Origin: Salsipaludibacter albus | Lineage (GTDB): Bacteria > Actinomycetota > Nitriliruptoria > Nitriliruptorales > Nitriliruptoraceae | DNA length: 64,000 bases | Direction: 5' to 3' | NCBI RefSeq assembly: GCF_019798055.1 | Contig: NZ_JAHOPH010000002.1 | Location: 62,001 to 126,000 of the forward strand | Part shown: in pieces, positions 1 to 64,000 of the stretch | How the letters are laid out: every line of letters starts with the position of its first letter | How positions within the stretch are numbered: the first letter of the stretch is position 1 | Translations under genes and position numbers: made by a program | Notes under the pieces: model-generated | The model's input: the letters and a program-made list of their open reading frames with translations, nothing else | Databases searched by the model: none | Told to the model about the DNA's origin: nothing

Positions 1-122
1 GGTGTCATCGTGGGTTCCCCCGTCGTCGTGGACGTCACCACCACACCATCCTCGACCGGTGCAAGACCAGCGCAAGAAGGACCCCGGGCGACCCGTGGGC
101 GGCGCCGGCGACGACCGTCCAT

Positions 123-166
123 CCCCCGGCAGGGGTGATGGTCCGGCCCGGTCGATGCGCCATACT
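123..166 (+). promoter_or_regulatory. Candidate promoter of the first WXG100 gene
   Basis: A 16-mer at 123-138 (CCCCCGGCAGGGGTGA) matches the region-4 dyad consensus at 11 of 16 positions. It is followed by 22 bp and CATACT at 161-166. The promoter of the WXG100 gene at 19393 has the same layout. The -10 is imperfect and no transcript start is known, so this is an inference from spacing and similarity. Confidence 0.4.
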
Positions 167-215
167 TGCTCCAGGTGGCCGCGGACCGTGCTGGCCGGGC
201 CGATCAGGAGGAAGC

Positions 216-821
216 GTGGGCGACGTGCTCGGCGCCGATCCCGACCAGCTCGAGACGCTGGCCGGGCGGTTCGAACGGCGCGCGTCCGAGCTGGCGGGCA
301 GCCGGTCCTCGCTGACCGCGATGCTGTCCCGGGTGCCGTGGGTCGGGGCGGACGCCGACCGGTTCCGGACCACCTGGCGTCGCGAGCAGTCCCGCCACCT
401 CGACCTCGTGGTCGACGACCTGCGGTCGATGGCCGCCGACCTGCGTCGCGAGGCCGCCGACCAGCGGTCGACGTCCGGCGGCATGCAGGGTTCCGGCTCG
501 GCCGGCGGCGTTCCGGCCGGGGTCGCCGGCACCGACCCGGGCGGGGGACTGGCCGACCACGGCGGGGCACCCGACGAGGTCGCCCGTCGTGGCGTCACGG
601 CGATCGCCCCCACCAGCAGTGCGGTGCGTCGGGTCCTGGCCGGATCCTCCGGGCCACGCCTCGACGAGCTCACCACCGGTGGCGCCGTGCCGGTCGCGGG
701 CGGACCCGTGACCGTGCCCGACGTGGCACCGGCCGACGCCGACGCGCGCTCGACCGGCCTGCCCGCCCCCGTCCGTGAGCCGGCCACGGTGCGGACGCAC
801 CTGGATCGGTGGTGGACATGA
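216..821 (+). CDS. WXG100-type protein with long C-terminal tail
   Basis: A protein of about 201 residues. The N-terminal 90 residues are a helical hairpin with the motif PWVGADADRFRTTW, which corresponds to the W-x-G turn of WXG100 (EsxA/B-like) type VII secretion substrates. The remaining 110 residues are Gly/Ala/Pro-rich and probably disordered; typical WXG100 proteins stop near residue 100. The GTG at 216 is chosen because AGGAGG lies 4 bases upstream; a longer upstream reading frame adds only low-complexity residues. The stop overlaps the next start (ATGA), so the three genes from here to 1860 look like one operon. Export by the FtsK/EssC-type ATPase at 19717-23991 is inferred from context. 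Confidence 0.75.
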   Translation: MGDVLGADPDQLETLAGRFERRASELAGSRSSLTAMLSRVPWVGADADRFRTTWRREQSRHLDLVVDDLRSMAADLRREAADQRSTSGGMQGSGSAGGVPAGVAGTDPGGGLADHGGAPDEVARRGVTAIAPTSSAVRRVLAGSSGPRLDELTTGGAVPVAGGPVTVPDVAPADADARSTGLPAPVREPATVRTHLDRWWT

Positions 822-1249
822 GGACCGTCACGCTGGCCAGCAGTGGCGGGGTCGAGCTCGCCCTGCCGGGGGACTGGCGGCTGGCCGAGACCGGGCCCGA
901 GGCCGCCGCCTTCGGCTCGTCGGACCCCGACGGGCCGGTCCTGGTACTGCGCGAGGCGCCGGTCCGGCTGACCGTGGAGGCGTGGTGGGACGCGGCTCGC
1001 AGTGCCCCGGGCGCGGTCCTGGTCGACGTGGACGAACGAGGCGACGGGTTCGTGGCGCGCCATGCATGGCTGGACGAGGACCGGTCCACGACGACCTGCA
1101 CCCGGGTCGTCGGGGCGCCCGGCCGCAGCCTGGTCGCGGCCGTGACCGTCCCGACCGCCGTCCTGCCCGAGCGACACGACGACCTGCTGGCCCTGCTCGA
1201 CGGCGTCCAAGTCACCGGCGTGCCGAGCGGGTCGCTGGAGGACGGCTGA
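818..1249 (+). CDS. Small unknown protein in WXG100 operon (LpqN/DUF1795-like look)
   Basis: A 143-residue protein with no signal peptide or membrane segment. It begins with a beta-rich stretch around GGVELALPGDWRLAE and alternates strands and helices, which resembles the compact alpha/beta fold of LpqN/PsbP-like proteins. That resemblance is by eye only. The start overlaps the preceding stop as ATGA, and the stop overlaps the next start as TGATG, so translation is probably coupled to both neighbours. The position right behind a WXG100 gene suggests an accessory or chaperone-like job in the same secretion pathway, but no specific function can be claimed. Confidence 0.65.
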   Translation: MRTVTLASSGGVELALPGDWRLAETGPEAAAFGSSDPDGPVLVLREAPVRLTVEAWWDAARSAPGAVLVDVDERGDGFVARHAWLDEDRSTTTCTRVVGAPGRSLVAAVTVPTAVLPERHDDLLALLDGVQVTGVPSGSLEDG

Positions 1250-1860
1250 TGGCCACCGCCGTGCAGCTGTCGCGTGACGCCCTGGACCAGGCACGACGCG
1301 GGTCACCCGACCGGCTCGCCGACGAGCTGGCCGAGCTGGTCGGCGCGGACGAGCTGGTCGGTGCGCTGGCCGGCACGCGAGTCGTCGCGCGGTGCCTGCT
1401 GGCCGCGCCGGACGGGCTGACCCGCCTCGACCTGCACGCGGGCGACGGGGTCGCCCTGCTGCTGGACGGGGACGGGGGCGACCCGGCGCGGACTGGCGAC
1501 GGCCTGGTGTCGTCCCACCTCGACGCGTTGGTCCACCTGGTGGTCGAGTCGGTGGGCCTCCAGTGGCGTCCCGTGCCGGCGTCCCCGCCCTTCACGGTCG
1601 ACGATCCGACCGACGTCCCGACGGCGGTGCTCGACTACCCCGGCTCCGCCCTCGCCACGCACCTGCCTCCCAGCGTCGACCCCGCACGACTGCGCTGGTG
1701 GTCGTTGCAGTTCCCCGGTCCGTCCGGGGCCGTCGAGGCGGAGGTGACCGTGCTCGACGCCGACCGTGCCGGCCTGTTCCACCAGGACGGGACCCGGCTC
1801 GAGCCGACGACGTCGGCGCTGGCGTGGGACCGATTGTGGGCCGGCCTCAGCCGGGGCTGA
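1249..1860 (+). CDS. Unknown protein, last gene of the WXG100 operon
   Basis: A 203-residue soluble protein without recognisable domains. It starts at the ATG inside a TGATG overlap with the previous gene. An amphipathic N-terminal region (residues 1-50) is followed by beta-rich segments. EspG-type chaperones accompany WXG100/PE/PPE substrates in ESX loci, and a similar role is conceivable here, but there is no motif to support it. Its last 14 bp overlap the 3' end of the convergent alpha-glucosidase gene. Confidence 0.6.
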   Translation: MATAVQLSRDALDQARRGSPDRLADELAELVGADELVGALAGTRVVARCLLAAPDGLTRLDLHAGDGVALLLDGDGGDPARTGDGLVSSHLDALVHLVVESVGLQWRPVPASPPFTVDDPTDVPTAVLDYPGSALATHLPPSVDPARLRWWSLQFPGPSGAVEAEVTVLDADRAGLFHQDGTRLEPTTSALAWDRLWAGLSRG

Positions 1861-3571
1861 CCTCGCGACGGTGCACGCGTGCCTCCCACGGGCGCAGCGC
1901 GGCGGGGTCGTCGGGCGGGTCGCCGGACACGTTGCCCAGCAGCACCTCCGTGCCGGCCCAGTCGCCCGCGGCCTCGCCCAGGTCCACCGTCCGGTCGGCG
2001 TCGGTGAAGTTGCCCAGCACGAGCAGCTCGACGTCGTCGTGGCGACGCAGGAACGCGTAGACGTGCGGGTCCTCGGGCGCCAGCATCGTGAAGTCGCCGA
2101 TCGCGACCACGTCGTGGTCGTGGCGCAGGGCGATCAGTGCCCGGTAGTGGTGCAGCACCGACGTCGGGTCGTCGCGCTGGGCGGCCACGTTCCAGTCGAC
2201 GTGGTCCGGGTTGACCGCGATCCACGGCTGGCCGGTCGTGAACCCCGCATGCTCCGTCGCGTCCCACTGCATCGGGGTCCGGGCGTTGTCGCGGCTCATC
2301 GGCGCCATGGCGGCGAGCAGGTCGTCACGGTCGGCGCCCGCGGCCAGCGCGGCCGCGTGGTGGTTGACCGACTCGATGTCGCGGAACTGGTCCGCATCGG
2401 TGAACGGGAAGTTGGCCATCCCGATCTCCTGGCCCTGGTAGACGTAGGGCGTGCCGTGGTGCAGGTGCACGACGGTGGCCAGCATCGTCGCCGAGCGGGC
2501 GCGCCACTGGCCGTCGTCGCCGAAGCGCGACACGCTGCGGGGCTGGTCGTGGTTCTCGAGGTAGAGGCTGTTCCAGCCGACGTCGGCCAGCCCGACCTGC
2601 CACCGGTTCATGGTCGTCTTGAACTCCACCAGTGACAGCGGGCGGTGGTCCCACTTGCTGGCCGCCTGGTCCAGCGCGACGTGCTCGAACTGGAACACCA
2701 TGTCGACCTCGGCCCGGGCGGGGTCGGTGAAGTCCCGGGCCTGCTCGACCGTGACACCCGGCATCTCGCCGACGGTCAGGAGCCGGTCGGTCCGGTCGGC
2801 GAACACCTCCCGGTGCATCTCCTGGAGGAACTCGTGGATCCGGGGCCCGCACACGTAGTGGGCCGAGCCGTCGCCGTACGGGGACCCGCCCATGACCGGA
2901 CCGTCGGGCAGCTCGGGGTCCTTGGAGATCAGGTTGATGACGTCCATGCGGAACCCGTCGACCCCGCGGTCCAGCCACCAGTTCATCATCTCGTGCACCG
3001 CCGTCCGCACCGCCGGGTTCTCCCAGTTCAGGTCCGGCTGCTTGCGCGAGAACAGGTGCAGGTAGTACTCGCCCGACGACTCGTCGAACTCCCAGGCGGA
3101 CCCGGAGAAGAAGCTGCCCCAGTTGGTGGGCTCTGCGCCGGGGCTCCCGGGTTCGTGGCCGGGGCGCGGGGGGCGCCACCAGTACCAGTCACGGCGTGCG
3201 GAGTCGGGCCCGGACCGCGAGTCCACGAACCAGTCGTGCTCGTCGGAGGTGTGGTTGACGACCAGGTCCATGACCAGTCGCATGTCGCGGGCATGCAGCT
3301 CGTCGACCAGGTGGTCGAACCCGTCGAGGTCGCCGTAGAGCGGGTCGATGTCCCGGTAGTCGGCGATGTCGTAGCCGTTGTCGTCCTGGGGCGACGGGTA
3401 CACGGGCGACAGCCACACGACGTCGACGCCCAGCCAGGCGAGGTGATCGAGTCGGTCGGCCATGCCGGCCAGGTCGCCGATGCCGTCACCGGTCCCGTCG
3501 GCGAAGCTGCGGGGATAGACCTGGTAGACGACCGCGTCGTGCCACCAGGTCTCGGGGCGGGTCCTGGACAT
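1847..3571 (-). CDS. GH13 alpha-glucosidase / oligo-1,6-glucosidase
   Basis: A 574-residue cytoplasmic glycoside hydrolase of family 13 that probably hydrolyses alpha-1,4 or alpha-1,6 bonds of short malto- or isomalto-oligosaccharides. Visible family motifs, in order: the N-terminal VVYQVYPRSFADGTGDGIGD, DLVVNHTS, the nucleophile region GFRMDVINLISKD (Asp), the acid/base region VGEMPGV (Glu) and LENHDQPR (third carboxylate). Length is normal for the oligo-1,6-glucosidase/trehalose-6-phosphate hydrolase group. The ATG at 3571 is chosen because the family starts close to the WWHDAVVYQVYP motif; residues further upstream are low complexity. It is a metabolic gene within a secretion/surface locus, without an obvious partner nearby. 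Confidence 0.9.
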   Translation of the reverse strand: MSRTRPETWWHDAVVYQVYPRSFADGTGDGIGDLAGMADRLDHLAWLGVDVVWLSPVYPSPQDDNGYDIADYRDIDPLYGDLDGFDHLVDELHARDMRLVMDLVVNHTSDEHDWFVDSRSGPDSARRDWYWWRPPRPGHEPGSPGAEPTNWGSFFSGSAWEFDESSGEYYLHLFSRKQPDLNWENPAVRTAVHEMMNWWLDRGVDGFRMDVINLISKDPELPDGPVMGGSPYGDGSAHYVCGPRIHEFLQEMHREVFADRTDRLLTVGEMPGVTVEQARDFTDPARAEVDMVFQFEHVALDQAASKWDHRPLSLVEFKTTMNRWQVGLADVGWNSLYLENHDQPRSVSRFGDDGQWRARSATMLATVVHLHHGTPYVYQGQEIGMANFPFTDADQFRDIESVNHHAAALAAGADRDDLLAAMAPMSRDNARTPMQWDATEHAGFTTGQPWIAVNPDHVDWNVAAQRDDPTSVLHHYRALIALRHDHDVVAIGDFTMLAPEDPHVYAFLRRHDDVELLVLGNFTDADRTVDLGEAAGDWAGTEVLLGNVSGDPPDDPAALRPWEARVHRREVSPG

Positions 3572-3656
3572 GCCGTGGTCCTCGGGGTGCGGTCGGGCGG
3601 TGGACCGTCCATGGTGCCGCGCGGTGTCCGGGCGTGTTCGGTGTTCGGCTGGCTCC

Positions 3657-5072
3657 TCAGGGGGTGGGGCTCGGCGCGGGCGAGGGCGCGGCCTCACCCA
3701 GGCAGGCGGGGGGGCTGTCCTCGGACAGGCGGCCGTTGGCGCCCAGGGCCCGCACGACGACGCAGGGCCGCTGACCGACGACGTCGTCCAGGACCAGTGG
3801 TGAGGCCTCCGCCGTCATGGCGGCCTCGTCACCGGCGGCCCCGTCGACCCGCTGCACCTCGAAGGTGGCGTCCTCGGGGCCCTGCCAGCGGACCTGGACC
3901 CGGCCGTCGTCGAGCTGCTCGAGCCGGACGGCGGTCGGGGTCGCCACCAGGTCGAAGAAGTCGTCGTCGACCACGGCGTCGTCGGTCGCGAGTGCCGTCG
4001 GCACCGGGTCGCTCGGCGGGGTCCGGGCCGCCGACCACGCCAGCAGGCCGATCCCGCCGATCGTCACGACGCCCGCCGCCACGCTGATCGCCAGGCGCCG
4101 ACGCGAGACCGGCGAGCGCTCCGGCTCGTCGCTGGCGCGGGTGCGCTGGGACGGCCGCGCGACCGTGGCGGTCGGCTCCTCGAGGTCGGGTCCGGCGCCG
4201 GCGGGCGACGGGGTCGGGGCGTCGCCCGACACCGTGAACCGGGTCCGGGTCAGGCCGAGCGACTCCTGCAGGGCCTGCAGCTCACGCCCGAGCGAGGCGG
4301 CCGACGCGGGCCGTTCCTCGGGACGCTTGGACAGCGTGGTCATCACCAGCTCGGCGACCGGACCCGGGACGCCGGCCAGGCGCGGTGGCGTCTCGCGCAG
4401 GACCCGCAACGCGACGTCGCGGGTGGACTGACTGCGACCGGGCGTGGCGAACGGTCGACGACCGGCCAGCAGGGTGTAGAGCGTCGCGCCCAGCGAGTAG
4501 ACGTCCGACAGGTGGTCGGCGTGGCGTCGCTCGATGACCTCGGGTGCGGCGTAGTGGATCGAGAAGCCCCCCACGCCGGCCCCCTCGCCGGTGCCGTCAC
4601 CGGCGAACGCCGAGATCCCGAAGTCGCCCAGCGCCGGCTCGCCGAACGCCGACAGGAAGATGTTCTGCGGCTTGATGTCGCGGTGCAGGACGCCGCGGTC
4701 GTGGGCCGTCTGCAGGGCGCCGCACATCTTCACGCCGATGTCGAGCACCTCGGCATGGTCGACGGCTCCGTCCGCGCGCAGCAGGTCGGCGGTCGTGCCC
4801 CGGTCGAACAGCTCCATGACGATGCACGGCTCGCTGGCCTGGGTCCAGCCGGCCGAGTAGACCGTGACGATGTGGGGGTGCTGGGACACGACGCCCATGG
4901 CACGGCACTCGCGCTCGAACGCGGCGCGCTGGCGGGCGTCCAGCCCGACGTTGAGGACCTTCACCGCGACGTCACGGTCGAAGTCGGCCTGGCGCGCCCG
5001 GTAGACGGTCGCGAAGCCACCCTCGCCGAGGAGTTCGAAGTCGGTGAATCCCGGAAGGCGCACGGCGGCCAT
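3657..5072 (-). CDS. Membrane-anchored Ser/Thr protein kinase (PknB-like)
   Basis: A 471-residue Hanks-type kinase. The glycine loop GEGGFA is at 15-20, the catalytic Lys at 38 (VAVKVLN), HRDIKPQN from 130 and DFG at 150-152, followed by an AAPEV segment. A juxtamembrane linker rich in Pro/Thr leads to one membrane segment near residues 322-345. The extracellular tail contains an FN3-like strand pattern (RVQVRWQGPEDATFEVQR) instead of PASTA domains. The gene diverges from the giant Ig/FN3 protein gene and shares a locus with a PP2C phosphatase and two FHA proteins, so it is the likely kinase of that phospho-signalling set. ATG at 5072 starts the kinase fold; longer readings add only low-complexity residues. 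Confidence 0.9.
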   Translation of the reverse strand: MAAVRLPGFTDFELLGEGGFATVYRARQADFDRDVAVKVLNVGLDARQRAAFERECRAMGVVSQHPHIVTVYSAGWTQASEPCIVMELFDRGTTADLLRADGAVDHAEVLDIGVKMCGALQTAHDRGVLHRDIKPQNIFLSAFGEPALGDFGISAFAGDGTGEGAGVGGFSIHYAAPEVIERRHADHLSDVYSLGATLYTLLAGRRPFATPGRSQSTRDVALRVLRETPPRLAGVPGPVAELVMTTLSKRPEERPASAASLGRELQALQESLGLTRTRFTVSGDAPTPSPAGAGPDLEEPTATVARPSQRTRASDEPERSPVSRRRLAISVAAGVVTIGGIGLLAWSAARTPPSDPVPTALATDDAVVDDDFFDLVATPTAVRLEQLDDGRVQVRWQGPEDATFEVQRVDGAAGDEAAMTAEASPLVLDDVVGQRPCVVVRALGANGRLSEDSPPACLGEAAPSPAPSPTP

Positions 5073-5221
5073 GCGGAAACCTCGTGTTCGGGACGGGACG
5101 GACGCGATCCGGTGCCGTCGAACGATACCTGAAGACCACGAGATTCCCCTCAGTTCTCCGGCTCGCGCCACGCTGCGTGGAACGTCCGTGGAGCGCCCGT
5201 TCGGGCCGATCGCGCTCGCCA

Positions 5222-5246
5222 TCACCCGTGATGGGTGAGGTAGCCT
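5222..5246 (+). promoter_or_regulatory. Inverted repeat and -10-like box before the giant surface-protein gene
   Basis: TCACCC (5222-5227) and GGGTGA (5233-5238) form a perfect 6-bp inverted repeat with a 5-bp spacer. TAGCCT (5241-5246) immediately downstream has the TANNNT form. The site lies between the divergent kinase and giant-protein genes. It contains CCATCACCCGT (5219-5229), whose reverse complement recurs upstream of the WXG100 gene at 19273-19283. No good -35 box is seen. Confidence 0.3.
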
Positions 5247-5324
5247 CCGGTGTGATCTGGTCCCCTGTCGGGGAGCCGCCCCGCTCGGTCGCGAGCGCCC
5301 CGTCACGAACACGAGAGTCCCCCC

Positions 5325-8300
5325 ATGGCCCTGTCCGCACGTCGGCTCCGGGGCGTCGCCAGCCTCACGGTGGCCGTCGTCGCGGCGAGCTCGATCGCCT
5401 TCACCGCGATCCAGGCCGACGGACGGCCGGCGTCGACCGAGGAGACCAACGACGGCGGCGCATGGCTGCTGGACCGCCGGGCCTCGGCCGTGGGCCACGT
5501 CAACCGTGCCACCCGCGAGGTCACCGGCGCCGTCCGGGCGGCCGACGCGGGCTCGGACTTCTGGGTCGACCAGTCCGCCGACACGGTCCTGGTGCACAAC
5601 ACCTCCAACCAGTCGATCTCGGTCGTGGACGGCCGCACCTACGCCGCGACCGCGACGGCCCCGGTCGGCTTCCCGGCCGACGTCGCCGCGGTCGACGGTG
5701 GCGTGACCATCGCGACCATCGAGCCGCTGCAGGTCTGGCAGATGCCCGTGTCGGAGTTCACGGCGCTGGACACCGACCTCGCCGACGTCGACGCCACCAT
5801 CGCCTCGACCGCCCCCGGGCAGGCCGTGGTGACGCCCACCGACGTCGTCGTGGCTGCTGACGCGGACGGTGTCGGCCACTGGCTGTTCCCCGACGGACGC
5901 CAGGAGGAGGTCGACCTGCCCCTGGAGGCCGAGCTCGTCGGGGTGACCGCCCTGGGTGACGACCTCGTGGCCGTGGACGCGGGGGGCCGACTCGCCGTGT
6001 CTGCGCCCGGGGGGACGGCGTCACTGGTCGAGTCCGACCCGGCCGCACTGGAGGGCGTCACCTGGCAGCAGCCCGGCCCGGCCGCGCCGATGGTGGTCGG
6101 GACCCGGGCCGACGGTGCGACCGTGGTGGTCGACCGTGCCAGCGGCGAGGTCGAGACGGCCGTGGCGCTGGACGGGCAGGACCCCGTGGCCCCGATCGTG
6201 CACGGGGGGTGCGTGTTCGCCCTGGTGCAGCAGCCGGCGACCTTCGCCCGACAGTGTGGCGAGGACGTGGCCGAGACCCCGATCTCCGGCCACGGTGGCG
6301 GCCCGCTGACCATGCGGCTCGTCAACGGCTGGGTGTGGATCAACGCCGTCGACACGGGCCAGGCCTGGGTGGTCGACGAGCAGGGCGACCTCGAGGAGGT
6401 CGACGACGTCGGCGACGCGCTCGAGCAGGACGAGGAGGAGACCGAGGAGGACCCCGAGGAGGGCGAGTCCACCCGGCAGCGCCAGGACAACGAGGCCGAC
6501 GAGGTCGGCACGGCCGACAAGCTGGACGACGACGGACGCAACGAGCCCCCGACCGCCAACCCCGACGAGGTGGTCGGACGCCAGGGCGACCCGATCGTGG
6601 TCAACGTGCTGGCCAACGACACCGACCCGGACGGCGACGTCCTGCTGGTGACCTCGGCGGGCACGCGGGACGACACCGCCCTGGTCGAGGTCACCGCGGA
6701 CCAGCGCTACGTCCAGGTCACGCCACCGGTCGACTTCACCGGGGTGGTCACCTTCGAGTACGCCATCTCCGACGGTCGCGGCGGCACCGACGGCACCACC
6801 TCGACGCTGGAGGTCGTGCCCGACGACGAGGCCGACAACCAGCCACCAACGCCCGAGACGGACTTCGTGGCGGCGGCGCCCGGGGCGGCCGCGTCGGTCA
6901 ACGTCCTGGACAACGACACCGACCCCGAGGGCGACAGCCTCGTCCTGCTCGAGATCGAGGGCGAGGGTGCCACCGTGGTGTCCGCCCCGGACGGCGAGGT
7001 CACCGTGACGCCCGACGAGGCCGCGGCCGGTGAGCTCGAGCTGGGCTACACGGTCGCGGACTCCTTCGGGGCCACCGCGAGCGGCCGGGTCCGGGTCGAC
7101 GTCCGCACCGTCGAGGAGGCCAACCGCCCACCCGACGCGCGCAACGACTCCGGCACGACGACGGTCGGCAAGCCGATCGTGTTCAACCTCCTCGACAACG
7201 ACGCCGACCCGGACGGGGACCGCATCACCGTGTCGGGTCCGCCCACGTCCGTGTCGACCCCGTCCGGTGGCGACGAGGTCTACACCTCCCTGTCACCGGA
7301 CGGGGTGTTCCTGATCGAGGCACCGGTCGCCGGCGACTACGTGTTCCGCTACCAGGTGTCCGACGGCGCCTTCTCCGACGAGGCCCAGATCCGGGTGCTG
7401 GTCCGCGAGGAGGAGGAGAACCGCCCGCCCGTGGCGGTCCGCGACGACGCCGTGATCCCGGCGGGCGCGACCCGGGTGGTCCAGGCACTGCGCAACGACG
7501 GCGACCCGGACGGCGACGTCATCGCGATCACCGGCTGGACCGGGTCCCCGGGCCTGGTCGTGGAACGCATCGAGGGGATCGGGTTCCGGGTCACCGCCCT
7601 GCCGACTGCCTCGCCACGCGAGGTGTTCACCTACGAGGTCTCGGACGGGGTCAACGACCCCGTCCTGGCCACGGTCGTGGTCACCGTGTCCGAGGCCACC
7701 GGCGAGGACCAGCGACCCGTCGCCAAGCCCGACGTCGTCGAGGTCCAGCCCGGCCAGTCGGTCGCCGTGCCGGTCCTGCGCAACGACTTCGACCCCGAGG
7801 GCGGGTCGTTGGAGGTCGTCACGATCACCGAGCGCGACGACGCGACCCTGGCGGTCGGCGGTGCCGGGCAGTCCGTCATCGTCACCCTGCCGGGGTCGGC
7901 CCGGCTGGGCTTCACCTTCGGCTACGAGATCACCGACGATGCCGGCAACCGTGCCTCGACCACGGTCGAGGTGCAGGTGGTCCAGCCCGGCGACCGCAAC
8001 CGGCCCCCGGTCGCGGTGCCCGACATCACCACCACGCTCGAACGCACCCCGGTCGTCGTCGACGTGCTCGGCAACGACTCGGACCCGGACGGCGACGCGC
8101 TCCAAGTCGAGTCCATCGCCTCCCAGCCGGTCGGCGGCAGCGCCCGGGTGCTGGAGGACGGCACGCTGGAGTACACGCCCCTGGGCGACTTCACCGGGAC
8201 CGACCGGTTCGACTACGCACTGGTCGACGCCCGCGGGGCGCGGGTCACCGGCCAGGTCCTGGTCGGGGTGATGCTGCCGGACGAGAACCGGCCCCCGATC

Positions 8301-11300
8301 GCGGTGCCCGACACGGTCGAGGTGGTCGCCGGCACGCAGCGTGGGCTGCTGGACGTCCTCGTCAACGACCTCGACCCCGACGGCGACCGCCTCGTGGTGA
8401 CCGACACGTCCGACGTGCGGCTCGGGGAGGTCGCGATCGCGCCCGGTGGCACGGGCGTGCTCTACACCCCGCCGGACGTCCCCGAGGACGGCCAGGACCG
8501 CGACCTCGCCTTCCGCTACTCGATCGACGACGGCGCCGGCCACACGGTCGACGGCACGGTGCACGTCACCGTGCTGGCCGAGGCCGAGCCCGTGCCACCG
8601 GTCGCCAACGACGACCAGGCCGGCCCGACCACGGCCGGTGAGGCAGTGGTCGTCGAGGTGCTCGCCAACGACCTCGACCCCGACGGTGACCCGGCCGACC
8701 TCGACGTCTCCTCCGACGATCCGGCCGTGCGGGTCCGCCCCGACGGGCGCGTCTCGATCACGCCGGGGGACACGACCCGCAGCTACGTCTACGAGGTCAC
8801 CGACGCCGACGACCTGACGGCGTCGGCCGCGGTGACGGTGATCGTGGTGGACAACCGGGCCCCGGTGGTCGAGTCTCGCCAGGTCGAGACCGCCTTCGAG
8901 ACCCCCGTGGAGGTCGACGTCACCGGCCAGGCCAGCGACCCGGACGGCGACCGCCTCCTGTTCGTGTGCTGCGACCAGGTCCGCGGCGGCACCCCCGAGA
9001 TCACCTCGGCCGACGCCACGACGCTGGAGGTCCGGTTCGTGCCCAACCCCGGCTTCGACGGCGAGGCCGGGTTCGCCTTCACCGTCGACGACGACAACGG
9101 CCACCAGGTCGCCGGCAGCGTGCTGGTCACGGTGGAGCCGGAGGCCAACCGCCCCCCCGAGGTCGCCGATCGCGAGGTGACGGCCGAGGTCGGACGCACC
9201 ACCACGCTGGACCTCGCCGGCCTGGTCACCGACCCGGACACCGAGGACGAGCACACCTTCGAACTGTCCGAGCAGGGCGGCCCGATGTCGTTGTCGCGCT
9301 CGGGTGACCGGGTCGTGATCGATCCCGAGATCACCGCCACCGGCCAGACCGGGACCTTCGTGGTCACCGCCACCGACGAGGCCGGCAACACCGGAGCCGG
9401 ACGCGTCACGGTCCCGCTGACGGCCTCGACCCTGCCCCCGCCCGTCGCCACCGGGGACCGGGCGCGCACGACCCAGGGCGTCGAGGTGTCCGTGCCCGTG
9501 CTGGCCAACGACATCGGTGACGGCCTGCGGGTCGTGTCCGCCTCGTCCCCGGACGGGACCGCCGACGTCCGCGGCGACCAGGTCGTGTTCCGACCCGACA
9601 ACGACTTCTTCGGCACGGCGGTCGTCACCTACACCATCGGGGACGAGCAACGGACCGAGGCACGCCAGGACACCGCACAGGCCCGGGTCGACGTCATCGG
9701 CTTCCCCGGCAAGCCGGCCACGCCACGGGTGGTCGCCGACTCGCGCGAGGCGACGATCAACTGGTCGGCCCCGGCGGCAAACGGCTCGCCCATCGACGGC
9801 TACGAGCTCGAGCACGACCAGGGTGGATCGCAGGCGCTGGGAACGTCGACGACCCACCAGTGGACCGCGCTCGACAACGGCACCTCCTACCGCTTCCGGA
9901 TCCGTGCCACCAACGAGGCCGGGCCCAGCCCGTGGTCCGACTGGTCACCCGCCGTCATCCCCAACGAGGTACCGGGTCGCCCGGCCGCCCCGCAGGTCGA
10001 CTTCGCCGACGAGGCGCTGGACGTCGACTGGACCGCCCCGGCCAACGACGGGACGGCGATCCTGCGCTACGAGCTCGAGATCGGCGGCGGCACGACCGGC
10101 TCCCGCGAGATCCCGCCGGGCGGTTCCCGGACCGCCTACACCTGGGAGGGGCTGTCCAACGGGACCAACCACCAGTTCCGGGTCCGGGCGATCAACGCCG
10201 CCGGCGAGTCGGCCTGGTCGAGCTGGTCGGCCACCGAGCACCCGCTGACCACCCCGGACGCACCCGAGGTCGGCGACGTCAGCAACGGTCCCAACTACCT
10301 CCAGATCAGCTGGAACCGACCCTACGACGGTGGCGACACCATCCAGCGCTACCAGGTCCAGCGGCGGGACGCCGGCGGGGGATCCACCTCCGAGGCGTCG
10401 GTGTCGGGTGCCTCGACGACCTCCTACCGCTGGGGCGACCTGCCCAACGGCAAGGAGTTCCAGTTCCGGGTCCGCGCCATCAACCGGGCCGAGGCCACCT
10501 CCGACGGCTGGTCGGCGTGGTCGGCCCCCGCCAAGGCCTGCGACGTGCCGGACCGGCCGGGCGCACCGGGCGCGAGCCGGGGGGACCGCCAGGTCGACGT
10601 GAGCTGGAGCGCACCGGGGGCGAACGGTTGTGGCATCACCGGCTACGACGTGCAGCACGACCAGGCCTCCACGGTCCGGACGGCCGGCGCCTCGGCGACC
10701 TCGCTGAACTGGTCCGGGCTGACCAACGGCACGACCTACCGGTTCCGGGTCCGCGCCGGCAACGAGCAGGGCAGTGGCGGCTGGTCGGACTGGTCGTCGG
10801 CCGCCACCCCGGCCGGTGCGCCGTTCGCCCCGCCCGGCTTCTCCGGCGCGCCGGTGACGGGCGAGAACGGCCACGTCCGGCTGACCTGGAACGCGGCCGA
10901 CGCCAACGGTGCGGGCATCGACCGCTACGAGGTGCGGGTGAACGCCGGACCGTGGCAGGGCGTGGGTGGGGCCGGCACGCGTGCCCACACCGTCACCGGA
11001 CTCAACCCGGGCACCACCTACACCTTCCGCGTGCGGGTCGTCAACGCGGTCGGGCCGGGCGAGGTGTCCTCCACCAGCGTCGCCGCCAGGGGCTACCCCA
11101 GCCGGATCGGTTCGCTGTCGGTCAACGAGTCCACCCGTGGCCAGCTGACCTGGAACTGGGGCGCGCCGTCGGGCAACGGCGGCGGCGTGGACGAGTACCG
11201 CGTCCAGCGGGACGGCGCCGCCAACGTGACGACGTCGTCGCGGACCTACACCTGGCGCAACCTGGGTGACAACGTCACCCGTCGGGTCCAGGTGCGTGCC

Positions 11301-11732
11301 TGCAACGAGTACGGCTGCAACCCGGACTGGAGTCCGTGGCAGGCCGGCACGACCCAGGCGCCGCCTCCGCCACCGCGGACGATCACCATCACCCGTGGCG
11401 CCGACTCGGGCTGGGACGCGGACTGCACCTCCAACCTGTGCCACTACGCCCGGGTCAGCATGTCGGGGTGGGCGGCCAACCGGACCTACAACTACTACTG
11501 CCAGTTCCGCAACGAGAACACCGGCGCGCTGACCTACACCGGCGGCCCGTGGAGCTCGATGCACGACGGGTCGTCCATGCGCACGAACGGCTCCGGCTCG
11601 TTCGGCCCCAAGGACGCCCACTGCTTCATGCAGGGCGACCCGTGGGACCGCGAGGTCCGGATCGGCATCACCGCCAGCGGCAGCAGCACCGTGATCCAGT
11701 GGTCGGCCTGGTCCGACTGGCCACAGGGCTAG
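5325..11732 (+). CDS. Giant exported protein with cadherin/Ig-like and FN3 repeats
   Basis: A 2135-residue protein. An N-terminal signal segment (residues 1-30: Arg-rich, then a hydrophobic core) is followed by a region of repeated short beta strands (about 33-365) that may be a propeller, and an acidic Glu/Asp linker to about 405. Eleven cadherin/Ig-like repeats then run to about 1458. They carry signatures such as NRPPVA and VLxNDxDPDGD, a known calcium-binding type of motif. Six FN3 domains follow (about 1460-2018), with the recurring YRFRVRAxN and WSxWS patterns. The C-terminal 117 residues contain five Cys, and no sortase motif or anchor helix is visible. The protein is probably exported and attached to or released from the envelope. 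It starts the operon-like run of MoxR-DUF58-transglutaminase genes. Confidence 0.85.
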   Translation: MALSARRLRGVASLTVAVVAASSIAFTAIQADGRPASTEETNDGGAWLLDRRASAVGHVNRATREVTGAVRAADAGSDFWVDQSADTVLVHNTSNQSISVVDGRTYAATATAPVGFPADVAAVDGGVTIATIEPLQVWQMPVSEFTALDTDLADVDATIASTAPGQAVVTPTDVVVAADADGVGHWLFPDGRQEEVDLPLEAELVGVTALGDDLVAVDAGGRLAVSAPGGTASLVESDPAALEGVTWQQPGPAAPMVVGTRADGATVVVDRASGEVETAVALDGQDPVAPIVHGGCVFALVQQPATFARQCGEDVAETPISGHGGGPLTMRLVNGWVWINAVDTGQAWVVDEQGDLEEVDDVGDALEQDEEETEEDPEEGESTRQRQDNEADEVGTADKLDDDGRNEPPTANPDEVVGRQGDPIVVNVLANDTDPDGDVLLVTSAGTRDDTALVEVTADQRYVQVTPPVDFTGVVTFEYAISDGRGGTDGTTSTLEVVPDDEADNQPPTPETDFVAAAPGAAASVNVLDNDTDPEGDSLVLLEIEGEGATVVSAPDGEVTVTPDEAAAGELELGYTVADSFGATASGRVRVDVRTVEEANRPPDARNDSGTTTVGKPIVFNLLDNDADPDGDRITVSGPPTSVSTPSGGDEVYTSLSPDGVFLIEAPVAGDYVFRYQVSDGAFSDEAQIRVLVREEEENRPPVAVRDDAVIPAGATRVVQALRNDGDPDGDVIAITGWTGSPGLVVERIEGIGFRVTALPTASPREVFTYEVSDGVNDPVLATVVVTVSEATGEDQRPVAKPDVVEVQPGQSVAVPVLRNDFDPEGGSLEVVTITERDDATLAVGGAGQSVIVTLPGSARLGFTFGYEITDDAGNRASTTVEVQVVQPGDRNRPPVAVPDITTTLERTPVVVDVLGNDSDPDGDALQVESIASQPVGGSARVLEDGTLEYTPLGDFTGTDRFDYALVDARGARVTGQVLVGVMLPDENRPPIAVPDTVEVVAGTQRGLLDVLVNDLDPDGDRLVVTDTSDVRLGEVAIAPGGTGVLYTPPDVPEDGQDRDLAFRYSIDDGAGHTVDGTVHVTVLAEAEPVPPVANDDQAGPTTAGEAVVVEVLANDLDPDGDPADLDVSSDDPAVRVRPDGRVSITPGDTTRSYVYEVTDADDLTASAAVTVIVVDNRAPVVESRQVETAFETPVEVDVTGQASDPDGDRLLFVCCDQVRGGTPEITSADATTLEVRFVPNPGFDGEAGFAFTVDDDNGHQVAGSVLVTVEPEANRPPEVADREVTAEVGRTTTLDLAGLVTDPDTEDEHTFELSEQGGPMSLSRSGDRVVIDPEITATGQTGTFVVTATDEAGNTGAGRVTVPLTASTLPPPVATGDRARTTQGVEVSVPVLANDIGDGLRVVSASSPDGTADVRGDQVVFRPDNDFFGTAVVTYTIGDEQRTEARQDTAQARVDVIGFPGKPATPRVVADSREATINWSAPAANGSPIDGYELEHDQGGSQALGTSTTHQWTALDNGTSYRFRIRATNEAGPSPWSDWSPAVIPNEVPGRPAAPQVDFADEALDVDWTAPANDGTAILRYELEIGGGTTGSREIPPGGSRTAYTWEGLSNGTNHQFRVRAINAAGESAWSSWSATEHPLTTPDAPEVGDVSNGPNYLQISWNRPYDGGDTIQRYQVQRRDAGGGSTSEASVSGASTTSYRWGDLPNGKEFQFRVRAINRAEATSDGWSAWSAPAKACDVPDRPGAPGASRGDRQVDVSWSAPGANGCGITGYDVQHDQASTVRTAGASATSLNWSGLTNGTTYRFRVRAGNEQGSGGWSDWSSAATPAGAPFAPPGFSGAPVTGENGHVRLTWNAADANGAGIDRYEVRVNAGPWQGVGGAGTRAHTVTGLNPGTTYTFRVRVVNAVGPGEVSSTSVAARGYPSRIGSLSVNESTRGQLTWNWGAPSGNGGGVDEYRVQRDGAANVTTSSRTYTWRNLGDNVTRRVQVRACNEYGCNPDWSPWQAGTTQAPPPPPRTITITRGADSGWDADCTSNLCHYARVSMSGWAANRTYNYYCQFRNENTGALTYTGGPWSSMHDGSSMRTNGSGSFGPKDAHCFMQGDPWDREVRIGITASGSSTVIQWSAWSDWPQG

Positions 11733-11808
11733 CACGCCCCCGCTCCCGACCGGCGCCCGAACACGCCGGCTCGGTCCACACCACCAGACACCGAACGGCC
11801 CCGAACCC

Positions 11809-12780
<972 letters not shown>

Positions 12781-12782
12781 GC

Positions 12783-13955
12783 GTGTCCCGCCTCGCCCCA
12801 CTCCGACGGTTCGTCCCGCTCACCGGGACGGGCCTGGTCGTGCTCGTGGCGGGGGTGGGGTTCTGGATCCTGGGCTGGCGGCTGGGCTGGGTCGAGGCAC
12901 TCATCGTCGCCGCCGGCTGCCTGCTGGCGGTCCTGGTGGCCGTCCCGTTCGTGGTGGGTCGGCTGCGCCTGGAGGTCTCCCGTGACCTGGAACCGGTCCG
13001 GGTGATGGAGGGCGAGCCCGCCCTGGCCGTGCTGACCGTCACCAACACCACGTCGCGTCCCCTGTCGCCCCGCACGGTCGAGGACACCGTCGACGACCAA
13101 CGCCTCGAGGTCGAGGTGGGCGCGCTCAAGCCCGGCGAGTCGATGGAGTCGGTCTACAACCTGCCCACCGACCGACGCGGCCGCCACGTGATCGGGCCGG
13201 CGATGATCGTCAAGGCCGACCCGCTGGGGTTGATGCGACGCGAGGTCGTCCAGACCCGCCAGGACGTCCTGTGGGTGCATCCACGGCACCGGGTCGTGGC
13301 GTCCCTGCCGGTGGGCTTCGCCAAGGACCTCGAGGGACCGACGTCGGACGCCTCCCCGGCCGGCGACGTGGCGTTCCACGCCCTGCGCGAGTACCAGGTC
13401 GGCGACGACTACCGCCACATCCACTGGCTGTCGACGGCGCGCGCGGGCGAGGTGATGGTGCGTCACTACGTCGACAACCGGCGACCCCACCTGGGCGTGG
13501 TGCTGCACGACCGTCGGGCCGACTGGGAGGACCCGGACCGCTACGAGCTGGGGGTGCGGATCGCCGCGTCGCTGTCGGTCTCCTCGATGGTCCACCGCCA
13601 GCCGGTGTCGACCCTCCACGGGACCGACACGATCCTGGGTGCCCGACACGCCGGGACGAGCGAGGACCTGCTCGACCGCCTGACCGAGGTCCGGGCGGGG
13701 GAGGGTGCCAGCCTGGCCGACGCCGTCGGGCACCTGCGACGCACCGAGCTGCAGGTGTCGGCCACGGCGTTGGTGGTCGGCCCGGGCGTGGCCCGCGACG
13801 ACCTCCTGGCATCGGTGCGCAGCGCTCGCCGGCTGGGCCGGGTCGTGCTGGTGCGGGTGGACGCCCCGGAGCCGTTGGCCGTGCCGGGCGCCAAGGTGCT
13901 CGAGGTCGCGGCGCTGGACGAACTGGTCGCCGCCTGGAACCGGATGGTCCGATGA
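12783..13955 (+). CDS. DUF58 membrane protein (MoxR partner)
   Basis: A 390-residue protein with two hydrophobic segments in the first 60 residues, then a beta-rich domain. The DUF58 hallmark REYQVGDDYRHIHWLSTAR lies near residues 200-220, followed by a VWA-like fold. The GTG at 12783 lies 2 bp after the MoxR stop; the stop itself overlaps the next start as ATGA. DUF58 proteins are regular partners of MoxR ATPases and of transglutaminase-like membrane proteins, which is exactly the gene order here. The substrate is not known. Confidence 0.85.
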   Translation: MSRLAPLRRFVPLTGTGLVVLVAGVGFWILGWRLGWVEALIVAAGCLLAVLVAVPFVVGRLRLEVSRDLEPVRVMEGEPALAVLTVTNTTSRPLSPRTVEDTVDDQRLEVEVGALKPGESMESVYNLPTDRRGRHVIGPAMIVKADPLGLMRREVVQTRQDVLWVHPRHRVVASLPVGFAKDLEGPTSDASPAGDVAFHALREYQVGDDYRHIHWLSTARAGEVMVRHYVDNRRPHLGVVLHDRRADWEDPDRYELGVRIAASLSVSSMVHRQPVSTLHGTDTILGARHAGTSEDLLDRLTEVRAGEGASLADAVGHLRRTELQVSATALVVGPGVARDDLLASVRSARRLGRVVLVRVDAPEPLAVPGAKVLEVAALDELVAAWNRMVR

Positions 13956-16219
13956 GGGGTCGGATGCCACTCCACCTCACCGGGCTGGCGGTCGTCGTCG
14001 CCCTCCTGGCCGCGTTGTCGCTGGTCCCGGCGATCGGCTTCGGCAGCGTCCTGGCCGGCTGGTCGTTCCTGTGGGCACCGATCGTGGCCGTGGTGGCCGC
14101 GGGTGCGGTCACCGTCTTCGCCCAGTGGCGCCGGTTGCTGGTCGGCGAGTCGATCGCCCTGTCGCTGGTGATGTTCCTGCTGGTCGGTGTCGTGGCGATC
14201 GGTGGCAGCCCCACGCCGGCGGCGGTCAGCACGTTCCTGCACGGCCTGGTCGACGGCTGGGCCGAGCTGCTGACCTCGTTCGCGCCGGCCGACGTGACCC
14301 CGACCTTCCTGGTGCTGCCCTACACGCTGGCGTGGCTGGGGATGCTGACCGGTGGCGAGATCCTGCGTGGCACGACCACGCCCGGGCTGCCGGCGCTCGG
14401 ACCGCTGGTGATGCTCGGCGTGTCGGTGCTGTTCTCGATCGAGAACCGCGCGATCGCGATCACCCAGGGGGTGGCGGCGGTCCTGTTGACCCTGGTGCTG
14501 GGGCTGGTGCAGCAGGCCCAGCAGCGCACGACCCGGTCCGACCTGACGACGGGGTCGAGCCACCGGTGGCGGGGTCGCGGCCTGGTCGCCGCGGTCGCGT
14601 TGCTGGTGCTGGTCGTCGCCCTGGCGCCGGTGCTCGGACCCCGCCTGCCGGGGGCCGACGCCAACCCCCGCTTCGAGCTGCGCGAGCGACTCGAGCCACC
14701 GTTCAACCCGCTCAACCTCCCGTCCCCGCTCGCCCAGGTCAAGGGCGAGCTGGAGGGCGACCGCGCCGAGGAGGTCGTGCTGCGTGTGACGACCGACGAG
14801 CCCGTGCGGCGCTGGCCGGTGGCGGTCATGGGCAGCTACGACGGGCGCGTGTGGACGGTGGCCGAGTCGGCCGACAGCGGGGCGGGGCAGTACCGCCCGG
14901 TCGACACCCAGTTCCCGGCCGTCGACGACGGCGAGGTGGACCTGTCCGTGGACCCGGTCGAGGCGACCGTGCAGGCCGTCGACCTCCGGGACAACTGGCT
15001 CCCCACCCCCGGCTGGCCACGCCGACTCACCAGCCCCGACGAGCTCGACGTGCGCTACAACGAGGTGACCGGCAACGTCGTGCTGCCCCAGCGGGTCCCC
15101 GACGGCGCCACTTGGACCGTCACCGCCGTGCCCCGGGTCGAGGTGGACGACGAGGCCATGGCCGGCGTCGACGTCGCCCTCGAGGAGGCCGGGTCCGACC
15201 TGGCGGCGGTGCCACCCGTGCTGCGGACCCTGGCCGGCGACCTGGTCGAGGGGCTCGACCCGGGCTGGGAGCAGGTCGCGGCGATCCGGGACCTGCTGCT
15301 GGAGGACGGCTACTACGACCTGTCGCCGGAGACCCCGCCGGGCCACAGCTTCTTCCACCTGTCGCGGTTCCTCGAGGACCCCGAACGGATCGTCGGGTTC
15401 GAGGAGCAGTACGCCGCGTCGGCTGCCGTGCTGGGGCGACTCGCCGGGGTCGGCGTCCGCGTGGTGGTCGGCTACGACGTGCCCGCCGAGCGCTTCGACG
15501 ACCGCCCCACGGAGATCCGCGCCGGCGACCTGTCGGCATGGGTCGAGGTCCGGGCGGACGGGTTCGGATGGGTGCCGGTGGACGTCACCCCGACCGACGA
15601 GTCCGCTCCCGAGGCGTCCGAGGCCACCCAGACGGTCGAGGACGTGGCGATCCCGAACCCCCCGCCGCCTCCGCCCCCACCGCCACAGGTGGAGCGACCC
15701 GAGCAGCCGCCGGTCGAGGAGGAGTCCGAGGAGCCCGAGGAGGACGACGAGGACGAGGCGGCCACCGGACCGAACCTGCCGATCCTCGTCGCCGGCGTGG
15801 GCATCGGGATGCCGCTGCTGGCGCTCGGGCTGTTCATGGCTGTCGTGCTGGCACTGAAGGCCCGCCGACGGCGCCGCCGCGAGCACGCGCCGGACGCCGC
15901 GACCCGGCTGTCCGGGGCGTGGGAGGAGCTGCGCGACCGCTTCGACGAGCGCGGGCTGCGGGCGACGCCCACGGCGTCTCCCCGCGAGGTCGCGTTCGCC
16001 GTGGCCGACCGCTTCCCGTCGGCGCGTGGCGTGATGGTCGACCTCGCCGACCGGGTGGACCGGGGTGCCTTCCACCCGCTGCCGCCCGACGACGAGACCG
16101 CGGCCGGTGCCTGGACGCTGAGCGACGAGGCCAGCCGCGAGCTGGACCGGGACCGGTCGACGTGGGAGCGTTGGCGCGCCAGACTGAGCGTGGCGCCACT
16201 GCGCCGGAAGGACACGTGA
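13952..16219 (+). CDS. Multi-pass transglutaminase-fold protein lacking catalytic Cys and His
   Basis: A 755-residue protein. About six membrane helices (residues 5-230) are followed by an external region with a transglutaminase-like domain (about 440-550), a Pro/Glu-rich linker, another membrane helix (about 610-635) and a cytoplasmic tail resembling DUF4129. In active relatives the domain reads G-Y-C-E-Q-F-A and H-A-W-x-E-V. Here the first is G482-F-E-E-Q-Y-A (Cys replaced by Glu484) and the second L-S528-A-W-V-E-V (His replaced by Ser). The Asp of WVPVDVTP (544) remains. It is therefore probably a non-enzymatic binding module. Start and stop overlap both neighbours. Confidence 0.85.
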   Translation: MRGRMPLHLTGLAVVVALLAALSLVPAIGFGSVLAGWSFLWAPIVAVVAAGAVTVFAQWRRLLVGESIALSLVMFLLVGVVAIGGSPTPAAVSTFLHGLVDGWAELLTSFAPADVTPTFLVLPYTLAWLGMLTGGEILRGTTTPGLPALGPLVMLGVSVLFSIENRAIAITQGVAAVLLTLVLGLVQQAQQRTTRSDLTTGSSHRWRGRGLVAAVALLVLVVALAPVLGPRLPGADANPRFELRERLEPPFNPLNLPSPLAQVKGELEGDRAEEVVLRVTTDEPVRRWPVAVMGSYDGRVWTVAESADSGAGQYRPVDTQFPAVDDGEVDLSVDPVEATVQAVDLRDNWLPTPGWPRRLTSPDELDVRYNEVTGNVVLPQRVPDGATWTVTAVPRVEVDDEAMAGVDVALEEAGSDLAAVPPVLRTLAGDLVEGLDPGWEQVAAIRDLLLEDGYYDLSPETPPGHSFFHLSRFLEDPERIVGFEEQYAASAAVLGRLAGVGVRVVVGYDVPAERFDDRPTEIRAGDLSAWVEVRADGFGWVPVDVTPTDESAPEASEATQTVEDVAIPNPPPPPPPPPQVERPEQPPVEEESEEPEEDDEDEAATGPNLPILVAGVGIGMPLLALGLFMAVVLALKARRRRRREHAPDAATRLSGAWEELRDRFDERGLRATPTASPREVAFAVADRFPSARGVMVDLADRVDRGAFHPLPPDDETAAGAWTLSDEASRELDRDRSTWERWRARLSVAPLRRKDT

Positions 16220-16869
16220 TGACCGACGGCGACCACCGCCGTGACCCGTCCCGGGAGCCCGACGACGCCCGGGACCGGCCCGCTGACCCCCTGGACGACG
16301 ACCGGACCGTGGCGGCCGACGACCTCGACGCCCTGCTGGCGGAGGTCGACGAGATGCCTCCGGAGCCGGTGGACGACCTGGCCGACGACCGGACCGTTGC
16401 CGCCGACCCGGCGCCGGACCCCGCCCCGATCGACGACGACCTGACGGTCCCGGCCGACGACCTGCCGCCGACGACCTCCGACCCGGCGCGGGAGCGGACG
16501 GGCGACGACCCGTGGATCCGCCCCACCCCGGACCGGCCGGCGACGCCTCCCGCGCAGACCTCGCCGGCCCCGACCACCTCCGAGCCGACCGCTCCGGCGC
16601 CCACCGCCTCAGAGCCGCCTGCGCCCACCGAGCCGGCTGCGCCCGAGCCGACGGACGACCACACCGTCGAGTCCGGGACCAAGCACCCGGTGGTCGCACC
16701 GGCGGGGGCCGCGCCCGCCATGGTCGACGACGACGAGCGATGGCGCCCACCCACCCGGACCGGCGGAGCGCTCGCGACCGGGAGCACGCGGTCGTGGCCG
16801 GCCTTCCTGGTGCCTGCCGTCGCCATCGTGGTGGTCGCGGCGATCATCCTGCTGGTAGTGCTGTTGTGA
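16219..16869 (+). CDS. Tail-anchored disordered protein with repeated DDxTV motifs
   Basis: A 216-residue protein. Residues 1-190 are acidic and Pro/Thr/Ser-rich with little predicted structure. The last 25 residues are a strongly hydrophobic helix (AFLVPAVAIVVVAAIILLVV), giving a C-terminal membrane anchor with the bulk in the cytoplasm. Four near-identical sites occur: DDDRTVAADD, ADDRTVAADP, DDDLTVPADD and TDDHTVESGT. Threonines in acidic surroundings followed by a hydrophobic residue are typical kinase targets and FHA ligands. Lying between the transglutaminase-like gene and the PP2C and FHA genes, it is a good candidate for a membrane docking platform. This is inference; no homologue is recognised. 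Confidence 0.75.
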   Translation: MTDGDHRRDPSREPDDARDRPADPLDDDRTVAADDLDALLAEVDEMPPEPVDDLADDRTVAADPAPDPAPIDDDLTVPADDLPPTTSDPARERTGDDPWIRPTPDRPATPPAQTSPAPTTSEPTAPAPTASEPPAPTEPAAPEPTDDHTVESGTKHPVVAPAGAAPAMVDDDERWRPPTRTGGALATGSTRSWPAFLVPAVAIVVVAAIILLVVLL

Positions 16870-17663
16870 GCCCCACGCGACTGGACGACGACGACACCAT
16901 TCCGACCGACGGCCAGGCCGCGCTGGCCGACCTCGCCGCCGGGCTGGAGCTGGTCGTGGCCGACTGGGGTGTCGCCAGCGCGACCGGTCGGGTCCGCGAC
17001 GTCAACGAGGACGCGTGGGGCCAGGACGGCCGACGGTTCGTCGTGGCCGACGGGATGGGCGGCCACGAGGGCGGTGCACTCGCCTCGCGCACCGCGGTCC
17101 GCGCCTTCCTCGCCGGTGATGCGGAGGCACCCTGGGCCGAGCAGGTCGCGGTCGTCAACGACCGGGTCCGGGCGGCTGCGGACCAGGCCGGGACACCCGG
17201 TGCCGGGACCACGATGGTCGCGGTGCGGGTGCGGGGCCGAGGTGCCACGATCGCCTCCGTGGGGGATTCGCGGGTCTATCGCTGGCGCGGCGGCACGGTC
17301 GACGCGGTGACCGCCGACCACACCCTGGCCAGCGACCTGCTCGCGGTCGGCGTGAACGCCGACCGACAGCGGCGGCGTGGCGTCCGGGTCAGTGGCCTGA
17401 CCTCGTTCCTGGGGGTCGAGCCGGCCCGGTTGCGGGCCGACGTCACCGAGGTCGAGCTGCGCCACGACGACCGGCTCGCTCTGGTCAGCGACGGCATCCA
17501 CGGGCAGCTGGACCGTGCCACGGTGGCCGGGCTGGTGGGACGGGACAGCCCCCAGGCGGCGGCCGACGCGCTGGTCGCGGCCGCCGAGTCGGCCGGTGGG
17601 CGGGACAATGCCACCGCGCTGGTCGTCGAGCTGGCGCTGGACGCGACGGAGGACGGATCATGA
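16866..17663 (+). CDS. PP2C-family Ser/Thr phosphatase
   Basis: A 265-residue PPM/PP2C phosphatase. Metal- and phosphate-binding motifs are visible in order: RDVNEDAW, VADGMGGHEGG, GTTMVAV, SVGDSRVYRWRGG, LVSDGIHGQL and GGRDNATALVV. It starts at a GTG inside a GTGA overlap. The first 15 residues contain DDDDTIPTD, the same acidic-Thr motif as the neighbouring tail-anchored protein, so the phosphatase itself may be a phospho-target. It presumably reverses phosphorylation by the kinase encoded at 3657-5072. Confidence 0.92.
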   Translation: MSPTRLDDDDTIPTDGQAALADLAAGLELVVADWGVASATGRVRDVNEDAWGQDGRRFVVADGMGGHEGGALASRTAVRAFLAGDAEAPWAEQVAVVNDRVRAAADQAGTPGAGTTMVAVRVRGRGATIASVGDSRVYRWRGGTVDAVTADHTLASDLLAVGVNADRQRRRGVRVSGLTSFLGVEPARLRADVTEVELRHDDRLALVSDGIHGQLDRATVAGLVGRDSPQAAADALVAAAESAGGRDNATALVVELALDATEDGS

Positions 17664-19060
17664 GCGAGCGCGACGGGACCGGGATCCGGGTGGCCGGGCT
17701 GCAGGTCGCGCCCGGCGAGGGACGACTCGCCCGCAGCGACGACGCGGTGCTGTTCGTCCCGGCGTGGGACGATGGTGCGGACGCGCTGCTGGCGGCCTTC
17801 GCGGACGCCCCGGCCGGTGGCGCCGTCGACGCCGTGACCACGGCCGTGGTCGAGCACGAGTTCGCGGTGCCCCCGTTCGCCTGCCTGGCGTGGTCGTCGG
17901 TGCTGTCGCTGGTCGTGTTCGGTGACCTCGCGGTCCAGACCGACCATCCGGCGGTGCCGCTGTTGTCCGGCGCCGGGTCACGCACCTGGGTCGAGCACAC
18001 CCTGCGGCGTGCCGCCGACCGCGTGGTGGTCACGGTCGACCCGCCCGAGGGCGACCCGCCCAGCGACCTGGTCGCCGGGGTCGTCCCCGCCGCCGGCTTC
18101 GCCCTGGAGCTGGTCGGGACCACGGGGCCTGCCAGGGGGCCTGCGACGGGGCCGTCCGCGGGGCATGCCGATGCGGCCCCGGAGCCGGCGAGCACGCACG
18201 AGCCCGAGGTCGTCACCGGCCACGCGGGACAGGTCGTGTCCGGCTCCGCCCCGGTCCCGGCCGTCGACCCGGAGCCCGCGTCTCGGCCGGACACCGACGC
18301 CCCCTCTCCGTCCCTGGACCCCGAGCCCTCCCCGCCGCCTGCGTCGTCGCGCCCGGAGTCGTCACCTTCGTCGGCCTCGGACGTGTCGCCGTCCCGGGAA
18401 CCGTCATCGGACGACCTCGACCTCCCACCGGCCGTGGGGACCCAGGACCTCGACTCCCTGGAGGCCATTCGGTCGGCCGTCGTGGGCGACCAGTCCGCCG
18501 CCGCCGCGTCGGGCACCGCGCCACCCGCGCCGCCCGCCGACGCGACGAGCGAGGACGCCGAGACGGACGGCGGAACCGCACGACTCGACACCCCGACGAC
18601 GGTGCTGGGCGGGCCGGCGCTGGTCGAGGCCAGCACCTGCCCCCAGGGCCACCTGACCCCGGCCGGATCGACGTCCTGTCGGGTGTGCGGCGTGGGCATG
18701 GCCGGAGATGCCGACGTCACGACGGTCCGTCGACCCCAGCTGGGCGTGCTGCGACTCGACGACGGCAAGATGCTGCCGCTGGACCGCAACTACCGGATCG
18801 GTCGTCGCCCGTCGGCCGACGACACCGCGACTGCGGCCCAGATCGAGGGCGAGAAGATCTCTCGGACCCACGTCGAGGTGGTCCTGCGTGGCTGGGACGT
18901 GCTCGTGCGGGACTGCGACTCGACCAATGGCACCTGGGTGGCCTCGGGACCGGACGAGCAGTTCCGCCGGGTCGACCCCGACGTCCCCGTGCGCATCGAG
19001 CCGGGCGCAGTCGTGCGCCTGGACCAACGGACCTTGACCTACGACGGCCCCGCCCGCTGA
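17660..19060 (+). CDS. Zinc-ribbon and FHA-domain protein
   Basis: A 466-residue protein. The N-terminal 160 residues form a compact unknown domain, followed by a long Pro/Ser/Asp-rich linker to about 300 that includes TPTTVLGG. A zinc-ribbon-like stretch follows with CPQGH and CRVC (about 325-350). The C-terminal FHA domain has YRIGRRP, the phospho-Thr contacts SRTHVEV and STNGTWV. It starts in an ATGA overlap with the phosphatase and ends the coupled operon. It presumably reads threonine phosphorylation made by the local kinase. Confidence 0.88.
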   Translation: MSERDGTGIRVAGLQVAPGEGRLARSDDAVLFVPAWDDGADALLAAFADAPAGGAVDAVTTAVVEHEFAVPPFACLAWSSVLSLVVFGDLAVQTDHPAVPLLSGAGSRTWVEHTLRRAADRVVVTVDPPEGDPPSDLVAGVVPAAGFALELVGTTGPARGPATGPSAGHADAAPEPASTHEPEVVTGHAGQVVSGSAPVPAVDPEPASRPDTDAPSPSLDPEPSPPPASSRPESSPSSASDVSPSREPSSDDLDLPPAVGTQDLDSLEAIRSAVVGDQSAAAASGTAPPAPPADATSEDAETDGGTARLDTPTTVLGGPALVEASTCPQGHLTPAGSTSCRVCGVGMAGDADVTTVRRPQLGVLRLDDGKMLPLDRNYRIGRRPSADDTATAAQIEGEKISRTHVEVVLRGWDVLVRDCDSTNGTWVASGPDEQFRRVDPDVPVRIEPGAVVRLDQRTLTYDGPAR

Positions 19061-19148
19061 CCCGTTCCCGTCGCTCCGACGCCCCGGTCGACCGACGTTC
19101 CGCCCCGACCCCTGCGTCGCCGACCCTCCCTCGGATCGATGCCCCACC

Positions 19149-19226
19149 CGATGTGAGTCGCGCTTCCCGATGTGATCTCGACGCGAGGACGCGTCCAGGT
19201 CACATCGCGATCGTGAAGTCACATCG
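19149..19226. repeat. Symmetric array of four CGATGTGA half-sites with hairpin core
   Basis: CGATGTGA occurs at 19149-19156 and 19168-19175. Its reverse complement TCACATCG occurs at 19200-19207 and 19219-19226. Both pairs have a 19-bp period, and both the inner and outer pairs are centred at 19187.5. The core GACGCG-AGGA-CGCGTC (19180-19195) extends the inner inverted repeat to about 17 bp per arm with two non-Watson-Crick positions. It could be an operator for a tetrameric or doubly bound regulator, a structured terminator, or a dispersed palindromic element. Confidence 0.6.
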
Positions 19227-19264
19227 CGAGGAGGTGGCGGGCGCGCGGGAGGTGGCGGGACAAT

Positions 19265-19308
19265 CCCCCGCTACGGGTGATGGACCCGTCCGGAGCCCGC
19301 CGTACCGT
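19265..19308 (+). promoter_or_regulatory. Candidate promoter of the EsxA-like gene
   Basis: The 16-mer CCCCCGCTACGGGTGA (19265-19280) matches the region-4 dyad consensus at 12 of 16 positions. It is followed by 22 bp and TACCGT (19303-19308). The block also resembles the upstream region of the first WXG100 gene (123-166) over about 30 bp. A perfect ACGGGT-GATGG-ACCCGT inverted repeat spans 19273-19289. Confidence 0.45.
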
Positions 19309-19392
19309 TCCATCCAGGAGCTCGGAGCAGCCGGGTTCGCCAGCCGGAGGCGGCCGACCCGCCCCCCCACCAACCACACGAGGAGCAGGACC

Positions 19393-19656
19393 ATGGCACA
19401 GTTGGGTGCAGACGTCGAGCAGCTCGCCGCGCTGTCGCGCAAGTTCAACGAGGTCTCGGGCCAGATCGAGAGCATGGCCCAGCAGATCACCTCGCAGGTC
19501 GAGAGCGCCTGGTGGCAGGGCCGGGACGCCGACCGCTTCCGCAGCGAGTGGCGCAGCCACCACAGCCAGCTCAAGAACGCGGCCCAGCGGCTCGAGCAGG
19601 AGGCGCAGCGGGTCAAGAAGCAGGAGCAGCAGCAGCGCCAGACATCGGGCGCCTGA
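19393..19656 (+). CDS. WXG100-family protein (EsxA-like)
   Basis: An 87-residue protein of canonical WXG100 size. Two helices flank the turn motif W-W-Q-G (SAWWQGRDADRF), and the C-terminal tail is Gln/Lys-rich. The ATG at 19393 has AGGAGCAGG 3-12 bases upstream. It is followed by a strong convergent terminator hairpin and then by the 3' end of the EssC-type ATPase gene. It is the most typical secretion substrate of the three WXG100 proteins in the window. Confidence 0.93.
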   Translation: MAQLGADVEQLAALSRKFNEVSGQIESMAQQITSQVESAWWQGRDADRFRSEWRSHHSQLKNAAQRLEQEAQRVKKQEQQQRQTSGA

Positions 19657-19676
19657 GCAGAGCCACGCAACGTTGT

Positions 19677-19709
19677 CGACCGCCGGACGGGCGTCCCGTC
19701 CGGCGGTCG
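19677..19709. terminator. Bidirectional terminator hairpin
   Basis: A perfect 15-bp inverted repeat, CGACCGCCGGACGGG (19677-19691) with its complement (19695-19709) and a 3-base loop. It lies between the convergent WXG100 and EssC-type genes. There is no long T tract on either side. Confidence 0.8.
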
Positions 19710-19716
19710 GCTCGTG

Positions 19717-22700
19717 TCAGTGGGCGACCTGGACCAGGGTGAGCGTGCCGCCGTCGGAGTGGATGGCGCGCCCGACCGGCCAGGCCTGACGGGTCCGGGG
19801 CAGGTCGGCGTTGGCGAGGCTGGCATCCATGTCGCTGTCGGGCTGGAGCAGCAGGATCCGGCGACCGCGCTTGAGCGTCGACATGACGTCGGACCACGCC
19901 GAGCGGGCCAGCGACACCTCGCAGGTCGCGACCAGGGTCACGTGGGGCTCGCGCATCAGTTCGTGCAGCGGCAACTCTGCGGGGCCCTCGAACAGTTCGT
20001 GGACGTCGTCGACCAGCACCAGGATCGGCTCGGGTCGGGCCGCCAGGGCGCGCACCGCCACCTCCACGTCGTCGGCGCCGACGTGTTGGGCGACCCCGCG
20101 GGGCAGCCCGGGCACCGGTCGCTTGCCCGCGAACACCACGACCGGCACCCCGGCCCGGCTGGCGCTGGTCGCCAGCGTCGCGACGGTGGTGGTCTTGCCG
20201 GACCGTGCCGGCCCGGTGATCAGCAGGTCGTCGGACGGGTCGAGGGTGAAGGGCTCGAGCCGGTCGGTCAGCCCGATGCCCAGCCTGCCCGTGCCGTTGG
20301 TCGCAACCTCGGCCAGCGCGACCGTGTCGCCGAGCACCCGCACCTCGGGCCCGGGCCGGGCGCCCCGACGTTGGAGCGTGGCCCCCAGCCGACGCAGGGT
20401 GGTCGCCTGGCCGGCGGTGGTCAGGTCGTCGCCCGCCAGCGCGACCTGCACGACGTGCTCGCCGTCGACGGCTCGGCCCGCCGGCTCGTCACCGTCGACC
20501 AGGTCGGCGTCCACGCCCAGGTTGAGATACTCGTCGAGCGTCGCCAGGCGCAGGACCAGCCGCCGGCCCACGGTCGAGGTCAGCATCATCGGGAACGAGT
20601 TGCGACGCGTCCCGGTCAGCACGAAGTGGACCCCGACCCCGCGACCGTCGCCGACCAGGCGCAGCAGCAGGTCGAGCCACTGGCCCCGGTCGATGCGCTC
20701 CCAGGCCTGCACGAAGGTCTCGAAGCCGTCCACCAGCACCAGGATGCGCTGCATCGCCTCGCCACTGTTGCGGCGGTACTCGGCCAGGGAGGCGGCCTGG
20801 TGACGCATGAAGCGCTCGCCACGCTCCTCGACCAGCTCGGCCAGGTCGCCCAGCATCCGGGTCACGCGCTCGTGGTCGTCGCCGGTCACCAGGCTGCCGA
20901 CCTGCGGCAGGGGGCTGAGCATCTCGAGCCCGCGTCCGGCCGCGTCGATGCCCAGGATGCCGACCGGGTGGTCGTCGTCGGTCAGGCACGCGGCCGTGGC
21001 GATGGTGCGCAGCGCGGCGGTCTTGCCGGAGCCGCCGACGCCGTAGACCAGCATCGAGCCGTCCCGGTCGGGGTGGAACGCGGCGACCTGCTGCGACTGG
21101 CTGGCCGGGTCGTCGCGGACCCCGATCGGCAGGCGGTCGTCGCGTCCCGTGCGGGGCAACCTCAGGAGGTCGTAGTGCTCGGCCAGCGGGTCCAGCCAGG
21201 GCCGGCGGGGGACGGGGGAGCCCGTGTCGCGGAAGGCGGTCGTGATGGTCGTGACCAGCCGTTCGAGGTCGGTCGGTCCGGTGTCGGTGTCGGTGGCCCG
21301 GGTGGGGTCGGGCCATGGGCGGACCGTGCCGAAGCCGACCGAGGCGACCTCCAACTCGACTCGCTCGGTGTCCTCGGCGCCGGTGTGCCCACCGACGTAG
21401 CCGGCCTGGAACGAGATCAGCTCGCTCGGCCCGAGCCGGGCGACGCCGCGGCCGGGGGTGGAGCGGTCGATGGTGGCGGCGACCGGTGAGTCCAGCACGT
21501 CGGTCGACTCGTCCTCGGACGCGACCCGCAACGCCACCTTGAGGTTGGTGTTGGCGCGGATGTTGGGCGTGATGACCCCGGCGGGACGCTGGGTCGCGAG
21601 CAGCAGGTGCAGGCCGAGGCTGCGCCCCCGCTGGGCGACGTCGACCACGCCGTCGACGAACTCCGGCACCTCGGTGGCCAGCGCGGCGAACTCGTCCACC
21701 ACGATCACCAGGCTGGGTGGGGTGAGGGGGTGGCGCTCCTTCTCCATCTGGAGCTGGTCCTTGGCGTTGGCCTCGTTGAGGAGGTGCTCGCGCCGGTGCA
21801 GCTCGGCCCGCAGCGACGTCAGGGCGCGACGCACCAGTGCCTGGGTGAGGTCGGTCACCAGCCCGACCGTGTGGGGCAGGTGGGTGACGTCCTTGAACGC
21901 CGCACCGCCCTTGTAGTCCACCAGCAGGAAGTTGACCTTGTCGGGACTGTGGGTCGCGGCCAGTGCGACCAGCAGGCTCTGGAGGAACTCGGACTTGCCG
22001 GCGCCGGTCGTGCCCGCGACCAGGCCGTGCGGGCCGTCGTGGCGCAGGTCGATCGAGAACACCCCGCCGGCACCGGCACCGACCGCTCCCCGCAGCCCAC
22101 CCCCGGGCTGGGACTCGCCCCACCGCGCCCGGACGACGCCGGGGCGGTCCAGCAGGTCGGGCCCACCGAGCAGGTCGACCAGCGAGGCGCGGCCCGGCAG
22201 CCCGACGTCCCGGGACTGGCGGGACGACACGTCCACGATCGGCGCGAGGTCGCGGGCCAGCCGTTGGGCGGCGGCGCGGTCGAACAACTCGACCGGGACG
22301 TCGTCGAACGTGCGGGCCTCGTCGACCTCGGCGATGCGGGCGTTGGCGCCACCCGGCGCGATGTTGACGACCGCGCCACAGGTCTTGGGGATCCGCCGGC
22401 CCGACGACGCCACCCACACGACGTGGATCCCGGCCCGGGGTCCGACCTCCAGCAACCCGGTCAGCCGGGCCCGCTCCAGGGGCAGGTCGTCGTCGACCAC
22501 CACCACGACGTGCGGCGTCGTGACGACGTCGCGGCTGTCGCGGTCGTCGCCGATGCGCTGCTCGATGGTGGTGCCGAGGTCCTTGAGCAGCGCGAGCGCG
22601 TCGTCGACGGTGGCGGCGAGGTGGTTGACCCCGATCGGGCTGAGCGGCGCCCGGGTGTGGGGGAGCCAGGTCAGCCACTCCCAGTCGGCCCGGCGTGGCT

Positions 22701-23991
22701 CCGACAGCAGGGCGCACACCACCACCTCGGAGGGGGAGTGCAGCGCCGTCACCTGGGCGACGATCGAGCGGGCGGCGTGGGACGCGAACGGGTCGGGACC
22801 GGACACGCCGATCGAGCCGGTCCGGGCCAGCCCGACGGCGACCGGGACCGGGGGCAGGTCGGCGTAGCGACGGGGGATTGCGGCCAGTTCCTCGCGCAGC
22901 TCGCGGCCACCGCTGGTCGGCAGCGCGATGTCGATCCGGGCGGGCTGGGGGGCCAGCCCGAGGCGGACCTGGAGGAAGTCGGGGTCGCCGGGCTCGCGCT
23001 CCCACAGGCGCGGGGACAGGTCGCGGACGTGGTCGTCGAGCTGGTTGACCGCGGGCGAGGCCGCGAACCGGGCCTCGACCTCGGTGTCCTGGGCCGACTC
23101 GATCGCTGCGACGGCGCGGTCGCGGTCCTCCTCGAAGACCTCCAGGCGTTCCGCGTAGTCGGCCCGGCCGCTGCGCTTGGCGTCCCAGAACGACCCCATG
23201 ACCATCAGGGGGCTGAGCGCGAAGAAGACCATCGTGAGGATGCCCATCCCGAACGCCCACATGATCCCGCCCATGGCGAGGGGGGCCAATGCGGCCGCCA
23301 TGGGGAGGCGTTGCTTGCCGGGCTTTTCGGGTGGGGCGGGCAGTTCGATGCGGGCCTGGGGCAGGGGTCGCTGGATGCGGGGTGGCCGGTTGAACTCCAC
23401 CGACGGACCCAGCACGTCCCCCAGTGCGGCCTCGGCCTGCTCGACGAACAGGGTGGTGTCGCCGATGCGGATCTCGTCGCCGTTGCGCAACCGGCGCGGG
23501 GCGACCACCGCCACCCCGTTGACGGCGGTGCCGTTGGTCGACCCGAGGTCCACCACCTCGATGACGTCGGACGCGACGAGCTTGGCGTGGCGCCGGGACA
23601 GCAGGTCGTCGTCGATCGCGACGTCGACGTCAACCGAGCGACCGATGATGGTCTCGCCGGCGGGGATCTCGACCCAGCGCGGGGCACTGTCGGTGGTGAC
23701 GACGCGGGCCCGGCCGACCAGCCGACGCCGGCCGGGGTCGCGCAGTCCGGAATCGGGGGCGAGCCGGACCGCGTCACCGGACTGCAGGTCGGCCTGGGCC
23801 AGTGGCAGGTCGCGGGCCAGCGTGGCGCGGGTGCGGCTGAGCCGTTCGAGCGTCGCGGCACCACCCCACGTGACCGGGTACCGATCGACGAGGCGGTCGA
23901 CCAGGTCGCCCACGGTGGTGCGGTCGTCGAACGACGCCAGCAGGTCGGTGGTGGCGTCGTCGTGGCCCAGCACGAAGCGCAGCTCGAACAT
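19717..23991 (-). CDS. EssC/EccC-type FtsK-SpoIIIE ATPase with ubiquitin-like and FHA domains
   Basis: A 1424-residue motor of a type VII secretion-like system. Residues 1-80 resemble a YukD/ubiquitin-like fold ending in SGDAVRLAP. An FHA domain follows (about 105-185: IIGRSVDVDVAI, LSRRHAKL, LGSTNGTAVNG). Two adjacent membrane segments lie near 227-263. Three FtsK/SpoIIIE-like domains follow, with Walker A motifs GTTGAGKS (about 659), GVGGSGKT (about 985) and GPARSGKT (about 1262). Walker B of the first is LVIVVDEF. The ATG at 23991 is preferred because GGGAGGTG lies 6 bases upstream; a GTG at 24000 overlaps the upstream stop but has its Shine-Dalgarno too close. The FHA and YukD-like fusion resembles Firmicutes EssC/YukBA more than mycobacterial EccC. 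Confidence 0.9.
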   Translation of the reverse strand: MFELRFVLGHDDATTDLLASFDDRTTVGDLVDRLVDRYPVTWGGAATLERLSRTRATLARDLPLAQADLQSGDAVRLAPDSGLRDPGRRRLVGRARVVTTDSAPRWVEIPAGETIIGRSVDVDVAIDDDLLSRRHAKLVASDVIEVVDLGSTNGTAVNGVAVVAPRRLRNGDEIRIGDTTLFVEQAEAALGDVLGPSVEFNRPPRIQRPLPQARIELPAPPEKPGKQRLPMAAALAPLAMGGIMWAFGMGILTMVFFALSPLMVMGSFWDAKRSGRADYAERLEVFEEDRDRAVAAIESAQDTEVEARFAASPAVNQLDDHVRDLSPRLWEREPGDPDFLQVRLGLAPQPARIDIALPTSGGRELREELAAIPRRYADLPPVPVAVGLARTGSIGVSGPDPFASHAARSIVAQVTALHSPSEVVVCALLSEPRRADWEWLTWLPHTRAPLSPIGVNHLAATVDDALALLKDLGTTIEQRIGDDRDSRDVVTTPHVVVVVDDDLPLERARLTGLLEVGPRAGIHVVWVASSGRRIPKTCGAVVNIAPGGANARIAEVDEARTFDDVPVELFDRAAAQRLARDLAPIVDVSSRQSRDVGLPGRASLVDLLGGPDLLDRPGVVRARWGESQPGGGLRGAVGAGAGGVFSIDLRHDGPHGLVAGTTGAGKSEFLQSLLVALAATHSPDKVNFLLVDYKGGAAFKDVTHLPHTVGLVTDLTQALVRRALTSLRAELHRREHLLNEANAKDQLQMEKERHPLTPPSLVIVVDEFAALATEVPEFVDGVVDVAQRGRSLGLHLLLATQRPAGVITPNIRANTNLKVALRVASEDESTDVLDSPVAATIDRSTPGRGVARLGPSELISFQAGYVGGHTGAEDTERVELEVASVGFGTVRPWPDPTRATDTDTGPTDLERLVTTITTAFRDTGSPVPRRPWLDPLAEHYDLLRLPRTGRDDRLPIGVRDDPASQSQQVAAFHPDRDGSMLVYGVGGSGKTAALRTIATAACLTDDDHPVGILGIDAAGRGLEMLSPLPQVGSLVTGDDHERVTRMLGDLAELVEERGERFMRHQAASLAEYRRNSGEAMQRILVLVDGFETFVQAWERIDRGQWLDLLLRLVGDGRGVGVHFVLTGTRRNSFPMMLTSTVGRRLVLRLATLDEYLNLGVDADLVDGDEPAGRAVDGEHVVQVALAGDDLTTAGQATTLRRLGATLQRRGARPGPEVRVLGDTVALAEVATNGTGRLGIGLTDRLEPFTLDPSDDLLITGPARSGKTTTVATLATSASRAGVPVVVFAGKRPVPGLPRGVAQHVGADDVEVAVRALAARPEPILVLVDDVHELFEGPAELPLHELMREPHVTLVATCEVSLARSAWSDVMSTLKRGRRILLLQPDSDMDASLANADLPRTRQAWPVGRAIHSDGGTLTLVQVAH

Positions 23992-23996
23992 CGACG

Positions 23997-24623
23997 TCAC
24001 CTCCCGTCGGGGGTCGGGCGCGGCAGGGTCGCGACCAGGGTCGTGGCGGCCCGGTCGTGCAGCACCTGCAGGTCGCCGCCGGCGTCGGTCACCTGGCCAC
24101 GAAGCAGGTGCAGGCCCATCCCATCGCCGGTCGCGTCGGGCCGGTGGTCGGACCCGTCCTCGCCATGGTGCAGCCTGCCGGTGGACCGCGCCACCACGGT
24201 GACCTCGGTGTCGTCGGTGTCGGCGTGCAGCTCGAGCAGCCCGTCGACCCGGTGTGCGGCGGTGTTCGCGGCGGCCTCGTCGACCAGTGCCACGACGGCG
24301 GCGGCCACCGGCGGGTCCACGGACGCGTCGCCGGACCTCGCGCCGACCTGCACGGTCAGCCGCCCGGCGTGGCGCCTGCGGGCCTCCTCGGCCGCGTCGG
24401 CCAGCACCCGGTGGACGTCCGCGACGCCGTCGTCGTCCGGGGGATCACGCAGCAGTCCGCGGGCCAGGTCGTGCGCCCGGTCGACTGCGTCGCCGGCCGC
24501 GTCGACGTCCCCGGCGTCCAGCCGTCGGCGGGCGTCGACCAGGGTCGGGACCAGGTGGGTGTGCACGGTCGCCCGCAGCGCCGCCAGCCCGGGCGCCCCG
24601 TCGGGCGGGGTCGGGTCAGCCAC
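23997..24623 (-). CDS. Histidine-kinase-like ATPase, soluble
   Basis: A 208-residue protein with no membrane segment or input domain. The N-terminal half is helical with a possible phospho-acceptor region (VHTHLVPTL). The C-terminal half has a GHKL-type fold: N box ALVDEAAANTAAH and G box GDGMGLHLLRG. It starts at a GTG at 24623 that overlaps the end of the response-regulator gene by 8 bp, and its stop lies 5 bp before the EssC-type start. The partner is clearly the response regulator encoded just upstream. It could be a kinase or an anti-sigma-like ATPase; the lack of a clear H box makes kinase activity uncertain. Confidence 0.75.
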   Translation of the reverse strand: MADPTPPDGAPGLAALRATVHTHLVPTLVDARRRLDAGDVDAAGDAVDRAHDLARGLLRDPPDDDGVADVHRVLADAAEEARRRHAGRLTVQVGARSGDASVDPPVAAAVVALVDEAAANTAAHRVDGLLELHADTDDTEVTVVARSTGRLHHGEDGSDHRPDATGDGMGLHLLRGQVTDAGGDLQVLHDRAATTLVATLPRPTPDGR

Positions 24624-25251
24624 GGACGTACCAGGAGCCGATCAGGCCATGTTCGCGGGCCTGGCGGACGGCGTCGCCCCGGGTGGCGGCGCCGAGCTTG
24701 CGACGGATGCTGGTGACCTGGGTCTTGACGGTGTCGACGCTGGTGAAGCGGGCCTCGGCCACCTCGGCGTTGGTGAGGTGGAGGCTGAGGTGGCGCAGCA
24801 CGTCGACCTCGGCCTCGGTCAGCCCGAACTCCTCCTGGCGTCGCAGGGCGCCGGCCAGCTCGGGGGTCAGCATCGGCAGGTCGGAGTCCGGGGTCTCCAG
24901 GACGTGGGCGACCGCCTGTTCGAGCGGGTCCGTGGAGGCGCCCTTCTGCAGGAACGCCCGGACCCCGTGGCCGAGGCTGGCGAGGATGTCGGTGTCCAGC
25001 GCCCAGGTCGAGTAGACGATCGTGGGGACCTCGGCCTCCGCGAGGGCGGCGAGGGTCTCCCACGACGGAGGGGCGTCGGGGCCGTCGAGGTAGAGGTCGC
25101 AGACGACGACGTCGACGTGGTCGGGGGACAGGAACGGCTGCAGCGACGCGTGGTCGGCGACGGGTCGCACGTCGTGGCCGGCCTGGCCGAGGATCGCGGC
25201 GAGGCCCTGCCGGGTCACGGCGGTGTCATCGACGACGATGATCCTGCCCAA
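24616..25251 (-). CDS. NarL/LuxR-type response regulator
   Basis: A 211-residue regulator. The receiver domain (residues 1-120) has acidic DD at 8-9, the phospho-acceptor Asp in VVVCDLYLDG near 52, Thr/Ser in YSTWA and Lys in AFLQKGA. The LuxR-type helix-turn-helix follows (about 145-205: LTEAEVDVLRHL, TSVDTVKTQVTSIRRKLG). The start is a TTG at 25251 with GAAGG 8 bases upstream. It is first in an apparent operon with the histidine-kinase-like ATPase and the EssC-type ATPase, so it may control the secretion genes. Confidence 0.88.
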   Translation of the reverse strand: MGRIIVVDDTAVTRQGLAAILGQAGHDVRPVADHASLQPFLSPDHVDVVVCDLYLDGPDAPPSWETLAALAEAEVPTIVYSTWALDTDILASLGHGVRAFLQKGASTDPLEQAVAHVLETPDSDLPMLTPELAGALRRQEEFGLTEAEVDVLRHLSLHLTNAEVAEARFTSVDTVKTQVTSIRRKLGAATRGDAVRQAREHGLIGSWYVRG

Positions 25252-25445
25252 CGTGCTGCCTTCGACTCGGGTCGACCCCGTCCGGGTGCCCCGTGTGGCC
25301 GGTGCCTCGATCCGGACAGCCTAGGCGGGTGGGGCCGCCGGGCAATCGTCGAACGCTTTCGTTGGTCCACGTCCCCTGTGGGTGGGCCTGACACGCGCGA
25401 GTGCGGCTACCCTTCGGGGCGGTCCTGACACGCCAGGAGGCCGCC

Positions 25446-25712
25446 GTGGTCCAGCGAGGAGGCGATCCCGCGCAGATGCGCCGGGTCGCGGCCCGGATGG
25501 AGGACGAGGCCGCCGCGATGGAGGGTCACCTGCAGCGTCTGCTGGAGGAGGCCGACGCGGCGTTCTGGCAGGGGGCGGACGCGGATGCCTTCCGCGAGCG
25601 GCTCAACGCCGAGCACACCACGGCCGTCACGCGCACGGTCGAGTCGGTCCGCACGGCGGCGCGCGAGATGCGACGCCAGGCCGCCGACCAGGAGCGCACG
25701 TCGGCGGGCTGA
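25446..25712 (+). CDS. WXG100-family protein (EsxB-like)
   Basis: An 88-residue WXG100 protein with the turn motif FWQGADADAF between two charged helices. The GTG at 25446 is preceded by AGGAGG 5 bases upstream; earlier starts add 15 residues and have no such site. It is divergent from the response-regulator operon. Together with the proteins at 216 and 19393 it gives three WXG100-type substrates for the single ATPase. Confidence 0.9.
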   Translation: MVQRGGDPAQMRRVAARMEDEAAAMEGHLQRLLEEADAAFWQGADADAFRERLNAEHTTAVTRTVESVRTAAREMRRQAADQERTSAG

Positions 25713-25838
25713 CCCTCGGGCCCGTTGTCCGGGGTTGGTGCGAGCGTGGTGGGCATGCCCGTCGGACGCCGGGCAGGGTCCGTGCGGGGCGGGACCAGCG
25801 GCCAGTCCGACCACCGGGGGCTCGGGACGCGGCTCCCG

Positions 25839-25844
25839 TAGACT
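25839..25844 (+). promoter_or_regulatory. -10-like box before the DUF3566 gene
   Basis: TAGACT has the TANNNT form and sits 24 bp before the start codon. No clear -35 element is visible. Confidence 0.3.
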
Positions 25845-25868
25845 GGCTCCTTGACTGGAGTATGGGGA

Positions 25869-27098
25869 ATGATTCGTCGCCGGATGACCGTCAAGCGGGT
25901 CGACCCGTGGTCGGTCCTCAAGCTTGGCCTGGTGGTCAACATCGCCGGCGCGGCGATCCTGGTCGTGACCGGGGTCGTCGTGTGGTCGGTCGTGCGACGC
26001 CTGATGCTGGTCGAACGGGTCTGTGAGCAGGCCCAGGGGCTGCTGGGGTTCGAGTCGTGCGCCGTCGACGGTGTCCAGATCATGCGGACCGGGTTGATGC
26101 TGGCCGGGCTGTCGGTCGTGGTGGCGACCGGCGTGATGGTGTTCCTCGCGTTCCTCTACAACCTCATTGCCGACCTGACGGGTGGCATCGAGGTGTCGAT
26201 GCTGGACCACTCCGGCCAGGTGCGCAGCGCCGGCGGGGTGGAGGTCTCGCCCGAGCTGCGGACCGACCACGGCCGCGGCCGACAACAGACCGGGCCGCCA
26301 CGTGCGGCGGCCAACACGGGTGCTCCGGCCGTCGATCCCCACCCGACGATGGCATCGGCGACCGCGCGGCCGCAGACCGAGGTCCCGCTGGTCGATGCAC
26401 GACCGCAGCCGCCCCGGGGCCCGGTGGAAGCCGCCCCCCGTTCGGCGCCCGCGACGCCGCCCGAGCCGCGTGGGCCGGGCATCTTCGAGCGTGCGACGGC
26501 GGTGGCCGGTGCGGCCGGTGCGGCGGTCAAGGGTGCCGCCGAGCGCAGCGGTGCCGCGGTCAAGGAGACCGGGACGAAGCTGGGCGATGCCGGCCGGCGG
26601 GCGACCACGACGCTGGCCGACGTGACCGAGCCGGAGGCCGCCGAGCGTGCCGAGCGTGCCAAGGCCCACCGCGAGTCCCTCGACCAGCTCACCATGCCAC
26701 GCGACGAGCGTTCGTCGGGGCGGGGCGGTGGCTCGTCGGACGGCCGGTCGGGGTCGAGCGACGGCCGGTCGGGGTCGGGCGACGGCCGGTCGGGGTCGGA
26801 TGGTGCCCTGCCTCCCCGGGCCGACGACGGTCGCTTCGTCTCGAGCAGCGAGTCGTCGGGGACGTCGCGGGCCACGTCGTCGCGCTCCGACGGGGGGTCG
26901 CAGGGTTCGTCGTCCCGCGGTGGCCGGCGCCAGGAGATGTCACCCCAGGAAGCGGCCGCAGAGCGCCAGCGGGCGCGTGCCCGCGCCGACGCATCGCGCC
27001 GAGGGTCGTCCGGGTCTCGCTCGTCGGACGACGTGGATGACGAGCCCGAGTTGATGTTCGGCAATCACCCGAAGGCGACCTCGGACGACGGTTCCTGA
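25869..27098 (+). CDS. DUF3566 membrane protein with long disordered tail
   Basis: A 409-residue protein. The DUF3566 domain is at the N-terminus: VKRVDPWSVLKLGLV, a membrane helix (about 18-42), a short external loop with two Cys, a second helix (about 80-100) and FLYNLIADLTGGIEVSM. The remaining 280 residues are low complexity: Pro/Thr-rich, an Ala/Gly helical stretch, three copies of DGRSGS (about 289-312), then Ser/Arg-rich. The relatives I know (for example the gene beside mycobacterial gyrA) carry the disordered part in front of the domain, so the order is reversed here. Its link to tRNA-Ile just downstream is conserved in Actinomycetota. The ATG at 25869 has GGAG 8 bases upstream. Confidence 0.85.
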   Translation: MIRRRMTVKRVDPWSVLKLGLVVNIAGAAILVVTGVVVWSVVRRLMLVERVCEQAQGLLGFESCAVDGVQIMRTGLMLAGLSVVVATGVMVFLAFLYNLIADLTGGIEVSMLDHSGQVRSAGGVEVSPELRTDHGRGRQQTGPPRAAANTGAPAVDPHPTMASATARPQTEVPLVDARPQPPRGPVEAAPRSAPATPPEPRGPGIFERATAVAGAAGAAVKGAAERSGAAVKETGTKLGDAGRRATTTLADVTEPEAAERAERAKAHRESLDQLTMPRDERSSGRGGGSSDGRSGSSDGRSGSGDGRSGSDGALPPRADDGRFVSSSESSGTSRATSSRSDGGSQGSSSRGGRRQEMSPQEAAAERQRARARADASRRGSSGSRSSDDVDDEPELMFGNHPKATSDDGS

Positions 27099-27109
27099 CC
27101 GGCGTTCGG

Positions 27110-27139
27110 TTGGCCGCGTGGCCGACCCACCGCTACCCT
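27110..27139 (+). promoter_or_regulatory. Candidate promoter of tRNA-Ile
   Basis: TTGGCC (27110-27115), an 18-bp spacer and TACCCT (27134-27139) give a plausible housekeeping promoter 17 bp before the mature tRNA end. Confidence 0.5.
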
Positions 27140-27156
27140 CGCCGACCGCACCTCTC

Positions 27157-27231
<75 letters not shown>

Positions 27232-27253
27232 CACCGAGACAGCGGCTGAAGCT

Positions 27254-27280
27254 CCCGATTCTTGCAGTTTGGGAATCGGG
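27254..27280 (+). terminator. Terminator-like hairpin after tRNA-Ile
   Basis: CCCGATTC (27254-27261) pairs with GAATCGGG (27273-27280) across an 11-base loop. GGCTTTGCGTTTT follows, a modest T-rich tail. It lies 23 bp after the tRNA. Confidence 0.65.
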
Positions 27281-27302
27281 GGCTTTGCGTTTTCTGGTCC
27301 GT

Positions 27303-27322
27303 CAGTGCACAACCAGTGCACA
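27303..27322. repeat. Tandem CAGTGCACA, possible integrase arm or core sites
   Basis: CAGTGCACA occurs at 27303-27311 and 27314-27322, an 11-bp period, between the tRNA and the integrase remnant. Short tandem sites in this position are common in integrase attachment regions; the assignment is by context only. Confidence 0.35.
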
Positions 27323-27374
27323 TTTTCTCGTGGTGACGTCTGGCGGACATGCTCGGGCGGGACTGTGTGTGTAG

Positions 27375-27563
27375 TCATTCTGGGCTCTCTTGATCGTCGG
27401 CTGAAGAGTCGAAGAGGTCGGCAGCGAAGCGTTCTGCGGCTTGGCGTTGCATGCCTGGGACGAGGTGGGCGTAGGAGTCGAGGACGAATCCGGCGGACGC
27501 CCAGCTGCCATGTTCTTTGAAGAATTTGATCTGTTCGCCGCCGGCCTGGATGAGGCCGGCGGC
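27375..27563 (-). pseudogene. int: Tyrosine integrase, C-terminal remnant
   Basis: The minus-strand frame translates to a typical integrase end: AAGLIQAGGEQIKFFKEHG, then VLDSYAHLVPGMQRQAAERF with the catalytic Tyr in the LDxYxH context. The catalytic domain upstream (for example the HxLR box) is absent; beyond 27563 the frame becomes unrelated low-complexity sequence. Only the last 60 or so residues of a protein usually near 400 residues remain. It ends 144 bp from the 3' end of tRNA-Ile and points toward it, the usual layout for elements integrated into tRNA genes. Confidence 0.75.
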
Positions 27564-28060
27564 TCGTTCATCCGCAGGCGACCTTGGTGGCGGGTCGTCC
27601 CGACCGGGACGCGTCCGCCACGTGGCGACGCGGGAACACCGTGCTCGTGGGGGTCCCGGCGTACCGTTGGCTGGCGGACTGGGTCGCACGGCTGGGAGCG
27701 CTCAGCCGTGGGATGCGTCCGTCGGCCACGCGATGGTCACGGATGGCGTCGAAGCGTACTTCCGGGGGACCTGCACCCAGTCGGAGGCTCCACGGGCGTA
27801 GGACCTGCCACCGTTGCGCTCGCCGCCACCTCCGCCACCGAAGCGGCCGCCACCTCCGCTGCCGGCACCGCCGTGCAGGGGCCCGAACTCGGTGTTGCCG
27901 CACCACATCGCTGCGCCCAGGGCGCCACCGCCCACGGCGACGAGCCAGATGTCACTGACGATGGTGGCGAGCCAACATCGCGCGACCGCGGTGGCTCTTT
28001 TTCCGACCGCGACGTGGAGGCGCTCGATCTCACCCGCAGTCGTGGACGTGCGGGCGATCC

Positions 28061-28357
28061 GTGACCGTCACGCGACCCGACGGAGAGATCGCGTGCGTCG
28101 ACGTCACGGAGTGCCACACCTGGGTGCGAGACGGCCACGAGTTCGTGGTCACCGCCACCGCAGACCCGATCGCGGACTTCGCCGGCTTCGAGGGCGACTG
28201 CGACGTCGACAGCGACCGATGCACCACCACCTACGACCGCGGATCGGTCACGGCCAGGTTCCACACCCCGGTCGTGCCAATCGCCGTCCAGGTCGCCTCC
28301 GACGACCCGTGGATGCACTTCGCGGTCACCGAGGGCGGGTGGGGAGGTACCGGGTGA
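28061..28357 (+). pseudogene. Fragment of secreted InlB-B-repeat-like protein
   Basis: A 98-codon frame whose translation shows the pattern of the Cys-containing bacterial repeat found in many secreted actinobacterial proteins. It begins with VTVTRPDGEIACV, then CHTWVRDGHEFVVTATAD and FAGFEGDC, and ends with TYDRGSVTARF. There is no signal peptide. A candidate GTG at 28061 has no ribosome-binding site, and neighbouring frames carry related-looking sequence, so the front is probably lost or frameshifted. It is most likely cargo debris of the integrated element. Confidence 0.4.
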
Positions 28358-28703
28358 CCGGGGTGTCCGACGACCACCTCTCCCGGACGACCGCCCTCTG
28401 ATGCGCGGTGACCGGTGTGCCCGCACTCCGGCTCGACCTGCACTGTCCAGGACCCGTACCCCAGCCCACGCCACCGCGCACTCCAACATCACCGGGCACG
28501 GGAGGGGTGCTCGTCCTTCCATCGCGCCTGCCGCCTGTCGGCTCCCCTCGGCGACGCGTTCGGAACACAAGCGCGATGTTGGGGAAGGCGCGCGACGACG
28601 AAAGCAAAGGGGCCCCCGGCCCTGAAGGGCGCCGCCTCGCCGCACACGGATCCGGTGACACCACCGCCGAGCCGAAGGGAGTTGGTTGGTGGACCGTCCC
28701 CCG

Positions 28704-29270
28704 TCAACGATTCGTGCCCTGCCGCAGCCGCCGCGGCGTCCCGACGGCATGCATGGCGGTCGGGAACGGTACGGCCCGGACCCGGCGCAGGCGCTCGACG
28801 GTGAGGAAGCCGTCGGGGGCCTCGCGTTCCAGGTCGACGGCGATGTGTGGCAGCACACGATCGTCCACCACCACGTCGAGGACGGTGACGTCCCCACGCA
28901 CCCCGATCGCCGGCGTGGTCGTGACGGGCCAGCCCAGGTCGTGCAGCCGGTGCCGAGCGTCCGTGGCATCGCCGTCGAGCACGAGCCGCACCCGGCTCTG
29001 GCCACCGGCGAGACGTTCGTCCGCCACGATGCCGAACAGCGTGCCGATCCCGACCCCGACGGCGTAGGCACCCACCCGCAGTGGGTCGTCCAGTGCCTGC
29101 AGCACGGTTCCGAAGACGAGTACGAACAGCAGCGCCTCGACCCCCGCCACGGTCGCGGCAGCGATTCGCTTGCCGGCCGAGGCCAGGGCGACCCGGAAGG
29201 TCCACAGGCCCACGTTGCCGGTGGCCAGGGTGGCCACGCCCAACACGTCCAGTCCGTCCAGCAAGGTCAT
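28704..29270 (-). CDS. DUF5698/UPF0316-like membrane protein
   Basis: A 188-residue protein. Three hydrophobic segments lie within the first 110 residues. They include the family-like TFRVALASAGKRIAAATVA and LFVLVFGTVLQALDDPLRV, then YAVGVGIGTLFGIVADERL. A soluble C-terminal alpha/beta domain follows that resembles DUF2179. The function of this family is not settled. It is transcribed away from the degenerate region and lies head-to-tail with the large LuxR gene upstream. Confidence 0.8.
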   Translation of the reverse strand: MTLLDGLDVLGVATLATGNVGLWTFRVALASAGKRIAAATVAGVEALLFVLVFGTVLQALDDPLRVGAYAVGVGIGTLFGIVADERLAGGQSRVRLVLDGDATDARHRLHDLGWPVTTTPAIGVRGDVTVLDVVVDDRVLPHIAVDLEREAPDGFLTVERLRRVRAVPFPTAMHAVGTPRRLRQGTNR

Positions 29271-29387
29271 CTCGCTGCCTCCGTGGGGGATCTCGTCGGC
29301 CCATCGTGGTGGCCCGCCGCCGAAACTCCATGGGTGGCACGTGCCCAGGTCGCCCCGAGGGCCTGCCCACGTTGGTCCCGTCGATGG

Positions 29388-31997
29388 TCAGCGCCACCCC
29401 GGATCGAGCAGGCCGGCCTGCTCGACGGCCTCGTGGCGTGAGGCGACGTCGAGTTTCTGCAGGATGGCCGCGACATGGTGGTCGACGGTGCGCACCGACA
29501 GCACGAGGCGGTCCGCGATCTCGTTGTTGGTCAGTCCCTCGGCCAGCAGGTCGAGTACCTCGGCCTGGCGCGGGGTCAGGCCGGACGGGTGCTCACGCGT
29601 GGCCCGGCGCGGCCCCCGGGGGATCCCCCGGATGCCGTGTTCCCGGAGTCGTCGTCGCGCCGCGGCGGCCACGGCCTCGGCGCCGAGGTCGTCCAGCACG
29701 CGCACGGCCTCCTGCATCGGCGCCGCCTCTCCGCTGGCGAGCAGCTCGAGGGCGCGCTCGTACGGGCGCGCGTCCTCCTCCCACGCCTGGGCGGCCTGCT
29801 GCCAGTCGCCGCGGAGTCCGGCAGCCCACGGCTCGGCGACGTCGGGCGGAATCGACACCTCGACCCCGGCCATCCTGGCGTAGCGCAGGGCCTCTGCTCG
29901 CAGGCGTGGCCGGAGGCGTCCCAAGGGCAGGGCGTCGAGCCGGGCGGCGGCCGCCTCGGCATCCCCGTCGATCCAGGACTGCTCCACGCGGATGACGCCG
30001 ATCAGTCCGAGGTACGGGGCCGCGCCGGAGCGGCGCGCCAAACCCCAGGCGGTGCACAGCAGTTCGTCGGCGTCGGGGTCACCACGCCGGACGGCGAGGC
30101 GGGCGAGGGTCTCCAGCGCGATGAGGTCGATCAGGCCGTGCTGGTCCGTGGTCGCTCGCAGGTCCCGCAACTCGCGCTCGGCATCGTCCCAGTCACCGAG
30201 CAGGAACCGCACGGTCGCCTTTCGCGCGCGGATGTCGAAGGCATGTGAGGCGAAGTCGTGGTCCTCGAGGAAGTCCAGCGCTTCATCCAGGACGGGGAGT
30301 GCGTGCTCCGTGGGCTCCCGGCTCAGCATCAGTTCGAACGACAGGTTGACCCACGCCCGTGCCGCCAGTTCGAGGTGGCCACCCTCGAGGGCCAGGCGGA
30401 TCGCCTCGTGGAAGTCCCGGATGTCGGGCTGCCCCCCCGCGGCACACTGCGAGATGGCTCGGTAGTTGAGTGCCAGCGAGCGCAGGTCCGGTCGCGCCAT
30501 GCCCTCCGTGGCCACCACGGCCTCCTCGGCAAGCTGGCGCGCCAGTTCCGGTGGGTCCTCGATCAGCGCATACGTCTCGGCCCGCGCCACGAGTCCCTCG
30601 ATGCGCTGTTCGTCCGTGCCGTGCTGCTCCAGCAGGCCGACGGCCTCCTCGGCGCTGTCGATGGAGGCGGTCGGGTCGTTGGCCATGAAGTGCATCCGGC
30701 CGCGTGTGGTCAGGGCGTGGGCCAGGGCAACGGGCTGGTCGAGGTCCCTCCGCAGGGTCACGGCCCGTGCAGCCGCATCGACGGCCTCGTCGAAACGATG
30801 CAGCGTGTAGAGGGTCCAGGCATGCTGCTCGAGCAGGTCGGCCAGGTCCGCAGCCTCCAGTTGGTCACCCCGGGCGAGCACGTTGGCCTGGTGGGCGACC
30901 GCCTCGCGGTGCGCGCCCAGTCGGAACGCCTCCCGGGCCGCTCGCGGACCCAGGGCGACCACGACGTCTCCGCGACCCGCCTCGACGGCGTGGTGCAGGA
31001 CCGCTGCATCGTCGTCGGTGTCGAGCACCTGTGCCAGCACCGCCTGGTGGTGGGCGATGCGGGTCGACGCGGGCAGGGCGCCGAGCACTGCCAGGCGTGT
31101 CAGCTCGTGGCGGAACCGCACGTCGTGCTCGTCGACGGCGAGGATCCCGCGGGCCTCGGCGACGGCCAGGTCGTCCGACGCGATGCCGAGTCGCCCGACC
31201 AGGTCGTGGTCGGCGCCGGCCGGGATCACCGCGAGCAGTTCGACGACCTCCCGTGCCGGTCCGGGCAGGGACTGGACCCGTGCGAGGACGAAGTCGGCGA
31301 CGTTGGTCGGGAGGTCCTCGGTGCCGTGGCGGACCACCTCGCCCACGAAGTAGGGGTTGCCGCGGGTCAGGCGGACCACCTCCTCGGCCTCACGGTCGTC
31401 GGCTCCGGTGAGTTCGCGTACGGCCCACGGCGAGAGGGGCTGCAGGGCCAGACGATGGGTCGTCGCCGGCAGCGCCGCCAGGACACCGTGCAGTGGGTGG
31501 TCGGTGTCCAGGTCGACGTCGCGGTAGGTCATGGCGAGCACGGCGGGGAGCGGCGCGATGCGGCGGCCGACGTAGCGCAGGACGTCCAACGTGGCGTCGT
31601 CGGCCCAGTGCACGTCCTCGACGACCAGCACCGTCGGGTACAGGGGGTTCTCCAACTCGGCCAGGACGGCATCGAGGATCGTGCCCGTGTTCGTCCCGGC
31701 GACGGCCTCGGCCAGGGGCCCGCCGGTCCGCCGGGCGATGTCGCGCAGGGGGCCCAGCGTCCGCTTCGTCAGGAAGTCGTCGCACCACCCCGTGAGCAGT
31801 CGCGTGTCGGGGCCCAGGTCGCGACACCACGCCGCGACCAGGCTGGACTTGCCGATGCCCGCCTCGCCGGAGATGGCCACGACCGCGCCGCGTCCCGTCG
31901 CCGCGTCCCGGACCAGCGACCTGAGCACCTCCAGCTCGTGGTCGCGTTCCACCAGTTCGATGCTCGCCGGCATCGGGACCTGCATCGGATCGGACAC
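29388..31997 (-). CDS. Large ATP-dependent LuxR-family regulator
   Basis: An 869-residue regulator of the AAA/TPR/LuxR type. Walker A GEAGIGKS is near 44-51, VLVVEDVHWADD gives Walker B and the sensor region (about 130), and a long helical TPR-like middle runs from about 330 to 790. The C-terminal LuxR helix-turn-helix is at 805-869 (LTPRQAEVLDLLAEG, VRTVDHHVAAILQKL). The GTG at 31997 is favoured by GGGGAGG 9 bases upstream; ATGs at 31985 and 31973 lack such sites. The ligand and target genes cannot be deduced. Confidence 0.85.
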   Translation of the reverse strand: MSDPMQVPMPASIELVERDHELEVLRSLVRDAATGRGAVVAISGEAGIGKSSLVAAWCRDLGPDTRLLTGWCDDFLTKRTLGPLRDIARRTGGPLAEAVAGTNTGTILDAVLAELENPLYPTVLVVEDVHWADDATLDVLRYVGRRIAPLPAVLAMTYRDVDLDTDHPLHGVLAALPATTHRLALQPLSPWAVRELTGADDREAEEVVRLTRGNPYFVGEVVRHGTEDLPTNVADFVLARVQSLPGPAREVVELLAVIPAGADHDLVGRLGIASDDLAVAEARGILAVDEHDVRFRHELTRLAVLGALPASTRIAHHQAVLAQVLDTDDDAAVLHHAVEAGRGDVVVALGPRAAREAFRLGAHREAVAHQANVLARGDQLEAADLADLLEQHAWTLYTLHRFDEAVDAAARAVTLRRDLDQPVALAHALTTRGRMHFMANDPTASIDSAEEAVGLLEQHGTDEQRIEGLVARAETYALIEDPPELARQLAEEAVVATEGMARPDLRSLALNYRAISQCAAGGQPDIRDFHEAIRLALEGGHLELAARAWVNLSFELMLSREPTEHALPVLDEALDFLEDHDFASHAFDIRARKATVRFLLGDWDDAERELRDLRATTDQHGLIDLIALETLARLAVRRGDPDADELLCTAWGLARRSGAAPYLGLIGVIRVEQSWIDGDAEAAAARLDALPLGRLRPRLRAEALRYARMAGVEVSIPPDVAEPWAAGLRGDWQQAAQAWEEDARPYERALELLASGEAAPMQEAVRVLDDLGAEAVAAAARRRLREHGIRGIPRGPRRATREHPSGLTPRQAEVLDLLAEGLTNNEIADRLVLSVRTVDHHVAAILQKLDVASRHEAVEQAGLLDPGWR

Positions 31998-32078
31998 CGT
32001 CCCCGGCCTCCCCCGCGCGCCCACACCGGCGCGCCCTGACCCAACCTAGTTCACGCTCCGTGTCCGGCGCGCAGCGGG

Positions 32079-32918
32079 TCAGGTCCGGACGTGGTCGCGC
32101 CAGGAGTGGGCGGGCTCGTAGCCCAGCTCGGCGCGGGCCCGGTCGATGGCGAGCAGGGTGGTGTGGCCGGACACGTCGCCGCGGACCTCGACGTCGGGGT
32201 AGACCTGTGCCAGCAGGTCGGCACTGGGCGTCGTCATGCAGGTGTCGGCCGCGGCGACGAGGTAGCTCGGCGTGCCGTCGACGTCGGCGGTCAGTGCGAG
32301 CCGGGCGGCCTGGGCGACGTCGCGCGCGTCGACGTAGCCCCACAGGTTCCAGCGGCGGATCTCGGGGTCGTCCCAGAAGGTCGGGAAGTGGGCGTAGTCG
32401 TCGGGCCGCATGATGTTGGAGATGCGCAGGGCGACGATGGCGGTGCCCGACCAGCGGTGGAACTGGGTCGCGATGGCCTCGCCGGCGAGCTTCGACAGGG
32501 CGTAGTGCGATTCGGGCAGGAGCGGATGGTCCTCGTCGATCGGGGCGTAGCGGGGAGGTTCGTCATCGAAGGGCAGCCCGATCAGGGTCTCCGACGACGC
32601 CCACACGATCCGCTGCAGGCCCAGCCTCGTGGCGGCGCTGAACACGTTGTAGGTCGACAGGAGGTTGTTGGTGAAGGTCTCGGCGTCGGTGCGGATGCCA
32701 GGTGCCGGGATGGCCGCGAGGTGCACGACCGCGTCCGCGCCGTGGAGTGCCTCGATCGTCTGGCCCAGGTCGGCCAGGTCCACTGCCAGCGTGGGCTCGT
32801 CGGGGTTCAGGGAGGCGACCAGGTCCACCGAGAGGACTTCGTGTCCGGCCGCCGTGAGGTCGGCCACCACCGCCTCGCCGGCCTTGCCACTGCCACCCGT
32901 CACGACGACACGGTCCAT
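32079..32918 (-). CDS. NAD-dependent epimerase/dehydratase (extended SDR)
   Basis: A 279-residue extended short-chain dehydrogenase. The Rossmann motif is VVVTGGSGKAGEAV (TGGxGxxG) near 4-17, with Asp at the end of strand 2 (VDLV) and HLAAIPAP. The catalytic pair is Y-A-L-S-K in ESHYALSKLAGE near 145-156, with Ser in WASSE. The substrate is probably a nucleotide sugar or a related polyol. The ATG at 32918 has GGAGGAACGCC upstream. A small segment of a related gene survives at 39736-39789. Confidence 0.88.
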   Translation of the reverse strand: MDRVVVTGGSGKAGEAVVADLTAAGHEVLSVDLVASLNPDEPTLAVDLADLGQTIEALHGADAVVHLAAIPAPGIRTDAETFTNNLLSTYNVFSAATRLGLQRIVWASSETLIGLPFDDEPPRYAPIDEDHPLLPESHYALSKLAGEAIATQFHRWSGTAIVALRISNIMRPDDYAHFPTFWDDPEIRRWNLWGYVDARDVAQAARLALTADVDGTPSYLVAAADTCMTTPSADLLAQVYPDVEVRGDVSGHTTLLAIDRARAELGYEPAHSWRDHVRT

Positions 32919-33201
32919 GGGCGTTCCTCCGAGGTCGGGTCGGCATCGACGGTAGGCGACGACGCCCCGCGTCAGGGTGCGGGTGCTCGCGAGCATGGCG
33001 GACCGAGCGCCCCAGGTGGCCATGCTCGATCGCCGGGAGGCGGCAGGGCATCTGGGACAGGTGTGCAACAACGGGGCGGCGATCGGTCGTAGGGTCCGTC
33101 TCGCCCGTCGTTGCCACCTGCCCGCAACCCCATGGCCGTCCTCCCGGGATCGCCCGCCGGGGGCGACCGACCGCCCGGACGGCTGACCACGGGGACCACT
33201 C

Positions 33202-33654
33202 ATGCGCGACATCATCGATGACCGGCTGGTCGGCGCGCTCCACCTGCGGGCACTGACGCGCCGCGGGTTCGCGCACGACGCCGCGAGGGAGCACACGGCG
33301 TTCCAGGCCGGCACGTTGCGCGCGCTGATGGAGGGCCACCTGGGCGGGGACGCCACCATCGGCGAGCTGCTGGAGCACGGCGACCTCGGCATCGGCACGG
33401 TGCAGCACGTCGGAGGTGAGCTGGTCATCGTCGACGGCGAGGCGTTCCTGGTGGATGGCGATGGCGTGGTCACCCGCGTCCCGTCGGAGACGCCGACGCC
33501 GTTCGCCGTCGTGTGCCGGTTCCCGCCGATCGCAGACGTCGAGGTCGACGGCGATCTGGACCTCCAGGGGTTCCGCCAGACGGGTGGTGCGCGGTCGGCG
33601 CCGTCCGGCGGTCACACGACCCAGGAGGTGGGGACACGCGGATCGGGGCGGTAG
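33202..33654 (+). pseudogene. Truncated alpha-acetolactate decarboxylase
   Basis: A 150-codon frame whose residues 25-110 match the N-terminal half of AlsD/BudA: FQAGTLRALMEGHLGGDATI, GELLEHGDLGIGTV, GELVIVDGEAFLVDGDG and TPFAVVCRF. The enzyme usually has about 240 residues, and its second half supplies the His zinc ligands. That half is missing: after residue 125 the sequence is Gly/Ser-rich and stops. It overlaps the 3' end of the convergent regulator gene by 43 bp. A stable but inactive protein may be made; acetoin formation through it is unlikely. TAGGGT at 33090-33095 could be its -10. Confidence 0.7.
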
Positions 33655-35735
33655 GCGCAGTACGTGCCGGTCTCGATGGTCTGTTCGAGATGGTCCCCGA
33701 GCGCGGGGTGGTGCTCGCTGATGCGATCGATGGAGTAGCGCAGCGTCCGGGTGACACTCGACCTGGCCCGCTCGGACGTCGACTTGGCGCGACGGCTCCG
33801 GCCGCCGATGCCCGTGGCGCGGGCGAGTTCGCGCACCAGGTACTCCCGGTCCGCCCGTGCCAGCGCGCGCCGCTCGGGGTCGTTCATCGCCTCCGCCTCC
33901 TCGATGTCCCGGTCGATCTCGGCGAGTCGCCGGCGGTAGGCGGCTCGCGCCTGGTCGTCCAGCACCGGACCGGCGTCGCCGCCGCGGGTGACGGCGTCGA
34001 CGTCGTCCGTGGTGACCTCGGCCGTGTCGCCGCCCTCCTCGGCCGTGACCAGGTCCAGGACGTGGAACTCGCGGCCGGGCTCCGCCAGCAGGTGCGCGAG
34101 GTAGCGCATGCCCTTGAGGTCACGGACCAGCACGGTGTCGTCGTCGAACGTGATCGTGCGGACGTCGCCGTCGCACCGGAAGACCGGCCCGTCGACGTCC
34201 CGGTGCGGCTCGTGCGCCGTGGCCCGGTCCGACGAGCGGGCCGAGGCCGACTCGTCCAGTCGTCGCTCGACGCGGTCGAGCCACAGGCCGCTGCCGACTC
34301 GCGCGAACTCGCTGCGGGCGCAGCGCCACTCGAGCCGAGCGCAGGGGCCGTTGCCAGCGCGGTCGTGGGCGTCACCGAGCACGGTCCGGGCCACGGCTGC
34401 CTCGTACGGTGCGCCGACCTCGCCCCAGGTCGCCACGGCGTGCTTGAGGTCACGCACGGCCACGTCGGGGTCGCCGTCCAGAAGCGCGACTCGCCCGGCG
34501 GCCAGCCGGGCCGAGGCCTGCAGGGCCGGGCTGGTGAACACGTCGGCGATGCGATCCAGTTCCACGGCCGCCGTCCGAGCCGTGGCCAGGTCGTCGGCCG
34601 TGGCGGCGATCTCGACCTGCGCGGCGAGCAGCGGTGCTCGGCCCAGCTGTCCGAACGGGGGCTGTTCCTTGAACGGCAGGTTCGCGGGCTGGTCGAGCGC
34701 GTTGGCGACCATGGCGGTCGCTGTCGCGGTGTCCCCGCGGGCCAGGCAGACCAGGGCCAGGCCGGGTTGGGGGTCCCAGGCCTTCGCGTGGGCGGCTTCG
34801 AACGCCTGCTGCGCACCGTCGAGGTCACCACGTCGCATGCGGATGGTGCCGAGTTCCGTCAGGGGCCACCCGAACTCGCGTCGCATCCAGGGTCGAAGCT
34901 CCTCGCACGCCAGGGTCGCCTCGCGCTCGGCCACGTCGCACGACCCGCGCAGCCGCAGCAGCTCGGCACGGTGCACGCGGCAGCGTCCGTTGATCCCCCC
35001 GAAGGCCGCGTCCCGGCCCCACCGCTCCATGGCGGCGGTCCACTGCTCGGCTCGGTCGTGCAGGGCCAGGCCCCGGACCGCACAGATGAGCTCGCACCAC
35101 ACCATGCCGGTCGTCAGCGAGTCGAACCTTCCCGTCAGCAGCATCGCCGCCACGTCGTCCAGGTCTGCGAGCCCATCCTCCACCTCGCCGTCGAGGATCG
35201 ACAGGCGCGCTCCGGCGACCCGGCCGAGCGCCACGGCGGGTGCGACGTCGTGGGCCGTCCCCAGCTCGACGGCCCGGGTCGCCCACTCGCCGGCCGCGAC
35301 GCGGTCCCCGCACAGGAACCGCTCGTAGGTCCGGACCATCGCGACGAGCGCGTGCACCGATCCCTCGCCATCCCGGGCGGCGTCGGGCTGGTCCTGGACG
35401 TCGGCCAGGAGCCGGTCGGCGCGTGTGAGCCATGCCCGGACCGGGGCCATCAGGCCGGTGTCCATCATCAGGTACATCGCGACGGTGCCGGCCGCCCGGG
35501 CGGCATCGACCGCCTCACCGCGGTCACGATGCAGCGCGTGGAGGTCCTCGAAGGCGCCGATCGCACCCTCCAGGTCCCCCGCCCCGTAGCGCGCCACGCC
35601 CTGCAGCCGCAGGACCTCCGGACGATCCGTGACGTCGACGCTCGCGTGGGCCAGGTGGTCCAGGGCGGTCTGCCAGTCACCACGATCGACCGCCCCTCGC
35701 CCGAGCGCGAGGGCGGATTCCGACGAGTCACCCAT
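33612..35735 (-). CDS. TPR-rich regulator with C-terminal winged-helix-like domain
   Basis: A 707-residue protein. Residues 5-480 are helical TPR-like repeats (for example RGDWQTALDHLAHASVDV). There is no P-loop. The C-terminal 190 residues have the pattern seen behind TPR regions in many actinobacterial regulators and cyclases: VRTITFDDDTVLVRDLKGMR, YLAHLLAEPGREFHVLDL, DRDIEEAEAMNDPERR and SVTRTLRYSIDRI, ending in GTYCAYRPDPRVPTSW. The ATG at 35735 has GGGAG 7 bases upstream. It diverges from the cupin gene across a perfect palindrome and may regulate it. Confidence 0.78.
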   Translation of the reverse strand: MGDSSESALALGRGAVDRGDWQTALDHLAHASVDVTDRPEVLRLQGVARYGAGDLEGAIGAFEDLHALHRDRGEAVDAARAAGTVAMYLMMDTGLMAPVRAWLTRADRLLADVQDQPDAARDGEGSVHALVAMVRTYERFLCGDRVAAGEWATRAVELGTAHDVAPAVALGRVAGARLSILDGEVEDGLADLDDVAAMLLTGRFDSLTTGMVWCELICAVRGLALHDRAEQWTAAMERWGRDAAFGGINGRCRVHRAELLRLRGSCDVAEREATLACEELRPWMRREFGWPLTELGTIRMRRGDLDGAQQAFEAAHAKAWDPQPGLALVCLARGDTATATAMVANALDQPANLPFKEQPPFGQLGRAPLLAAQVEIAATADDLATARTAAVELDRIADVFTSPALQASARLAAGRVALLDGDPDVAVRDLKHAVATWGEVGAPYEAAVARTVLGDAHDRAGNGPCARLEWRCARSEFARVGSGLWLDRVERRLDESASARSSDRATAHEPHRDVDGPVFRCDGDVRTITFDDDTVLVRDLKGMRYLAHLLAEPGREFHVLDLVTAEEGGDTAEVTTDDVDAVTRGGDAGPVLDDQARAAYRRRLAEIDRDIEEAEAMNDPERRALARADREYLVRELARATGIGGRSRRAKSTSERARSSVTRTLRYSIDRISEHHPALGDHLEQTIETGTYCAYRPDPRVPTSWVV

Positions 35736-35755
35736 GCGATTGCTCCCGTGCCCCC

Positions 35756-35761
35756 ACCGTA
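35756..35761 (-). promoter_or_regulatory. -10-like box of the TPR regulator gene
   Basis: TACGGT on the minus strand, within CCCTACGGT, 20 bp before the start codon. The region-4 dyad is absent at the expected distance. Confidence 0.3.
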
Positions 35762-35798
35762 GGGACCGAACACCAACCGGCACGTCGATCCTCACGGT

Positions 35799-35817
35799 CG
35801 TGACACGGTCTGTCACG
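35799..35817. promoter_or_regulatory. Perfect palindromic operator candidate
   Basis: CGTGACA (35799-35805), a CGGTC spacer and TGTCACG (35811-35817): 7-bp arms without mismatch. It lies between the divergent TPR-regulator and cupin genes, 59 bp before the cupin start codon. Confidence 0.5.
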
Positions 35818-35875
35818 CCTGAAGGATGAGCGCACGCAGGCCCGCGTCGCGCCGACCCGACCACAGGAGACAACG

Positions 35876-36238
35876 ATGAGTACCCATCTCAACGACCTGC
35901 CCGTCGAACTCGACCAGGGCGAACTGGTGACGCGCTACGCCGAGTGGGGCGACATGGCGGTTCGCTACGCCCAGTTGCCGGCGGGCACGGACATGGGCCC
36001 CGTCCTGGAGGGCCTGCCCGGCGACCGGTGCCCCAGCGACCACTGGGGGATCGTGCTCGAGGGCTCGATCACGCTGGTGCACGCTGACGGCACGGAGGAG
36101 GTGACCGGTGAGGGCGAGGTCTACCACTGGCCCGCCGGCCACACGGCTGTGACCGACGAACCCGTCGCCTTCCTCGAGATCGGGCCGAAGGCGCCCATGC
36201 GACAGTTCAGCAACCATGCCAAGGCGAAGCTGGGCTGA
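35876..36238 (+). CDS. Small cupin-fold protein
   Basis: A 120-residue single-domain protein with the jelly-roll pattern of cupins: DHWGIVLEGSITLVHADG, then GEVYHWPAGHTAVTDEPVAF. His residues in DHWG, VYHW and AGHT could bind a metal. The ATG at 35876 has AGGAGA upstream. It stands alone between a palindromic operator and a strong hairpin, so it forms its own transcription unit. The enzymatic or sensing role is unknown. Confidence 0.8.
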   Translation: MSTHLNDLPVELDQGELVTRYAEWGDMAVRYAQLPAGTDMGPVLEGLPGDRCPSDHWGIVLEGSITLVHADGTEEVTGEGEVYHWPAGHTAVTDEPVAFLEIGPKAPMRQFSNHAKAKLG

Positions 36239-36251
36239 ACCTTCGGACGCG

Positions 36252-36282
36252 ATCGACCCGGGCCACGTGGGCCCGGGTCGAT
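36252..36282. terminator. Bidirectional terminator hairpin
   Basis: A perfect 13-bp stem: ATCGACCCGGGCC (36252-36264), loop ACGTG, and its complement (36270-36282). It lies between the convergent cupin and DUF4242 genes. There is no T tract. Confidence 0.75.
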
Positions 36283-36317
36283 GCCTGTCAACTGGGGGTG
36301 TCCCCAATGGTCCAGGC

Positions 36318-36611
36318 TCAGGACGTGAGCGTGGCCGGGTCGGGCCGGTGGACGTCGATGGTGCTGATCCGGTCGATGGTGGTGACCGGGAGGTCGGCGG
36401 CGCGGGCATGGGCATGGATGGCGTCGGTGCCGGTCGCCTCGTACAGGCAGATGGTGCCCACCGTGCCGTCCTCGTCGTCGAGGACGTAGCTGCGGATCTT
36501 GCGAACCTCGTCGCTGCGACGGTCGAGTTCGGCCTGTGACCGGCGGTCGACCTCCGCGAGTTCGGTCGGGTCGCACAGGCGCCGGCGGTGGATGGCGAAC
36601 AGGTCCATCAT
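36318..36611 (-). CDS. DUF4242-like small protein
   Basis: A 97-residue protein of the DUF4242 type: MDLFAIHRRRLCDPTELAEV, then RSDEVRKIRSYVLDDEDGTV and ICLYEATGTDAIHAHARAAD. The family is a small alpha/beta (dimeric ferredoxin-like) fold; the role is unresolved and nickel binding has been suggested for some members. Two adjacent ATGs (36611 and 36608) follow AGAGG. It is convergent with the cupin gene and divergent from the BTAD regulator gene. Confidence 0.78.
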   Translation of the reverse strand: MMDLFAIHRRRLCDPTELAEVDRRSQAELDRRSDEVRKIRSYVLDDEDGTVGTICLYEATGTDAIHAHARAADLPVTTIDRISTIDVHRPDPATLTS

Positions 36612-36753
36612 GGATCCTCTTGGGTCGTGGTCAGTGCGGACGAGCACCACGGTGGGGGCCGGTGATCACGTCCGCGTCACGGCGGGATCCCGGACTGCGT
36701 GGCGGGCCGGCCGGCGGTGCGTCCGTAGTCTGGACTCCGGGGAGGTGTCGCGG

Positions 36754-39702
36754 ATGCGCGTCGGTGCGCTCGGACCCTTCCGGATCGCCGTCGACGGCGA
36801 GCTGCTCGAGCTGGCGGGCCGGAGACGTCGTCGGCTGGCCGCTGCGCTGGTCCTGGGGTCGGGTCGGCCCGTGTCGATCGACCGCCTGGTGGAGGTCGTG
36901 TGGCAGGGGCGGCCACCGTCGAGACCCCGACGGGCCCTGCGAACGCAGGTCTATCGTCTCCGGCGCGAGCTGGGTGACGCGGCCGACCGGCTCGAGACCG
37001 CCGAACCCGGCTACCGGCTGCGTCTCCGGGACGAAGAGCTCGACACGGAGCGGTTCGTGTCCTTGGTGGCGGAGAGCCGCGAGACGGGGCTGTCGCCGTC
37101 GCGGCGGCTGTCGTGCCTCGACCGGGCCGAGGCGTTGTGGCGTGGACCGGCATGGGTGGACGTCGCCGACGAACCGTTCGCCCGCAGCGAGGCGCAGCGG
37201 CTGGACGAGCTGCGACGATCGGCGGCCGAGGACCGTTTCGCGGTGCGGCTCCGGCTCGCCGCCCCGGCCGAGGTGGTGGCCGACCTGCACGCGTTCGTGG
37301 ACCGCCATCCCCTGCGCGAGCGTCCGCACGATCTCCTGATGCGTGCGCTGGTCCGCAGTGGCCGAACCGCCGACGCCCTGGAGGTGGCGCGCGACTTCCG
37401 GCGGCGGCTCGACCGCGACCTCGGCCTGCCGCTTCCACCCGCGATCGACGACCTCCAGACGAAGATCCTGCGCCACGAGCTCGACGCCGACGACGCGGCC
37501 GTCGACGAGGTGGAACCGTCGATCGACGCACGTCACCCGGACCGGTCGCGCGTGCCCACCTTCGCCAACCGCCTGGTCGGACGCGACGACGAACTCGACG
37601 CCGTTCACGACACCCTGCGCACGAATCGGCTGGTCACGCTCGTGGGACCGGGAGGAGTCGGCAAGACCCGCCTGGCCGTGGCGGTGGCCCGCGCTGGCCC
37701 GTGGGACCCCGCACAGGTGTGGTGGTGCGACCTGGCCACGGTCGACACCGCCCCCGACGTGGAGGCGGCGGTGGCCGGCGTGGTCGGGGCCAGGCTCACC
37801 GGCACGCAGGACGACCCGGTCGCGAGCCTGCTCGGCGACGCCAGCGGGCTGGTCGTGCTCGACAACGCCGAACACGTCCGCGACGGCGTCTCGGCCCTGG
37901 CCGCGCACCTCCTCGACCGCTGCGCCGCGATCACCCTGCTGGTCACGAGCCGCGTTCCCCTGGGCCTGGCCGGCGAACGAGTCCGTCCCGTCGAACCGCT
38001 CCGGGTCACGACGTCGGCGTCGACAGCGGCACCGCTCGCACCGGCCCTGGAGCTGCTGCAGGACCGCGCGGCAGCGGTGCGCCCGGGACTGGCGCTGGTG
38101 GACGAGCGGCCCCAACTGGCGACCGAGCTGTGCCGACGCCTCGACGGCATCCCGCTGGCGATCGAGCTGGCCGCGTCCAGGCTGCGCTCCCTGGGGCCGG
38201 ACGACCTCGTCGACCGGCTCGACGACCGCCTGGACCTGCTGGTCGACGACCGGCGCGACGACCCACGGCACCGGCGGCTCCGCGCCACCATCGAGTGGTC
38301 GTTCGCCGACCTGTCGAGCGTGGAGCAGGCGGTGCTGGCACGCCTGTCGGTGTTCGCCGGCTCGTTCACCCTGTCGGCGGCCGAGGCCGTCGCCGCCGGT
38401 GGCGAGGTCGGCCGCGACGAGGTCCTGGACCTGCTGTCGCGACTGGTCGACCACAGCCTGGTCGCGCTCGTGTCGACCGCGCCCCGTTCGTGCTACCACC
38501 TGCTGGAGTCGGTGCGAGCCCGTGCCACCGAGCACCTCCATGTCCGCGACGAGCACGACGAGATCGCCGGCTCCCACGCGGCCCACCACCTCGCGCTGGC
38601 CGAGGACGCCGACCGGGCCGTTCGCGGCCGTGACGAGGCCGCCGCCGTGGCGCGCATCGACCGGGAGTTCGACGACCTGCGAGCGGCCCACCACCATGCG
38701 ATCCGGACGGGCGACGTCGACGTCGCGATGCGCCTGGTGGTCGCGCTGTTCCGGTACGCCCTGTGGCGCCTGCGCCCGGAGGTGTTCGGTTGGGCGACCG
38801 AGGCGATCGACCTGCCCGGTGCCGTCGACCACCCGCTGCTGCCCGTCGTCGCCGGCGTGGGCGGGTGGGGTGCCGGACTCCGCGGCGAACTCGACGAGGC
38901 CGACCGGTTGGCAGCGTTCGGCCTGGACGCCACGGAGGATGTCGACGACCCACGTGGCCTGGTCGCACTGGAGGTGCGGATGCACGTCGCACTGTGGCGT
39001 GGCGACCTCGAGGCCTGCCTCGCCGCTGCCGACCGCGCGGCCTCGCTGCCCATCGACCCCTACGACCTCGTGCCCGCCTACGTCCCCGCGCTCGCCCTGA
39101 CGTACGCAGGCCGACCCGACGACGCGTCGCTCCGTCTCGACCACGTCATGTCGCGGGCCCGGGCGCACGGCAACCCCACGATGCGCGCCCTGGTCCAGTA
39201 CGCCCTGGGCGAGGCGTTGCACGGCTCGGACCCGGCGGCGGCACGGCGCGCGTTGCGAACCGCGATCGAACTGGCCGAGACCGTCGACAACCACATGGTC
39301 CTCGGTGTCGCGGACGTGTCGCTGGGTTCCCTGGCAGCACGCGACGGCGACCCTCGCGACGGACTCGCGACCTTCGACGGGGTCGTGCGACGGCTGCGCC
39401 GCGCGGGAGACTGGACCCACCTGTGGATCGGGCTGCGCACCCTGGTCGGGCTCCTGCGCGACGTCGCACGTCCCGAGGCCGCCGCGGTGCTCCTGGGAGC
39501 CGTGCGCAACGCACCCGGCGCACCTCCGGCCTACGGCGACGATGCCGCGGCCCTCGCCGACCACGACGAGGCCCTGGACGACGAGCTTCCCCCCGACGTG
39601 TTCGACGACGCCATCGCCCGGGGGAGCGCCATGACCGGCGCCGCGGCGGCGGACTTCGCCCTCGCGACCATCCACGACGAGCTCGGTCCGCGCACGGCGT
39701 GA
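36754..39702 (+). CDS. AfsR/SARP-type regulator with BTAD, NB-ARC and TPR domains
   Basis: A 982-residue regulator. The N-terminal winged-helix DNA-binding domain (1-95: FRIAVDGELLELAGRRRRRL and SIDRLVEVVW) is followed by a BTAD domain (about 95-245) and an NB-ARC ATPase with Walker A VGPGGVGKTRLA near 297-308 and LVVLDNAEHV. A helical winged region then precedes TPR-like repeats to the C-terminus. The ATG at 36754 has GGGGAGG 8 bases upstream. Relatives act as ATP-dependent transcription activators. No biosynthetic cluster is visible beside it, so the target is open. Confidence 0.88.
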   Translation: MRVGALGPFRIAVDGELLELAGRRRRRLAAALVLGSGRPVSIDRLVEVVWQGRPPSRPRRALRTQVYRLRRELGDAADRLETAEPGYRLRLRDEELDTERFVSLVAESRETGLSPSRRLSCLDRAEALWRGPAWVDVADEPFARSEAQRLDELRRSAAEDRFAVRLRLAAPAEVVADLHAFVDRHPLRERPHDLLMRALVRSGRTADALEVARDFRRRLDRDLGLPLPPAIDDLQTKILRHELDADDAAVDEVEPSIDARHPDRSRVPTFANRLVGRDDELDAVHDTLRTNRLVTLVGPGGVGKTRLAVAVARAGPWDPAQVWWCDLATVDTAPDVEAAVAGVVGARLTGTQDDPVASLLGDASGLVVLDNAEHVRDGVSALAAHLLDRCAAITLLVTSRVPLGLAGERVRPVEPLRVTTSASTAAPLAPALELLQDRAAAVRPGLALVDERPQLATELCRRLDGIPLAIELAASRLRSLGPDDLVDRLDDRLDLLVDDRRDDPRHRRLRATIEWSFADLSSVEQAVLARLSVFAGSFTLSAAEAVAAGGEVGRDEVLDLLSRLVDHSLVALVSTAPRSCYHLLESVRARATEHLHVRDEHDEIAGSHAAHHLALAEDADRAVRGRDEAAAVARIDREFDDLRAAHHHAIRTGDVDVAMRLVVALFRYALWRLRPEVFGWATEAIDLPGAVDHPLLPVVAGVGGWGAGLRGELDEADRLAAFGLDATEDVDDPRGLVALEVRMHVALWRGDLEACLAAADRAASLPIDPYDLVPAYVPALALTYAGRPDDASLRLDHVMSRARAHGNPTMRALVQYALGEALHGSDPAAARRALRTAIELAETVDNHMVLGVADVSLGSLAARDGDPRDGLATFDGVVRRLRRAGDWTHLWIGLRTLVGLLRDVARPEAAAVLLGAVRNAPGAPPAYGDDAAALADHDEALDDELPPDVFDDAIARGSAMTGAAAADFALATIHDELGPRTA

Positions 39703-39735
39703 GCCGCGGTCGGCGGAGGACGGGGAAGAACTCCC

Positions 39736-39789
39736 GCCAGCTCCGACAGGGCGTCGTGGGACTCGTCCAGGAGCGGATGGTCCTCGTCG
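39736..39789 (-). pseudogene. Fragment of an epimerase gene
   Basis: The 54 bp match 32485-32538 of the epimerase gene at about 47 positions. The minus-strand translation gives DEDHPLLDESHDALSELAG, against DEDHPLLPESHYALSKLAG in the intact gene; the catalytic Tyr and Lys of the YxxxK motif are both lost (YALSK to DALSE). Flanking sequence does not continue the match. It is the residue of a duplicate or a separate related gene. Confidence 0.55.
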
Positions 39790-39886
39790 TCGTTGAGCGC
39801 CGACGACAGGTCGCGGTCCGAGCGTGCGAACGCCTCCGACCCCCCGCCGTGGGCCACGACCACTCCTCGCCGCCGGTGTCGGTGGT

Positions 39887-39930
39887 CATCCCGACCGGAT
39901 GATGTCGCCTTGGACGCGAGCGGCTGGAAT
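39887..39930 (+). promoter_or_regulatory. Region-4 promoter module, site 1 (DUF1254 gene)
   Basis: Dyad CATCCCGACCGGATGA at 39887-39902, then 22 bp and TGGAAT at 39925-39930. The dyad is good; the -10 is weak. The start codon lies 64 bp downstream. Confidence 0.55.
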
Positions 39931-39994
39931 GGAGCCATCGTCGACGACAGGCACCAGCCCAGGCGTTTCGCTGGCTGGCGAGGAGGAGCACGCG

Positions 39995-41458
39995 ATGACG
40001 GCTGTCCCGCCCGGCTACAACACCGAGGTCCCCGCGTCGATCATGACGCCGGACCGGGTGGACACCAGGATCGGTGCCCTGGAGTTCTTCGACGGGATCC
40101 CGACGCCGGAGACCAGCCGGACCGTCTACGACCACCTCGACTTCGCCCGAGCCGTCGAGGCGTTCCTGAACTTCATCCCGGCGGCCTCGGTCGAGGGGTT
40201 GCGACGCGGACTCGCGTCGATCGGGGTCGATGCGTGCCATCGCCTGATGCTCATGGACCGCCTGATGGACTCGACGCCGCTGTTCCTCACGGGCAACACC
40301 GACACGGTGTACTGCGGGGGCATGCTCGACCTCGGCACGGACGGGCCGACCGTCATCGAGGTCCCGCCCGGGTGTGGACCCGGCACCGTCGACGACGCGT
40401 TCTTCCGGTTCGTGGTCGACCTGGGTGCCCCGGGGCCGGACCGTGGGCAGGGTGGCAAGTACCTGGTCGTGCCCGACGACTTCGACGGCGACCTGCCGGA
40501 CGGCTACTTCGTCGCCAGGTCGCCGTCGTCGACCAACGTGGTCATCCTGCGGGGGTTCCTGGTCGACGGCAAGCCCGACGCGGCGGCCGAGATGTTCCGC
40601 AGCGGCCTGCGCATCTATCCGCTCCACGCAGCGGACGACCCGCCGGCCATGGAGTTCATCAGCACGTCGGAGATGCCCTTCAACACCGTCCACGCCAACG
40701 ACGCCAGCTTCTACGACGAGGTCGCCGACGTGCTCGCGCGCGAGCCGGTCGACTTCCTCGACCCCGAGCTCCGGGGTCTGGCGGCCAGCATCGGCATACG
40801 CAAGGACCAGCCGTTCGAGCCGGACGACCGCATGGCGGCCATCCTCGCCGAGGGTGCCGCGGTCGGCAACGCCACGGCCCGTGCCATCGTGTTCGACACC
40901 CGCGACCGGGCCAGCTTCATCTACGACGATCGTCGCTGGCAGACGGTGTTCCCGGGTGGCGACTACCAGTGGCTGCTCGACGGCGGTGTCGGCGGTCGGG
41001 ACCTGGACTCCCGGGTGCTGTTCTTCTACCAGGCCACCGTCAACACGCCGGCGATGGCACTGGAGATGGTCGGCGCCGGCTCGCAGTACGCGGTGGTCAC
41101 CCGTGACCGGGACGGCCAGCCTCTCGACGGGTCGGGCCACTACACGCTGGAGATCCCGCCCGACGTCCCGGCCGCGGACTTCTGGTCGGTCGTGGTCTAC
41201 GACCCCCAGACCCGCTCCGAGCTCCAGACCGGCCAGCCCTTCCCCAGCAAGAACGACGCGCGTGACGACCTGGTCCGCGAACCGGACGGCTCGGTCGTCC
41301 TCCACTTCTCGCCGACTCCACCCGAGTCGGGCCACACCGACAACTGGATCCAGACGGTCGCGGGCAAGGCGTGGTACCCGATCCTGCGGCTGTACGGACC
41401 ACTGCAGTCGTGGTTCGACAAGTCGTGGCGGCCCGGCGACATCGAGCCCGCGTCGTAG
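39995..41458 (+). CDS. DUF1254/DUF1214 domain protein
   Basis: A 487-residue protein. The N-terminal half contains DUF1254-type features (FLNFIPAASVEGLRRGL, LTGNTDTVYCGGMLDL, IEVPPGCGPGTVDDAFFRF, LVVPDDFDGDLPDGYFV). The C-terminal half contains DUF1214-type features (YTLEIPPDVPAADFWSVVVY, SGHTDNWIQTVAGKAWYPIL, LRLYGPLQSWFDKSW). There is no signal peptide at the chosen ATG (39995; AGGAGGAGC upstream), although many family members are exported. The function is unknown in general. The SulP transporter follows 28 bp later and is probably co-transcribed. Confidence 0.85.
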   Translation: MTAVPPGYNTEVPASIMTPDRVDTRIGALEFFDGIPTPETSRTVYDHLDFARAVEAFLNFIPAASVEGLRRGLASIGVDACHRLMLMDRLMDSTPLFLTGNTDTVYCGGMLDLGTDGPTVIEVPPGCGPGTVDDAFFRFVVDLGAPGPDRGQGGKYLVVPDDFDGDLPDGYFVARSPSSTNVVILRGFLVDGKPDAAAEMFRSGLRIYPLHAADDPPAMEFISTSEMPFNTVHANDASFYDEVADVLAREPVDFLDPELRGLAASIGIRKDQPFEPDDRMAAILAEGAAVGNATARAIVFDTRDRASFIYDDRRWQTVFPGGDYQWLLDGGVGGRDLDSRVLFFYQATVNTPAMALEMVGAGSQYAVVTRDRDGQPLDGSGHYTLEIPPDVPAADFWSVVVYDPQTRSELQTGQPFPSKNDARDDLVREPDGSVVLHFSPTPPESGHTDNWIQTVAGKAWYPILRLYGPLQSWFDKSWRPGDIEPAS

Positions 41459-41486
41459 CGGGCGACAGCAGCCAAAGGACTCCCAG

Positions 41487-43163
41487 ATGACGAAGTCACG
41501 GTCGTTCGCGGTGCTCGAGGGCCTGCGGCCCCTGGATGCTTCCCAGGTCCCTCGCGACGTCGTCGCCGGGATCACCCTGGCAGCCCTGGCCATCCCGGAG
41601 GTCATGGGCTACGCGACGATCGCCGGCATGCCGGTCATCACCGGGCTGTACTCGATCGTCCTGCCCGTGTTCGTGTTCGCGTTGTTGGGCTCGTCGCGCC
41701 ACCTGGTCGTGGGGGCGGACTCGGCGACCGCCGCCATCCTGGCCGCCGGGATCGGCGGCATGGCGACCTCCGGATCGTCCGACTACGTCGCAATGGCCGG
41801 CGTGGCGGCGCTGATCACGGGCCTGTTCCTGTTCGTGGCGAGGTTCGCGCGGCTGGGGTTCATCGCCGACTTCCTGTCGCGGACCGTCCTCATCGGGTTC
41901 CTGACCGGGGTCGGCATCCAGGTGGCGCTCGGGCAGGTGCCGGACATGTTCGGCCTGGAGAAGGTGGGCTCGGGGCCACTGGAACAGCTGTGGAACGTCG
42001 CGACCGACCTCGCTTCCGCGAGCTGGCCGACGGTGGCGCTGTCGGTCGCGATCATCGTGGTGGTGAAGGGTGGGCGGTTGCTGTCCACGAAGATCCCGTG
42101 GCCGTTGCTCGCCGTGGTCGGCGCGATCGTCGCCAGCGCGGCCTGGGACTTCGCCGACAACGGGATCTCCACCCTCGGGACGGTGCCGGGCGGGCTGCCC
42201 AGCCTGACCCTGCCGACGGTGGCCTGGTCCGACGTCGGACCCCTGGCCGGGGTGTCGGTCTCGCTGTTCGTCGTGATCCTGGCCCAGAGTGCGGCGACCT
42301 CGCGGGCCTATGCCGCCAAGTACGACGAGACGGTCGACGAGGACACCGACCTCGTCGGGCTCGGGATGGCCAACGTCGCCGCGGGCGTGACCGGGACCTT
42401 CGTGGTCAATGGCAGCCCGACCAAGACCCAGATGGTCGACACGGCCGGTGGTCGCACCCAGGTCGCCAACCTGTCCATGGGCGTGGTCGTCGTGGTGGTG
42501 CTGCTGTTCCTGACGGGACCGCTGCAGTACCTGCCGAACGCGGTCCTGGCGGCGGTGGTGTTCCTGATCGGCCTCGACCTCGTCGACCTGGCCGGGATGC
42601 GGCGGATCCTGGCGGTGCGGCGGGACGAGTTCTGGGTGGCGACGGTCACGGCGGCGGCCGTGGTGTTCGTCGGGGTGCTGCCCGGGATCCTGCTCGCGAT
42701 CTTCCTGTCCATCGTGATCCACATGCGGCTCAGCTACAAGCCCCACGACACGCTGCTGGAGACCGGCGAAGACGGCCACGTGCACGTGGCCGAGCTGGAC
42801 AGCCGGGCCGAGCTGATCCCGGGGCTGATCGTGTACCGCTTCGGCCACAGCCTCTACTACGCCAACGCCAACCAGTTCGCCGAGGAGGTCACCGCGCTGG
42901 TCGACACCGACGACCCACCCCAGTGGGTGTGCCTCGAGGCCAGCGCCATCGCCGATGTCGACTACACGGCCGCCGAGACCATCCGGCAGGTCCACGACCA
43001 GCTCGCCGAGCGCGACGTCCGGTTGGTCGTGTGCAACCTCACCCCGGACGTGCAGGCCGAGATCGGTCGCTTCGGGACGCTCGACCTGCTCGGCACCGAC
43101 GCGGTGTTCGACACCGTCAACGACGTCGAGGAGCATGTCCGACGCGCGGCGCCCACCGCCTGA
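41487..43163 (+). CDS. SulP-family anion transporter with STAS domain
   Basis: A 558-residue SLC26/SulP permease. The membrane domain (about 20-435) has the family features DVVAGITLAALAIPEVMGYA, GLYSIVLPVFVFALLGSSRH and VVGADSATAA. A C-terminal STAS domain follows (about 445-555; LIVYRFGHSLYYANANQF and SAIADVDYTAAETIRQVHD). The family carries sulfate, bicarbonate, chloride or C4-dicarboxylates; the substrate cannot be read from sequence by eye. Among pH-related neighbours (glutamate decarboxylase, ClC), bicarbonate is possible. It is probably transcribed from promoter site 1 together with the DUF1254 gene. Confidence 0.9.
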   Translation: MTKSRSFAVLEGLRPLDASQVPRDVVAGITLAALAIPEVMGYATIAGMPVITGLYSIVLPVFVFALLGSSRHLVVGADSATAAILAAGIGGMATSGSSDYVAMAGVAALITGLFLFVARFARLGFIADFLSRTVLIGFLTGVGIQVALGQVPDMFGLEKVGSGPLEQLWNVATDLASASWPTVALSVAIIVVVKGGRLLSTKIPWPLLAVVGAIVASAAWDFADNGISTLGTVPGGLPSLTLPTVAWSDVGPLAGVSVSLFVVILAQSAATSRAYAAKYDETVDEDTDLVGLGMANVAAGVTGTFVVNGSPTKTQMVDTAGGRTQVANLSMGVVVVVVLLFLTGPLQYLPNAVLAAVVFLIGLDLVDLAGMRRILAVRRDEFWVATVTAAAVVFVGVLPGILLAIFLSIVIHMRLSYKPHDTLLETGEDGHVHVAELDSRAELIPGLIVYRFGHSLYYANANQFAEEVTALVDTDDPPQWVCLEASAIADVDYTAAETIRQVHDQLAERDVRLVVCNLTPDVQAEIGRFGTLDLLGTDAVFDTVNDVEEHVRRAAPTA

Positions 43164-43195
43164 GCTGGCCCGGGCAGGTGCGGGGCTGCCGGGTT

Positions 43196-43239
43196 GCTCC
43201 GAAATGGATGATGACCGTGCTGACGGTCGTTCGTAGCGT
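43196..43239 (+). promoter_or_regulatory. Region-4 promoter module, site 2 (DUF1269 gene)
   Basis: Dyad GCTCCGAAATGGATGA at 43196-43211, then 22 bp and TAGCGT at 43234-43239. It lies 36 bp before the start codon. Confidence 0.65.
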
Positions 43240-43275
43240 TTCCCCCACCGACATCCGACAACGACAGGGACCACC

Positions 43276-43800
43276 ATGGCCGGCAAGCCCACGACCGTCG
43301 CAGTGGCGACGTATCCAGACGCGGCAGGTGCGGAACAGGACTACGACGCACTCCGCGGCATCAAGCGACAAGGACAGATCGACCACCTCGCCGTGGCCGT
43401 CGTCGCCAAGGACGACGAGGGCAAGCTCCACGTCGATCGACACAACACCAGCGCAAAGCACGCGGCGTGGGGCGCCGGCCTGCTCGGCAGTGCCCTGGCC
43501 GTGATCTCCGCGCCGCTGGGCATCGTGTTCCTCGGGCCGTTGGTCGCCACGGGAGCGGTGTGGGCTGGCGCCGGGGGATTGGTCGGCCACTTCTGGGACA
43601 ACATCCCCAAGGACGTGGTCCGGCGGATGAACGACGTCCTCGAAGACGGCCAGTACGGCCTGGTCGTCGTGGCGGTCAACCCCAAGGGCGCCGACGTGGA
43701 GGCCCTGTTGGCCAACGCCGACGAAAAGGTCGTCACCGACGGCATCACGGACTCGGACGGGGCGCTCGAACTGGCCTTCGAGAAGGCCGAAGCCGAGTGA
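43276..43800 (+). CDS. DUF1269-type small membrane-associated protein
   Basis: A 174-residue protein of the DUF1269 kind. An N-terminal ferredoxin-like half (TVAVATYPDAAGAEQDYDAL, VAVVAKDDEGKLHVDRHN) is followed by a Gly/Ala-rich hydrophobic hairpin (about 60-100) and a C-terminal soluble half that repeats the strand-helix pattern (YGLVVVAVNPKGADVEALL). The role is unknown; such proteins often appear with stress genes. It is a single-gene unit with its own region-4 promoter. Similar proteins are encoded at 59791, 63123 and more distantly 53272. Confidence 0.82.
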   Translation: MAGKPTTVAVATYPDAAGAEQDYDALRGIKRQGQIDHLAVAVVAKDDEGKLHVDRHNTSAKHAAWGAGLLGSALAVISAPLGIVFLGPLVATGAVWAGAGGLVGHFWDNIPKDVVRRMNDVLEDGQYGLVVVAVNPKGADVEALLANADEKVVTDGITDSDGALELAFEKAEAE

Positions 43801-43886
43801 CCGACGCGGCAGCCCCGTCGATTGGGGGATTCCTGCCCGCTGGTGGGCACGGATCCGACACTCGACGGGACGCCGTTGCCGAGGCG

Positions 43887-43911
43887 GGGATCGGTGTCTG
43901 CAGCCGATCCC
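43887..43911. terminator. Terminator-like hairpin
   Basis: GGGATCGG (43887-43894) pairs with CCGATCCC (43904-43911) across a 9-base loop, between the convergent DUF1269 and DUF2252 genes. Confidence 0.5.
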
Positions 43912-43942
43912 TCGCGAGCGCGGTCCGGACGTCGCGGGCGAT

Positions 43943-45340
43943 CTAGGCAGCCGGCGGCTCGCTGCTCAGCCGGCCCTGGTCCACGGCGGCCCGGACGGCC
44001 GCGTAGTCGCGCTCGTTCTGGTCGGCGTAGTCGGCGGCGAACGACGCGATGGCCGTGTCGAAGGACGTGCCGCTGCCGAGGTAGCCGGCGATGGCCATGG
44101 GGTCCCCCGAGCGAGCATGTGCATGGGCCAGGGTCCAGCCGCAGATCCGCGCGTACAGCTGCATGCCGTCGTCGTCCATCCGGTCGATCCTCGCGGACCC
44201 CTTGTTGTCCCACAACTGGCGGACGTAGAAGTCCCGCTCGGTCCCGTCGATGCCCTCGGTGCGCGTCCAGCCGAGCAGGATGTCGCCGGCGGCCTGCAGG
44301 AGGCGCTGCCCGGCGACGACGCGTTCGCCGTGGTTGTCGTGGCTGCTTGGTCCCAGCGCGGTCTCGAGGACCGACTGCTGGGCCTCCTTGACCTGCAGCA
44401 GCAGCGGGTCGCTGGTGTCGCGACCCTGCAGCAGCACCACCCAGGCGCGCGTGCCGACGCTGCCCACGCCGACCACCTTGCGAGCCAGGTGCACGTAGCG
44501 GAAGCGACCCAGCAACTGCTGGCGGTCGTTGGGCAGCGACGCCCGATAGGTGTCGAGGGCGGCCCCGACCGCGGCGCTGACGTCGCGGGCGTCACGGTCG
44601 GGCACCAACTCCTCGATCGGCACCACCAGGGGAGGATCGCTGCGGAAGCGCAGCACGCCGTCCACGTCGTGGGTCAGCTTGTCGGCGGCCCGCAGGCTGT
44701 TCTTCGTCCGCGCCTTCGACACGACCTTGTCGAAGGTCTTGCGCTGTCGCTTGCTGGCCTCGCCACGATGGCGCCGCTCGATCTCGTCGACGTCCAGGCG
44801 GGCGTACCACACGTCCATCACGTGCTGGTCGGCGAACTCCCGCATGGCCTCGCGGTACGACTGCACCGCGGTCCGCACGATCCTGTCGCGGTGCTTGCGT
44901 CGGAAACCGCTGTCCCGCCCCGCGACGGCGAAGCTCGTCGCCAGCCGCTGGACGTCCCATTCGAAGGGGCCCGGCAGCGTCTCGTCGAAGTCGTTGAGGC
45001 TGAAGATCAGCCGGCGGTCCGGCGCGGCGTACACGCCGAAGTTGGACAGGTGGGCGTCGCCGCACAACTGCACGTCGAGGCCCGTCCGGGGCCGGTCCGC
45101 GAGGTCGTTGGCCATCAGCAGTGCGGCGCCGCGGAAGAACGTGAACGGCGACGCGAGCATGCGTTCATGGCGCAGTGGCACCAACTCCGGGACGCGGGTC
45201 GCGTCCTGGGACGCGAGCAGGTCGACGGGGTCGGCACGGCCCGCGGGCGGCTCCCAGCCGGCGTGCGCCGACCGCGGGACCTCCGCTCGCACGCCCTTGC
45301 CGCGGGCCGTGCGCTCCGCCGGGGTGTCGATGTCCGTCAT
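43943..45340 (-). CDS. DUF2252 family protein
   Basis: A 465-residue protein of the DUF2252 family, which has an aminoglycoside-phosphotransferase/kinase-like fold. Recognisable features: FTFFRGAALLMANDLADRP, LCGDAHLSNFGVYA, FSLNDFDETLPGPFEWDVQR and RKVVGVGSVGTRAW, followed by GYLGSGTSFDTAIASFAADY. GDAHLSNFG resembles the catalytic loop HGDxxxxN and NDFDE the metal site of such kinases. The ATG at 45340 has GAGGAGC upstream. An ATG at 45409 is in frame but would overlap the -10 of promoter site 3. Confidence 0.87.
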   Translation of the reverse strand: MTDIDTPAERTARGKGVRAEVPRSAHAGWEPPAGRADPVDLLASQDATRVPELVPLRHERMLASPFTFFRGAALLMANDLADRPRTGLDVQLCGDAHLSNFGVYAAPDRRLIFSLNDFDETLPGPFEWDVQRLATSFAVAGRDSGFRRKHRDRIVRTAVQSYREAMREFADQHVMDVWYARLDVDEIERRHRGEASKRQRKTFDKVVSKARTKNSLRAADKLTHDVDGVLRFRSDPPLVVPIEELVPDRDARDVSAAVGAALDTYRASLPNDRQQLLGRFRYVHLARKVVGVGSVGTRAWVVLLQGRDTSDPLLLQVKEAQQSVLETALGPSSHDNHGERVVAGQRLLQAAGDILLGWTRTEGIDGTERDFYVRQLWDNKGSARIDRMDDDGMQLYARICGWTLAHAHARSGDPMAIAGYLGSGTSFDTAIASFAADYADQNERDYAAVRAAVDQGRLSSEPPAA

Positions 45341-45415
45341 GGTCCTGCTCCTCGCCGAGGCCCCGAACCTGCGGGCCGACGCCCGGTAGTGGGCAGCCTC
45401 GTCGCCCATGCCCGA

Positions 45416-45459
45416 ACCCTAGGTCCGGAGCCGGTCCGTGGAGTCACCCGGACCGGATG
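45416..45459 (-). promoter_or_regulatory. Region-4 promoter module, site 3 (DUF2252 gene)
   Basis: Dyad CATCCGGTCCGGGTGA (45459 to 45444), then 22 bp and TAGGGT (45421 to 45416). The dyad is identical to site 4. It lies across the last codons of the upstream MFS gene, so the DUF2252 gene has its own promoter despite running head-to-tail. Confidence 0.75.
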
Positions 45460-46720
45460 AAACCCGCCACACGACGACGACGGCCACGCCCACCGTCGCC
45501 AGCCCGTAGAGACCGGGCAGGACCAGTCCGCCGTCCTGCCCGGACAGGACGGACGCGACGACCGGCGCAGTCCCCCCGAGGATGGCCGTCGCCAGGCCGT
45601 AGCTCAGCGAGATGCCACTGTGTCGCACGGGGGTGGGGAACAGTTCGGCGAGGAAGGCGGTCAGCGACAGGCACCCCAGCGGTACCCCGACCACGGCGAA
45701 GCCGAACAGGGTCCATGCGAGGCTGCCGGAGGTCGCCAGCCAGAGGCCCAGCGGGATCGCGGCCACCAGGCCGACCAGTCCTGCCAGGACCACGACGCGT
45801 CGGCCGACGCGATCGGACAGGCGGCCGAACCACGGCGCCGTGGCCGATCCCAGCAGGGGGGTGACGAACGCCACTCCCAGTGCGGTCGGCAGGTCCATCC
45901 ACCCGTGGAGGACCAGGTGGTTGGGCAGGAAGACCGAGAACAGGTTGAACGTGACCGCGGCGGCCGCCACCGTCGTGAACCCGACCGCCAGTTGTGGTCG
46001 CGACTGCTCGAGCGCGTCACGCAACGGCCGGCGTGCGAGGCGGCCGGTCGCTCGCAGGTCCCGGAAGGCCGCGGAGTCGTCGACGCGTGTTCGCACGACC
46101 AGGCCGACGACGCCCAGTGGCAGCGCCACCAGGAAGGGAACTCGCCAGGCCCAGGCCGCTGCGGGCGACGACGCAGGGATCATCCCCACCAGTGCCCCCG
46201 CGGCGATCCCGATCGCCAGCCCGGCCCCGGTCGTCGCCCAGTGCCAGCCGCCGTACCAGCCGCGGTGCCGGGGCTCGACGCCTTCGACGACCAGCGACGC
46301 CGACCCCCCGAACTCGCCGCCGATGGCGACGCCCTGGACGGACCGGAGCACGATCACCAGGACCGGGGCGACCACGCCCACGCGCGCGTGGGACGGGACC
46401 AGTCCGATCCCCGCAGTGGCCACGGCCATGAGCCCCAGGGTCGCCACGAGCACGTGACGACGACCGACCCGGTCACCCAGGTGTCCGAACAGCAGGGCAC
46501 CGAACGGACGCATGACGAATGCCAGCCCGAAGACCCCGAACACGGTCAGCAACGACCGGGCCGCATCCGCTTCCGGGAAGAAGGTCGCGGCGATCGGGGT
46601 CGCGAACGCCCCGAACAGGGCGAACTCGTACCACTCCACCAGGTTGCCCACCGAGCCGGCCACCACCTCGCGGCGGCCCGACGTCACGCTCGGCGTGACC
46701 TGCAGATCCACCCTGCCCAT
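45419..46720 (-). CDS. MHS-type MFS transporter (ProP-like)
   Basis: A 433-residue transporter with about 12 membrane helices. Family motifs: GNLVEWYEFALFGAFATPI near the N-terminus, GVFGLAFVMRPFGALLFGHL, GDRVGRRHVL, VQGVAIGGEFGGSASLVVE and the second-half repeat GRLSDRVGRR. The metabolite/H+ symporter subfamily imports compatible solutes (proline, betaine) or carboxylic acids; the exact substrate is open. The ATG at 46720 has GGAGG 6 bases upstream. It lies 33 bp after the RDD gene. Confidence 0.88.
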   Translation of the reverse strand: MGRVDLQVTPSVTSGRREVVAGSVGNLVEWYEFALFGAFATPIAATFFPEADAARSLLTVFGVFGLAFVMRPFGALLFGHLGDRVGRRHVLVATLGLMAVATAGIGLVPSHARVGVVAPVLVIVLRSVQGVAIGGEFGGSASLVVEGVEPRHRGWYGGWHWATTGAGLAIGIAAGALVGMIPASSPAAAWAWRVPFLVALPLGVVGLVVRTRVDDSAAFRDLRATGRLARRPLRDALEQSRPQLAVGFTTVAAAAVTFNLFSVFLPNHLVLHGWMDLPTALGVAFVTPLLGSATAPWFGRLSDRVGRRVVVLAGLVGLVAAIPLGLWLATSGSLAWTLFGFAVVGVPLGCLSLTAFLAELFPTPVRHSGISLSYGLATAILGGTAPVVASVLSGQDGGLVLPGLYGLATVGVAVVVVWRVSSGPGDSTDRLRT

Positions 46721-46753
46721 CGCCGCCCTCCGCCCCACGTGCTGCGGCGGATC

Positions 46754-48178
46754 CTAGGTGGCGGCACGGGAGGATGTCTCAGGCGGCGTGGCCACGTCCG
46801 GTCCGGGAGGCTGGTCGCGTTGGTCGATCCAGTGGGCAAGGGGGGTCGGCATCTCGGCTGGACGACCACCCCAGTCGTAGACGACCGTGGACCCGGCCAC
46901 GAGGTCGTGCAGCGCCCGGCGCTCGTGGTCCACCATCATCCAGGCCCCCCCGAGGAAACCCGGCACGCTCAGCGGGATCGCCAGCGTGCGCACCAGCGCT
47001 CGGCTCGGGGGCAGCGGCGTGCCGTCGCGCGCCGTCACGCGCAGTCCGGCGAGGAGCATGGCCGGCGTGCGGCCCGCGACGATCGTGGTCGTGCTCCAGT
47101 AGAGGAACAACCAGGCGAGGCTCGCCAGCACCCACCAGGTGCTGGTCGAGCCGTCCCCGGGGATCAGGTCGATCCCGACGACCGTGTCCGCCAGCCAGGC
47201 CATGGCGGCCGTGCCGACGGTGAACAGGGTGGTGGCCAGGGCGAGGTCGGCGCCGAAGGCGAGCAGCCGGCTGATGGGGCCGGCGTAGAAGCCGCTCACC
47301 TCGGCGCGGGCGCGCACCCGGGACCTGTCCGGGTCGGGCAGCTCGACGGCCGCGGCCTCGTCCTCGACCAGGGTGGCGGGTCCGGCCGGCAGGCTGGCAG
47401 GGTCGCGACGGCCGAGCCGTTGGGCGATCCGCCAGGTCCCGACGTCGACGGCGACGAGTTGGCGGCGGGCGAGGTCCAGTGCCGACCCGGCCAGCTGACC
47501 CGTGCTGTCGGCGACGAGGTCCGGGATGCCGGCACGCTGGACGAGCTCCGCCACGTCCAGCCGGTCCACGATCGCGTCCAGGTCGATCCGGGCGACCAGG
47601 AGGTCCAGGTCGACGCGGGCCAGCACCCGTTCGAGGTCGATGCGGGCCAACACGACGTCGACGTCGACCCGGGCAAGGACGGCATCGAGATCCACGCTCG
47701 CCAGCACGGGGTCGAGGTCCAGCCGGGCGGCCAGCCGCTGCACGTCGACTCGCTGGACCAGGCCGTCGACGTCCGCACGCTCCAGCAGGCGGTCGACGTC
47801 CACGCGGTCGAGCAGCCCGTTCGCATCGACGCGGTCGAGCAGCCGATCGATCGCGACCCGGTCCAGCAGGCGGTCCATGTCCACGCGATCCAGCACCGCG
47901 TCGGCATCGACCCGGGCCAGCACCGCGTCGACATCGATCCGTTCCAGCAGCGCGTCGACATCGACCCGGGCCAGCACCGCGTCGAGGTCGACGCGGGCGA
48001 GGACGGCGTCGAGGTCGACGCGTGCCAGCACGCTGTCGACGTCCAACTGGGCAACCACGATGTCGGGGTCGAGCTCGCCGAGCACGCGGTTGCTGACCGC
48101 TCCGACCAGGTGTCCGACGCGTCCGAGCCCGCGCGCCTCGTTGCGCGGTGCCGGTCGGTCGTCCGCCCGGGTCACCAT
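46754..48178 (-). CDS. RDD-family membrane protein with 20 nonapeptide repeats
   Basis: A 474-residue protein. Residues 36-215 consist of 20 uninterrupted nine-residue repeats with consensus V-D-x-D-x-V/L-L-A/D-R. They are followed by a linker and an RDD domain with three membrane helices (about 290-445; FYAGPISRLLAFGADLALA, RTPAMLLAGLRVTARDG and RRALHDLVAGSTVVYDW). The C-terminus is Pro-rich. The strictly periodic Asp/hydrophobic/Arg pattern suggests an extended helical or solenoid stalk on the cytoplasmic side. RDD proteins are often linked to ion or osmotic functions. It lies 17 bp after the ClC gene and is probably co-transcribed with it. Confidence 0.83.
   Translation of the reverse strand: MVTRADDRPAPRNEARGLGRVGHLVGAVSNRVLGELDPDIVVAQLDVDSVLARVDLDAVLARVDLDAVLARVDVDALLERIDVDAVLARVDADAVLDRVDMDRLLDRVAIDRLLDRVDANGLLDRVDVDRLLERADVDGLVQRVDVQRLAARLDLDPVLASVDLDAVLARVDVDVVLARIDLERVLARVDLDLLVARIDLDAIVDRLDVAELVQRAGIPDLVADSTGQLAGSALDLARRQLVAVDVGTWRIAQRLGRRDPASLPAGPATLVEDEAAAVELPDPDRSRVRARAEVSGFYAGPISRLLAFGADLALATTLFTVGTAAMAWLADTVVGIDLIPGDGSTSTWWVLASLAWLFLYWSTTTIVAGRTPAMLLAGLRVTARDGTPLPPSRALVRTLAIPLSVPGFLGGAWMMVDHERRALHDLVAGSTVVYDWGGRPAEMPTPLAHWIDQRDQPPGPDVATPPETSSRAAT
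47534..48073 (-). repeat. 27-bp repeats encoding 20 nonapeptides
   Basis: Twenty in-frame 27-bp units inside the RDD gene. Adjacent units such as VDLDAVLAR are identical at the protein level in several places (units 3, 4 and 15), while others diverge, which suggests unit duplication followed by drift. Confidence 0.85.
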
Positions 48179-48194
48179 GTCGGCCTCGTGGTGC

Positions 48195-49553
48195 TCATGG
48201 GTGGGCGCCCGACGCGTCGGGAGGGGCCTCCGGCTGGGGTTCCGTGTCGTCGTCCGGATCGGGGCGCAGCCGGGCGGACACGACCCAGGACGTCACGACC
48301 GCGACGATGATGACCGGGACCAGTTGCAGCCCGTCGGCCTGGAGCACCAGGGCCGCCAGCAGGACCGAGACCAACGGCAGGCCGAGCATGGCGACCGTCA
48401 TCGCCCCGATCCCCATGCCGACCGCGGCGACCAACGGCAGGCCCGGCAGGTGGGACAGCACGACACCGCCAGCCGCGCCCAGGAACATGGCCGGGAACAC
48501 CGGACCGCCCCGGAAGCTGCTGAGCGCCAACGTGTACGCCAGCCCCTTGCACGCCAGCAGCAGGAGGAGGGCGCCGACCGTCCAGTCGCCCGCCCCGGAG
48601 ATCAACGGCCCGAGTTGCTCCTGGCCCGAGAACAGCACCCAGCTCGCACCCTGGCCCGTCGTCTCCACGAAGACCAGCACGAGGCCCCCGATCGCCAGGC
48701 CCACCAGCGGCGTGCGCAGGCCCGGGCCACGCTCGACCACCCCCTGCAGGTGCAGCGACGCCCGCGTGATCGCCGCACCGAGCAACGCGGCCGCCAGTCC
48801 GATCCCGATCGCCCACAGGAACTGGACACCCGTGGGACTGCCGGCCGCCGGCAGGTCCGCCACGCCCAGCGAGAACGTGCCCAGCCCACTCCACTGGTCG
48901 AGCCCGACGAAGACCAGCGCGCCGATCGCCGCCGCCAAGAGGCCCGGCACGAGCACCACGCCCAGCATGGCACCTCCCAGCCCGACTGCCTCCATCAGCA
49001 GGAAGGCCCCGCTCAGCGGCGATCCCAGGAGGGTGGCGATGGCAGCGAAGCTCCCGGCGCCGCTGACGACCATCACGGCCATGTCTGGTGCGCCCCGGTC
49101 GAGCAGTCGCATCGCCAGCACACCGAGGCCGCTGCCGATGGCGATCAGCGGCGCTTCGGGACCCAGCACGACCCCCAGGGCGAGCGTGAGGAAGGCCGCC
49201 AGGGCGATGCCCGGCAGGTCGGCCGGGCGCACCGGGCCGCCGGTCTTGAATCCCTCGGCCGGCTTGTGGCCCCCGGTTCCGGGCAGCCGGCGGATCGTGG
49301 CTGCCACGCCCAGCCCGCCGAGCACCAGCAGGGGGATGGACCACCAGGACGGGGGCTCCGTGAATCCCAGTTGCCCGGGCAAGGTGGTGAAGAGGTAGTC
49401 CTGCACAGCGCCGACGACGCCCAGGAACCCGTACGCGACGACGGCGACCGGGAGGCCCAGGACCGCGCCCACCAGGAGCATCACGACGTAGTTCCGACGT
49501 CGGATGAGCGTGTGGGGGTCGTCCGCCCGGGTCGGTGGCGTGTCCGTGCTCAT
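48195..49553 (-). CDS. ClC-family chloride channel or H+/Cl- exchanger
   Basis: A 452-residue ClC protein with about 10-12 membrane segments. Visible features: LGVVLGPEAPLIAIGSGLG, where the Glu of G-P-E-A-P corresponds to the gating glutamate of the GxEGP motif; AGSFAAIATLLGSPLSGAFLL; FRGGPVFPAMFLGAAGGVV; and VGMGIGAMTVAMLGLPLV. It lacks CBS domains. In enterobacteria a ClC exchanger supports glutamate-decarboxylase acid resistance, and a glutamate decarboxylase is encoded 11 kb away here. The ATG at 49553 (MSTDTPP) has CGAGGA upstream. Confidence 0.88.
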   Translation of the reverse strand: MSTDTPPTRADDPHTLIRRRNYVVMLLVGAVLGLPVAVVAYGFLGVVGAVQDYLFTTLPGQLGFTEPPSWWSIPLLVLGGLGVAATIRRLPGTGGHKPAEGFKTGGPVRPADLPGIALAAFLTLALGVVLGPEAPLIAIGSGLGVLAMRLLDRGAPDMAVMVVSGAGSFAAIATLLGSPLSGAFLLMEAVGLGGAMLGVVLVPGLLAAAIGALVFVGLDQWSGLGTFSLGVADLPAAGSPTGVQFLWAIGIGLAAALLGAAITRASLHLQGVVERGPGLRTPLVGLAIGGLVLVFVETTGQGASWVLFSGQEQLGPLISGAGDWTVGALLLLLACKGLAYTLALSSFRGGPVFPAMFLGAAGGVVLSHLPGLPLVAAVGMGIGAMTVAMLGLPLVSVLLAALVLQADGLQLVPVIIVAVVTSWVVSARLRPDPDDDTEPQPEAPPDASGAHP

Positions 49554-49646
49554 GCGCGGTCCTCGGATCGTGGGGCCACGGCCGTGATCGCCGGACGGGA
49601 GGCCGGGACCTTCCAGGAGCCGACCACGTGCGCGCGGGACCCACAT

Positions 49647-49690
49647 CATCCGGTCCGGGTGAAGGAGGGGTGCTCGGCGCGCCCTAGTGT
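49647..49690 (+). promoter_or_regulatory. Region-4 promoter module, site 4 (channel gene)
   Basis: Dyad CATCCGGTCCGGGTGA at 49647-49662, then 22 bp and TAGTGT at 49685-49690. Read on the minus strand the dyad also faces the divergent ClC gene (13 of 16 matches) but without a good -10 at the fixed distance. Confidence 0.75.
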
Positions 49691-49757
49691 GGGCAGGAGG
49701 CCAGTCGACGTGTGACGACGTGTGACGTCGATTCACCGAAGCCATGACGGAGCGGGC

Positions 49758-51677
49758 ATGAGTGGTGACCGGACTCCGGATGGTGCGGCCCGTGGCCCTG
49801 GGACGGGGTCACTCCGCCACCGGGTGCGGTACCACTTCGACAACCTGCTGGCGCGCGGGACGTGGGTCACGCTCGTCTGGCTGGGGCTGGTCACGTTGGC
49901 CGCCGTCCTGACCAGCTCGCTGCTGCTGGCCATCTTCGGGGTCACCTTCACCGATGGTGGTCGGAGTGGCTGGCTCGAGGACTTCTGGCAGAGCCTGCTG
50001 CGGGTCATGGACCCCGGGACGATGGCGAGCGACGTGGGCTGGGGACCGCGTCTGCTCGCGCTGCTGGTGACGGTCTTCGGACTGCTGGTGGCCGGCACCC
50101 TGATCGGGATCATCGCGGCGGCGGTGGAGCAACGCATCGAGGGGATGCGTCGAGGCCGCAGTGTGGTGATCCAGTCCGACCACCTCGTCGTCCTGGGGCG
50201 GTCCGACCGACTGCCGGTGGTGGTCCAGCAGCTCCTGTTGACCCAGTCCGGCCGGGCCGGCGGCGACGCCATCGTCGTGCTCGCCCAGGAGGACCCGGCC
50301 GAGCTGGACCGGCAGGTGCGGGCGGCCGCCGGTGACCTGCGTGGCAGTCGCGTGGTCTACCGGTCGGGCGACCCGACCAGCGCAGCCGACCTGCGGATCG
50401 CACGTCCCGACCATGCTCGTGGCGTTGTCGTGCTCGCCGATCCGGCCGGAGGCGACGCCCGCGCGGTCGAGACCGTGCTCGGCGTGCAGGACGTCCTCGG
50501 CCCGGACAGCCCCGTGCCCGTCACGGTCGAGGTCGAACGAGCGGACACGGCTGGACACCTCGGGTTGGCCTGCGGTCCGAATGTCCACCCCCTTGTCGCC
50601 CACCAGGCAGTCGCCCGCACGACGGCCTTCGCGCTGCGGGCGTCGGGCCTGGGTCGGGTGGTGGACGCGCTGCTGAAGGTCGGGGGCTGCGACATCCACG
50701 TCTGGGAGCATCCGGACCTGGTGGGACTCACCTTCGCGGAGGTGACCGTGCGCTACGGGCTCGGCCGCCCGATCGGGATCATCGGCACGGACTCCGGGGT
50801 CGAGTTGCTCCCCGAGCCCGGAGCCCGCCTGGGCGACGGCGATCGGCTCGTCGTGCTCGCACACACCGATCGGACCGGATCGGTCCTGCGGGACGAGCCC
50901 GCCCGCCCCGGCCCCGTCGGACCAGGAAACGGGTCGATCCGATGGCGTCCACGCCGCGAACGGCTGGTCGTCCTCGGGTGGAACGACTTCGGGACGCGCT
51001 TGCTGTCGACCTGGGGTCGGACCGTGTCGCCGGGCTCGAGCGTCGAGGTGGTGGTCGACGCGAACCGAGTGGGCGCCGGCGACGTGGTGGTCGGCGACCT
51101 CCCGGACGACCAGGTCGTCGTCACCATGGCCGAGTCGCCCCTGGCCAGCGTCGTCGGCCGGCCGGACCTGCTGGCCGGAGCGACGACCGTCCTGGTCCTC
51201 GCCGACCACTCGGCCGGTCCGGCGTCGGAGGCCGACGCCCAGACCCTGCTGGCCCTCAGGGCACTCCAACGGACCCGCGGATCCGGGCGTGACGAACCGC
51301 GCTTCCTCGTCGAGCTGCTGGATGCCGACAGCAACCGGCTGGTCGGTCGCCTCGGAGCCGAGGACTGGATCGCCAGCCCGGCCCGCACCGGTCAGCTCCT
51401 GGCCCAGTTGGTCGAGGAGCCGCTCCGCCGAGAGGTCCTGTTGACGCTGGCCGCCGACGTGGGACCGACGATCGACCTCGTGCCGGTGGACGAGCTCGGG
51501 CTGGACGGATCGGTGACGATCGCGGACCTGGCTCGGGCCTGCCTCGCGGGCGACGCCGTCGCGGTGGGGCTGCGCCGACGCACCGACGATGCCCTGCTGC
51601 TCGACCCGTCCCCGGACCTGGTCACGACCGTGGGTCCCGGCGACCAGGTCATCGCGATCGTGCGGACCGGAGGCTGA
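49758..51677 (+). CDS. CASTOR/POLLUX-like ion channel with RCK domains
   Basis: A 639-residue protein. Two or three membrane helices (about 35-135) surround a pore-like segment LLRVMDPGTMASDVG. The remainder consists of two TrkA-N/RCK-like Rossmann domains: HLVVLGRSDRLPVVVQQLL with VVVLADPAGGDA, and LVVLGWNDFGTRLLSTWGR with TTVLVLADHS. The layout is that of the CASTOR/POLLUX (DMI1) family of regulated cation channels; conductance for K+ or Ca2+ cannot be decided. The ATG at 49758 has GGAG 6 bases upstream. It diverges from the ClC gene. Confidence 0.84.
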   Translation: MSGDRTPDGAARGPGTGSLRHRVRYHFDNLLARGTWVTLVWLGLVTLAAVLTSSLLLAIFGVTFTDGGRSGWLEDFWQSLLRVMDPGTMASDVGWGPRLLALLVTVFGLLVAGTLIGIIAAAVEQRIEGMRRGRSVVIQSDHLVVLGRSDRLPVVVQQLLLTQSGRAGGDAIVVLAQEDPAELDRQVRAAAGDLRGSRVVYRSGDPTSAADLRIARPDHARGVVVLADPAGGDARAVETVLGVQDVLGPDSPVPVTVEVERADTAGHLGLACGPNVHPLVAHQAVARTTAFALRASGLGRVVDALLKVGGCDIHVWEHPDLVGLTFAEVTVRYGLGRPIGIIGTDSGVELLPEPGARLGDGDRLVVLAHTDRTGSVLRDEPARPGPVGPGNGSIRWRPRRERLVVLGWNDFGTRLLSTWGRTVSPGSSVEVVVDANRVGAGDVVVGDLPDDQVVVTMAESPLASVVGRPDLLAGATTVLVLADHSAGPASEADAQTLLALRALQRTRGSGRDEPRFLVELLDADSNRLVGRLGAEDWIASPARTGQLLAQLVEEPLRREVLLTLAADVGPTIDLVPVDELGLDGSVTIADLARACLAGDAVAVGLRRRTDDALLLDPSPDLVTTVGPGDQVIAIVRTGG

Positions 51678-51696
51678 GCCGTGGCCCGACGACCGG

Positions 51697-52905
51697 TCAG
51701 TCCCCCGCCGGCGCCGGGTCGTCGAACGGCTGGTCCGGTCGGAGGAGGTCGCGCCCGAGCTGGGCCCGCAGCATGACCACGGCACCGATGGCCAGTCCTG
51801 CCAGCACAAGGACCGTGGTCCAACGGTCGAGTGCTCCGCCGGGACTCAGCCACACGAGGACCAGGAACGCGACGACGGCCCCGGCGGCGATCGCTGCCGT
51901 CGAGTCGGACCACCGCGCCAGGCCCCGGCGGACCCGCAGCGCCCAGCGGTGCGGCCCGAGCATCCAGGCGAAGACCAGGAACAGGACGCCGTAGAGGATC
52001 CCGGCCACGGCCATCTGCTGCAACAACTCGGTGCCGACCTTCCCGACCAGGCCGGCCAGCTCCCGGTTGCCCGCGTCGGTGACCAGGACGTCCACGCCCT
52101 CTCGGATCGCGATGGCCCGGAGCAGGATCACCGTCACGCCGGCGACCACCAGGCCCACCCCGACCTCGCGCAGCGATTCCCGGCGTCGACCACGCGCCAG
52201 GACCACTGCCAGCGCGTAGAGCCCCACCACGACGACGAACAGGAACCAGGACAGGGCGTCGAGCACCCGCACGGTCTGTTGCACGGATGCGAGCTGGTCG
52301 GACTGGAAGACCACGACCTGGCCCGCATCGGGCGGGATCCGTTCGAGGGTCGAGTCCGACACGCCGAGGTCGCCGCCGATCGCCACCAACGCGTCGCCCA
52401 GGTCCAGCGTGATCGCGCCCCCCGACGTGGACACGACCTCGGTGGAATCGCCGCGCAGCACGCCGACCAGTGTCTGGTGGGCGACGCGGTTCGCGCGTGC
52501 CCAGGCCTGGGCGAACCGGGGTGACCCCACCAACTGCTCGACGGCATCGGTGGCCGGCGGCCGCAGGGCAGCGGTGAGCGGGCCCGCGAGCCCCGACAGC
52601 TGGTCGGGAAGCGCGTCAGCCAGCTCCTGGGTCACGTCGGCCTGGGCGAACAACTCGTCGGTGAGATAGGTCGCCAGCGCCTGCTGGACCACCGGCTCGG
52701 CAAGCAGGTCGCTGCTGGCCGACACCCACTGGTCGGTGTCCAACGCCTGGGTCCTCACCCACGTCGTCATCACACTCACGATCGCCAGGATCGTGGCGAC
52801 CACGATCGCCGTGGTGGTCACCCACCGCGGCGTCGCGGAGCTGTCGGCGCGGTCGACGGCGTCTCGGGCCTCGAGCCCGTCGACCCGGCTGGTCATGTCT
52901 GCCAC
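51697..52905 (-). CDS. Actinobacterial membrane protein of unknown function
   Basis: A 402-residue protein. One helix near 28-50 is followed by an external region of about 150 residues (DTDQWVSASSDLLAEPVVQQ, FAQAWARANRVAHQTLVGVL, ITLDLGDALVAIG), then a group of membrane helices from about 205 to 375 and an acidic tail. I recall this layout from many actinobacterial genomes but no known function. The GTG at 52905 has GAGGA 5 bases upstream. It is third in an operon after the DUF6325-like and SHOCT genes, driven by promoter site 5. Confidence 0.72.
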   Translation of the reverse strand: MADMTSRVDGLEARDAVDRADSSATPRWVTTTAIVVATILAIVSVMTTWVRTQALDTDQWVSASSDLLAEPVVQQALATYLTDELFAQADVTQELADALPDQLSGLAGPLTAALRPPATDAVEQLVGSPRFAQAWARANRVAHQTLVGVLRGDSTEVVSTSGGAITLDLGDALVAIGGDLGVSDSTLERIPPDAGQVVVFQSDQLASVQQTVRVLDALSWFLFVVVVGLYALAVVLARGRRRESLREVGVGLVVAGVTVILLRAIAIREGVDVLVTDAGNRELAGLVGKVGTELLQQMAVAGILYGVLFLVFAWMLGPHRWALRVRRGLARWSDSTAAIAAGAVVAFLVLVWLSPGGALDRWTTVLVLAGLAIGAVVMLRAQLGRDLLRPDQPFDDPAPAGD

Positions 52906-52934
52906 GAGATCCTCGAGCGGTCGGGGTGCATGCG

Positions 52935-53255
52935 TCAGCCCGCGAGGATCCTGGACTTCTGGGTGGCGAACTCGTCGTCGGTCAGGACGCCCTGCTCGTG
53001 CAGCTTGCCGAGTCGTTCGAGCTGGTTCAGCATGTCGTCCTGCCCAGCGGCAGCGGTCGGCGCCGGAGCGGGCGCGGGGGCCGCCTGCACCTGCTGGGCC
53101 TCGGCCTCGTGGTAGGCCTGCTCGCGCTCGGCGTAGATGTTGGCGTCGCGGGTGGCGTAGCGCTCGGCCTGGCGGCGCTGGACGCGGCCGCTGACGGCCG
53201 TCGCCGTGCCGGCCACGACCGCGGTCCGGGCCATTCCTCGCAGGAGTCTGGGCAT
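52935..53255 (-). CDS. SHOCT-domain protein
   Basis: A 106-residue protein. The N-terminus is basic with a short hydrophobic stretch (MARTAVVAGTATAVSGRVQ), the middle is Ala/Pro-rich, and the C-terminal 30 residues form a SHOCT motif: LNQLERLGKLHEQGVLTDDE, then F-x-x-x-K-S-R-I-L. SHOCT segments usually mediate oligomerisation and often accompany membrane proteins. The ATG at 53255 has GAGAGGAAG upstream. It is the middle gene of the three-gene operon behind site 5. Confidence 0.85.
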   Translation of the reverse strand: MPRLLRGMARTAVVAGTATAVSGRVQRRQAERYATRDANIYAEREQAYHEAEAQQVQAAPAPAPAPTAAAGQDDMLNQLERLGKLHEQGVLTDDEFATQKSRILAG

Positions 53256-53271
53256 GGGTCTTCCTCTCTGG

Positions 53272-53721
53272 TCAGGCGACCGGCTGGGTGGCCTCGAGCT
53301 CGTCGAGCGCCTCGGTGATGTCGGTGGCGGGGATCCGCATGCTTGCCACGGCCTGGCCGCCGGCGGCCATGGCCGCGGTCACGAACGGCACGGCCCAGGC
53401 GTTCTCGTAGACGAGCAGGGCGGCCGTGGTGCCGGGTTCCATGATCGCGCCGGCGTCGTCGAGGTCGTCGTCGCCGATCAGGCCGGACCGGGCACCGGCG
53501 AAGACGGCCAGGCTCGCCGGTCCGTCCGCGGTCACGTCCTGCAGGTCGATGACGGTGACGAGGCCGTCGGCGTCCTTGCGTGCCACGAGCAGGTCCCAGA
53601 GTCGGATCGTGCCCTGTTCGACCAGTGCCAGCAGTTCGTCGGCAACGGCCGGGATGGGCTGGTCCGTGGGGAACTCCACGAGCAGGAAGTCCACGGGGCC
53701 GTGGGGTGTTGGTGCGGACAT
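53272..53721 (-). CDS. DUF6325-like small protein
   Basis: A 149-residue protein. The N-terminal half is ferredoxin-like: VDFLLVEFPTDQPIPAVADE, LVEQGTIRLWDLLVARKDAD and VIDLQDV. The C-terminal half covers AALLVYENAWAVPFVTAAMA and AGGQAVASMRIPATDITEAL. This pattern is that of the DUF6325/DUF1269 group, without the long Gly-rich membrane hairpin of the others. It is first gene of the operon behind promoter site 5, 16 bp before the SHOCT gene. Confidence 0.8.
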   Translation of the reverse strand: MSAPTPHGPVDFLLVEFPTDQPIPAVADELLALVEQGTIRLWDLLVARKDADGLVTVIDLQDVTADGPASLAVFAGARSGLIGDDDLDDAGAIMEPGTTAALLVYENAWAVPFVTAAMAAGGQAVASMRIPATDITEALDELEATQPVA

Positions 53722-53760
53722 CTCGGCTCCTTCGCCGTGGTGGGTCCAACGTCCTCGGTG

Positions 53761-53804
53761 ACGCTACGGACGTGTCGCCGAGGGGGCATCGTCCAGACCG
53801 GATG
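53761..53804 (-). promoter_or_regulatory. Region-4 promoter module, site 5 (DUF6325-SHOCT operon)
   Basis: Dyad CATCCGGTCTGGACGA (53804 to 53789), then 22 bp and TAGCGT (53766 to 53761). It lies in the last codons of the upstream AhpD-like gene, the same arrangement as site 3. Confidence 0.75.
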
Positions 53805-54183
53805 ACGTCTGGGTGCGGTCCGGGTCGGACCAGTCGCCGTCGTCGAGGCGCTCGAGGGCACCGTCCAGGTCGTAGCCCAGTGCCCGCGCCAGCGAGGCAG
53901 CGCCGGCCGCCAGTCGCGGCGTTCCGGCCAATGGAGCGAGCGCCGCCAGGACCCCGAGCAGTTCGTCGGGAGCGATCCCCGCCGCCAGGGCCTGCTCGAC
54001 ATACACCTGGAACGTCGACGTCTCGGCATTGAGGCAGACCAGTGCCCCCACCTGGACCAGCAGCGCGCGACGGGCGGCCGGTGCCGAGGCCGTCGCCGAC
54101 GGCTCGGCGTCGGCCAGCTCGGCCATCGCCCGATCGTCGTGCAGCGACAGGGCGAGCAGGCGGCGACCCAGTTCGTCGTCCAC
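53764..54183 (-). CDS. Carboxymuconolactone decarboxylase/AhpD-like protein
   Basis: A 139-residue all-helical protein resembling the CMD/AhpD group: RRALLVQVGALVCLNAETST, FQVYVEQALAAGIAPDELLG and VLAALAPLAGTPRLAAGA. The catalytic CxxC of AhpD is not present, since only one Cys (VCLNAE) lies at that position. Peroxidase-reductase activity is therefore doubtful. The GTG at 54183 has GGGGAGG 7 bases upstream. It is driven by promoter site 6. Confidence 0.75.
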   Translation of the reverse strand: MDDELGRRLLALSLHDDRAMAELADAEPSATASAPAARRALLVQVGALVCLNAETSTFQVYVEQALAAGIAPDELLGVLAALAPLAGTPRLAAGAASLARALGYDLDGALERLDDGDWSDPDRTQTSSGLDDAPSATRP

Positions 54184-54240
54184 GGCCGGACCTCCCCGCC
54201 AATGGATCTCGGCCGCCCCGGGGCTCCGGGACGCCTTCCG

Positions 54241-54284
54241 ACCGTAGGTCTCGTTCGGGGGCCGGCAATCATCTGCATCGGATG
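54241..54284 (-). promoter_or_regulatory. Region-4 promoter module, site 6 (AhpD-like gene)
   Basis: Dyad CATCCGATGCAGATGA (54284 to 54269), then 22 bp and TACGGT (54246 to 54241). Confidence 0.75.
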
Positions 54285-54332
54285 AGGTTCGGCGGGGACC
54301 GCCCGCTCGGCCTCGGGACCCGTCCGCTCGCC

Positions 54333-54857
54333 TCAGTCGTGGGCCGCCTGGTCGATGGCCACCGTCACCGCCAGGACCAGCGCGGCGTCCGCCTCGGGGT
54401 CGACCTCGACGCCGTAGGTGTCGCGTGCCCGGACCCAGCGCTTGGACGTCTCGGCCACCGGACCGTCATCGGAGTCGATGCGGTACTCGTGCTCGACGAG
54501 GTTGCCCTGGATCTTCCACGTGCCGATGTCGTCGGCCTCCAGGACCCACCGGTCCCGGAGGGGCCCGACCATGGCCTTGTGCAGCGTCGCGTCCGGACCA
54601 CCGGGGCGCTCGATGTGCCACGTGTCCCGGACCCGGACCGGCCGATGCTTCATCCGCACCCGCCAGGACCCGTCCGGTCCCTCGATCACGAAGGTGTCCC
54701 GCAGTCGCAACACCTTGCCGTCGACCTTGAACGCCCGCCGACCGGACTGGGTCTCGATCCAGTAGTCGTCCCCGATGGCCACGAGCCGTTCGCGCAGCTG
54801 GTAGACCTCCCGGCCCGACGTGCGGGCATCCCTGCGGTGCTGGCGTCGCCTGCGCAT
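54333..54857 (-). CDS. LURP-one-related (LOR) family protein
   Basis: A 174-residue beta-rich protein of the tubby-like LOR fold. Successive strands YQLRERLVAIGDDYWIETQS, RAFKVDGKVLRLRDTFVIEG, RMKHRPVRVRDTWHIER and KIQGNLVEHEYRI are typical. Such proteins may bind membranes or lipids, but the bacterial role is unknown. The N-terminus is Arg-rich. The gene diverges from the sulfatase across promoter site 7. Confidence 0.82.
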   Translation of the reverse strand: MRRRRQHRRDARTSGREVYQLRERLVAIGDDYWIETQSGRRAFKVDGKVLRLRDTFVIEGPDGSWRVRMKHRPVRVRDTWHIERPGGPDATLHKAMVGPLRDRWVLEADDIGTWKIQGNLVEHEYRIDSDDGPVAETSKRWVRARDTYGVEVDPEADAALVLAVTVAIDQAAHD

Positions 54858-54947
54858 GGCTTCCTCCGTGGTCGGCTGGGTTCCGTGACCACGGTGCTGC
54901 GCCCGGGTCGGGGCGTCATCATCCCGGCGAGGTGAAACGACCCTCGT

Positions 54948-54992
54948 TCACCTGATCCGGATGATGCGGGTCGCACGCCTCGCGGGCAGGGT
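54948..54992 (+). promoter_or_regulatory. Region-4 promoter module, site 7 (sulfatase gene, possibly bidirectional)
   Basis: Plus strand: CACCTGATCCGGATGA at 54949-54964, then 22 bp and CAGGGT at 54987-54992. Minus strand: CATCCGGATCAGGTGA (54963 to 54948) faces the LOR gene, but the hexamer at the fixed distance (GGGATG) is poor. One dyad may serve both genes. Confidence 0.6.
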
Positions 54993-55073
54993 CGCGGATG
55001 GCGTCACGCGTCGGATCGCGTCCGATGCGACGGACGCCGCCGGAACCGGACCGACCTTCCCGAGGAGCACGTC

Positions 55074-57440
55074 GTGACCACGCCCGATCGCCACGCCCGC
55101 GCGACCCTGCCGATCCCCGACCAGCCGCCCACGGGGTTGACGACGTACGACGCGAAGGACCCGGACACGTCCTACCCGCCGATCGAGCCACTGCGTCCGC
55201 CGGCGGGAGCGCCGAACGTGCTGGTGGTGTTGCTCGACGACGTCGGGTTCGGGGCGTCGAGTGCGTTCGGTGGACCGTGCAACACCCCGACCGCGGAGCG
55301 GCTGGCGGCCGGTGGCCTGCGCTACAACCGGTTCCACACGACGGCACTGTGTGCGCCGACGCGGCAGGCCCTGCTGACGGGGCGCAACCACCACTCGGTC
55401 GGGATGGGCTCGATCACCGAGACGGCGACGTCGGCGCCCGGCAACAGCTCGCTGCGGCCCAACACGAAGGCGCCGCTGGCCATGTCCCTGAAGCTCAACG
55501 GGTACTCGACGGCCCAGTTCGGGAAGTGCCACGAGGTCCCGGTGTGGCAGGCGTCGCCGCTGGGGCCGTTCGACGCCTGGCCGTCGGGCGGCGGCGGGTT
55601 CGAGACCTTCTACGGGTTCATCGGCGGCGAGAACAACCAGTACGACCCGGCGCTGTACGACGGCACGACCCCGGTGGAACCGCCGACGACCCCGGAGGAG
55701 GGCTACCACCTGACCGAGGACCTGGCGGACCGGGCGGTCGCCTGGATGCGCCAGCAGAAGGCGCTGATGCCCGACAAGCCGTTCTTCGTGTACTTCGCGC
55801 CGGGTGCGACCCACGCCCCCCACCACGTCCCCAGGGAGTGGGCCGACAGGTACGCGGGCCAGTTCGACGAGGGCTGGGACGTGTTGCGTGAGCGGACGCT
55901 GGCACGCCAGAAGGAACTGGGGGTCGTCCCCGCCGACACCGAGTTGACTGCGCGGCACGACGAGATCACGGCGTGGGACGACATGCCGGACGAGCTCAAG
56001 CCGGTGCTGGCGCGCCAGATGGAGGTTTACGCCGGCTTCCTGGAGCACACCGACCACCACGTCGGCCGGCTCGTGGACACGCTGGAGGACCTCGAGGTCC
56101 TCGACGACACGCTGGTCTACTACATCGTCGGGGACAACGGTGCCTCGGCCGAGGGCACCATGAACGGCGCGTTCAACGAGATGGCCAACTTCAACGGCAT
56201 GGCCGCACTCGAGACACCGGAGTTCATGCGCTCGGTCATGGACGAGTTCGGCTCACCGGACTCCTACAACCACTACTCGGTCGGGTGGGCCTGGGCGATG
56301 AACTCGCCCCTGCAGTGGACCAAGCAGGTCGCGTCGCACTGGGGCGGGACCCGCAACGGCACGATCGTGCACTGGCCCGCCGAGATCGACGACGCCGGTG
56401 GCCTGCGTGACCAGTTCACCCACGTGATCGACATCGCCCCGACGATCCTGGAGGCGGCCGGCCTGCCCCAGCCGACCTCCGTCAACGGCGTCCAGCAGGC
56501 CCCCATCGAGGGGACGTCCATGCTGTACACGTTCGACGAGCCCGACCAGCCCGAACGTCACGACCTGCAGTACTTCGAGATGTTCGGCAACCGCGGGATC
56601 TACCACCGGGGCTGGACCGCGGTCACCAAGCACCGCACCCCATGGGAGATGGTCAGTGGGAACGTCCCGGCGTTCGACGACGACATCTGGGAGTTGTACG
56701 CACCGGACGACTACAGCCAGGCCCGAGACCTGGCGGCCGACGACCCGGACCGGCTGGCCAGGCTGCAACGGCTGTGGCTGATCGAGGCCACCAAGTACAA
56801 CGTGCTGCCCCTGGACGACCGCACCGCCGAACGGCTCAACCCCGAGGTGGCTGGCCGACCCACCCTGGTGCAGGGTGACTCGCAGCAGTTCTTCCCCGGC
56901 ATGGGGCGCCTGTCGGAGAACAGCGTGGTCAACATCAAGAACCGGTCGTTCTCGATCACCGCCGAGGTCGACGTCCCCGAGGGCGGGGCCAACGGGGTGA
57001 TCATCGCCCAGGGCGGGAAGTTCGGTGGCTGGACGGTGTACTGCAAGGACGGCCACCTCGCGTTCACCTACAACGTGCTCGGCATCCACACCTACCGGAC
57101 GACTGCAGACACGCCCGTCCCGGTCGGCAACCACCAGGTCCGCATGGAGTTCGCCTACGACGGGGGCGGTCTCGCGAAGGGCGGTGACGTCACCCTCTAC
57201 CACGACGGCGAGCAGGTCGGCGCGGGGCGGGTCGACCAGACCCACCCGATGGTCTTCTCGGCCGACGAGACGACCGACATCGGCTACGAGTCCGGCACGA
57301 CCGTCAGCCCCGACTACACCACCGCGACCAGCCGTTTCACCGGCACCCTGCACTGGGTGCAGCTCGACGTCGGCCAGGACGACCACGACCACTACATCGA
57401 CCCCGACGAACGTCTCCGGATCGCGATGTCGCTGCAGTAG
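55074..57440 (+). CDS. Arylsulfatase-type sulfatase
   Basis: A 788-residue type I sulfatase. The formylglycine signature is C93-A-P-T-R, followed by LLTGRNHHSVG. N-terminal metal ligands are in VLLDDVGFG, and FVYFAPGATHAPHH and YYIVGDNGASAEGT supply further active-site residues. The C-terminal 180 residues form a beta-rich domain usual for this large subgroup. There is no signal peptide, so the enzyme is cytoplasmic unless exported otherwise, and the Cys needs formylglycine-generating enzyme, which is not in the window. The GTG at 55074 has AGGAG 8 bases upstream. Substrate unknown. Confidence 0.93.
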   Translation: MTTPDRHARATLPIPDQPPTGLTTYDAKDPDTSYPPIEPLRPPAGAPNVLVVLLDDVGFGASSAFGGPCNTPTAERLAAGGLRYNRFHTTALCAPTRQALLTGRNHHSVGMGSITETATSAPGNSSLRPNTKAPLAMSLKLNGYSTAQFGKCHEVPVWQASPLGPFDAWPSGGGGFETFYGFIGGENNQYDPALYDGTTPVEPPTTPEEGYHLTEDLADRAVAWMRQQKALMPDKPFFVYFAPGATHAPHHVPREWADRYAGQFDEGWDVLRERTLARQKELGVVPADTELTARHDEITAWDDMPDELKPVLARQMEVYAGFLEHTDHHVGRLVDTLEDLEVLDDTLVYYIVGDNGASAEGTMNGAFNEMANFNGMAALETPEFMRSVMDEFGSPDSYNHYSVGWAWAMNSPLQWTKQVASHWGGTRNGTIVHWPAEIDDAGGLRDQFTHVIDIAPTILEAAGLPQPTSVNGVQQAPIEGTSMLYTFDEPDQPERHDLQYFEMFGNRGIYHRGWTAVTKHRTPWEMVSGNVPAFDDDIWELYAPDDYSQARDLAADDPDRLARLQRLWLIEATKYNVLPLDDRTAERLNPEVAGRPTLVQGDSQQFFPGMGRLSENSVVNIKNRSFSITAEVDVPEGGANGVIIAQGGKFGGWTVYCKDGHLAFTYNVLGIHTYRTTADTPVPVGNHQVRMEFAYDGGGLAKGGDVTLYHDGEQVGAGRVDQTHPMVFSADETTDIGYESGTTVSPDYTTATSRFTGTLHWVQLDVGQDDHDHYIDPDERLRIAMSLQ

Positions 57441-57476
57441 CGACCCGGCGCGCTGGTGCGGTCCGGGAAGGTCACC

Positions 57477-57482
57477 TAGAGT
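57477..57482 (+). promoter_or_regulatory. -10-like box of the MalT-like regulator gene
   Basis: TAGAGT within ACCTAGAGT has the same form as the region-4 -10 boxes. The dyad is missing at the fixed distance upstream, so this gene may have a plain promoter. Confidence 0.4.
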
Positions 57483-57539
57483 CGTCGCCGAGCTCCGGAC
57501 GTGGGAACGCGTCCGTGGCGATCGACTCCAGGGACCAGG

Positions 57540-59786
57540 GTGGACCAGCACGCGATCGCGACGACGCTGGCGGCTGGACCACTTCGGCTGTCGGCCTCGA
57601 AACTGCGTCCACCGGTCCTGCGACCGGGCATCGTCACGCGCTCGGCGGCCCTCGACCAGCTCGACCACTCGTCGTCCTGGTCCGTGTTGACCGTGGTCGC
57701 CGGTGCGGGCTACGGCAAGAGCACGGTCCTGCACCAGGTCGCGGACCGGGTGCCCTGTGGCACGGCGTGGCTCACGCTCGACGGCGAGGACAACGACCTG
57801 ACGGTCCTGCTGGCCTCCCTCGCGATGGCGGTCGCGGAGATCGGCCCACTCGACCCCGGCGTGCTCGAGCAGCTGGACACCGCGTTCCCACCCGTCGCCC
57901 AGGTCACCCGTGCGATCGTCACGGCACTGGTCGACGGCCCCGATCCCACACTGCTCGTCCTCGACGACCTGCACGTGCTGGCCAACCCGGCCTGCCTCGA
58001 CGTGGTCGACACGCTGCTGCGCCAGGCCACGCCTTCGGGCCGTGTCGCCGTCGGCAGTCGCCACGAGGTCGGCCTCGCGGTGCCGCGGCTGCGGGCCGAG
58101 GGTCGCCTCGTCGAGCTCGGAACGGACGAACTGGCGATGGACCCGGGTGAGGCGGTCGAGCTGGCGGCCGGAACCGGGGTCGAGCTCGGGGAGGACCAGG
58201 CCGTGCGAGCCGTCGCGTCGACCGAGGGCTGGCCGGTCGCGCTGTACCTGGCGGCGCGTGCTGGCTCCCGGGGATCCGACGTTCCGGTCCTGGCCGACGA
58301 GCCGGGGCACGAGCGAGCCGTCGCGGAGTACGTGCACGCCGAACTGCTGTCGACCCTGGACGCGGACACCGTTCGGTTCCTGGTCCGGTCATCGGTCCTG
58401 GAGCGGATGTCGGGGTCGTCCTGCGACGCCGTGCTGCGCACGTTCGGGTCCGGGGACCGCCTGCGCGAACTGACCGAGTCCAACCTGCTGGTGGTGCCGC
58501 TGGACGAGGAGCGGACCTGGTTCCGGTACCACCAACTGTTCCGCGACCTGCTCCGCACGGAACTGGACCAGCGCGAACCGGACCTGGTCGCGCAGCTCGC
58601 GGGTCGCGCCGCGGACTGGTACGAGGCACAGGGCATGGCCGACGAGGCGGTCGAGTACGCGATGGTGGCGGGTGACCGTGACCGGGTCGCCGACCTGGTG
58701 GGCGACCGCGGCCTGTACCTGTATCGCTCGGGCCGCCTCACGACGATGGAGCGCTGGTTCGACTGGTTCGACAGTGGGGACTTCCTCGATCACCACCCCA
58801 TGGTGGCCGTGGCCGGTGGCTGGACGGCCGCGTTGCTCGGCGACGCCACGGTCGCGGAGCGTCGCATGCGGGCCGCCTCGCGGGCCCGGCCGTTGGACCA
58901 TGACGGCGACGACGAAGTCATCGACGGGCTGGTCGCGTTGCTGCGTGCGACCGTCTGTCGGGACGGCCTGGAGTCGGCGCTCGAGGACGCCCGACGAGCC
59001 CATGCAATGGTGCCGTCGGGGCATGGGTGGCGAGGAACCACCCTGGCCGTGCTCGGGCTCGTCCATGCGGTCCGGGGGGCACCCGACGACGCCGAGGAGG
59101 CCCTTGCCCACGCCATCGCCGTGACACGGGACCTGGGGGCGGCACCGGCGTTGTCGGTGTCGCTGGCCGAGCGGGGGCTGCTGGCCCTGGCCGACGACGA
59201 CGTCGCGGGAGCCCGGGCCATGGTCGGCGAGGCCCTGGAGATCGTGGAGGGCCGGGCCCTCGAGGAGCACACCACCAGCGGGATCGTGTTCGCCGCGGCT
59301 GCCCGGATGGCGGCCCGTGACGGGGACCTCGACCGGACACGACGCCTGGCCACGCGTGCCCAGTCGGTGCGTCCACGGCTCAACCACGCCGTCCCGCACC
59401 TGGCCGTGCAGACGCGCCTGGAACTGGCCGCGGCGGCCCTGGCCCTGTCGGACACGGCCGGTGCGCGGACCCTGCTCCGGGAGATGGACGACATCGTCCG
59501 CCTGCGTCCGGGACTGGGTCGACTCGAGTCCGAGGTGACGGGCCTCCGCGACCAGCTGGCGGACCTGCCCATGGGACTGCTGGGTTCGTCGAGCCTGACG
59601 ACCGCCGAGCTTCGCCTGCTCCCACTCCTGCGGACTCACTTCAGCTTCCGGGAGATCGGCGACTCCCTGTTCCTGTCACCCAACACCGTCAAGACGCAGG
59701 CGATCTCGATCTACCGCAAGCTGGGCGTGACGTCCCGGAGTGACGCGGTCGGGCGGGCCGTCCGGATCGGCCTGCTGGACGGTTAG
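57540..59786 (+). CDS. MalT-like LuxR-family regulator
   Basis: A 748-residue signal-transducing ATPase regulator. The N-terminal module LRLSASKLRPPVLRPGIVTR is typical of the MalT group. Walker A AGAGYGKST is near 54-62, LLVLDDLHVLANPACLD gives Walker B, TPR-like helices cover about 350-680, and the C-terminal LuxR HTH lies at about 685-745 (TTAELRLLPLLRTHFSFREI and SPNTVKTQAISIYRKLGV). The GTG at 57540 has AGGGA upstream; a GTG at 57501 is possible but too close to the predicted transcript start. It sits in the middle of the dyad-controlled genes and is a candidate for their activator. Confidence 0.87.
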   Translation: MDQHAIATTLAAGPLRLSASKLRPPVLRPGIVTRSAALDQLDHSSSWSVLTVVAGAGYGKSTVLHQVADRVPCGTAWLTLDGEDNDLTVLLASLAMAVAEIGPLDPGVLEQLDTAFPPVAQVTRAIVTALVDGPDPTLLVLDDLHVLANPACLDVVDTLLRQATPSGRVAVGSRHEVGLAVPRLRAEGRLVELGTDELAMDPGEAVELAAGTGVELGEDQAVRAVASTEGWPVALYLAARAGSRGSDVPVLADEPGHERAVAEYVHAELLSTLDADTVRFLVRSSVLERMSGSSCDAVLRTFGSGDRLRELTESNLLVVPLDEERTWFRYHQLFRDLLRTELDQREPDLVAQLAGRAADWYEAQGMADEAVEYAMVAGDRDRVADLVGDRGLYLYRSGRLTTMERWFDWFDSGDFLDHHPMVAVAGGWTAALLGDATVAERRMRAASRARPLDHDGDDEVIDGLVALLRATVCRDGLESALEDARRAHAMVPSGHGWRGTTLAVLGLVHAVRGAPDDAEEALAHAIAVTRDLGAAPALSVSLAERGLLALADDDVAGARAMVGEALEIVEGRALEEHTTSGIVFAAAARMAARDGDLDRTRRLATRAQSVRPRLNHAVPHLAVQTRLELAAAALALSDTAGARTLLREMDDIVRLRPGLGRLESEVTGLRDQLADLPMGLLGSSSLTTAELRLLPLLRTHFSFREIGDSLFLSPNTVKTQAISIYRKLGVTSRSDAVGRAVRIGLLDG

Positions 59787-59790
59787 GCGG

Positions 59791-60318
59791 TCAGGACTGG
59801 ACCGCGTCGTCGATGCGGTGTCCCGCGTCCTCCAACTCCTTGGCGAGGCGGTCGTAGTCGCCGGCGTCGATCGCCCGGTCCACCTTCTTGGCCGACTTCG
59901 CCAAGGCCTTGTCCACCCGGTCCAGGTACGTGTCCTCCAGCACGACGACGACCGCCGACGACCCGGGAGGCAGGGAGTCCTGCAGGTCGACGCTGAGCTC
60001 GTTCTCGTGGTGGCGCTTCATCAGGGCCCCGATGCCCGCACCGATGCCGGCGCCGGCTGCGGTCGCCAGCAGCAGCGGTGGCGCGAACAGGCCGACGGCC
60101 AGGCCGACCAGTCCGCCACTGACGGTGCCCGTCGCCACCTCGCCCGTGCCGTGTTGGTCGACGGTGACCTCACCATCGTCGTCGCGGCTGAGGACGACTG
60201 CCGAGAGCACCATGAGGTCGGTGCTGCGCTGGGCGTCGTGCAACGCGTCGTAGTCGGTCCGTGCGTCGGACTCGTCGGTGTAGGTGGCTACGTACAGGAC
60301 CAGGTTGTCGAGGGCCAT
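59791..60318 (-). CDS. DUF1269-type protein
   Basis: A 175-residue paralogue of the protein at 43276: NLVLYVATYTDESDARTDYD, VVLSRDDDGEVTVDQHGTGE, then a Gly/Ala/Leu hydrophobic hairpin (about 70-110) and SSAVVVVLEDTYLDRVDKAL. The C-terminal 35 residues are a charged helix. It lies 48 bp behind the heptad lipoprotein gene and is probably co-transcribed from promoter site 8. It is convergent with the MalT-like gene, only 4 bp apart. Confidence 0.83.
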   Translation of the reverse strand: MALDNLVLYVATYTDESDARTDYDALHDAQRSTDLMVLSAVVLSRDDDGEVTVDQHGTGEVATGTVSGGLVGLAVGLFAPPLLLATAAGAGIGAGIGALMKRHHENELSVDLQDSLPPGSSAVVVVLEDTYLDRVDKALAKSAKKVDRAIDAGDYDRLAKELEDAGHRIDDAVQS

Positions 60319-60366
60319 GCTGGTGCTCCAGGGTCGAGGGTTCGCGAGTGGTGGTTCGTCGTCCGA

Positions 60367-60633
60367 TCAGCCGTCCTCGGACAGCTCGGACTGGACGTCG
60401 GACAGTTCGGACTGGACGTCGGACACGGCGCCGTCGACCTCGGATCGGGCGTCGTCGACGTTGGACTGGGCGTCGTCGATCTCGGACATGGCGTCGTCGA
60501 CGTTGGACTGGGCGTCGTCGATGTCGGTCGTCGGGGTCGAGTCGTCATCGCTGCAGGCCGCGGACCCGAAGGCCAGTGCGCCGGCGAGGACGACTGCGGC
60601 CGCGCGGTGGGTGGTCGGGGCGGTGATGCGCAT
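60367..60633 (-). CDS. Small lipoprotein with seven heptad repeats
   Basis: An 88-residue precursor. A signal peptide (1-26; AAAVVLAGALAFGSAA) ends at a lipidation-type Cys27 followed by SDDD. Residues 38-86 are seven exact heptads (for example IDDAQSN, VDDARSE, VQSELSD) with an aliphatic residue at every first position. This is the signature of a coiled coil and resembles the architecture, not the sequence, of Braun's lipoprotein. It is probably a lipid-anchored rod or spacer outside the membrane. The ATG at 60633 has AAGGA 9 bases upstream. Promoter site 8 lies 92 bp upstream. Confidence 0.82.
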   Translation of the reverse strand: MRITAPTTHRAAAVVLAGALAFGSAACSDDDSTPTTDIDDAQSNVDDAMSEIDDAQSNVDDARSEVDGAVSDVQSELSDVQSELSEDG

Positions 60634-60724
60634 GGGACGTGTCCTTGGTCTCGACGGTCGTGGGGGAGTCCCGTGGGCGAGGGACGACGGAGTCCGCCCT
60701 GCGTGGTTGGGCCCAGGTACCGGG

Positions 60725-60768
60725 ACGGTACGGGTGGTCGTCGTCGCCGGAATCACCCCCATCGGATG
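60725..60768 (-). promoter_or_regulatory. Region-4 promoter module, site 8 (lipoprotein operon)
   Basis: Dyad CATCCGATGGGGGTGA (60768 to 60753), then 22 bp and TACCGT (60730 to 60725). It is divergent from site 9, 33 bp away. Confidence 0.75.
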
Positions 60769-60800
60769 AACCGTCCCCTGGTCGCGTCGGCCAGCGTGCT

Positions 60801-60844
60801 CATCCGATCCGGGGGATGCTCGCCGCGGCGTCGGGCCCTAGGGT
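60801..60844 (+). promoter_or_regulatory. Region-4 promoter module, site 9 (glutamate decarboxylase gene)
   Basis: Dyad CATCCGATCCGGGGGA at 60801-60816, then 22 bp and TAGGGT at 60839-60844. It lies 34 bp before the start codon. Confidence 0.75.
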
Positions 60845-60877
60845 CGCGGCGGCGCCGCTCGTCCGTGAGGGTGCCCC

Positions 60878-62272
60878 ATGCCGAGCAGGGACCGTGCCAT
60901 GATCCACGCCCACACCTCCGACGACGACGACCTCGCCCCGGCCTATGCCGGTCGACTCAACCAGGCACCCATCCCACGTCACGAGCTGCCTGACGGGGAG
61001 AACTCGCCGACGGCGGTGTATCGCCTGATCCACGACGAGCTGCTCCTGGACGGCAGCTCCCGGCTGAACATGGCCACGTTCGTGACGACGTGGATGGAGC
61101 CCGAGGCCGACCGCCTCATGGCCGAGACGTTCGACAAGAACATGATCGACAAGGACGAGTACCCGCAGACCGCCGAGATCGAGCGTCGCTGTGTCAACAT
61201 CGTCGCGAACCTGTTCCATGCGCCAGCCGACGGGGATGCGATCGGGGTGTCGACCATCGGTTCGTCCGAGGCCGTCATGCTGGCCGGCCTGGCGATGAAG
61301 TGGCGCTGGCGCAAGGCCCGCGAGGCCGCCGGAGCGCCCACGGATCGGCCGAACATGGTGATGGGCTCCAACGTGCAGGTCGTGTGGGAGAAGTTCTGCC
61401 GCTACTGGGACGTCGAGCCCCGGTACGTGCCGGTGACCACCGACCGGTTCGTCGTGGACCCCGACGAGGTCATGGCGCGGGTGGATGCCGACACGATCGG
61501 GGTCATCCCGATCCTGGGCACGACGTTCACCGGCGAGTTCGAGCCCATCGAGGAGATCCACGACCGGGTCGTGGCCTTCAACGACGAGCACGACCTGGAC
61601 GTGCCGATCCACGTCGATGCCGCAAGTGGCGGCTTCGTGGCGCCGTTCATCCATCCCGACCTCGCCTGGGACTTCCGCCTGCCGCAGGTCAAGTCGATCA
61701 ACGTGTCGGGCCACAAGTACGGCCTGACCTATCCCGGCATCGGCTTCGCGATCTGGCGCTCGGCCGACGACCTGCCCGAGGACCTCGTGTTCCACGTCAA
61801 CTACCTGGGCGGGGACATGCCGACGTTCACGCTGAACTTCTCCCGTCCGGGCAACCAGGTGGTCGGCCAGTACTACAACTTCGTCCGACTGGGTCGCGAG
61901 GGCTACACCCGCATCATGGAGGCGCTGCGCGACGTGGCCATGCACCTGTCGAGCCACATCGCGGCCATGCCGGCGTTCGAGGTGATCAGCGACGGCAGTG
62001 CCATTCCGGTCCTGTCGTTCCGGATGGCCGACGACCAGCCCTTCACGGTGTTCCACGTGTCGGAACGGCTCCGTGCCGGGGGGTGGCAGGTCCCTGCGTA
62101 CACGATGCCCCCCGATGCCGAGGAGGTGGCGGTGCTGCGCATCGTGGTCCGGGAAGGGTTGAGCATGGACCTGGCCAACGGGCTGCTCGAGGACCTCGAC
62201 GATGCGGTGGCCCACCTGCAGGCCGACCCACCGTCGCACCCACCGGAGCCGGCCCCCTTCAGCCACACGTGA
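60878..62272 (+). CDS. gad: Glutamate decarboxylase (PLP-dependent)
   Basis: A 464-residue enzyme converting glutamate to GABA and CO2 with consumption of a proton. Family features: SPTAVYRLIHDELLLDGSSR, NMIDKDEYPQTAEIERRCVN, IGSSEAVMLAGLAMKWRWR, HVDAASGGFVAPF and the PLP lysine K280 in SGHKYGL. The C-terminal segment is normal length. ATG at 60878 (GAGG 8 bases upstream) is used; ATG at 60899 with AGGGA is the alternative. No GadC antiporter is in the window, but a ClC protein and an MHS-type transporter are nearby. Acid-stress function is inferred from the family. Confidence 0.93.
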   Translation: MPSRDRAMIHAHTSDDDDLAPAYAGRLNQAPIPRHELPDGENSPTAVYRLIHDELLLDGSSRLNMATFVTTWMEPEADRLMAETFDKNMIDKDEYPQTAEIERRCVNIVANLFHAPADGDAIGVSTIGSSEAVMLAGLAMKWRWRKAREAAGAPTDRPNMVMGSNVQVVWEKFCRYWDVEPRYVPVTTDRFVVDPDEVMARVDADTIGVIPILGTTFTGEFEPIEEIHDRVVAFNDEHDLDVPIHVDAASGGFVAPFIHPDLAWDFRLPQVKSINVSGHKYGLTYPGIGFAIWRSADDLPEDLVFHVNYLGGDMPTFTLNFSRPGNQVVGQYYNFVRLGREGYTRIMEALRDVAMHLSSHIAAMPAFEVISDGSAIPVLSFRMADDQPFTVFHVSERLRAGGWQVPAYTMPPDAEEVAVLRIVVREGLSMDLANGLLEDLDDAVAHLQADPPSHPPEPAPFSHT

Positions 62273-62291
62273 CGGCCTGGGGGGTGCCGGC

Positions 62292-62969
62292 GTGAGATGG
62301 CGTCGACGTCTCGGGTGGGATCCCGGCCGCGGCACCTGGCGGGTCGCCGTGCTGTTCATGGTGGGATCGCTGTTGTTCGCGATCGGGTCCTTCCCCGTCT
62401 ACGGAATGCTGGTGTCGGCCTCGACCGTGGGGCTGACCTTCTTCGTGGGGTCGATCGCGTTCACCATGGCCGCTGCTGGTCAGTTCGCCGAGGCGGTCGC
62501 CGATCGACGTCGGGTCGGCCCCGAGTCCGGTGGTGGCGGTTCAGGAGGCGCGACAGGCCTGGCCGTGTGGGCGGGCGTCGTCCAGCTCCTCGGCACCTTG
62601 CTGTTCAACCTCAGCACCGGGGACGCGCTGCGAGACAACCTGGACGTGGCAGAGGTGAACCGGCTGGTGTGGGCCCCCGACGTGTACGGATCCGTCGCCT
62701 TCCTCGTGGCGAGCGCGCTGGCCTGGACGGCGGTCTGCGGTCCACGATGGTGCCGACGTCCCGATGACCCGGACTGGTGGATGGCGGCGCTCAACGCGCT
62801 CGGGTCGGTGTTCTTCATGGTGTCCGCGGTGGCGGCGCTGACGCTGCCGACCACGGGGCAGGCGCTCAACCTGGCCCTCGTGAACAGTGCGACCGTCGCC
62901 GGGGCGCTGTGCTTCCTGGTGGGGGCCTGGCTGCTGCTGCCCGACGATGACCGGGCCGCACGGACCTGA
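62292..62969 (+). CDS. YrhK-like multi-pass membrane protein
   Basis: A 225-residue protein with about six hydrophobic segments. The first pair (WRVAVLFMVGSLLFAIGSF, then LTFFVGSIAFTMAAAGQF) resembles a YrhK-type helical hairpin. The rest includes WAGVVQLLGTLLFNLSTGDA and ALNALGSVFFMVSAVAALTL. The function is unknown. The GTG at 62292 has GGGGGTG upstream. It lies 19 bp after the glutamate decarboxylase gene and is probably co-transcribed, so a role in the same acid or osmotic response is plausible. Confidence 0.75.
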   Translation: MRWRRRLGWDPGRGTWRVAVLFMVGSLLFAIGSFPVYGMLVSASTVGLTFFVGSIAFTMAAAGQFAEAVADRRRVGPESGGGGSGGATGLAVWAGVVQLLGTLLFNLSTGDALRDNLDVAEVNRLVWAPDVYGSVAFLVASALAWTAVCGPRWCRRPDDPDWWMAALNALGSVFFMVSAVAALTLPTTGQALNLALVNSATVAGALCFLVGAWLLLPDDDRAART

Positions 62970-63015
62970 CCGCGGCAGTCGACGCGGGTCACCTCGATGG
63001 TCCTGCACGACGACT

Positions 63016-63059
63016 CATGCGGACCGGGTGATGACGGTGGTGGCCCGCGGCGGAACCCT
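63016..63059 (+). promoter_or_regulatory. Region-4 promoter module, site 10 (DUF1269 gene)
   Basis: Dyad CATGCGGACCGGGTGA at 63016-63031, then 22 bp and AACCCT at 63054-63059. The dyad is strong, the -10 imperfect. Confidence 0.55.
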
Positions 63060-63122
63060 GTCGTCACCTGCTGCGAGTTCCCGTGGCGGGCCCGAGGAAC
63101 GATCGAGTACAGGAGCATGCCG

Positions 63123-63608
63123 ATGGCAGCCTTGACCGTGTGGAAGTTCGACGACGCCGACGAGGCGGAGCAGGCGCGTGACCAGGTCCTCGCACTGCAG
63201 AAGCAGGAGCTGATCTCGGTGCACGACGCTGCGGTGGTGACCTGGCCCGAGGGTGCCAAGAAGCCCAAGACGAAGCAGGGCGTGTCCACCACGGGCGCCG
63301 GGGCCGCCGGCGGCGCCTTCTGGGGCCTGCTCTTCGGCCTGATCTTCTTCGTCCCGTTGTTCGGCATGGCCTTCGGGGCGGCGATGGGTGCACTGAGCGG
63401 GTCGCTGACCGACTTCGGCATCGACGACGACTTCATCGACGGCGTCCGCGACAAGGTCACGCCCGGGACGTCGGCCCTGTTCCTGCTGTCGAGCGGTGCC
63501 GTGGTCGACAAGATCCACGAGCAGGTCGACCTGTCGCACGCCGAGCTGCTGAGCACCAACCTCAGCGTGGAGGACGAGCAGGCACTGCGGGAGGCCTTCG
63601 CGGAGTGA
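63123..63608 (+). CDS. DUF1269-type protein
   Basis: A 161-residue DUF1269 protein: TVWKFDDADEAEQARDQVLA, ISVHDAAVVTWPEGAKKP, the Gly-rich hydrophobic hairpin AAGGAFWGLLFGLIFFVPLF and GTSALFLLSSGAVVDKIHEQ. The ATG at 63123 is chosen because AGGAGC lies 7 bases upstream; an ATG at 63117 is too close to it. It is a single gene behind promoter site 10 and convergent with the dehydrogenase gene. Confidence 0.88.
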   Translation: MAALTVWKFDDADEAEQARDQVLALQKQELISVHDAAVVTWPEGAKKPKTKQGVSTTGAGAAGGAFWGLLFGLIFFVPLFGMAFGAAMGALSGSLTDFGIDDDFIDGVRDKVTPGTSALFLLSSGAVVDKIHEQVDLSHAELLSTNLSVEDEQALREAFAE

Positions 63609-63620
63609 CCCGCCTGGTGG

Positions 63621-64000
63621 TCACGGTGGCCCGGGCAGGCGCACGTGTGCCGGGGTGAGGTCGTCGACGTCGGTGACGCCCATCAGCTGCAGCGTCCGGG
63701 TCATGTCCGTGCGCAGCAGCTCGAGCACCCGGCGGATCCCGGCCTCGCCGCCCGCCATGAGCCCGTAGAGGTAGGCCCGTCCGACCAGGACGGCTCGGGC
63801 GCCGGCCGCGATCGCGGCGACGACGTCCGCGCCGTCGAGCACGCCACCGTCGAGGTAGATTTCCGCCCGGTCGCCGACGGCCGCCGTGACGTCGGTGACC
63901 TGCAGCATGGGTGTCGGCGCCCGATCGAGCTGGCGACCACCGTGGTTGGACAGCACCAGGGCATCGGCGCCCCGCTCGACGACCTCGCGTGCGTCGTCGG
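63621..64000 (-). CDS. FMN-dependent alpha-hydroxy-acid dehydrogenase, C-terminal part
   Basis: Only the last 126 residues are inside the window; the gene continues beyond 64000. The translation shows the end of the lactate dehydrogenase/glycolate oxidase barrel: ALVLSNHGGRQLD (the SNHGGRQLD motif holds active-site His and Arg), then VYLDGG-like IYLDGGVLDGADVVAAIAAG, RAVLVGRAYLYGLMAGGEAG and LRTDMTRTLQLMGV. The substrate is not determined from this part. Confidence 0.9.
   Translation of the reverse strand, partial: DDAREVVERGADALVLSNHGGRQLDRAPTPMLQVTDVTAAVGDRAEIYLDGGVLDGADVVAAIAAGARAVLVGRAYLYGLMAGGEAGIRRVLELLRTDMTRTLQLMGVTDVDDLTPAHVRLPGPP

Follow-up and report, generated by a model that had tools for sequence, protein, structure and literature searches.

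REPINs are composites of repeat units. In REPtrons, REP palindromes stand on both sides of a tnpA_REP gene (RAYT, HuH/Y1) and are also scattered over intergenic regions, and each such gene has its own palindrome (PMC6006769; PMC8266576). The antitoxin AbiEi and the related Rv2827c were reported to bind two and four inverted repeats, respectively (PMC7319586), and MTES_1575-type Vsr restriction endonucleases (REases) associated with a winged helix-turn-helix (wHTH) were proposed to be defence proteins, with giant HEPN fusions among them (PMC3710099). So far, the HuH/Y1 REP transposase is the one enzyme type to which REP palindromes have been linked; the arrangement described here is the same but involves a nuclease family unrelated to that enzyme. 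The accessible open-access literature, which leaves subscription journals mostly outside its scope, contained no report of AbiEi, DUF559 or MTES_1575 genes bracketed by palindromes and none combining DUF559 with an inverted repeat.

A four-site palindromic array in the window

The window, i.e. the whole 64-kb stretch of DNA analyzed here, corresponds to C12:62001-126000 of its source genome (G000; 4.25 Mb in 79 contigs). Within 78 bp of it (19149–19226), CGATGTGA occurs four times, twice on the plus strand and twice as its complement, around a shared center at 19187.5, and both pairs have a 19-bp period (pitch). Site 1 (outer left, 19149–19156, plus strand) shows a single T>C within GATGTG over the 17 genomic copies described below and is followed 19 bp further by site 2 (inner left, 19168–19175, plus strand). 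The minus strand carries site 3 (inner right, 19200–19207) and, 19 bp past it, site 4 (outer right, 19219–19226). The 24-bp center (19176–19199) contains the hairpin GACGCG AGGA CGCGTC in the window copy and is 1 bp longer in the full copies of the congener. Outer and inner sites are separated by a left outer spacer of the ..GCAS-type arm (19157–19167, plus strand), degenerate in the window copy, and a right outer spacer of the ..GATCS-type arm (19208–19218, minus strand). The whole element conserved over 17 copies spans 19142–19233, comprising the 78-bp core and about seven partly conserved bases per side.

These four are the sole copies of CGATGTGA in the 64-kb window. Since shuffled sequences contain on average 2.5 copies per whole window, four of them in 78 bp with exact symmetry are far from chance. 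An earlier sequence-only reading had described the four half-sites with exact two-fold symmetry, 19-bp period and the same center, had judged this geometry unlikely by chance and had noted a core hairpin. All three points hold: the coordinates are identical, the geometry recurs 17 times in the genome, and the core of the window copy folds with −54.2 kcal/mol (RNA model; z −6.6).

The element is located between the genes of an FHA-domain protein of 466 aa (17660–19060, plus strand) and a WXG100-like protein of 87 aa without a Pfam match at E ≤ 1e-4 (19393–19656, plus strand). Both belong to a gene run at 13964–24000, which also includes a PP2C phosphatase and, on the other strand, a 1427-aa protein resembling an FHA/FtsK-type ATPase as judged by eye. 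This run looks like a type VII-like secretion locus, and the phospho-signalling genes and the WXG100 gene beside the element appear to be incidental context. Weak Rfam matches far under the gathering scores, to DUF3800-XI at 19257–19299 and Guanidine-II at 18046–18092 (both minus strand), are probably due to chance.

Copies of the element across the source genome

Searching G000 for site pairs at 19-bp pitch and allowing up to three mismatches, we obtained 29 + 29 matches, compared with 1 + 1 for the reversed pattern. At up to two mismatches, 34 of the 35 matches fall within 17 full four-site elements, and in every one of these the second pair follows exactly 51 bp after the first. The sequence-only reading had proposed this genome search for pairs with a 19-bp period and had named a dispersed palindrome, recognizable by many copies at unrelated places, as the third of its possible readings; the 17 copies at unrelated places bear this reading out. 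The window contains a single, solitary copy of this palindromic element, which is dispersed and extragenic.

Alignment of the 17 copies revealed a conserved unit longer than CGATGTGA, namely CGATGTGAGTT. Identity between copies amounts to 93% in the half-sites, 79% in the GTT columns (12 columns adjoining the half-sites), 53% in the other spacer positions and 34% in the flanks (chance 30%), with partial conservation extending about 7 bases past the outer sites. The element is not truly symmetric: the outer spacer tends to end with ..GCAS in one arm and with ..GATCS in the other. Since about half of the spacer positions vary between copies, the proliferation is not recent. The closest relative of the window copy is found at C3:97823, one of the two copies bracketing a nuclease gene (see below), and these two bracketing copies form the most similar pair in G000. 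At one contig end (C6:63; L034:38-165), a perfect 25-bp inverted repeat flanks a copy that is itself imperfectly palindromic, which is perhaps a contig-end fold-back, or real.

Spread and turnover in related genomes

The sole congener sampled, the metagenome-assembled genome (MAG) Nitriliruptorales bacterium LH_M21 (G030), carries the element as well, with 8 + 9 two-site matches versus 17 + 17 in G000. After merging of the contig-end duplicates C34/C143 and C118/C132, nine distinct copies remained, and their center is 1 bp longer (offset 48 versus 47 in G000). In an alignment of the 26 copies from both genomes, each copy has its nearest relative in its own genome (26/26). The rest of the 396 genomes sampled from the phylum were without the element, the remaining nine positives being single three-mismatch matches. 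An exact three-site pattern was found in G000 alone among 36 genomes of the order and 66 of the class, the congener being missed through the 1-bp difference; in genome and viral contig collections, from which the own and near genomes may be absent, it matched 0 stretches each. A looser inverted-pair pattern yielded 25 stretches. Among the 17 listed, the four-site array occurs in two of LH_M21 alone, and we read the others as simple hairpins or chance.

Four solitary loci of G000 (C1:341268, C8:89113, C49:6371 and C2:14937) have both flanking genes in order on one G030 contig, and at none of them (0/4) does G030 contain the element. Three of the corresponding G030 gaps are short, with about 88, 50 and 79 bp versus 251, 195 and 266 bp in G000, while the fourth is longer. 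This comparison covers the informative loci only; at the others, the flanks lay on different contigs or far apart, or a single flank was found. At the C36 locus, both the element and an adjacent NUDIX gene are absent from the matching G030 stretch and, conversely, G000 lacks the G030 copy at C152:330. Divergence between the two species is too great for a target duplication or a clean insertion edge to be read from the alignment of their intergenic gaps. With respect to the earlier suggestion to look for the same element in related species, nine copies exist in the congener, none of the four comparable solitary sites is common to both, and the sequence is species-specific.

Contigs of G030 break at elements (L139, L140, L142, L146), one copy forming the ends of both C34 and C143 and another those of C118 and C132; MAGs therefore probably contain more copies than are counted. 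A dispersed palindrome of different make was seen in Kocuria coralli, which has three closely similar 50-bp hairpins (GATGTGAGTTGAGCCGCC...; L084:7285-7334, L085:922-971, L091:6361-6410). In Mammaliicoccus sciuri, four 32-bp hairpins with GATGTGAGTT arms lie in A+T-rich surroundings (L074, L075, L077, L080) and are possibly terminators or a repeat.

A nuclease gene bracketed by two copies

Outside the window, the gene for a 303-aa protein of G000 (L033:8007-8918) has one copy on either side (C3:97823 and C3:98988), and its G030 orthologue (59% identical) is likewise bracketed by two copies. Both cassettes occupy the same neighborhood, but in G000 the cassette follows the genes for proteins of 571, 70 and 308 aa and precedes that for 939 aa, whereas in G030 it is located between the 571-aa and the 70-aa gene. 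AbiE systems have an adjacent AbiEii nucleotidyltransferase toxin; at L033 and L141, the space between the nuclease gene and its repeats is free of other genes, and the Pfam-assigned neighbors at L033 are a LysR regulator and a PEP carboxylase.

Pfam profiles place AbiEi_4 at residues 7–53 (E 0.003) and PF18741, the MTES_1575 REase, at residues 205–301 (E 1.1e-5) of the 303-aa protein, both below the curated cut-offs; NCBIfam gave no match. Over 36 homologues, the REase was assigned to 29, AbiEi_1 to 12, AbiEi_4 to 10 and DUF559 to 3, and PADLOC AbiEi models to up to 35. Residues G185 and D237 are invariant and E248, H255, D264 and W276 are conserved to at least 90%, a pattern which we take to fit a Vsr-like nuclease. 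The best match to a solved structure is weak (3r3p 'Mobile intron protein', E 0.037) and presumably represents the EDxHD homing enzyme I-Bth0305I. Altogether, the profiles suggest an AbiEi-like winged-helix N-terminus joined to a Vsr/MTES_1575-type nuclease C-terminus. Four further, more distant paralogues are encoded in G000. Judging by its position and the bracketing pattern of its family, on which the pairing rests, this protein on C3 is probably the cognate protein of the element.

Bracketing is common in the nuclease family

In the order, 25 of 36 genomes encode homologues of the 303-aa protein, with 49 matches in total. For each gene, 350 bp on the left and on the right were compared by local alignment, with a score of at least 19 as threshold. 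Of the 49 matches, 42 entered this flank test, including the query gene and its orthologue, while the other seven had short flanks or no retrieved sequence. The threshold was reached by 28/42 homologues (31/42 at a score of at least 17) compared with 0/103 control genes from G000 and 0/99 from G010 (one at 18). In another actinobacterial class, 197 genomes were sampled and 157 showed matches; of the 30 loci listed, 17 scored at least 19. Pooled, 45/72 homologues share their flanks versus 0/202 controls (p 5e-33), the controls stemming from two genomes (G000, G010) and the homologues, mostly from drafts and MAGs, being chosen by similarity to the query family. Shared flanks are lacking in 27/72 homologues; with redrawn gene ends, they are present in 41/72 and lacking in 31/72. 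A score of at least 19 was reached by 16 of 240 random windows drawn from loci with homologues; the 15 listed fall at or near homologues, as read from their positions.

The shared blocks vary between genes, many of them being visible palindromes. By a strict score, 8 of 41 blocks are strongly palindromic as a whole versus 2 of 300 random 45-mers, a low count that is in part explained by the many blocks that are arrays or extend past the palindrome. Blocks start at a median of 16 bp past the stop codon and end at a median of 103 bp ahead of the start; 29 pairs are direct, 9 inverted and 3 either. Beside two homologues, long direct arrays with 38-bp and 19-bp pitch (L165:1109-1350, L186:3799-3900) show the same lattice as the window element.

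In a Tsukamurella record, the palindrome TGCGGTGGAT-N21-ATCCACCGCA stands on both sides of EL451_RS09515 ('DUF559 domain-containing protein'), and two of three such homologue genes are bracketed. The two DUF559-annotated genes there have a shared flanking repeat, but EL451_RS09230 (L331:6170-7135), annotated as type IV toxin-antitoxin AbiEi-family antitoxin, has none. Plasmid records contained one homologue, and phage records none of the one query used.

Dispersal of the cognate palindromes and possible routes of spread

We further looked into the dispersal of palindromes belonging to other members of the family. In G010, which consists of a single contig, a near-palindromic 15-mer gave 43 + 41 matches with at most one mismatch, forming 25 clusters in which copies are often 38 or 61 bp apart, whereas its congeners G012 and G013 have 1 + 1 and 2 + 1 matches. 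In G009, a 44-bp palindrome pattern occurs five times, twice at the gene and three times elsewhere, and it is absent from three congeners. Around a second paralogue of G000, five repeat copies surround the gene and three are located elsewhere. In 400 kb sampled from G330, the repeats of three bracketed homologues occur at the gene only, save two four-mismatch matches for one of them (one in the reversed control), and in 150 kb of Tsukamurella the palindrome is confined to the gene flanks. Since these two samples show no solitary copies, palindrome dispersal is not general.

Overall, the data are best read as a REPtron-like system with a nuclease unrelated to the HuH REP transposase. The AbiEi-like winged-helix domain would recognize CGATGTGAGTT half-sites, with several molecules on the four-site array, which is plausible because the known targets of AbiEi-type proteins are two or four inverted repeats adjacent to the gene encoding them. 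The Vsr/EDxHD-like nuclease domain would cut or nick at or near these sites, and repair or recombination would then copy the element, or element-gene-element, into new intergenic places. Solitary copies may be non-autonomous derivatives or scars after loss of the gene between two copies. Recognition, cleavage and the copying route or movement of the element are inferred. Homing-like spread of the element by the nuclease cannot be separated here from an origin of solitary copies by gene loss between direct repeats.

More broadly, the palindrome-bracketed nuclease family resembles a type of selfish or mobile DNA that has received little notice. With slightly less than even confidence, we propose that such selfish units are widespread in actinobacteria, each consisting of one wHTH-Vsr nuclease gene with a palindromic recognition array of its own on both sides and spreading the gene and/or the bare palindrome by nuclease-driven repair, with specificity rediverging in nearly every lineage. 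If true, this would assign a function to many genes with an AbiEi antitoxin or DUF559 annotation, in that solitary AbiEi antitoxins and DUF559 proteins would be the mobilising enzymes of selfish units. It would also provide a large set of natural wHTH/recognition-site pairs and make the spread of short palindromes testable with a second, independent enzyme.

A variant of this explanation, compatible with it, takes element-gene-element as the mobile unit and the solitary copies as traces of recombination between its two repeats, much like solo LTRs, with no separate movement of the element. The mostly direct orientation of the bracketing repeats, the close similarity of the two bracketing copies of G000 and the existence of bracketing without dispersal are in agreement with such scars. 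However, the 15 solitary copies in G000 and about 25 solitary clusters in G010, with one such bracketed gene each, would require many lost insertions, and the inner array is conserved even in otherwise well diverged solitary copies. We regard the variant as unlikely.

It is quite unlikely that the element is an ordinary MITE, or a REP of another transposase, adjoining the nuclease gene by accident. Miniature elements are typically dispersed, turn over and have species-specific sequences, and the parent of a MITE may be lost. Yet Y1/RAYT, the one transposase family searched (PF01797), had 0 matches in G000, while the same profile matched in 5 of 14 control genomes, and different repeats bracketing 45/72 homologues are not expected by accident.

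Position of the copies relative to genes

All 17 copies in G000 are situated between predicted genes and none within a gene, the genes being called with our own codon-usage script and no annotation. The 16 copies with two neighbors fall into nine tandem, seven convergent and zero divergent gaps; element-free gaps of at least 100 bp comprise 50 tandem, 7 convergent and 31 divergent ones (n = 88). A similar distribution was obtained for the G010 palindrome: none of its 25 clusters is in a gene, and the 24 orientable clusters divide into 15 tandem, 8 convergent and 1 divergent, against a background of 47, 9 and 30 (n = 86). The deficit of divergent gaps is significant in both genomes (Fisher p 0.0025 for G000 and 0.0020 for G010; 9e-6 pooled). 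Scanning of 30 neighbor proteins identified adenylosuccinate synthetase, PEP carboxylase, ScpA, ResB, a plastocyanin-like protein, a glutaredoxin, a proline racemase and others, with no common functional theme among these 30. The placement is REP-like and unlike that of a regulon.

These data bear on the idea of an operator, in which a transcription factor would bind the four half-sites cooperatively at the promoters of a regulon with 17 sites, among them that of an autoregulated wHTH-nuclease gene. The rigid 19-bp pitch with conserved half-sites and variable spacers does resemble protein sites, one copy lies upstream of the nuclease gene, and promoters of AbiEi-type wHTH genes contain inverted-repeat arrays to which the encoded proteins bind (PMC7319586). 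Against this, divergent gaps hold 0/16 and 1/24 of the copies compared with 31/88 and 30/86 of ordinary gaps, 7/16 copies lie between convergent genes, the neighbors are functionally unrelated, another copy is found downstream of the nuclease gene, and the sites are not shared between congeners (0/4). Promoter placement at related genes is thus not what we observed, and an operator function is highly unlikely.

Hairpin formation

In view of the stable fold of the window copy and the location of copies at 3' ends and between convergent genes, we also considered a structured RNA or a bidirectional terminator. The outer spacer arms, however, form 93/187 complementary pairs within copies, while reshuffled arms form 112.8 on average (4999 of 5000 shuffles at or above the observed value). 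This complementarity lies below the shuffled level because the element has two kinds of arm, and such anti-covariation disfavors a selected RNA hairpin. Moreover, the element had no match to an Rfam family at E ≤ 1, the stem of the window copy has no T run after it, and unrelated sequences recur at the nuclease genes, so that an RNA or terminator function is extremely unlikely. Among the three readings offered by the sequence-only reading, the dispersed palindrome is upheld, whereas the operator (0/16 divergent) and the RNA element (anti-covarying spacers) are not.

Analogues such as parS and matS are known for chromosome-architecture sites, but a site of this kind bound by a nucleoid protein, albeit likewise intergenic, conserved and multi-copy, is hardly credible for an element which is present in 2/396 genomes, turns over between congeners and brackets a nuclease gene for no reason that this explanation provides.

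Comparison with known systems

Homing endonucleases, free-standing or EDxHD/Vsr-like (I-Bth0305I; PMC6083498), resemble the present family in the Vsr-like fold suggested by profile and in being site-specific nucleases tied to their own spread. Here, in contrast, repeats are found at both ends, no intron or intein and no insertion in a conserved gene was seen, and the similarity to 3r3p is weak. MTES_1575 Vsr proteins share the REase family and the wHTH association with the 303-aa protein; they differ in being giant HEPN fusion proteins, and the accessible part of their description mentions no repeats (PMC3710099).

The N-terminal wHTH is related by profile, though below the Pfam cut-offs in the query, to AbiEi antitoxins of the type IV AbiE systems, including Rv2827c (PMC7319586). 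Unlike these, the protein described here has a nuclease C-terminal part, the bracketed units at L033 and L141 contain no partner gene, and the repeats also occur downstream and, in some genomes, dispersed. With REPINs (PMC3116915), the element has in common that it is miniature and non-coding. Both are inverted composites of short repeat units, but G000 is without a RAYT.

A further parallel is the REPtron. Membership among REPtrons proper, RAYTs or REPINs is disfavored, with 0 HuH/Y1 (PF01797) matches in G000, and the putative enzyme is instead a wHTH plus PD-(D/E)XK/Vsr-type nuclease. The sites are multi-unit arrays, several with 19- or 38-bp pitch, whose spacers show no hairpin covariation; as to the single-strand stem of REPtrons, the window copy folds (z −6.6), yet the spacers anti-covary across copies. 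Dispersal was also not found for every nuclease gene. On the other hand, a palindrome-flanked gene is present in G000 and G030 (the 303-aa gene) and, as shared flanks, in 45/72 homologues, and intergenic dispersal is observed in G000 (17 copies), G010 (25 clusters) and G009 (five copies). In common with REPtrons, a solitary gene is bracketed by palindromes, its cognate palindromes are located between other genes, and each gene has a palindrome family of its own.

Follow-up and report, generated by a model that had tools for sequence, protein, structure and literature searches.

The 1427-amino-acid protein encoded on the minus strand at positions 19717–24000 of a 64,000-nucleotide stretch of Salsipaludibacter albus DNA (the window) is probably, at roughly 0.62 by our estimate, the motor ATPase of a type VII secretion system (T7SS) gated by phosphothreonine, with export as its predicted function. 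Its domain anatomy, the conserved gene cluster around it, its placement in a third motor lineage and its phosphothreonine-recognition signatures are established by the comparisons below. The motor carries a phosphothreonine sensor, and its cluster encodes a giant surface protein together with a kinase and a phosphatase, a combination that points to phosphorylation as the switch for export.

Analysis of the reading frame, Pfam matches and structure–sequence matches show that the protein, a member of the TsxC/EccC/EssC superfamily, consists of a ubiquitin-like domain, an FHA domain, a membrane region and three P-loop domains, the combination that had been predicted from the sequence. The bounds originally given, 19717–23991, describe the same frame read from an alternative ATG start, and a GTG start extends it to 24000. 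The three ATPase domains (19720–22071, minus strand) carry Walker A sequences at residues 663 (GTTGAGKS), 987 (GVGGSGKT) and 1263 (GPARSGKT), with an FtsK_SpoIIIE match at residues 644–807 (E = 4.9e-56) and an aspartate–glutamate Walker B in domain 1 only. Hydropathy places the membrane segment or segments at 23185–23304 (minus strand), aligned with the membrane region of EccC and YukB. EccC (4nh0) matches residues 382–1256 (E = 3.9e-75) and YukB (9qks) residues 188–940 (E = 6.7e-69). Like other motors of the superfamily, the protein is thus membrane-anchored, has three ATPase domains, shows full-length homology to EccC and EssC, and lies near WXG100 genes, three of which occur in the window, all below the curated Pfam cut-off.

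Residues 1–87 (23740–24000, minus strand) have no Pfam match by sequence, but are predicted by AlphaFold to form a beta-grasp fold (pLDDT 89–91) that is kept across 36 aligned relatives; the absence of this fold from a structural model had been named as grounds for abandoning the original prediction. The model matches the ubiquitin-like domain of EccD1 (4kv2) with Z = 10.0, rmsd 1.8 and 21% identity over 75 aligned residues, and likewise matches those of EccD3 and EccD5. The FHA domain follows at 23437–23721 (minus strand; PF00498, residues 117–180, E = 6.8e-17). Its phosphothreonine-contact residues are complete (R121, S135, H138, and N156), and its best fold matches include the phosphothreonine-binding proteins FhaA, EmbR, and GarA. 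EssC has two FHA domains, whereas the window motor has one, with the ubiquitin-like domain at the place of the first EssC FHA, which corrects the suggested likeness to an EssC with a ubiquitin fold joined on.

The WXG100 proteins of the window, all encoded on the plus strand, were recognized as predicted, with PF06013 E-values of 1e-4 to 4e-4. They comprise an 87-residue candidate EsxA/TsxA (19393–19656, E = 2e-4, core match ~19408–19632), a 103-residue protein (25401–25712, E = 1.6e-4, core match ~25464–25685), and a candidate substrate in which a WXG100 domain is followed by a 120-residue tail (201–821, E = 4e-4, core match ~234–458). These are the sole Pfam WXG100 matches at E < 0.01 in the genome. 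A fourth WXG100-like N-terminus lies to the left of the window (L008:8969–9985). An adjacent protein (L008:10046–10783), without a Pfam match, was considered as an EspG-like chaperone and set aside as an impression only.

Phylogeny of the ATPase domains places the motor in a third, actinobacterial lineage that by sequence is neither EssC nor EccC, so the original designation “EssC-type” does not hold. Among the motors sampled, EssC and the actinobacterial motors with ubiquitin-like and FHA domains form separate clades. The sister group of the window motor (99 in the tree) comprises 23 further motors from Actinomycetota, the majority of them in the conserved cluster described below. The comparison with EssC and EccC separates the third lineage from both, but a first-domain tree with an FtsK outgroup does not tell which of the two it is closer to. 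The lineage occurs in ~28 of the 296 genomes sampled. A paralogue elsewhere in the S. albus genome (on C9) was rejected as a partner of the window locus, as it belongs to a different clade and has Tad-pilus-like surroundings.

Profile searches of the genome found no EccB or EccE, and nothing above cut-off for EccD or mycosin, as predicted. For EccD the search used the YukD profile of its ubiquitin-like part, with a best match at E = 0.15, and the best mycosin match, a lone subtilase, scored 181.6 bits against a cut-off of 278.75. All four components were recovered from the positive control plasmid pMA100. EsaA and EssB/YukC were likewise absent from the genome in searches that detected them in a Listeria control. 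The mycosin-like subtilase, at C42, was rejected as an ESX component, being without T7SS neighbors, and the searches revealed no complete ESX or Ess core at any other site in the genome, whose presence would have counted against the original prediction. The locus therefore differs from T7SSa (ESX), which has EccB, EccD, EccE, and mycosin and whose EccC has neither an FHA nor a ubiquitin-like part, while sharing with it the motor superfamily and a ubiquitin-like fold that in ESX forms the cytosolic domain of EccD. It shares with T7SSb the N-terminal FHA, membrane region and three ATPase domains of EssC, but T7SSb has separate EsaB/YukD, EssA, EssB/YukC, and EsaA, its EssC carries two FHA domains without a phosphothreonine site and falls in a separate clade, and the ubiquitin-like fold of the window is instead fused to the motor.

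The surroundings of the motor are not those of the “minimal” system first envisaged. The window encodes a Ser/Thr kinase with one transmembrane segment and HRDIKPQN and DFG motifs (3657–5072, minus strand, Pkinase E = 3.8e-45) and, on the plus strand, a 2135-residue surface protein with an N-terminal signal-anchor and Ig (Big_9) and FN3 repeats (5325–11732), a MoxR-type AAA ATPase (11809–12780, AAA_3 E = 2.8e-62), a DUF58 protein recognized by Pfam (12783–13955), a TgpA-type membrane transglutaminase (13952–16219, TgpA_N E = 1.4e-19, with Transglut_core), a 216-residue one-helix protein (16219–16869), a PP2C phosphatase (16866–17663, PP2C_2 E = 3.1e-11), and an FHA-domain protein whose linker is long and acidic (17660–19060, FHA E = 7.9e-10). 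The one-helix protein, which has no Pfam match, resembles TsdH/TseK, with a C-terminal transmembrane helix and a disordered cytoplasmic part that repeats DDRTV motifs. The kinase and motor lie ~15 kb apart on the strand opposite to the remaining cluster genes; both this arrangement and the below-cut-off WXG100 scores weigh against the proposed gated system. Upstream of the motor, on its strand, are a histidine-kinase-like HATPase_c protein (23997–24623, E = 8e-4, below cut-off), overlapping the motor start (GTGA), and a LuxR-type response regulator (24616–25251, Response_reg E = 5e-11, GerE E = 2e-7), the first gene of the motor operon.

The window carries all of the conserved cluster in ~25 kb, and the cluster has the gene kinds of the PFNA operon of Bifidobacterium (pkb2, fn3, MoxR AAA ATPase, duf58, tgm, prpC, and fha; PMC8430577, PMC6803598). 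The clustered kinase, FN3 protein, MoxR, DUF58, and transglutaminase genes at 3657–16219 agree with that operon by gene kind rather than orthology, and the kinase is divergent. The cluster Ig/FN3-MoxR-DUF58-TGM-FHA-PP2C-FHA-kinase-motor-WXG100 recurs in dozens of actinobacterial loci. The PFNA operon has been described as host-signaling, with FN3 binding TNF (PMC8430577), and neither paper mentions an FtsK-like motor or WXG100. The cluster could on that basis be a surface-adhesin and signaling system in which the FtsK-like ATPase serves to export or assemble cell-wall polymers or the Ig/FN3 protein, with the WXG100 genes as bystanders, and many relatives indeed have no WXG100 gene within reach. 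We regard this as improbable: the motor is homologous to EccC and EssC throughout, WXG100 genes lie directly 3′ of it in many other loci, and the N-terminal signal-anchor of the Ig/FN3 protein allows it to use Sec.

T7SS motors that bear an FHA domain and are accompanied by a kinase gene are already published for Actinomycetota as T7SSd, with components TsdA, C, D, H, and I (Garrett, Higginson and Palmer 2024, PMC11217815). The window locus shares with T7SSd its phylum, an FHA motor with an intact phosphothreonine motif, a transmembrane Ser/Thr kinase, a large Ig-like envelope protein, a one-helix transmembrane protein, and WXG100, a match by gene kind and not by Tsd orthology. It might then simply be a member, with the kinase as TsdD, the Ig giant as TsdI, and the one-helix protein as TsdH, and nothing new. 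We consider this unlikely. PMC11217815 reports no ubiquitin-like protein for T7SSd and makes no mention of MoxR, transglutaminase, or PFNA. The window motor, in contrast, has a fused ubiquitin-like domain, and MoxR, DUF58, transglutaminase, PP2C, and a second FHA protein accompany it in the cluster; the most T7SSd-like locus found, on a Rothia plasmid, has a motor in another clade and lacks the PFNA genes. T7SSe of Bacillota (PMC11217815) shares a kinase, PP2C-type phosphatase, FHA protein, one-helix protein, Ig protein, and extra WXG100 with the window, but differs in phylum, encodes its ubiquitin-like protein as a separate gene and has no reported MoxR, DUF58, or transglutaminase.

The original prediction that the FHA domain ties secretion to the local Ser/Thr kinase is favored by two circumstantial tests. 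All but two of the 51 cluster-linked motors (49) retain the FHA phosphothreonine residues, whereas 11 of the 30 motors outside such clusters have lost them (Fisher p = 2e-4), a comparison that is not phylogenetically independent, as most losses fall in one Streptomyces clade. In loci thinned to about one per genus, an acidic-Thr-hydrophobic-x-R/K motif appears 33 times in the linkers of the kinase, PP2C, and FHA protein against 1.4 expected (~20-fold), and its Ser version once against 1.5. The FHA and ubiquitin-like domains could instead be structural only, holding a pseudokinase or other partner without phosphorylation, as the EssC FHA domains, which lack a phosphothreonine site, bind the EssB pseudokinase (PMC11217815). 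This is hard to square with the intact site in the window motor and nearly all cluster-linked motors, the HRD and DFG motifs of the kinase, and the Thr-specific linker motif, and we give it little credence. Alternatively, the motor FHA might bind targets of another kinase.

In the phosphothreonine-gated system that we propose, the motor would form a membrane hexamer, with the first ATPase domain powering the export of WXG100 dimers and of proteins that begin with a WXG100 domain. By analogy with the EccD cytosolic domain in ESX, the fused ubiquitin-like domain would dock in cis on the first ATPase domain, a role that EsaB/YukD may play in T7SSb. The transmembrane kinase would phosphorylate threonines in the acidic linkers of itself, PP2C, the FHA protein, and the one-helix membrane protein; binding of these linkers by the motor FHA would recruit or activate the motor, and PP2C would reverse the phosphorylation step. 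The MoxR/DUF58/transglutaminase module may assemble or anchor the Ig/FN3 giant so that it spans the envelope, and in S. albus the response regulator and kinase-like ATPase of the motor operon would control motor transcription.

More tentatively, and a little short of an even chance, the locus represents a new T7SS subtype across Actinomycetota, in which the motor contains both a functional phosphothreonine sensor and a ubiquitin domain of the EsaB/EccD type and works with the PFNA module of MoxR, DUF58, transglutaminase, and Ig/FN3 protein. This would join the T7SS variants and the PFNA operon, two literatures without mutual links in the papers searched. Such a secretion system would then include the bifidobacterial operon, which has been investigated for its sensing of host cytokines. 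The T7SSd motor would itself hold the ubiquitin-like component that T7SSd is reported to lack, which offers an answer to that absence. The kinase and phosphatase, the motor-borne phosphothreonine sensor, and the repeated candidate phosphosites would make up a switch. If this holds, phosphorylation-controlled secretion would extend to many soil and gut actinobacteria in which these genes are annotated only as FtsK-like and hypothetical.

One sampled genome (G252) has the gene order motor-WXG100-kinase-Ig but yields no phosphoketolase hit, which makes it an unlikely Bifidobacterium; another (G142) contains a different, T7SSf-like locus, and the T7SSd-like Rothia motor (L130) appears to carry a ubiquitin-like component.

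The motor is encoded on the reverse strand (24000-19717, -; 1427 aa), and Pfam recognises in it an FHA domain (residues 117-180) and an FtsK_SpoIIIE domain (644-807). It contains three canonical Walker A motifs (residues 663, 987, and 1263), and a D-E Walker B in the first ATPase domain only. The N-terminal ubiquitin-like domain (Ubl) gave no Pfam match by sequence. Modelling of residues 1-87 with 31 related sequences resulted in a beta-beta-alpha-beta-beta-beta strand order (mean pLDDT 89, pTM 0.78), i.e. a beta-grasp, as the original prediction of a ubiquitin fold demanded; Pfam, the Walker A motifs, and this model together bear out the observation that Ubl, FHA, and three ATPase domains are joined in one motor. 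The stop codon of the preceding gene and the start of the motor gene overlap (GTGA), so the motor shares an operon with a histidine-kinase-like ATPase and a response regulator of the LuxR type.

Among the listed matches to solved structures, the EccD1 Ubl (4kv2) has the lowest rmsd (1.8 over 75 residues) and the highest identity (21%), with Z 10.0, followed by EccD3 and EccD5. Because other beta-grasp domains score similarly (talin F0, Z 10.7), descent is not provable by fold rank alone, and it is the context of a type VII secretion system (T7SS) that supplies the remaining evidence. The sequence pattern of the domain is kept across 36 aligned relatives, making it a family trait rather than a peculiarity of this motor.

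In a tree of 1170 columns, the motor has as its sister group (support 99) 23 further motors of Actinomycetota, the majority from loci carrying genes of the PFNA operon of bifidobacteria. Together with a Streptomyces/Curtobacterium clade and a clade containing a second copy from the same genome and a T7SSd-like Rothia motor, they form one group (98) that stands apart from EccC (100) and EssC (100), and the original label "EssC-type" is thus incorrect. With FtsK as outgroup, the tree of the first ATPase domain also has EccC, EssC, and the actinobacterial motors as three separate branches, in unsupported order. Among 296 genomes of the phylum, 55 have a motor match, which starts in the Ubl or FHA part in ~28 of the 296 (hand count). 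The second Ubl-FHA motor (G000:C9:8395-12564) has relatives in the same class and lies directly downstream of Tad-pilus-like genes (CpaB-, CpaE-, and TadC-like, by eye).

Comparison of 80 actinobacterial loci with motor relatives revealed a common order on one strand: Ig/FN3 giant protein, MoxR, DUF58, transglutaminase, FHA protein, PP2C, FHA protein, kinase, motor, WXG100. This order recurs in Micrococcaceae, Microbacteriaceae, Promicromonosporaceae, Nocardioidaceae, and others, and is complete on an Arthrobacter plasmid except that no WXG100 gene was detected in that cluster. The window holds the full gene set within 3657-25712, rearranged, with the kinase at the left pointing away and the motor returning from the right, and the system is therefore not "minimal", as had been proposed. 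Between transglutaminase and PP2C, the window encodes a protein of 216 aa that has four acidic-TV repeats and a single TM helix at its C-terminus, and that recalls the one-helix TsdH/TseK of published systems. The cluster is flanked by gyrA (L008:11569-14340, on the locus record extending left of the window) and a DUF3566 gene with tRNA-Ile (25851-27232), genes that are usually adjacent in actinobacteria. A same-genus relative has the orthologous motor as a fragment only, at a contig end (G001:C82:22552-23302; 74-87% nucleotide identity). In gene content, the cluster matches the PFNA operon of bifidobacteria: pkb2, fn3, aaa-atp, duf58, tgm, prpC, a hypothetical gene, and fha (PMC8430577). FtsK, WXG100, and type VII go unmentioned in the PFNA papers (PMC8430577, PMC6803598), as do PFNA, MoxR, and transglutaminase in the T7SS variants paper (PMC11217815).

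Identical searches for another T7SS covered the S. albus genome and two positive controls, namely Mycobacterium plasmid pMA100 with its complete ESX and a Listeria replicon with its complete T7SSb. EccB, EccE, EssB, and EsaA matched in the controls only; in the genome, the best YukD/EccD match had E 0.15, and the best mycosin-like protease fell 97 bits below the cut-off, without T7SS neighbours. The genome comprises 79 contigs at 97% completeness, so the absence of these components, and of another T7SS, is likely rather than certain. No WXG100 proteins in the genome other than the three in the window were found at E <0.01; with a profile built from these loci, one more WXG100-like N-terminus, the fourth, was found to the left of the window. 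Proteins in which a WXG100 domain precedes a long tail that is helical, hydrolase-like, or glycine-rich (L008:8969-9985, L064:14819-17462, L099:14928-16217) are candidate substrates of the motor's system.

The closest named system is T7SSd, which has many of the same parts but is stated to have no ubiquitin-like protein (PMC11217815), in contrast to the window motor. A T7SSd-like locus on Rothia terrae plasmid p2 (L130, 2854-14370) encodes kinase, WXG100, Rhs toxins, and a motor that starts with a recognisable Ubl and FHA stretch (by eye), suggesting that the ubiquitin-like component is fused to the motor; the locus also has a DUF6531 protein, and pyrophosphorylase is the annotation given to its WXG100 protein. 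Another Actinomycetota genome (L143; GC 0.64) has a T7SSf-like locus in which YukD is separate; the locus also encodes an FHA protein, helical proteins resembling WXG100, and putative substrates that are long and helical. T7SSf was previously unreported in this phylum.

The best structural matches of the motor's FHA domain include the phosphothreonine-binding FhaA, EmbR, and GarA, and its phosphothreonine-contact residues (R121, S135, H138, and N156) are all intact. Among fetched relatives, the four residues are intact in 49/51 motors with PFNA-type genes in reach vs. 19/30 without. Of 13 dead sites, 11 are in motors without such a gene (Fisher p = 2e-4), most from one Streptomyces clade, so that few evolutionary events underlie the count. 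A motif recurs in the linkers of kinase, PP2C, and FHA proteins: two or more acidic residues, then Thr, a hydrophobic residue, and R/K at +3. Thinning to roughly one locus per genus left 59 linkers, in which the motif was seen 33 times (shuffled mean 1.4, maximum 7), vs. once for the Ser version (mean 1.5). Since the motif was derived from the full set before this count, the Ser control in the same linkers is the safer comparison, and its lack of excess makes sequence composition an unlikely cause. These Thr are candidate phosphosites and FHA ligands. The proposed coupling of secretion to the Ser/Thr kinase through FHA binding is better founded than when first put forward, by two sequence-level results, FHA-site retention and Thr enrichment. 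Sister-clade motors of Streptomyces and kin (L042, L111, L113, L116, L120-L122) have lost the FHA phosphothreonine residues and mostly lack PFNA genes; several adjoin WXG100 genes, and one a very large putative T7SS-secreted protein.
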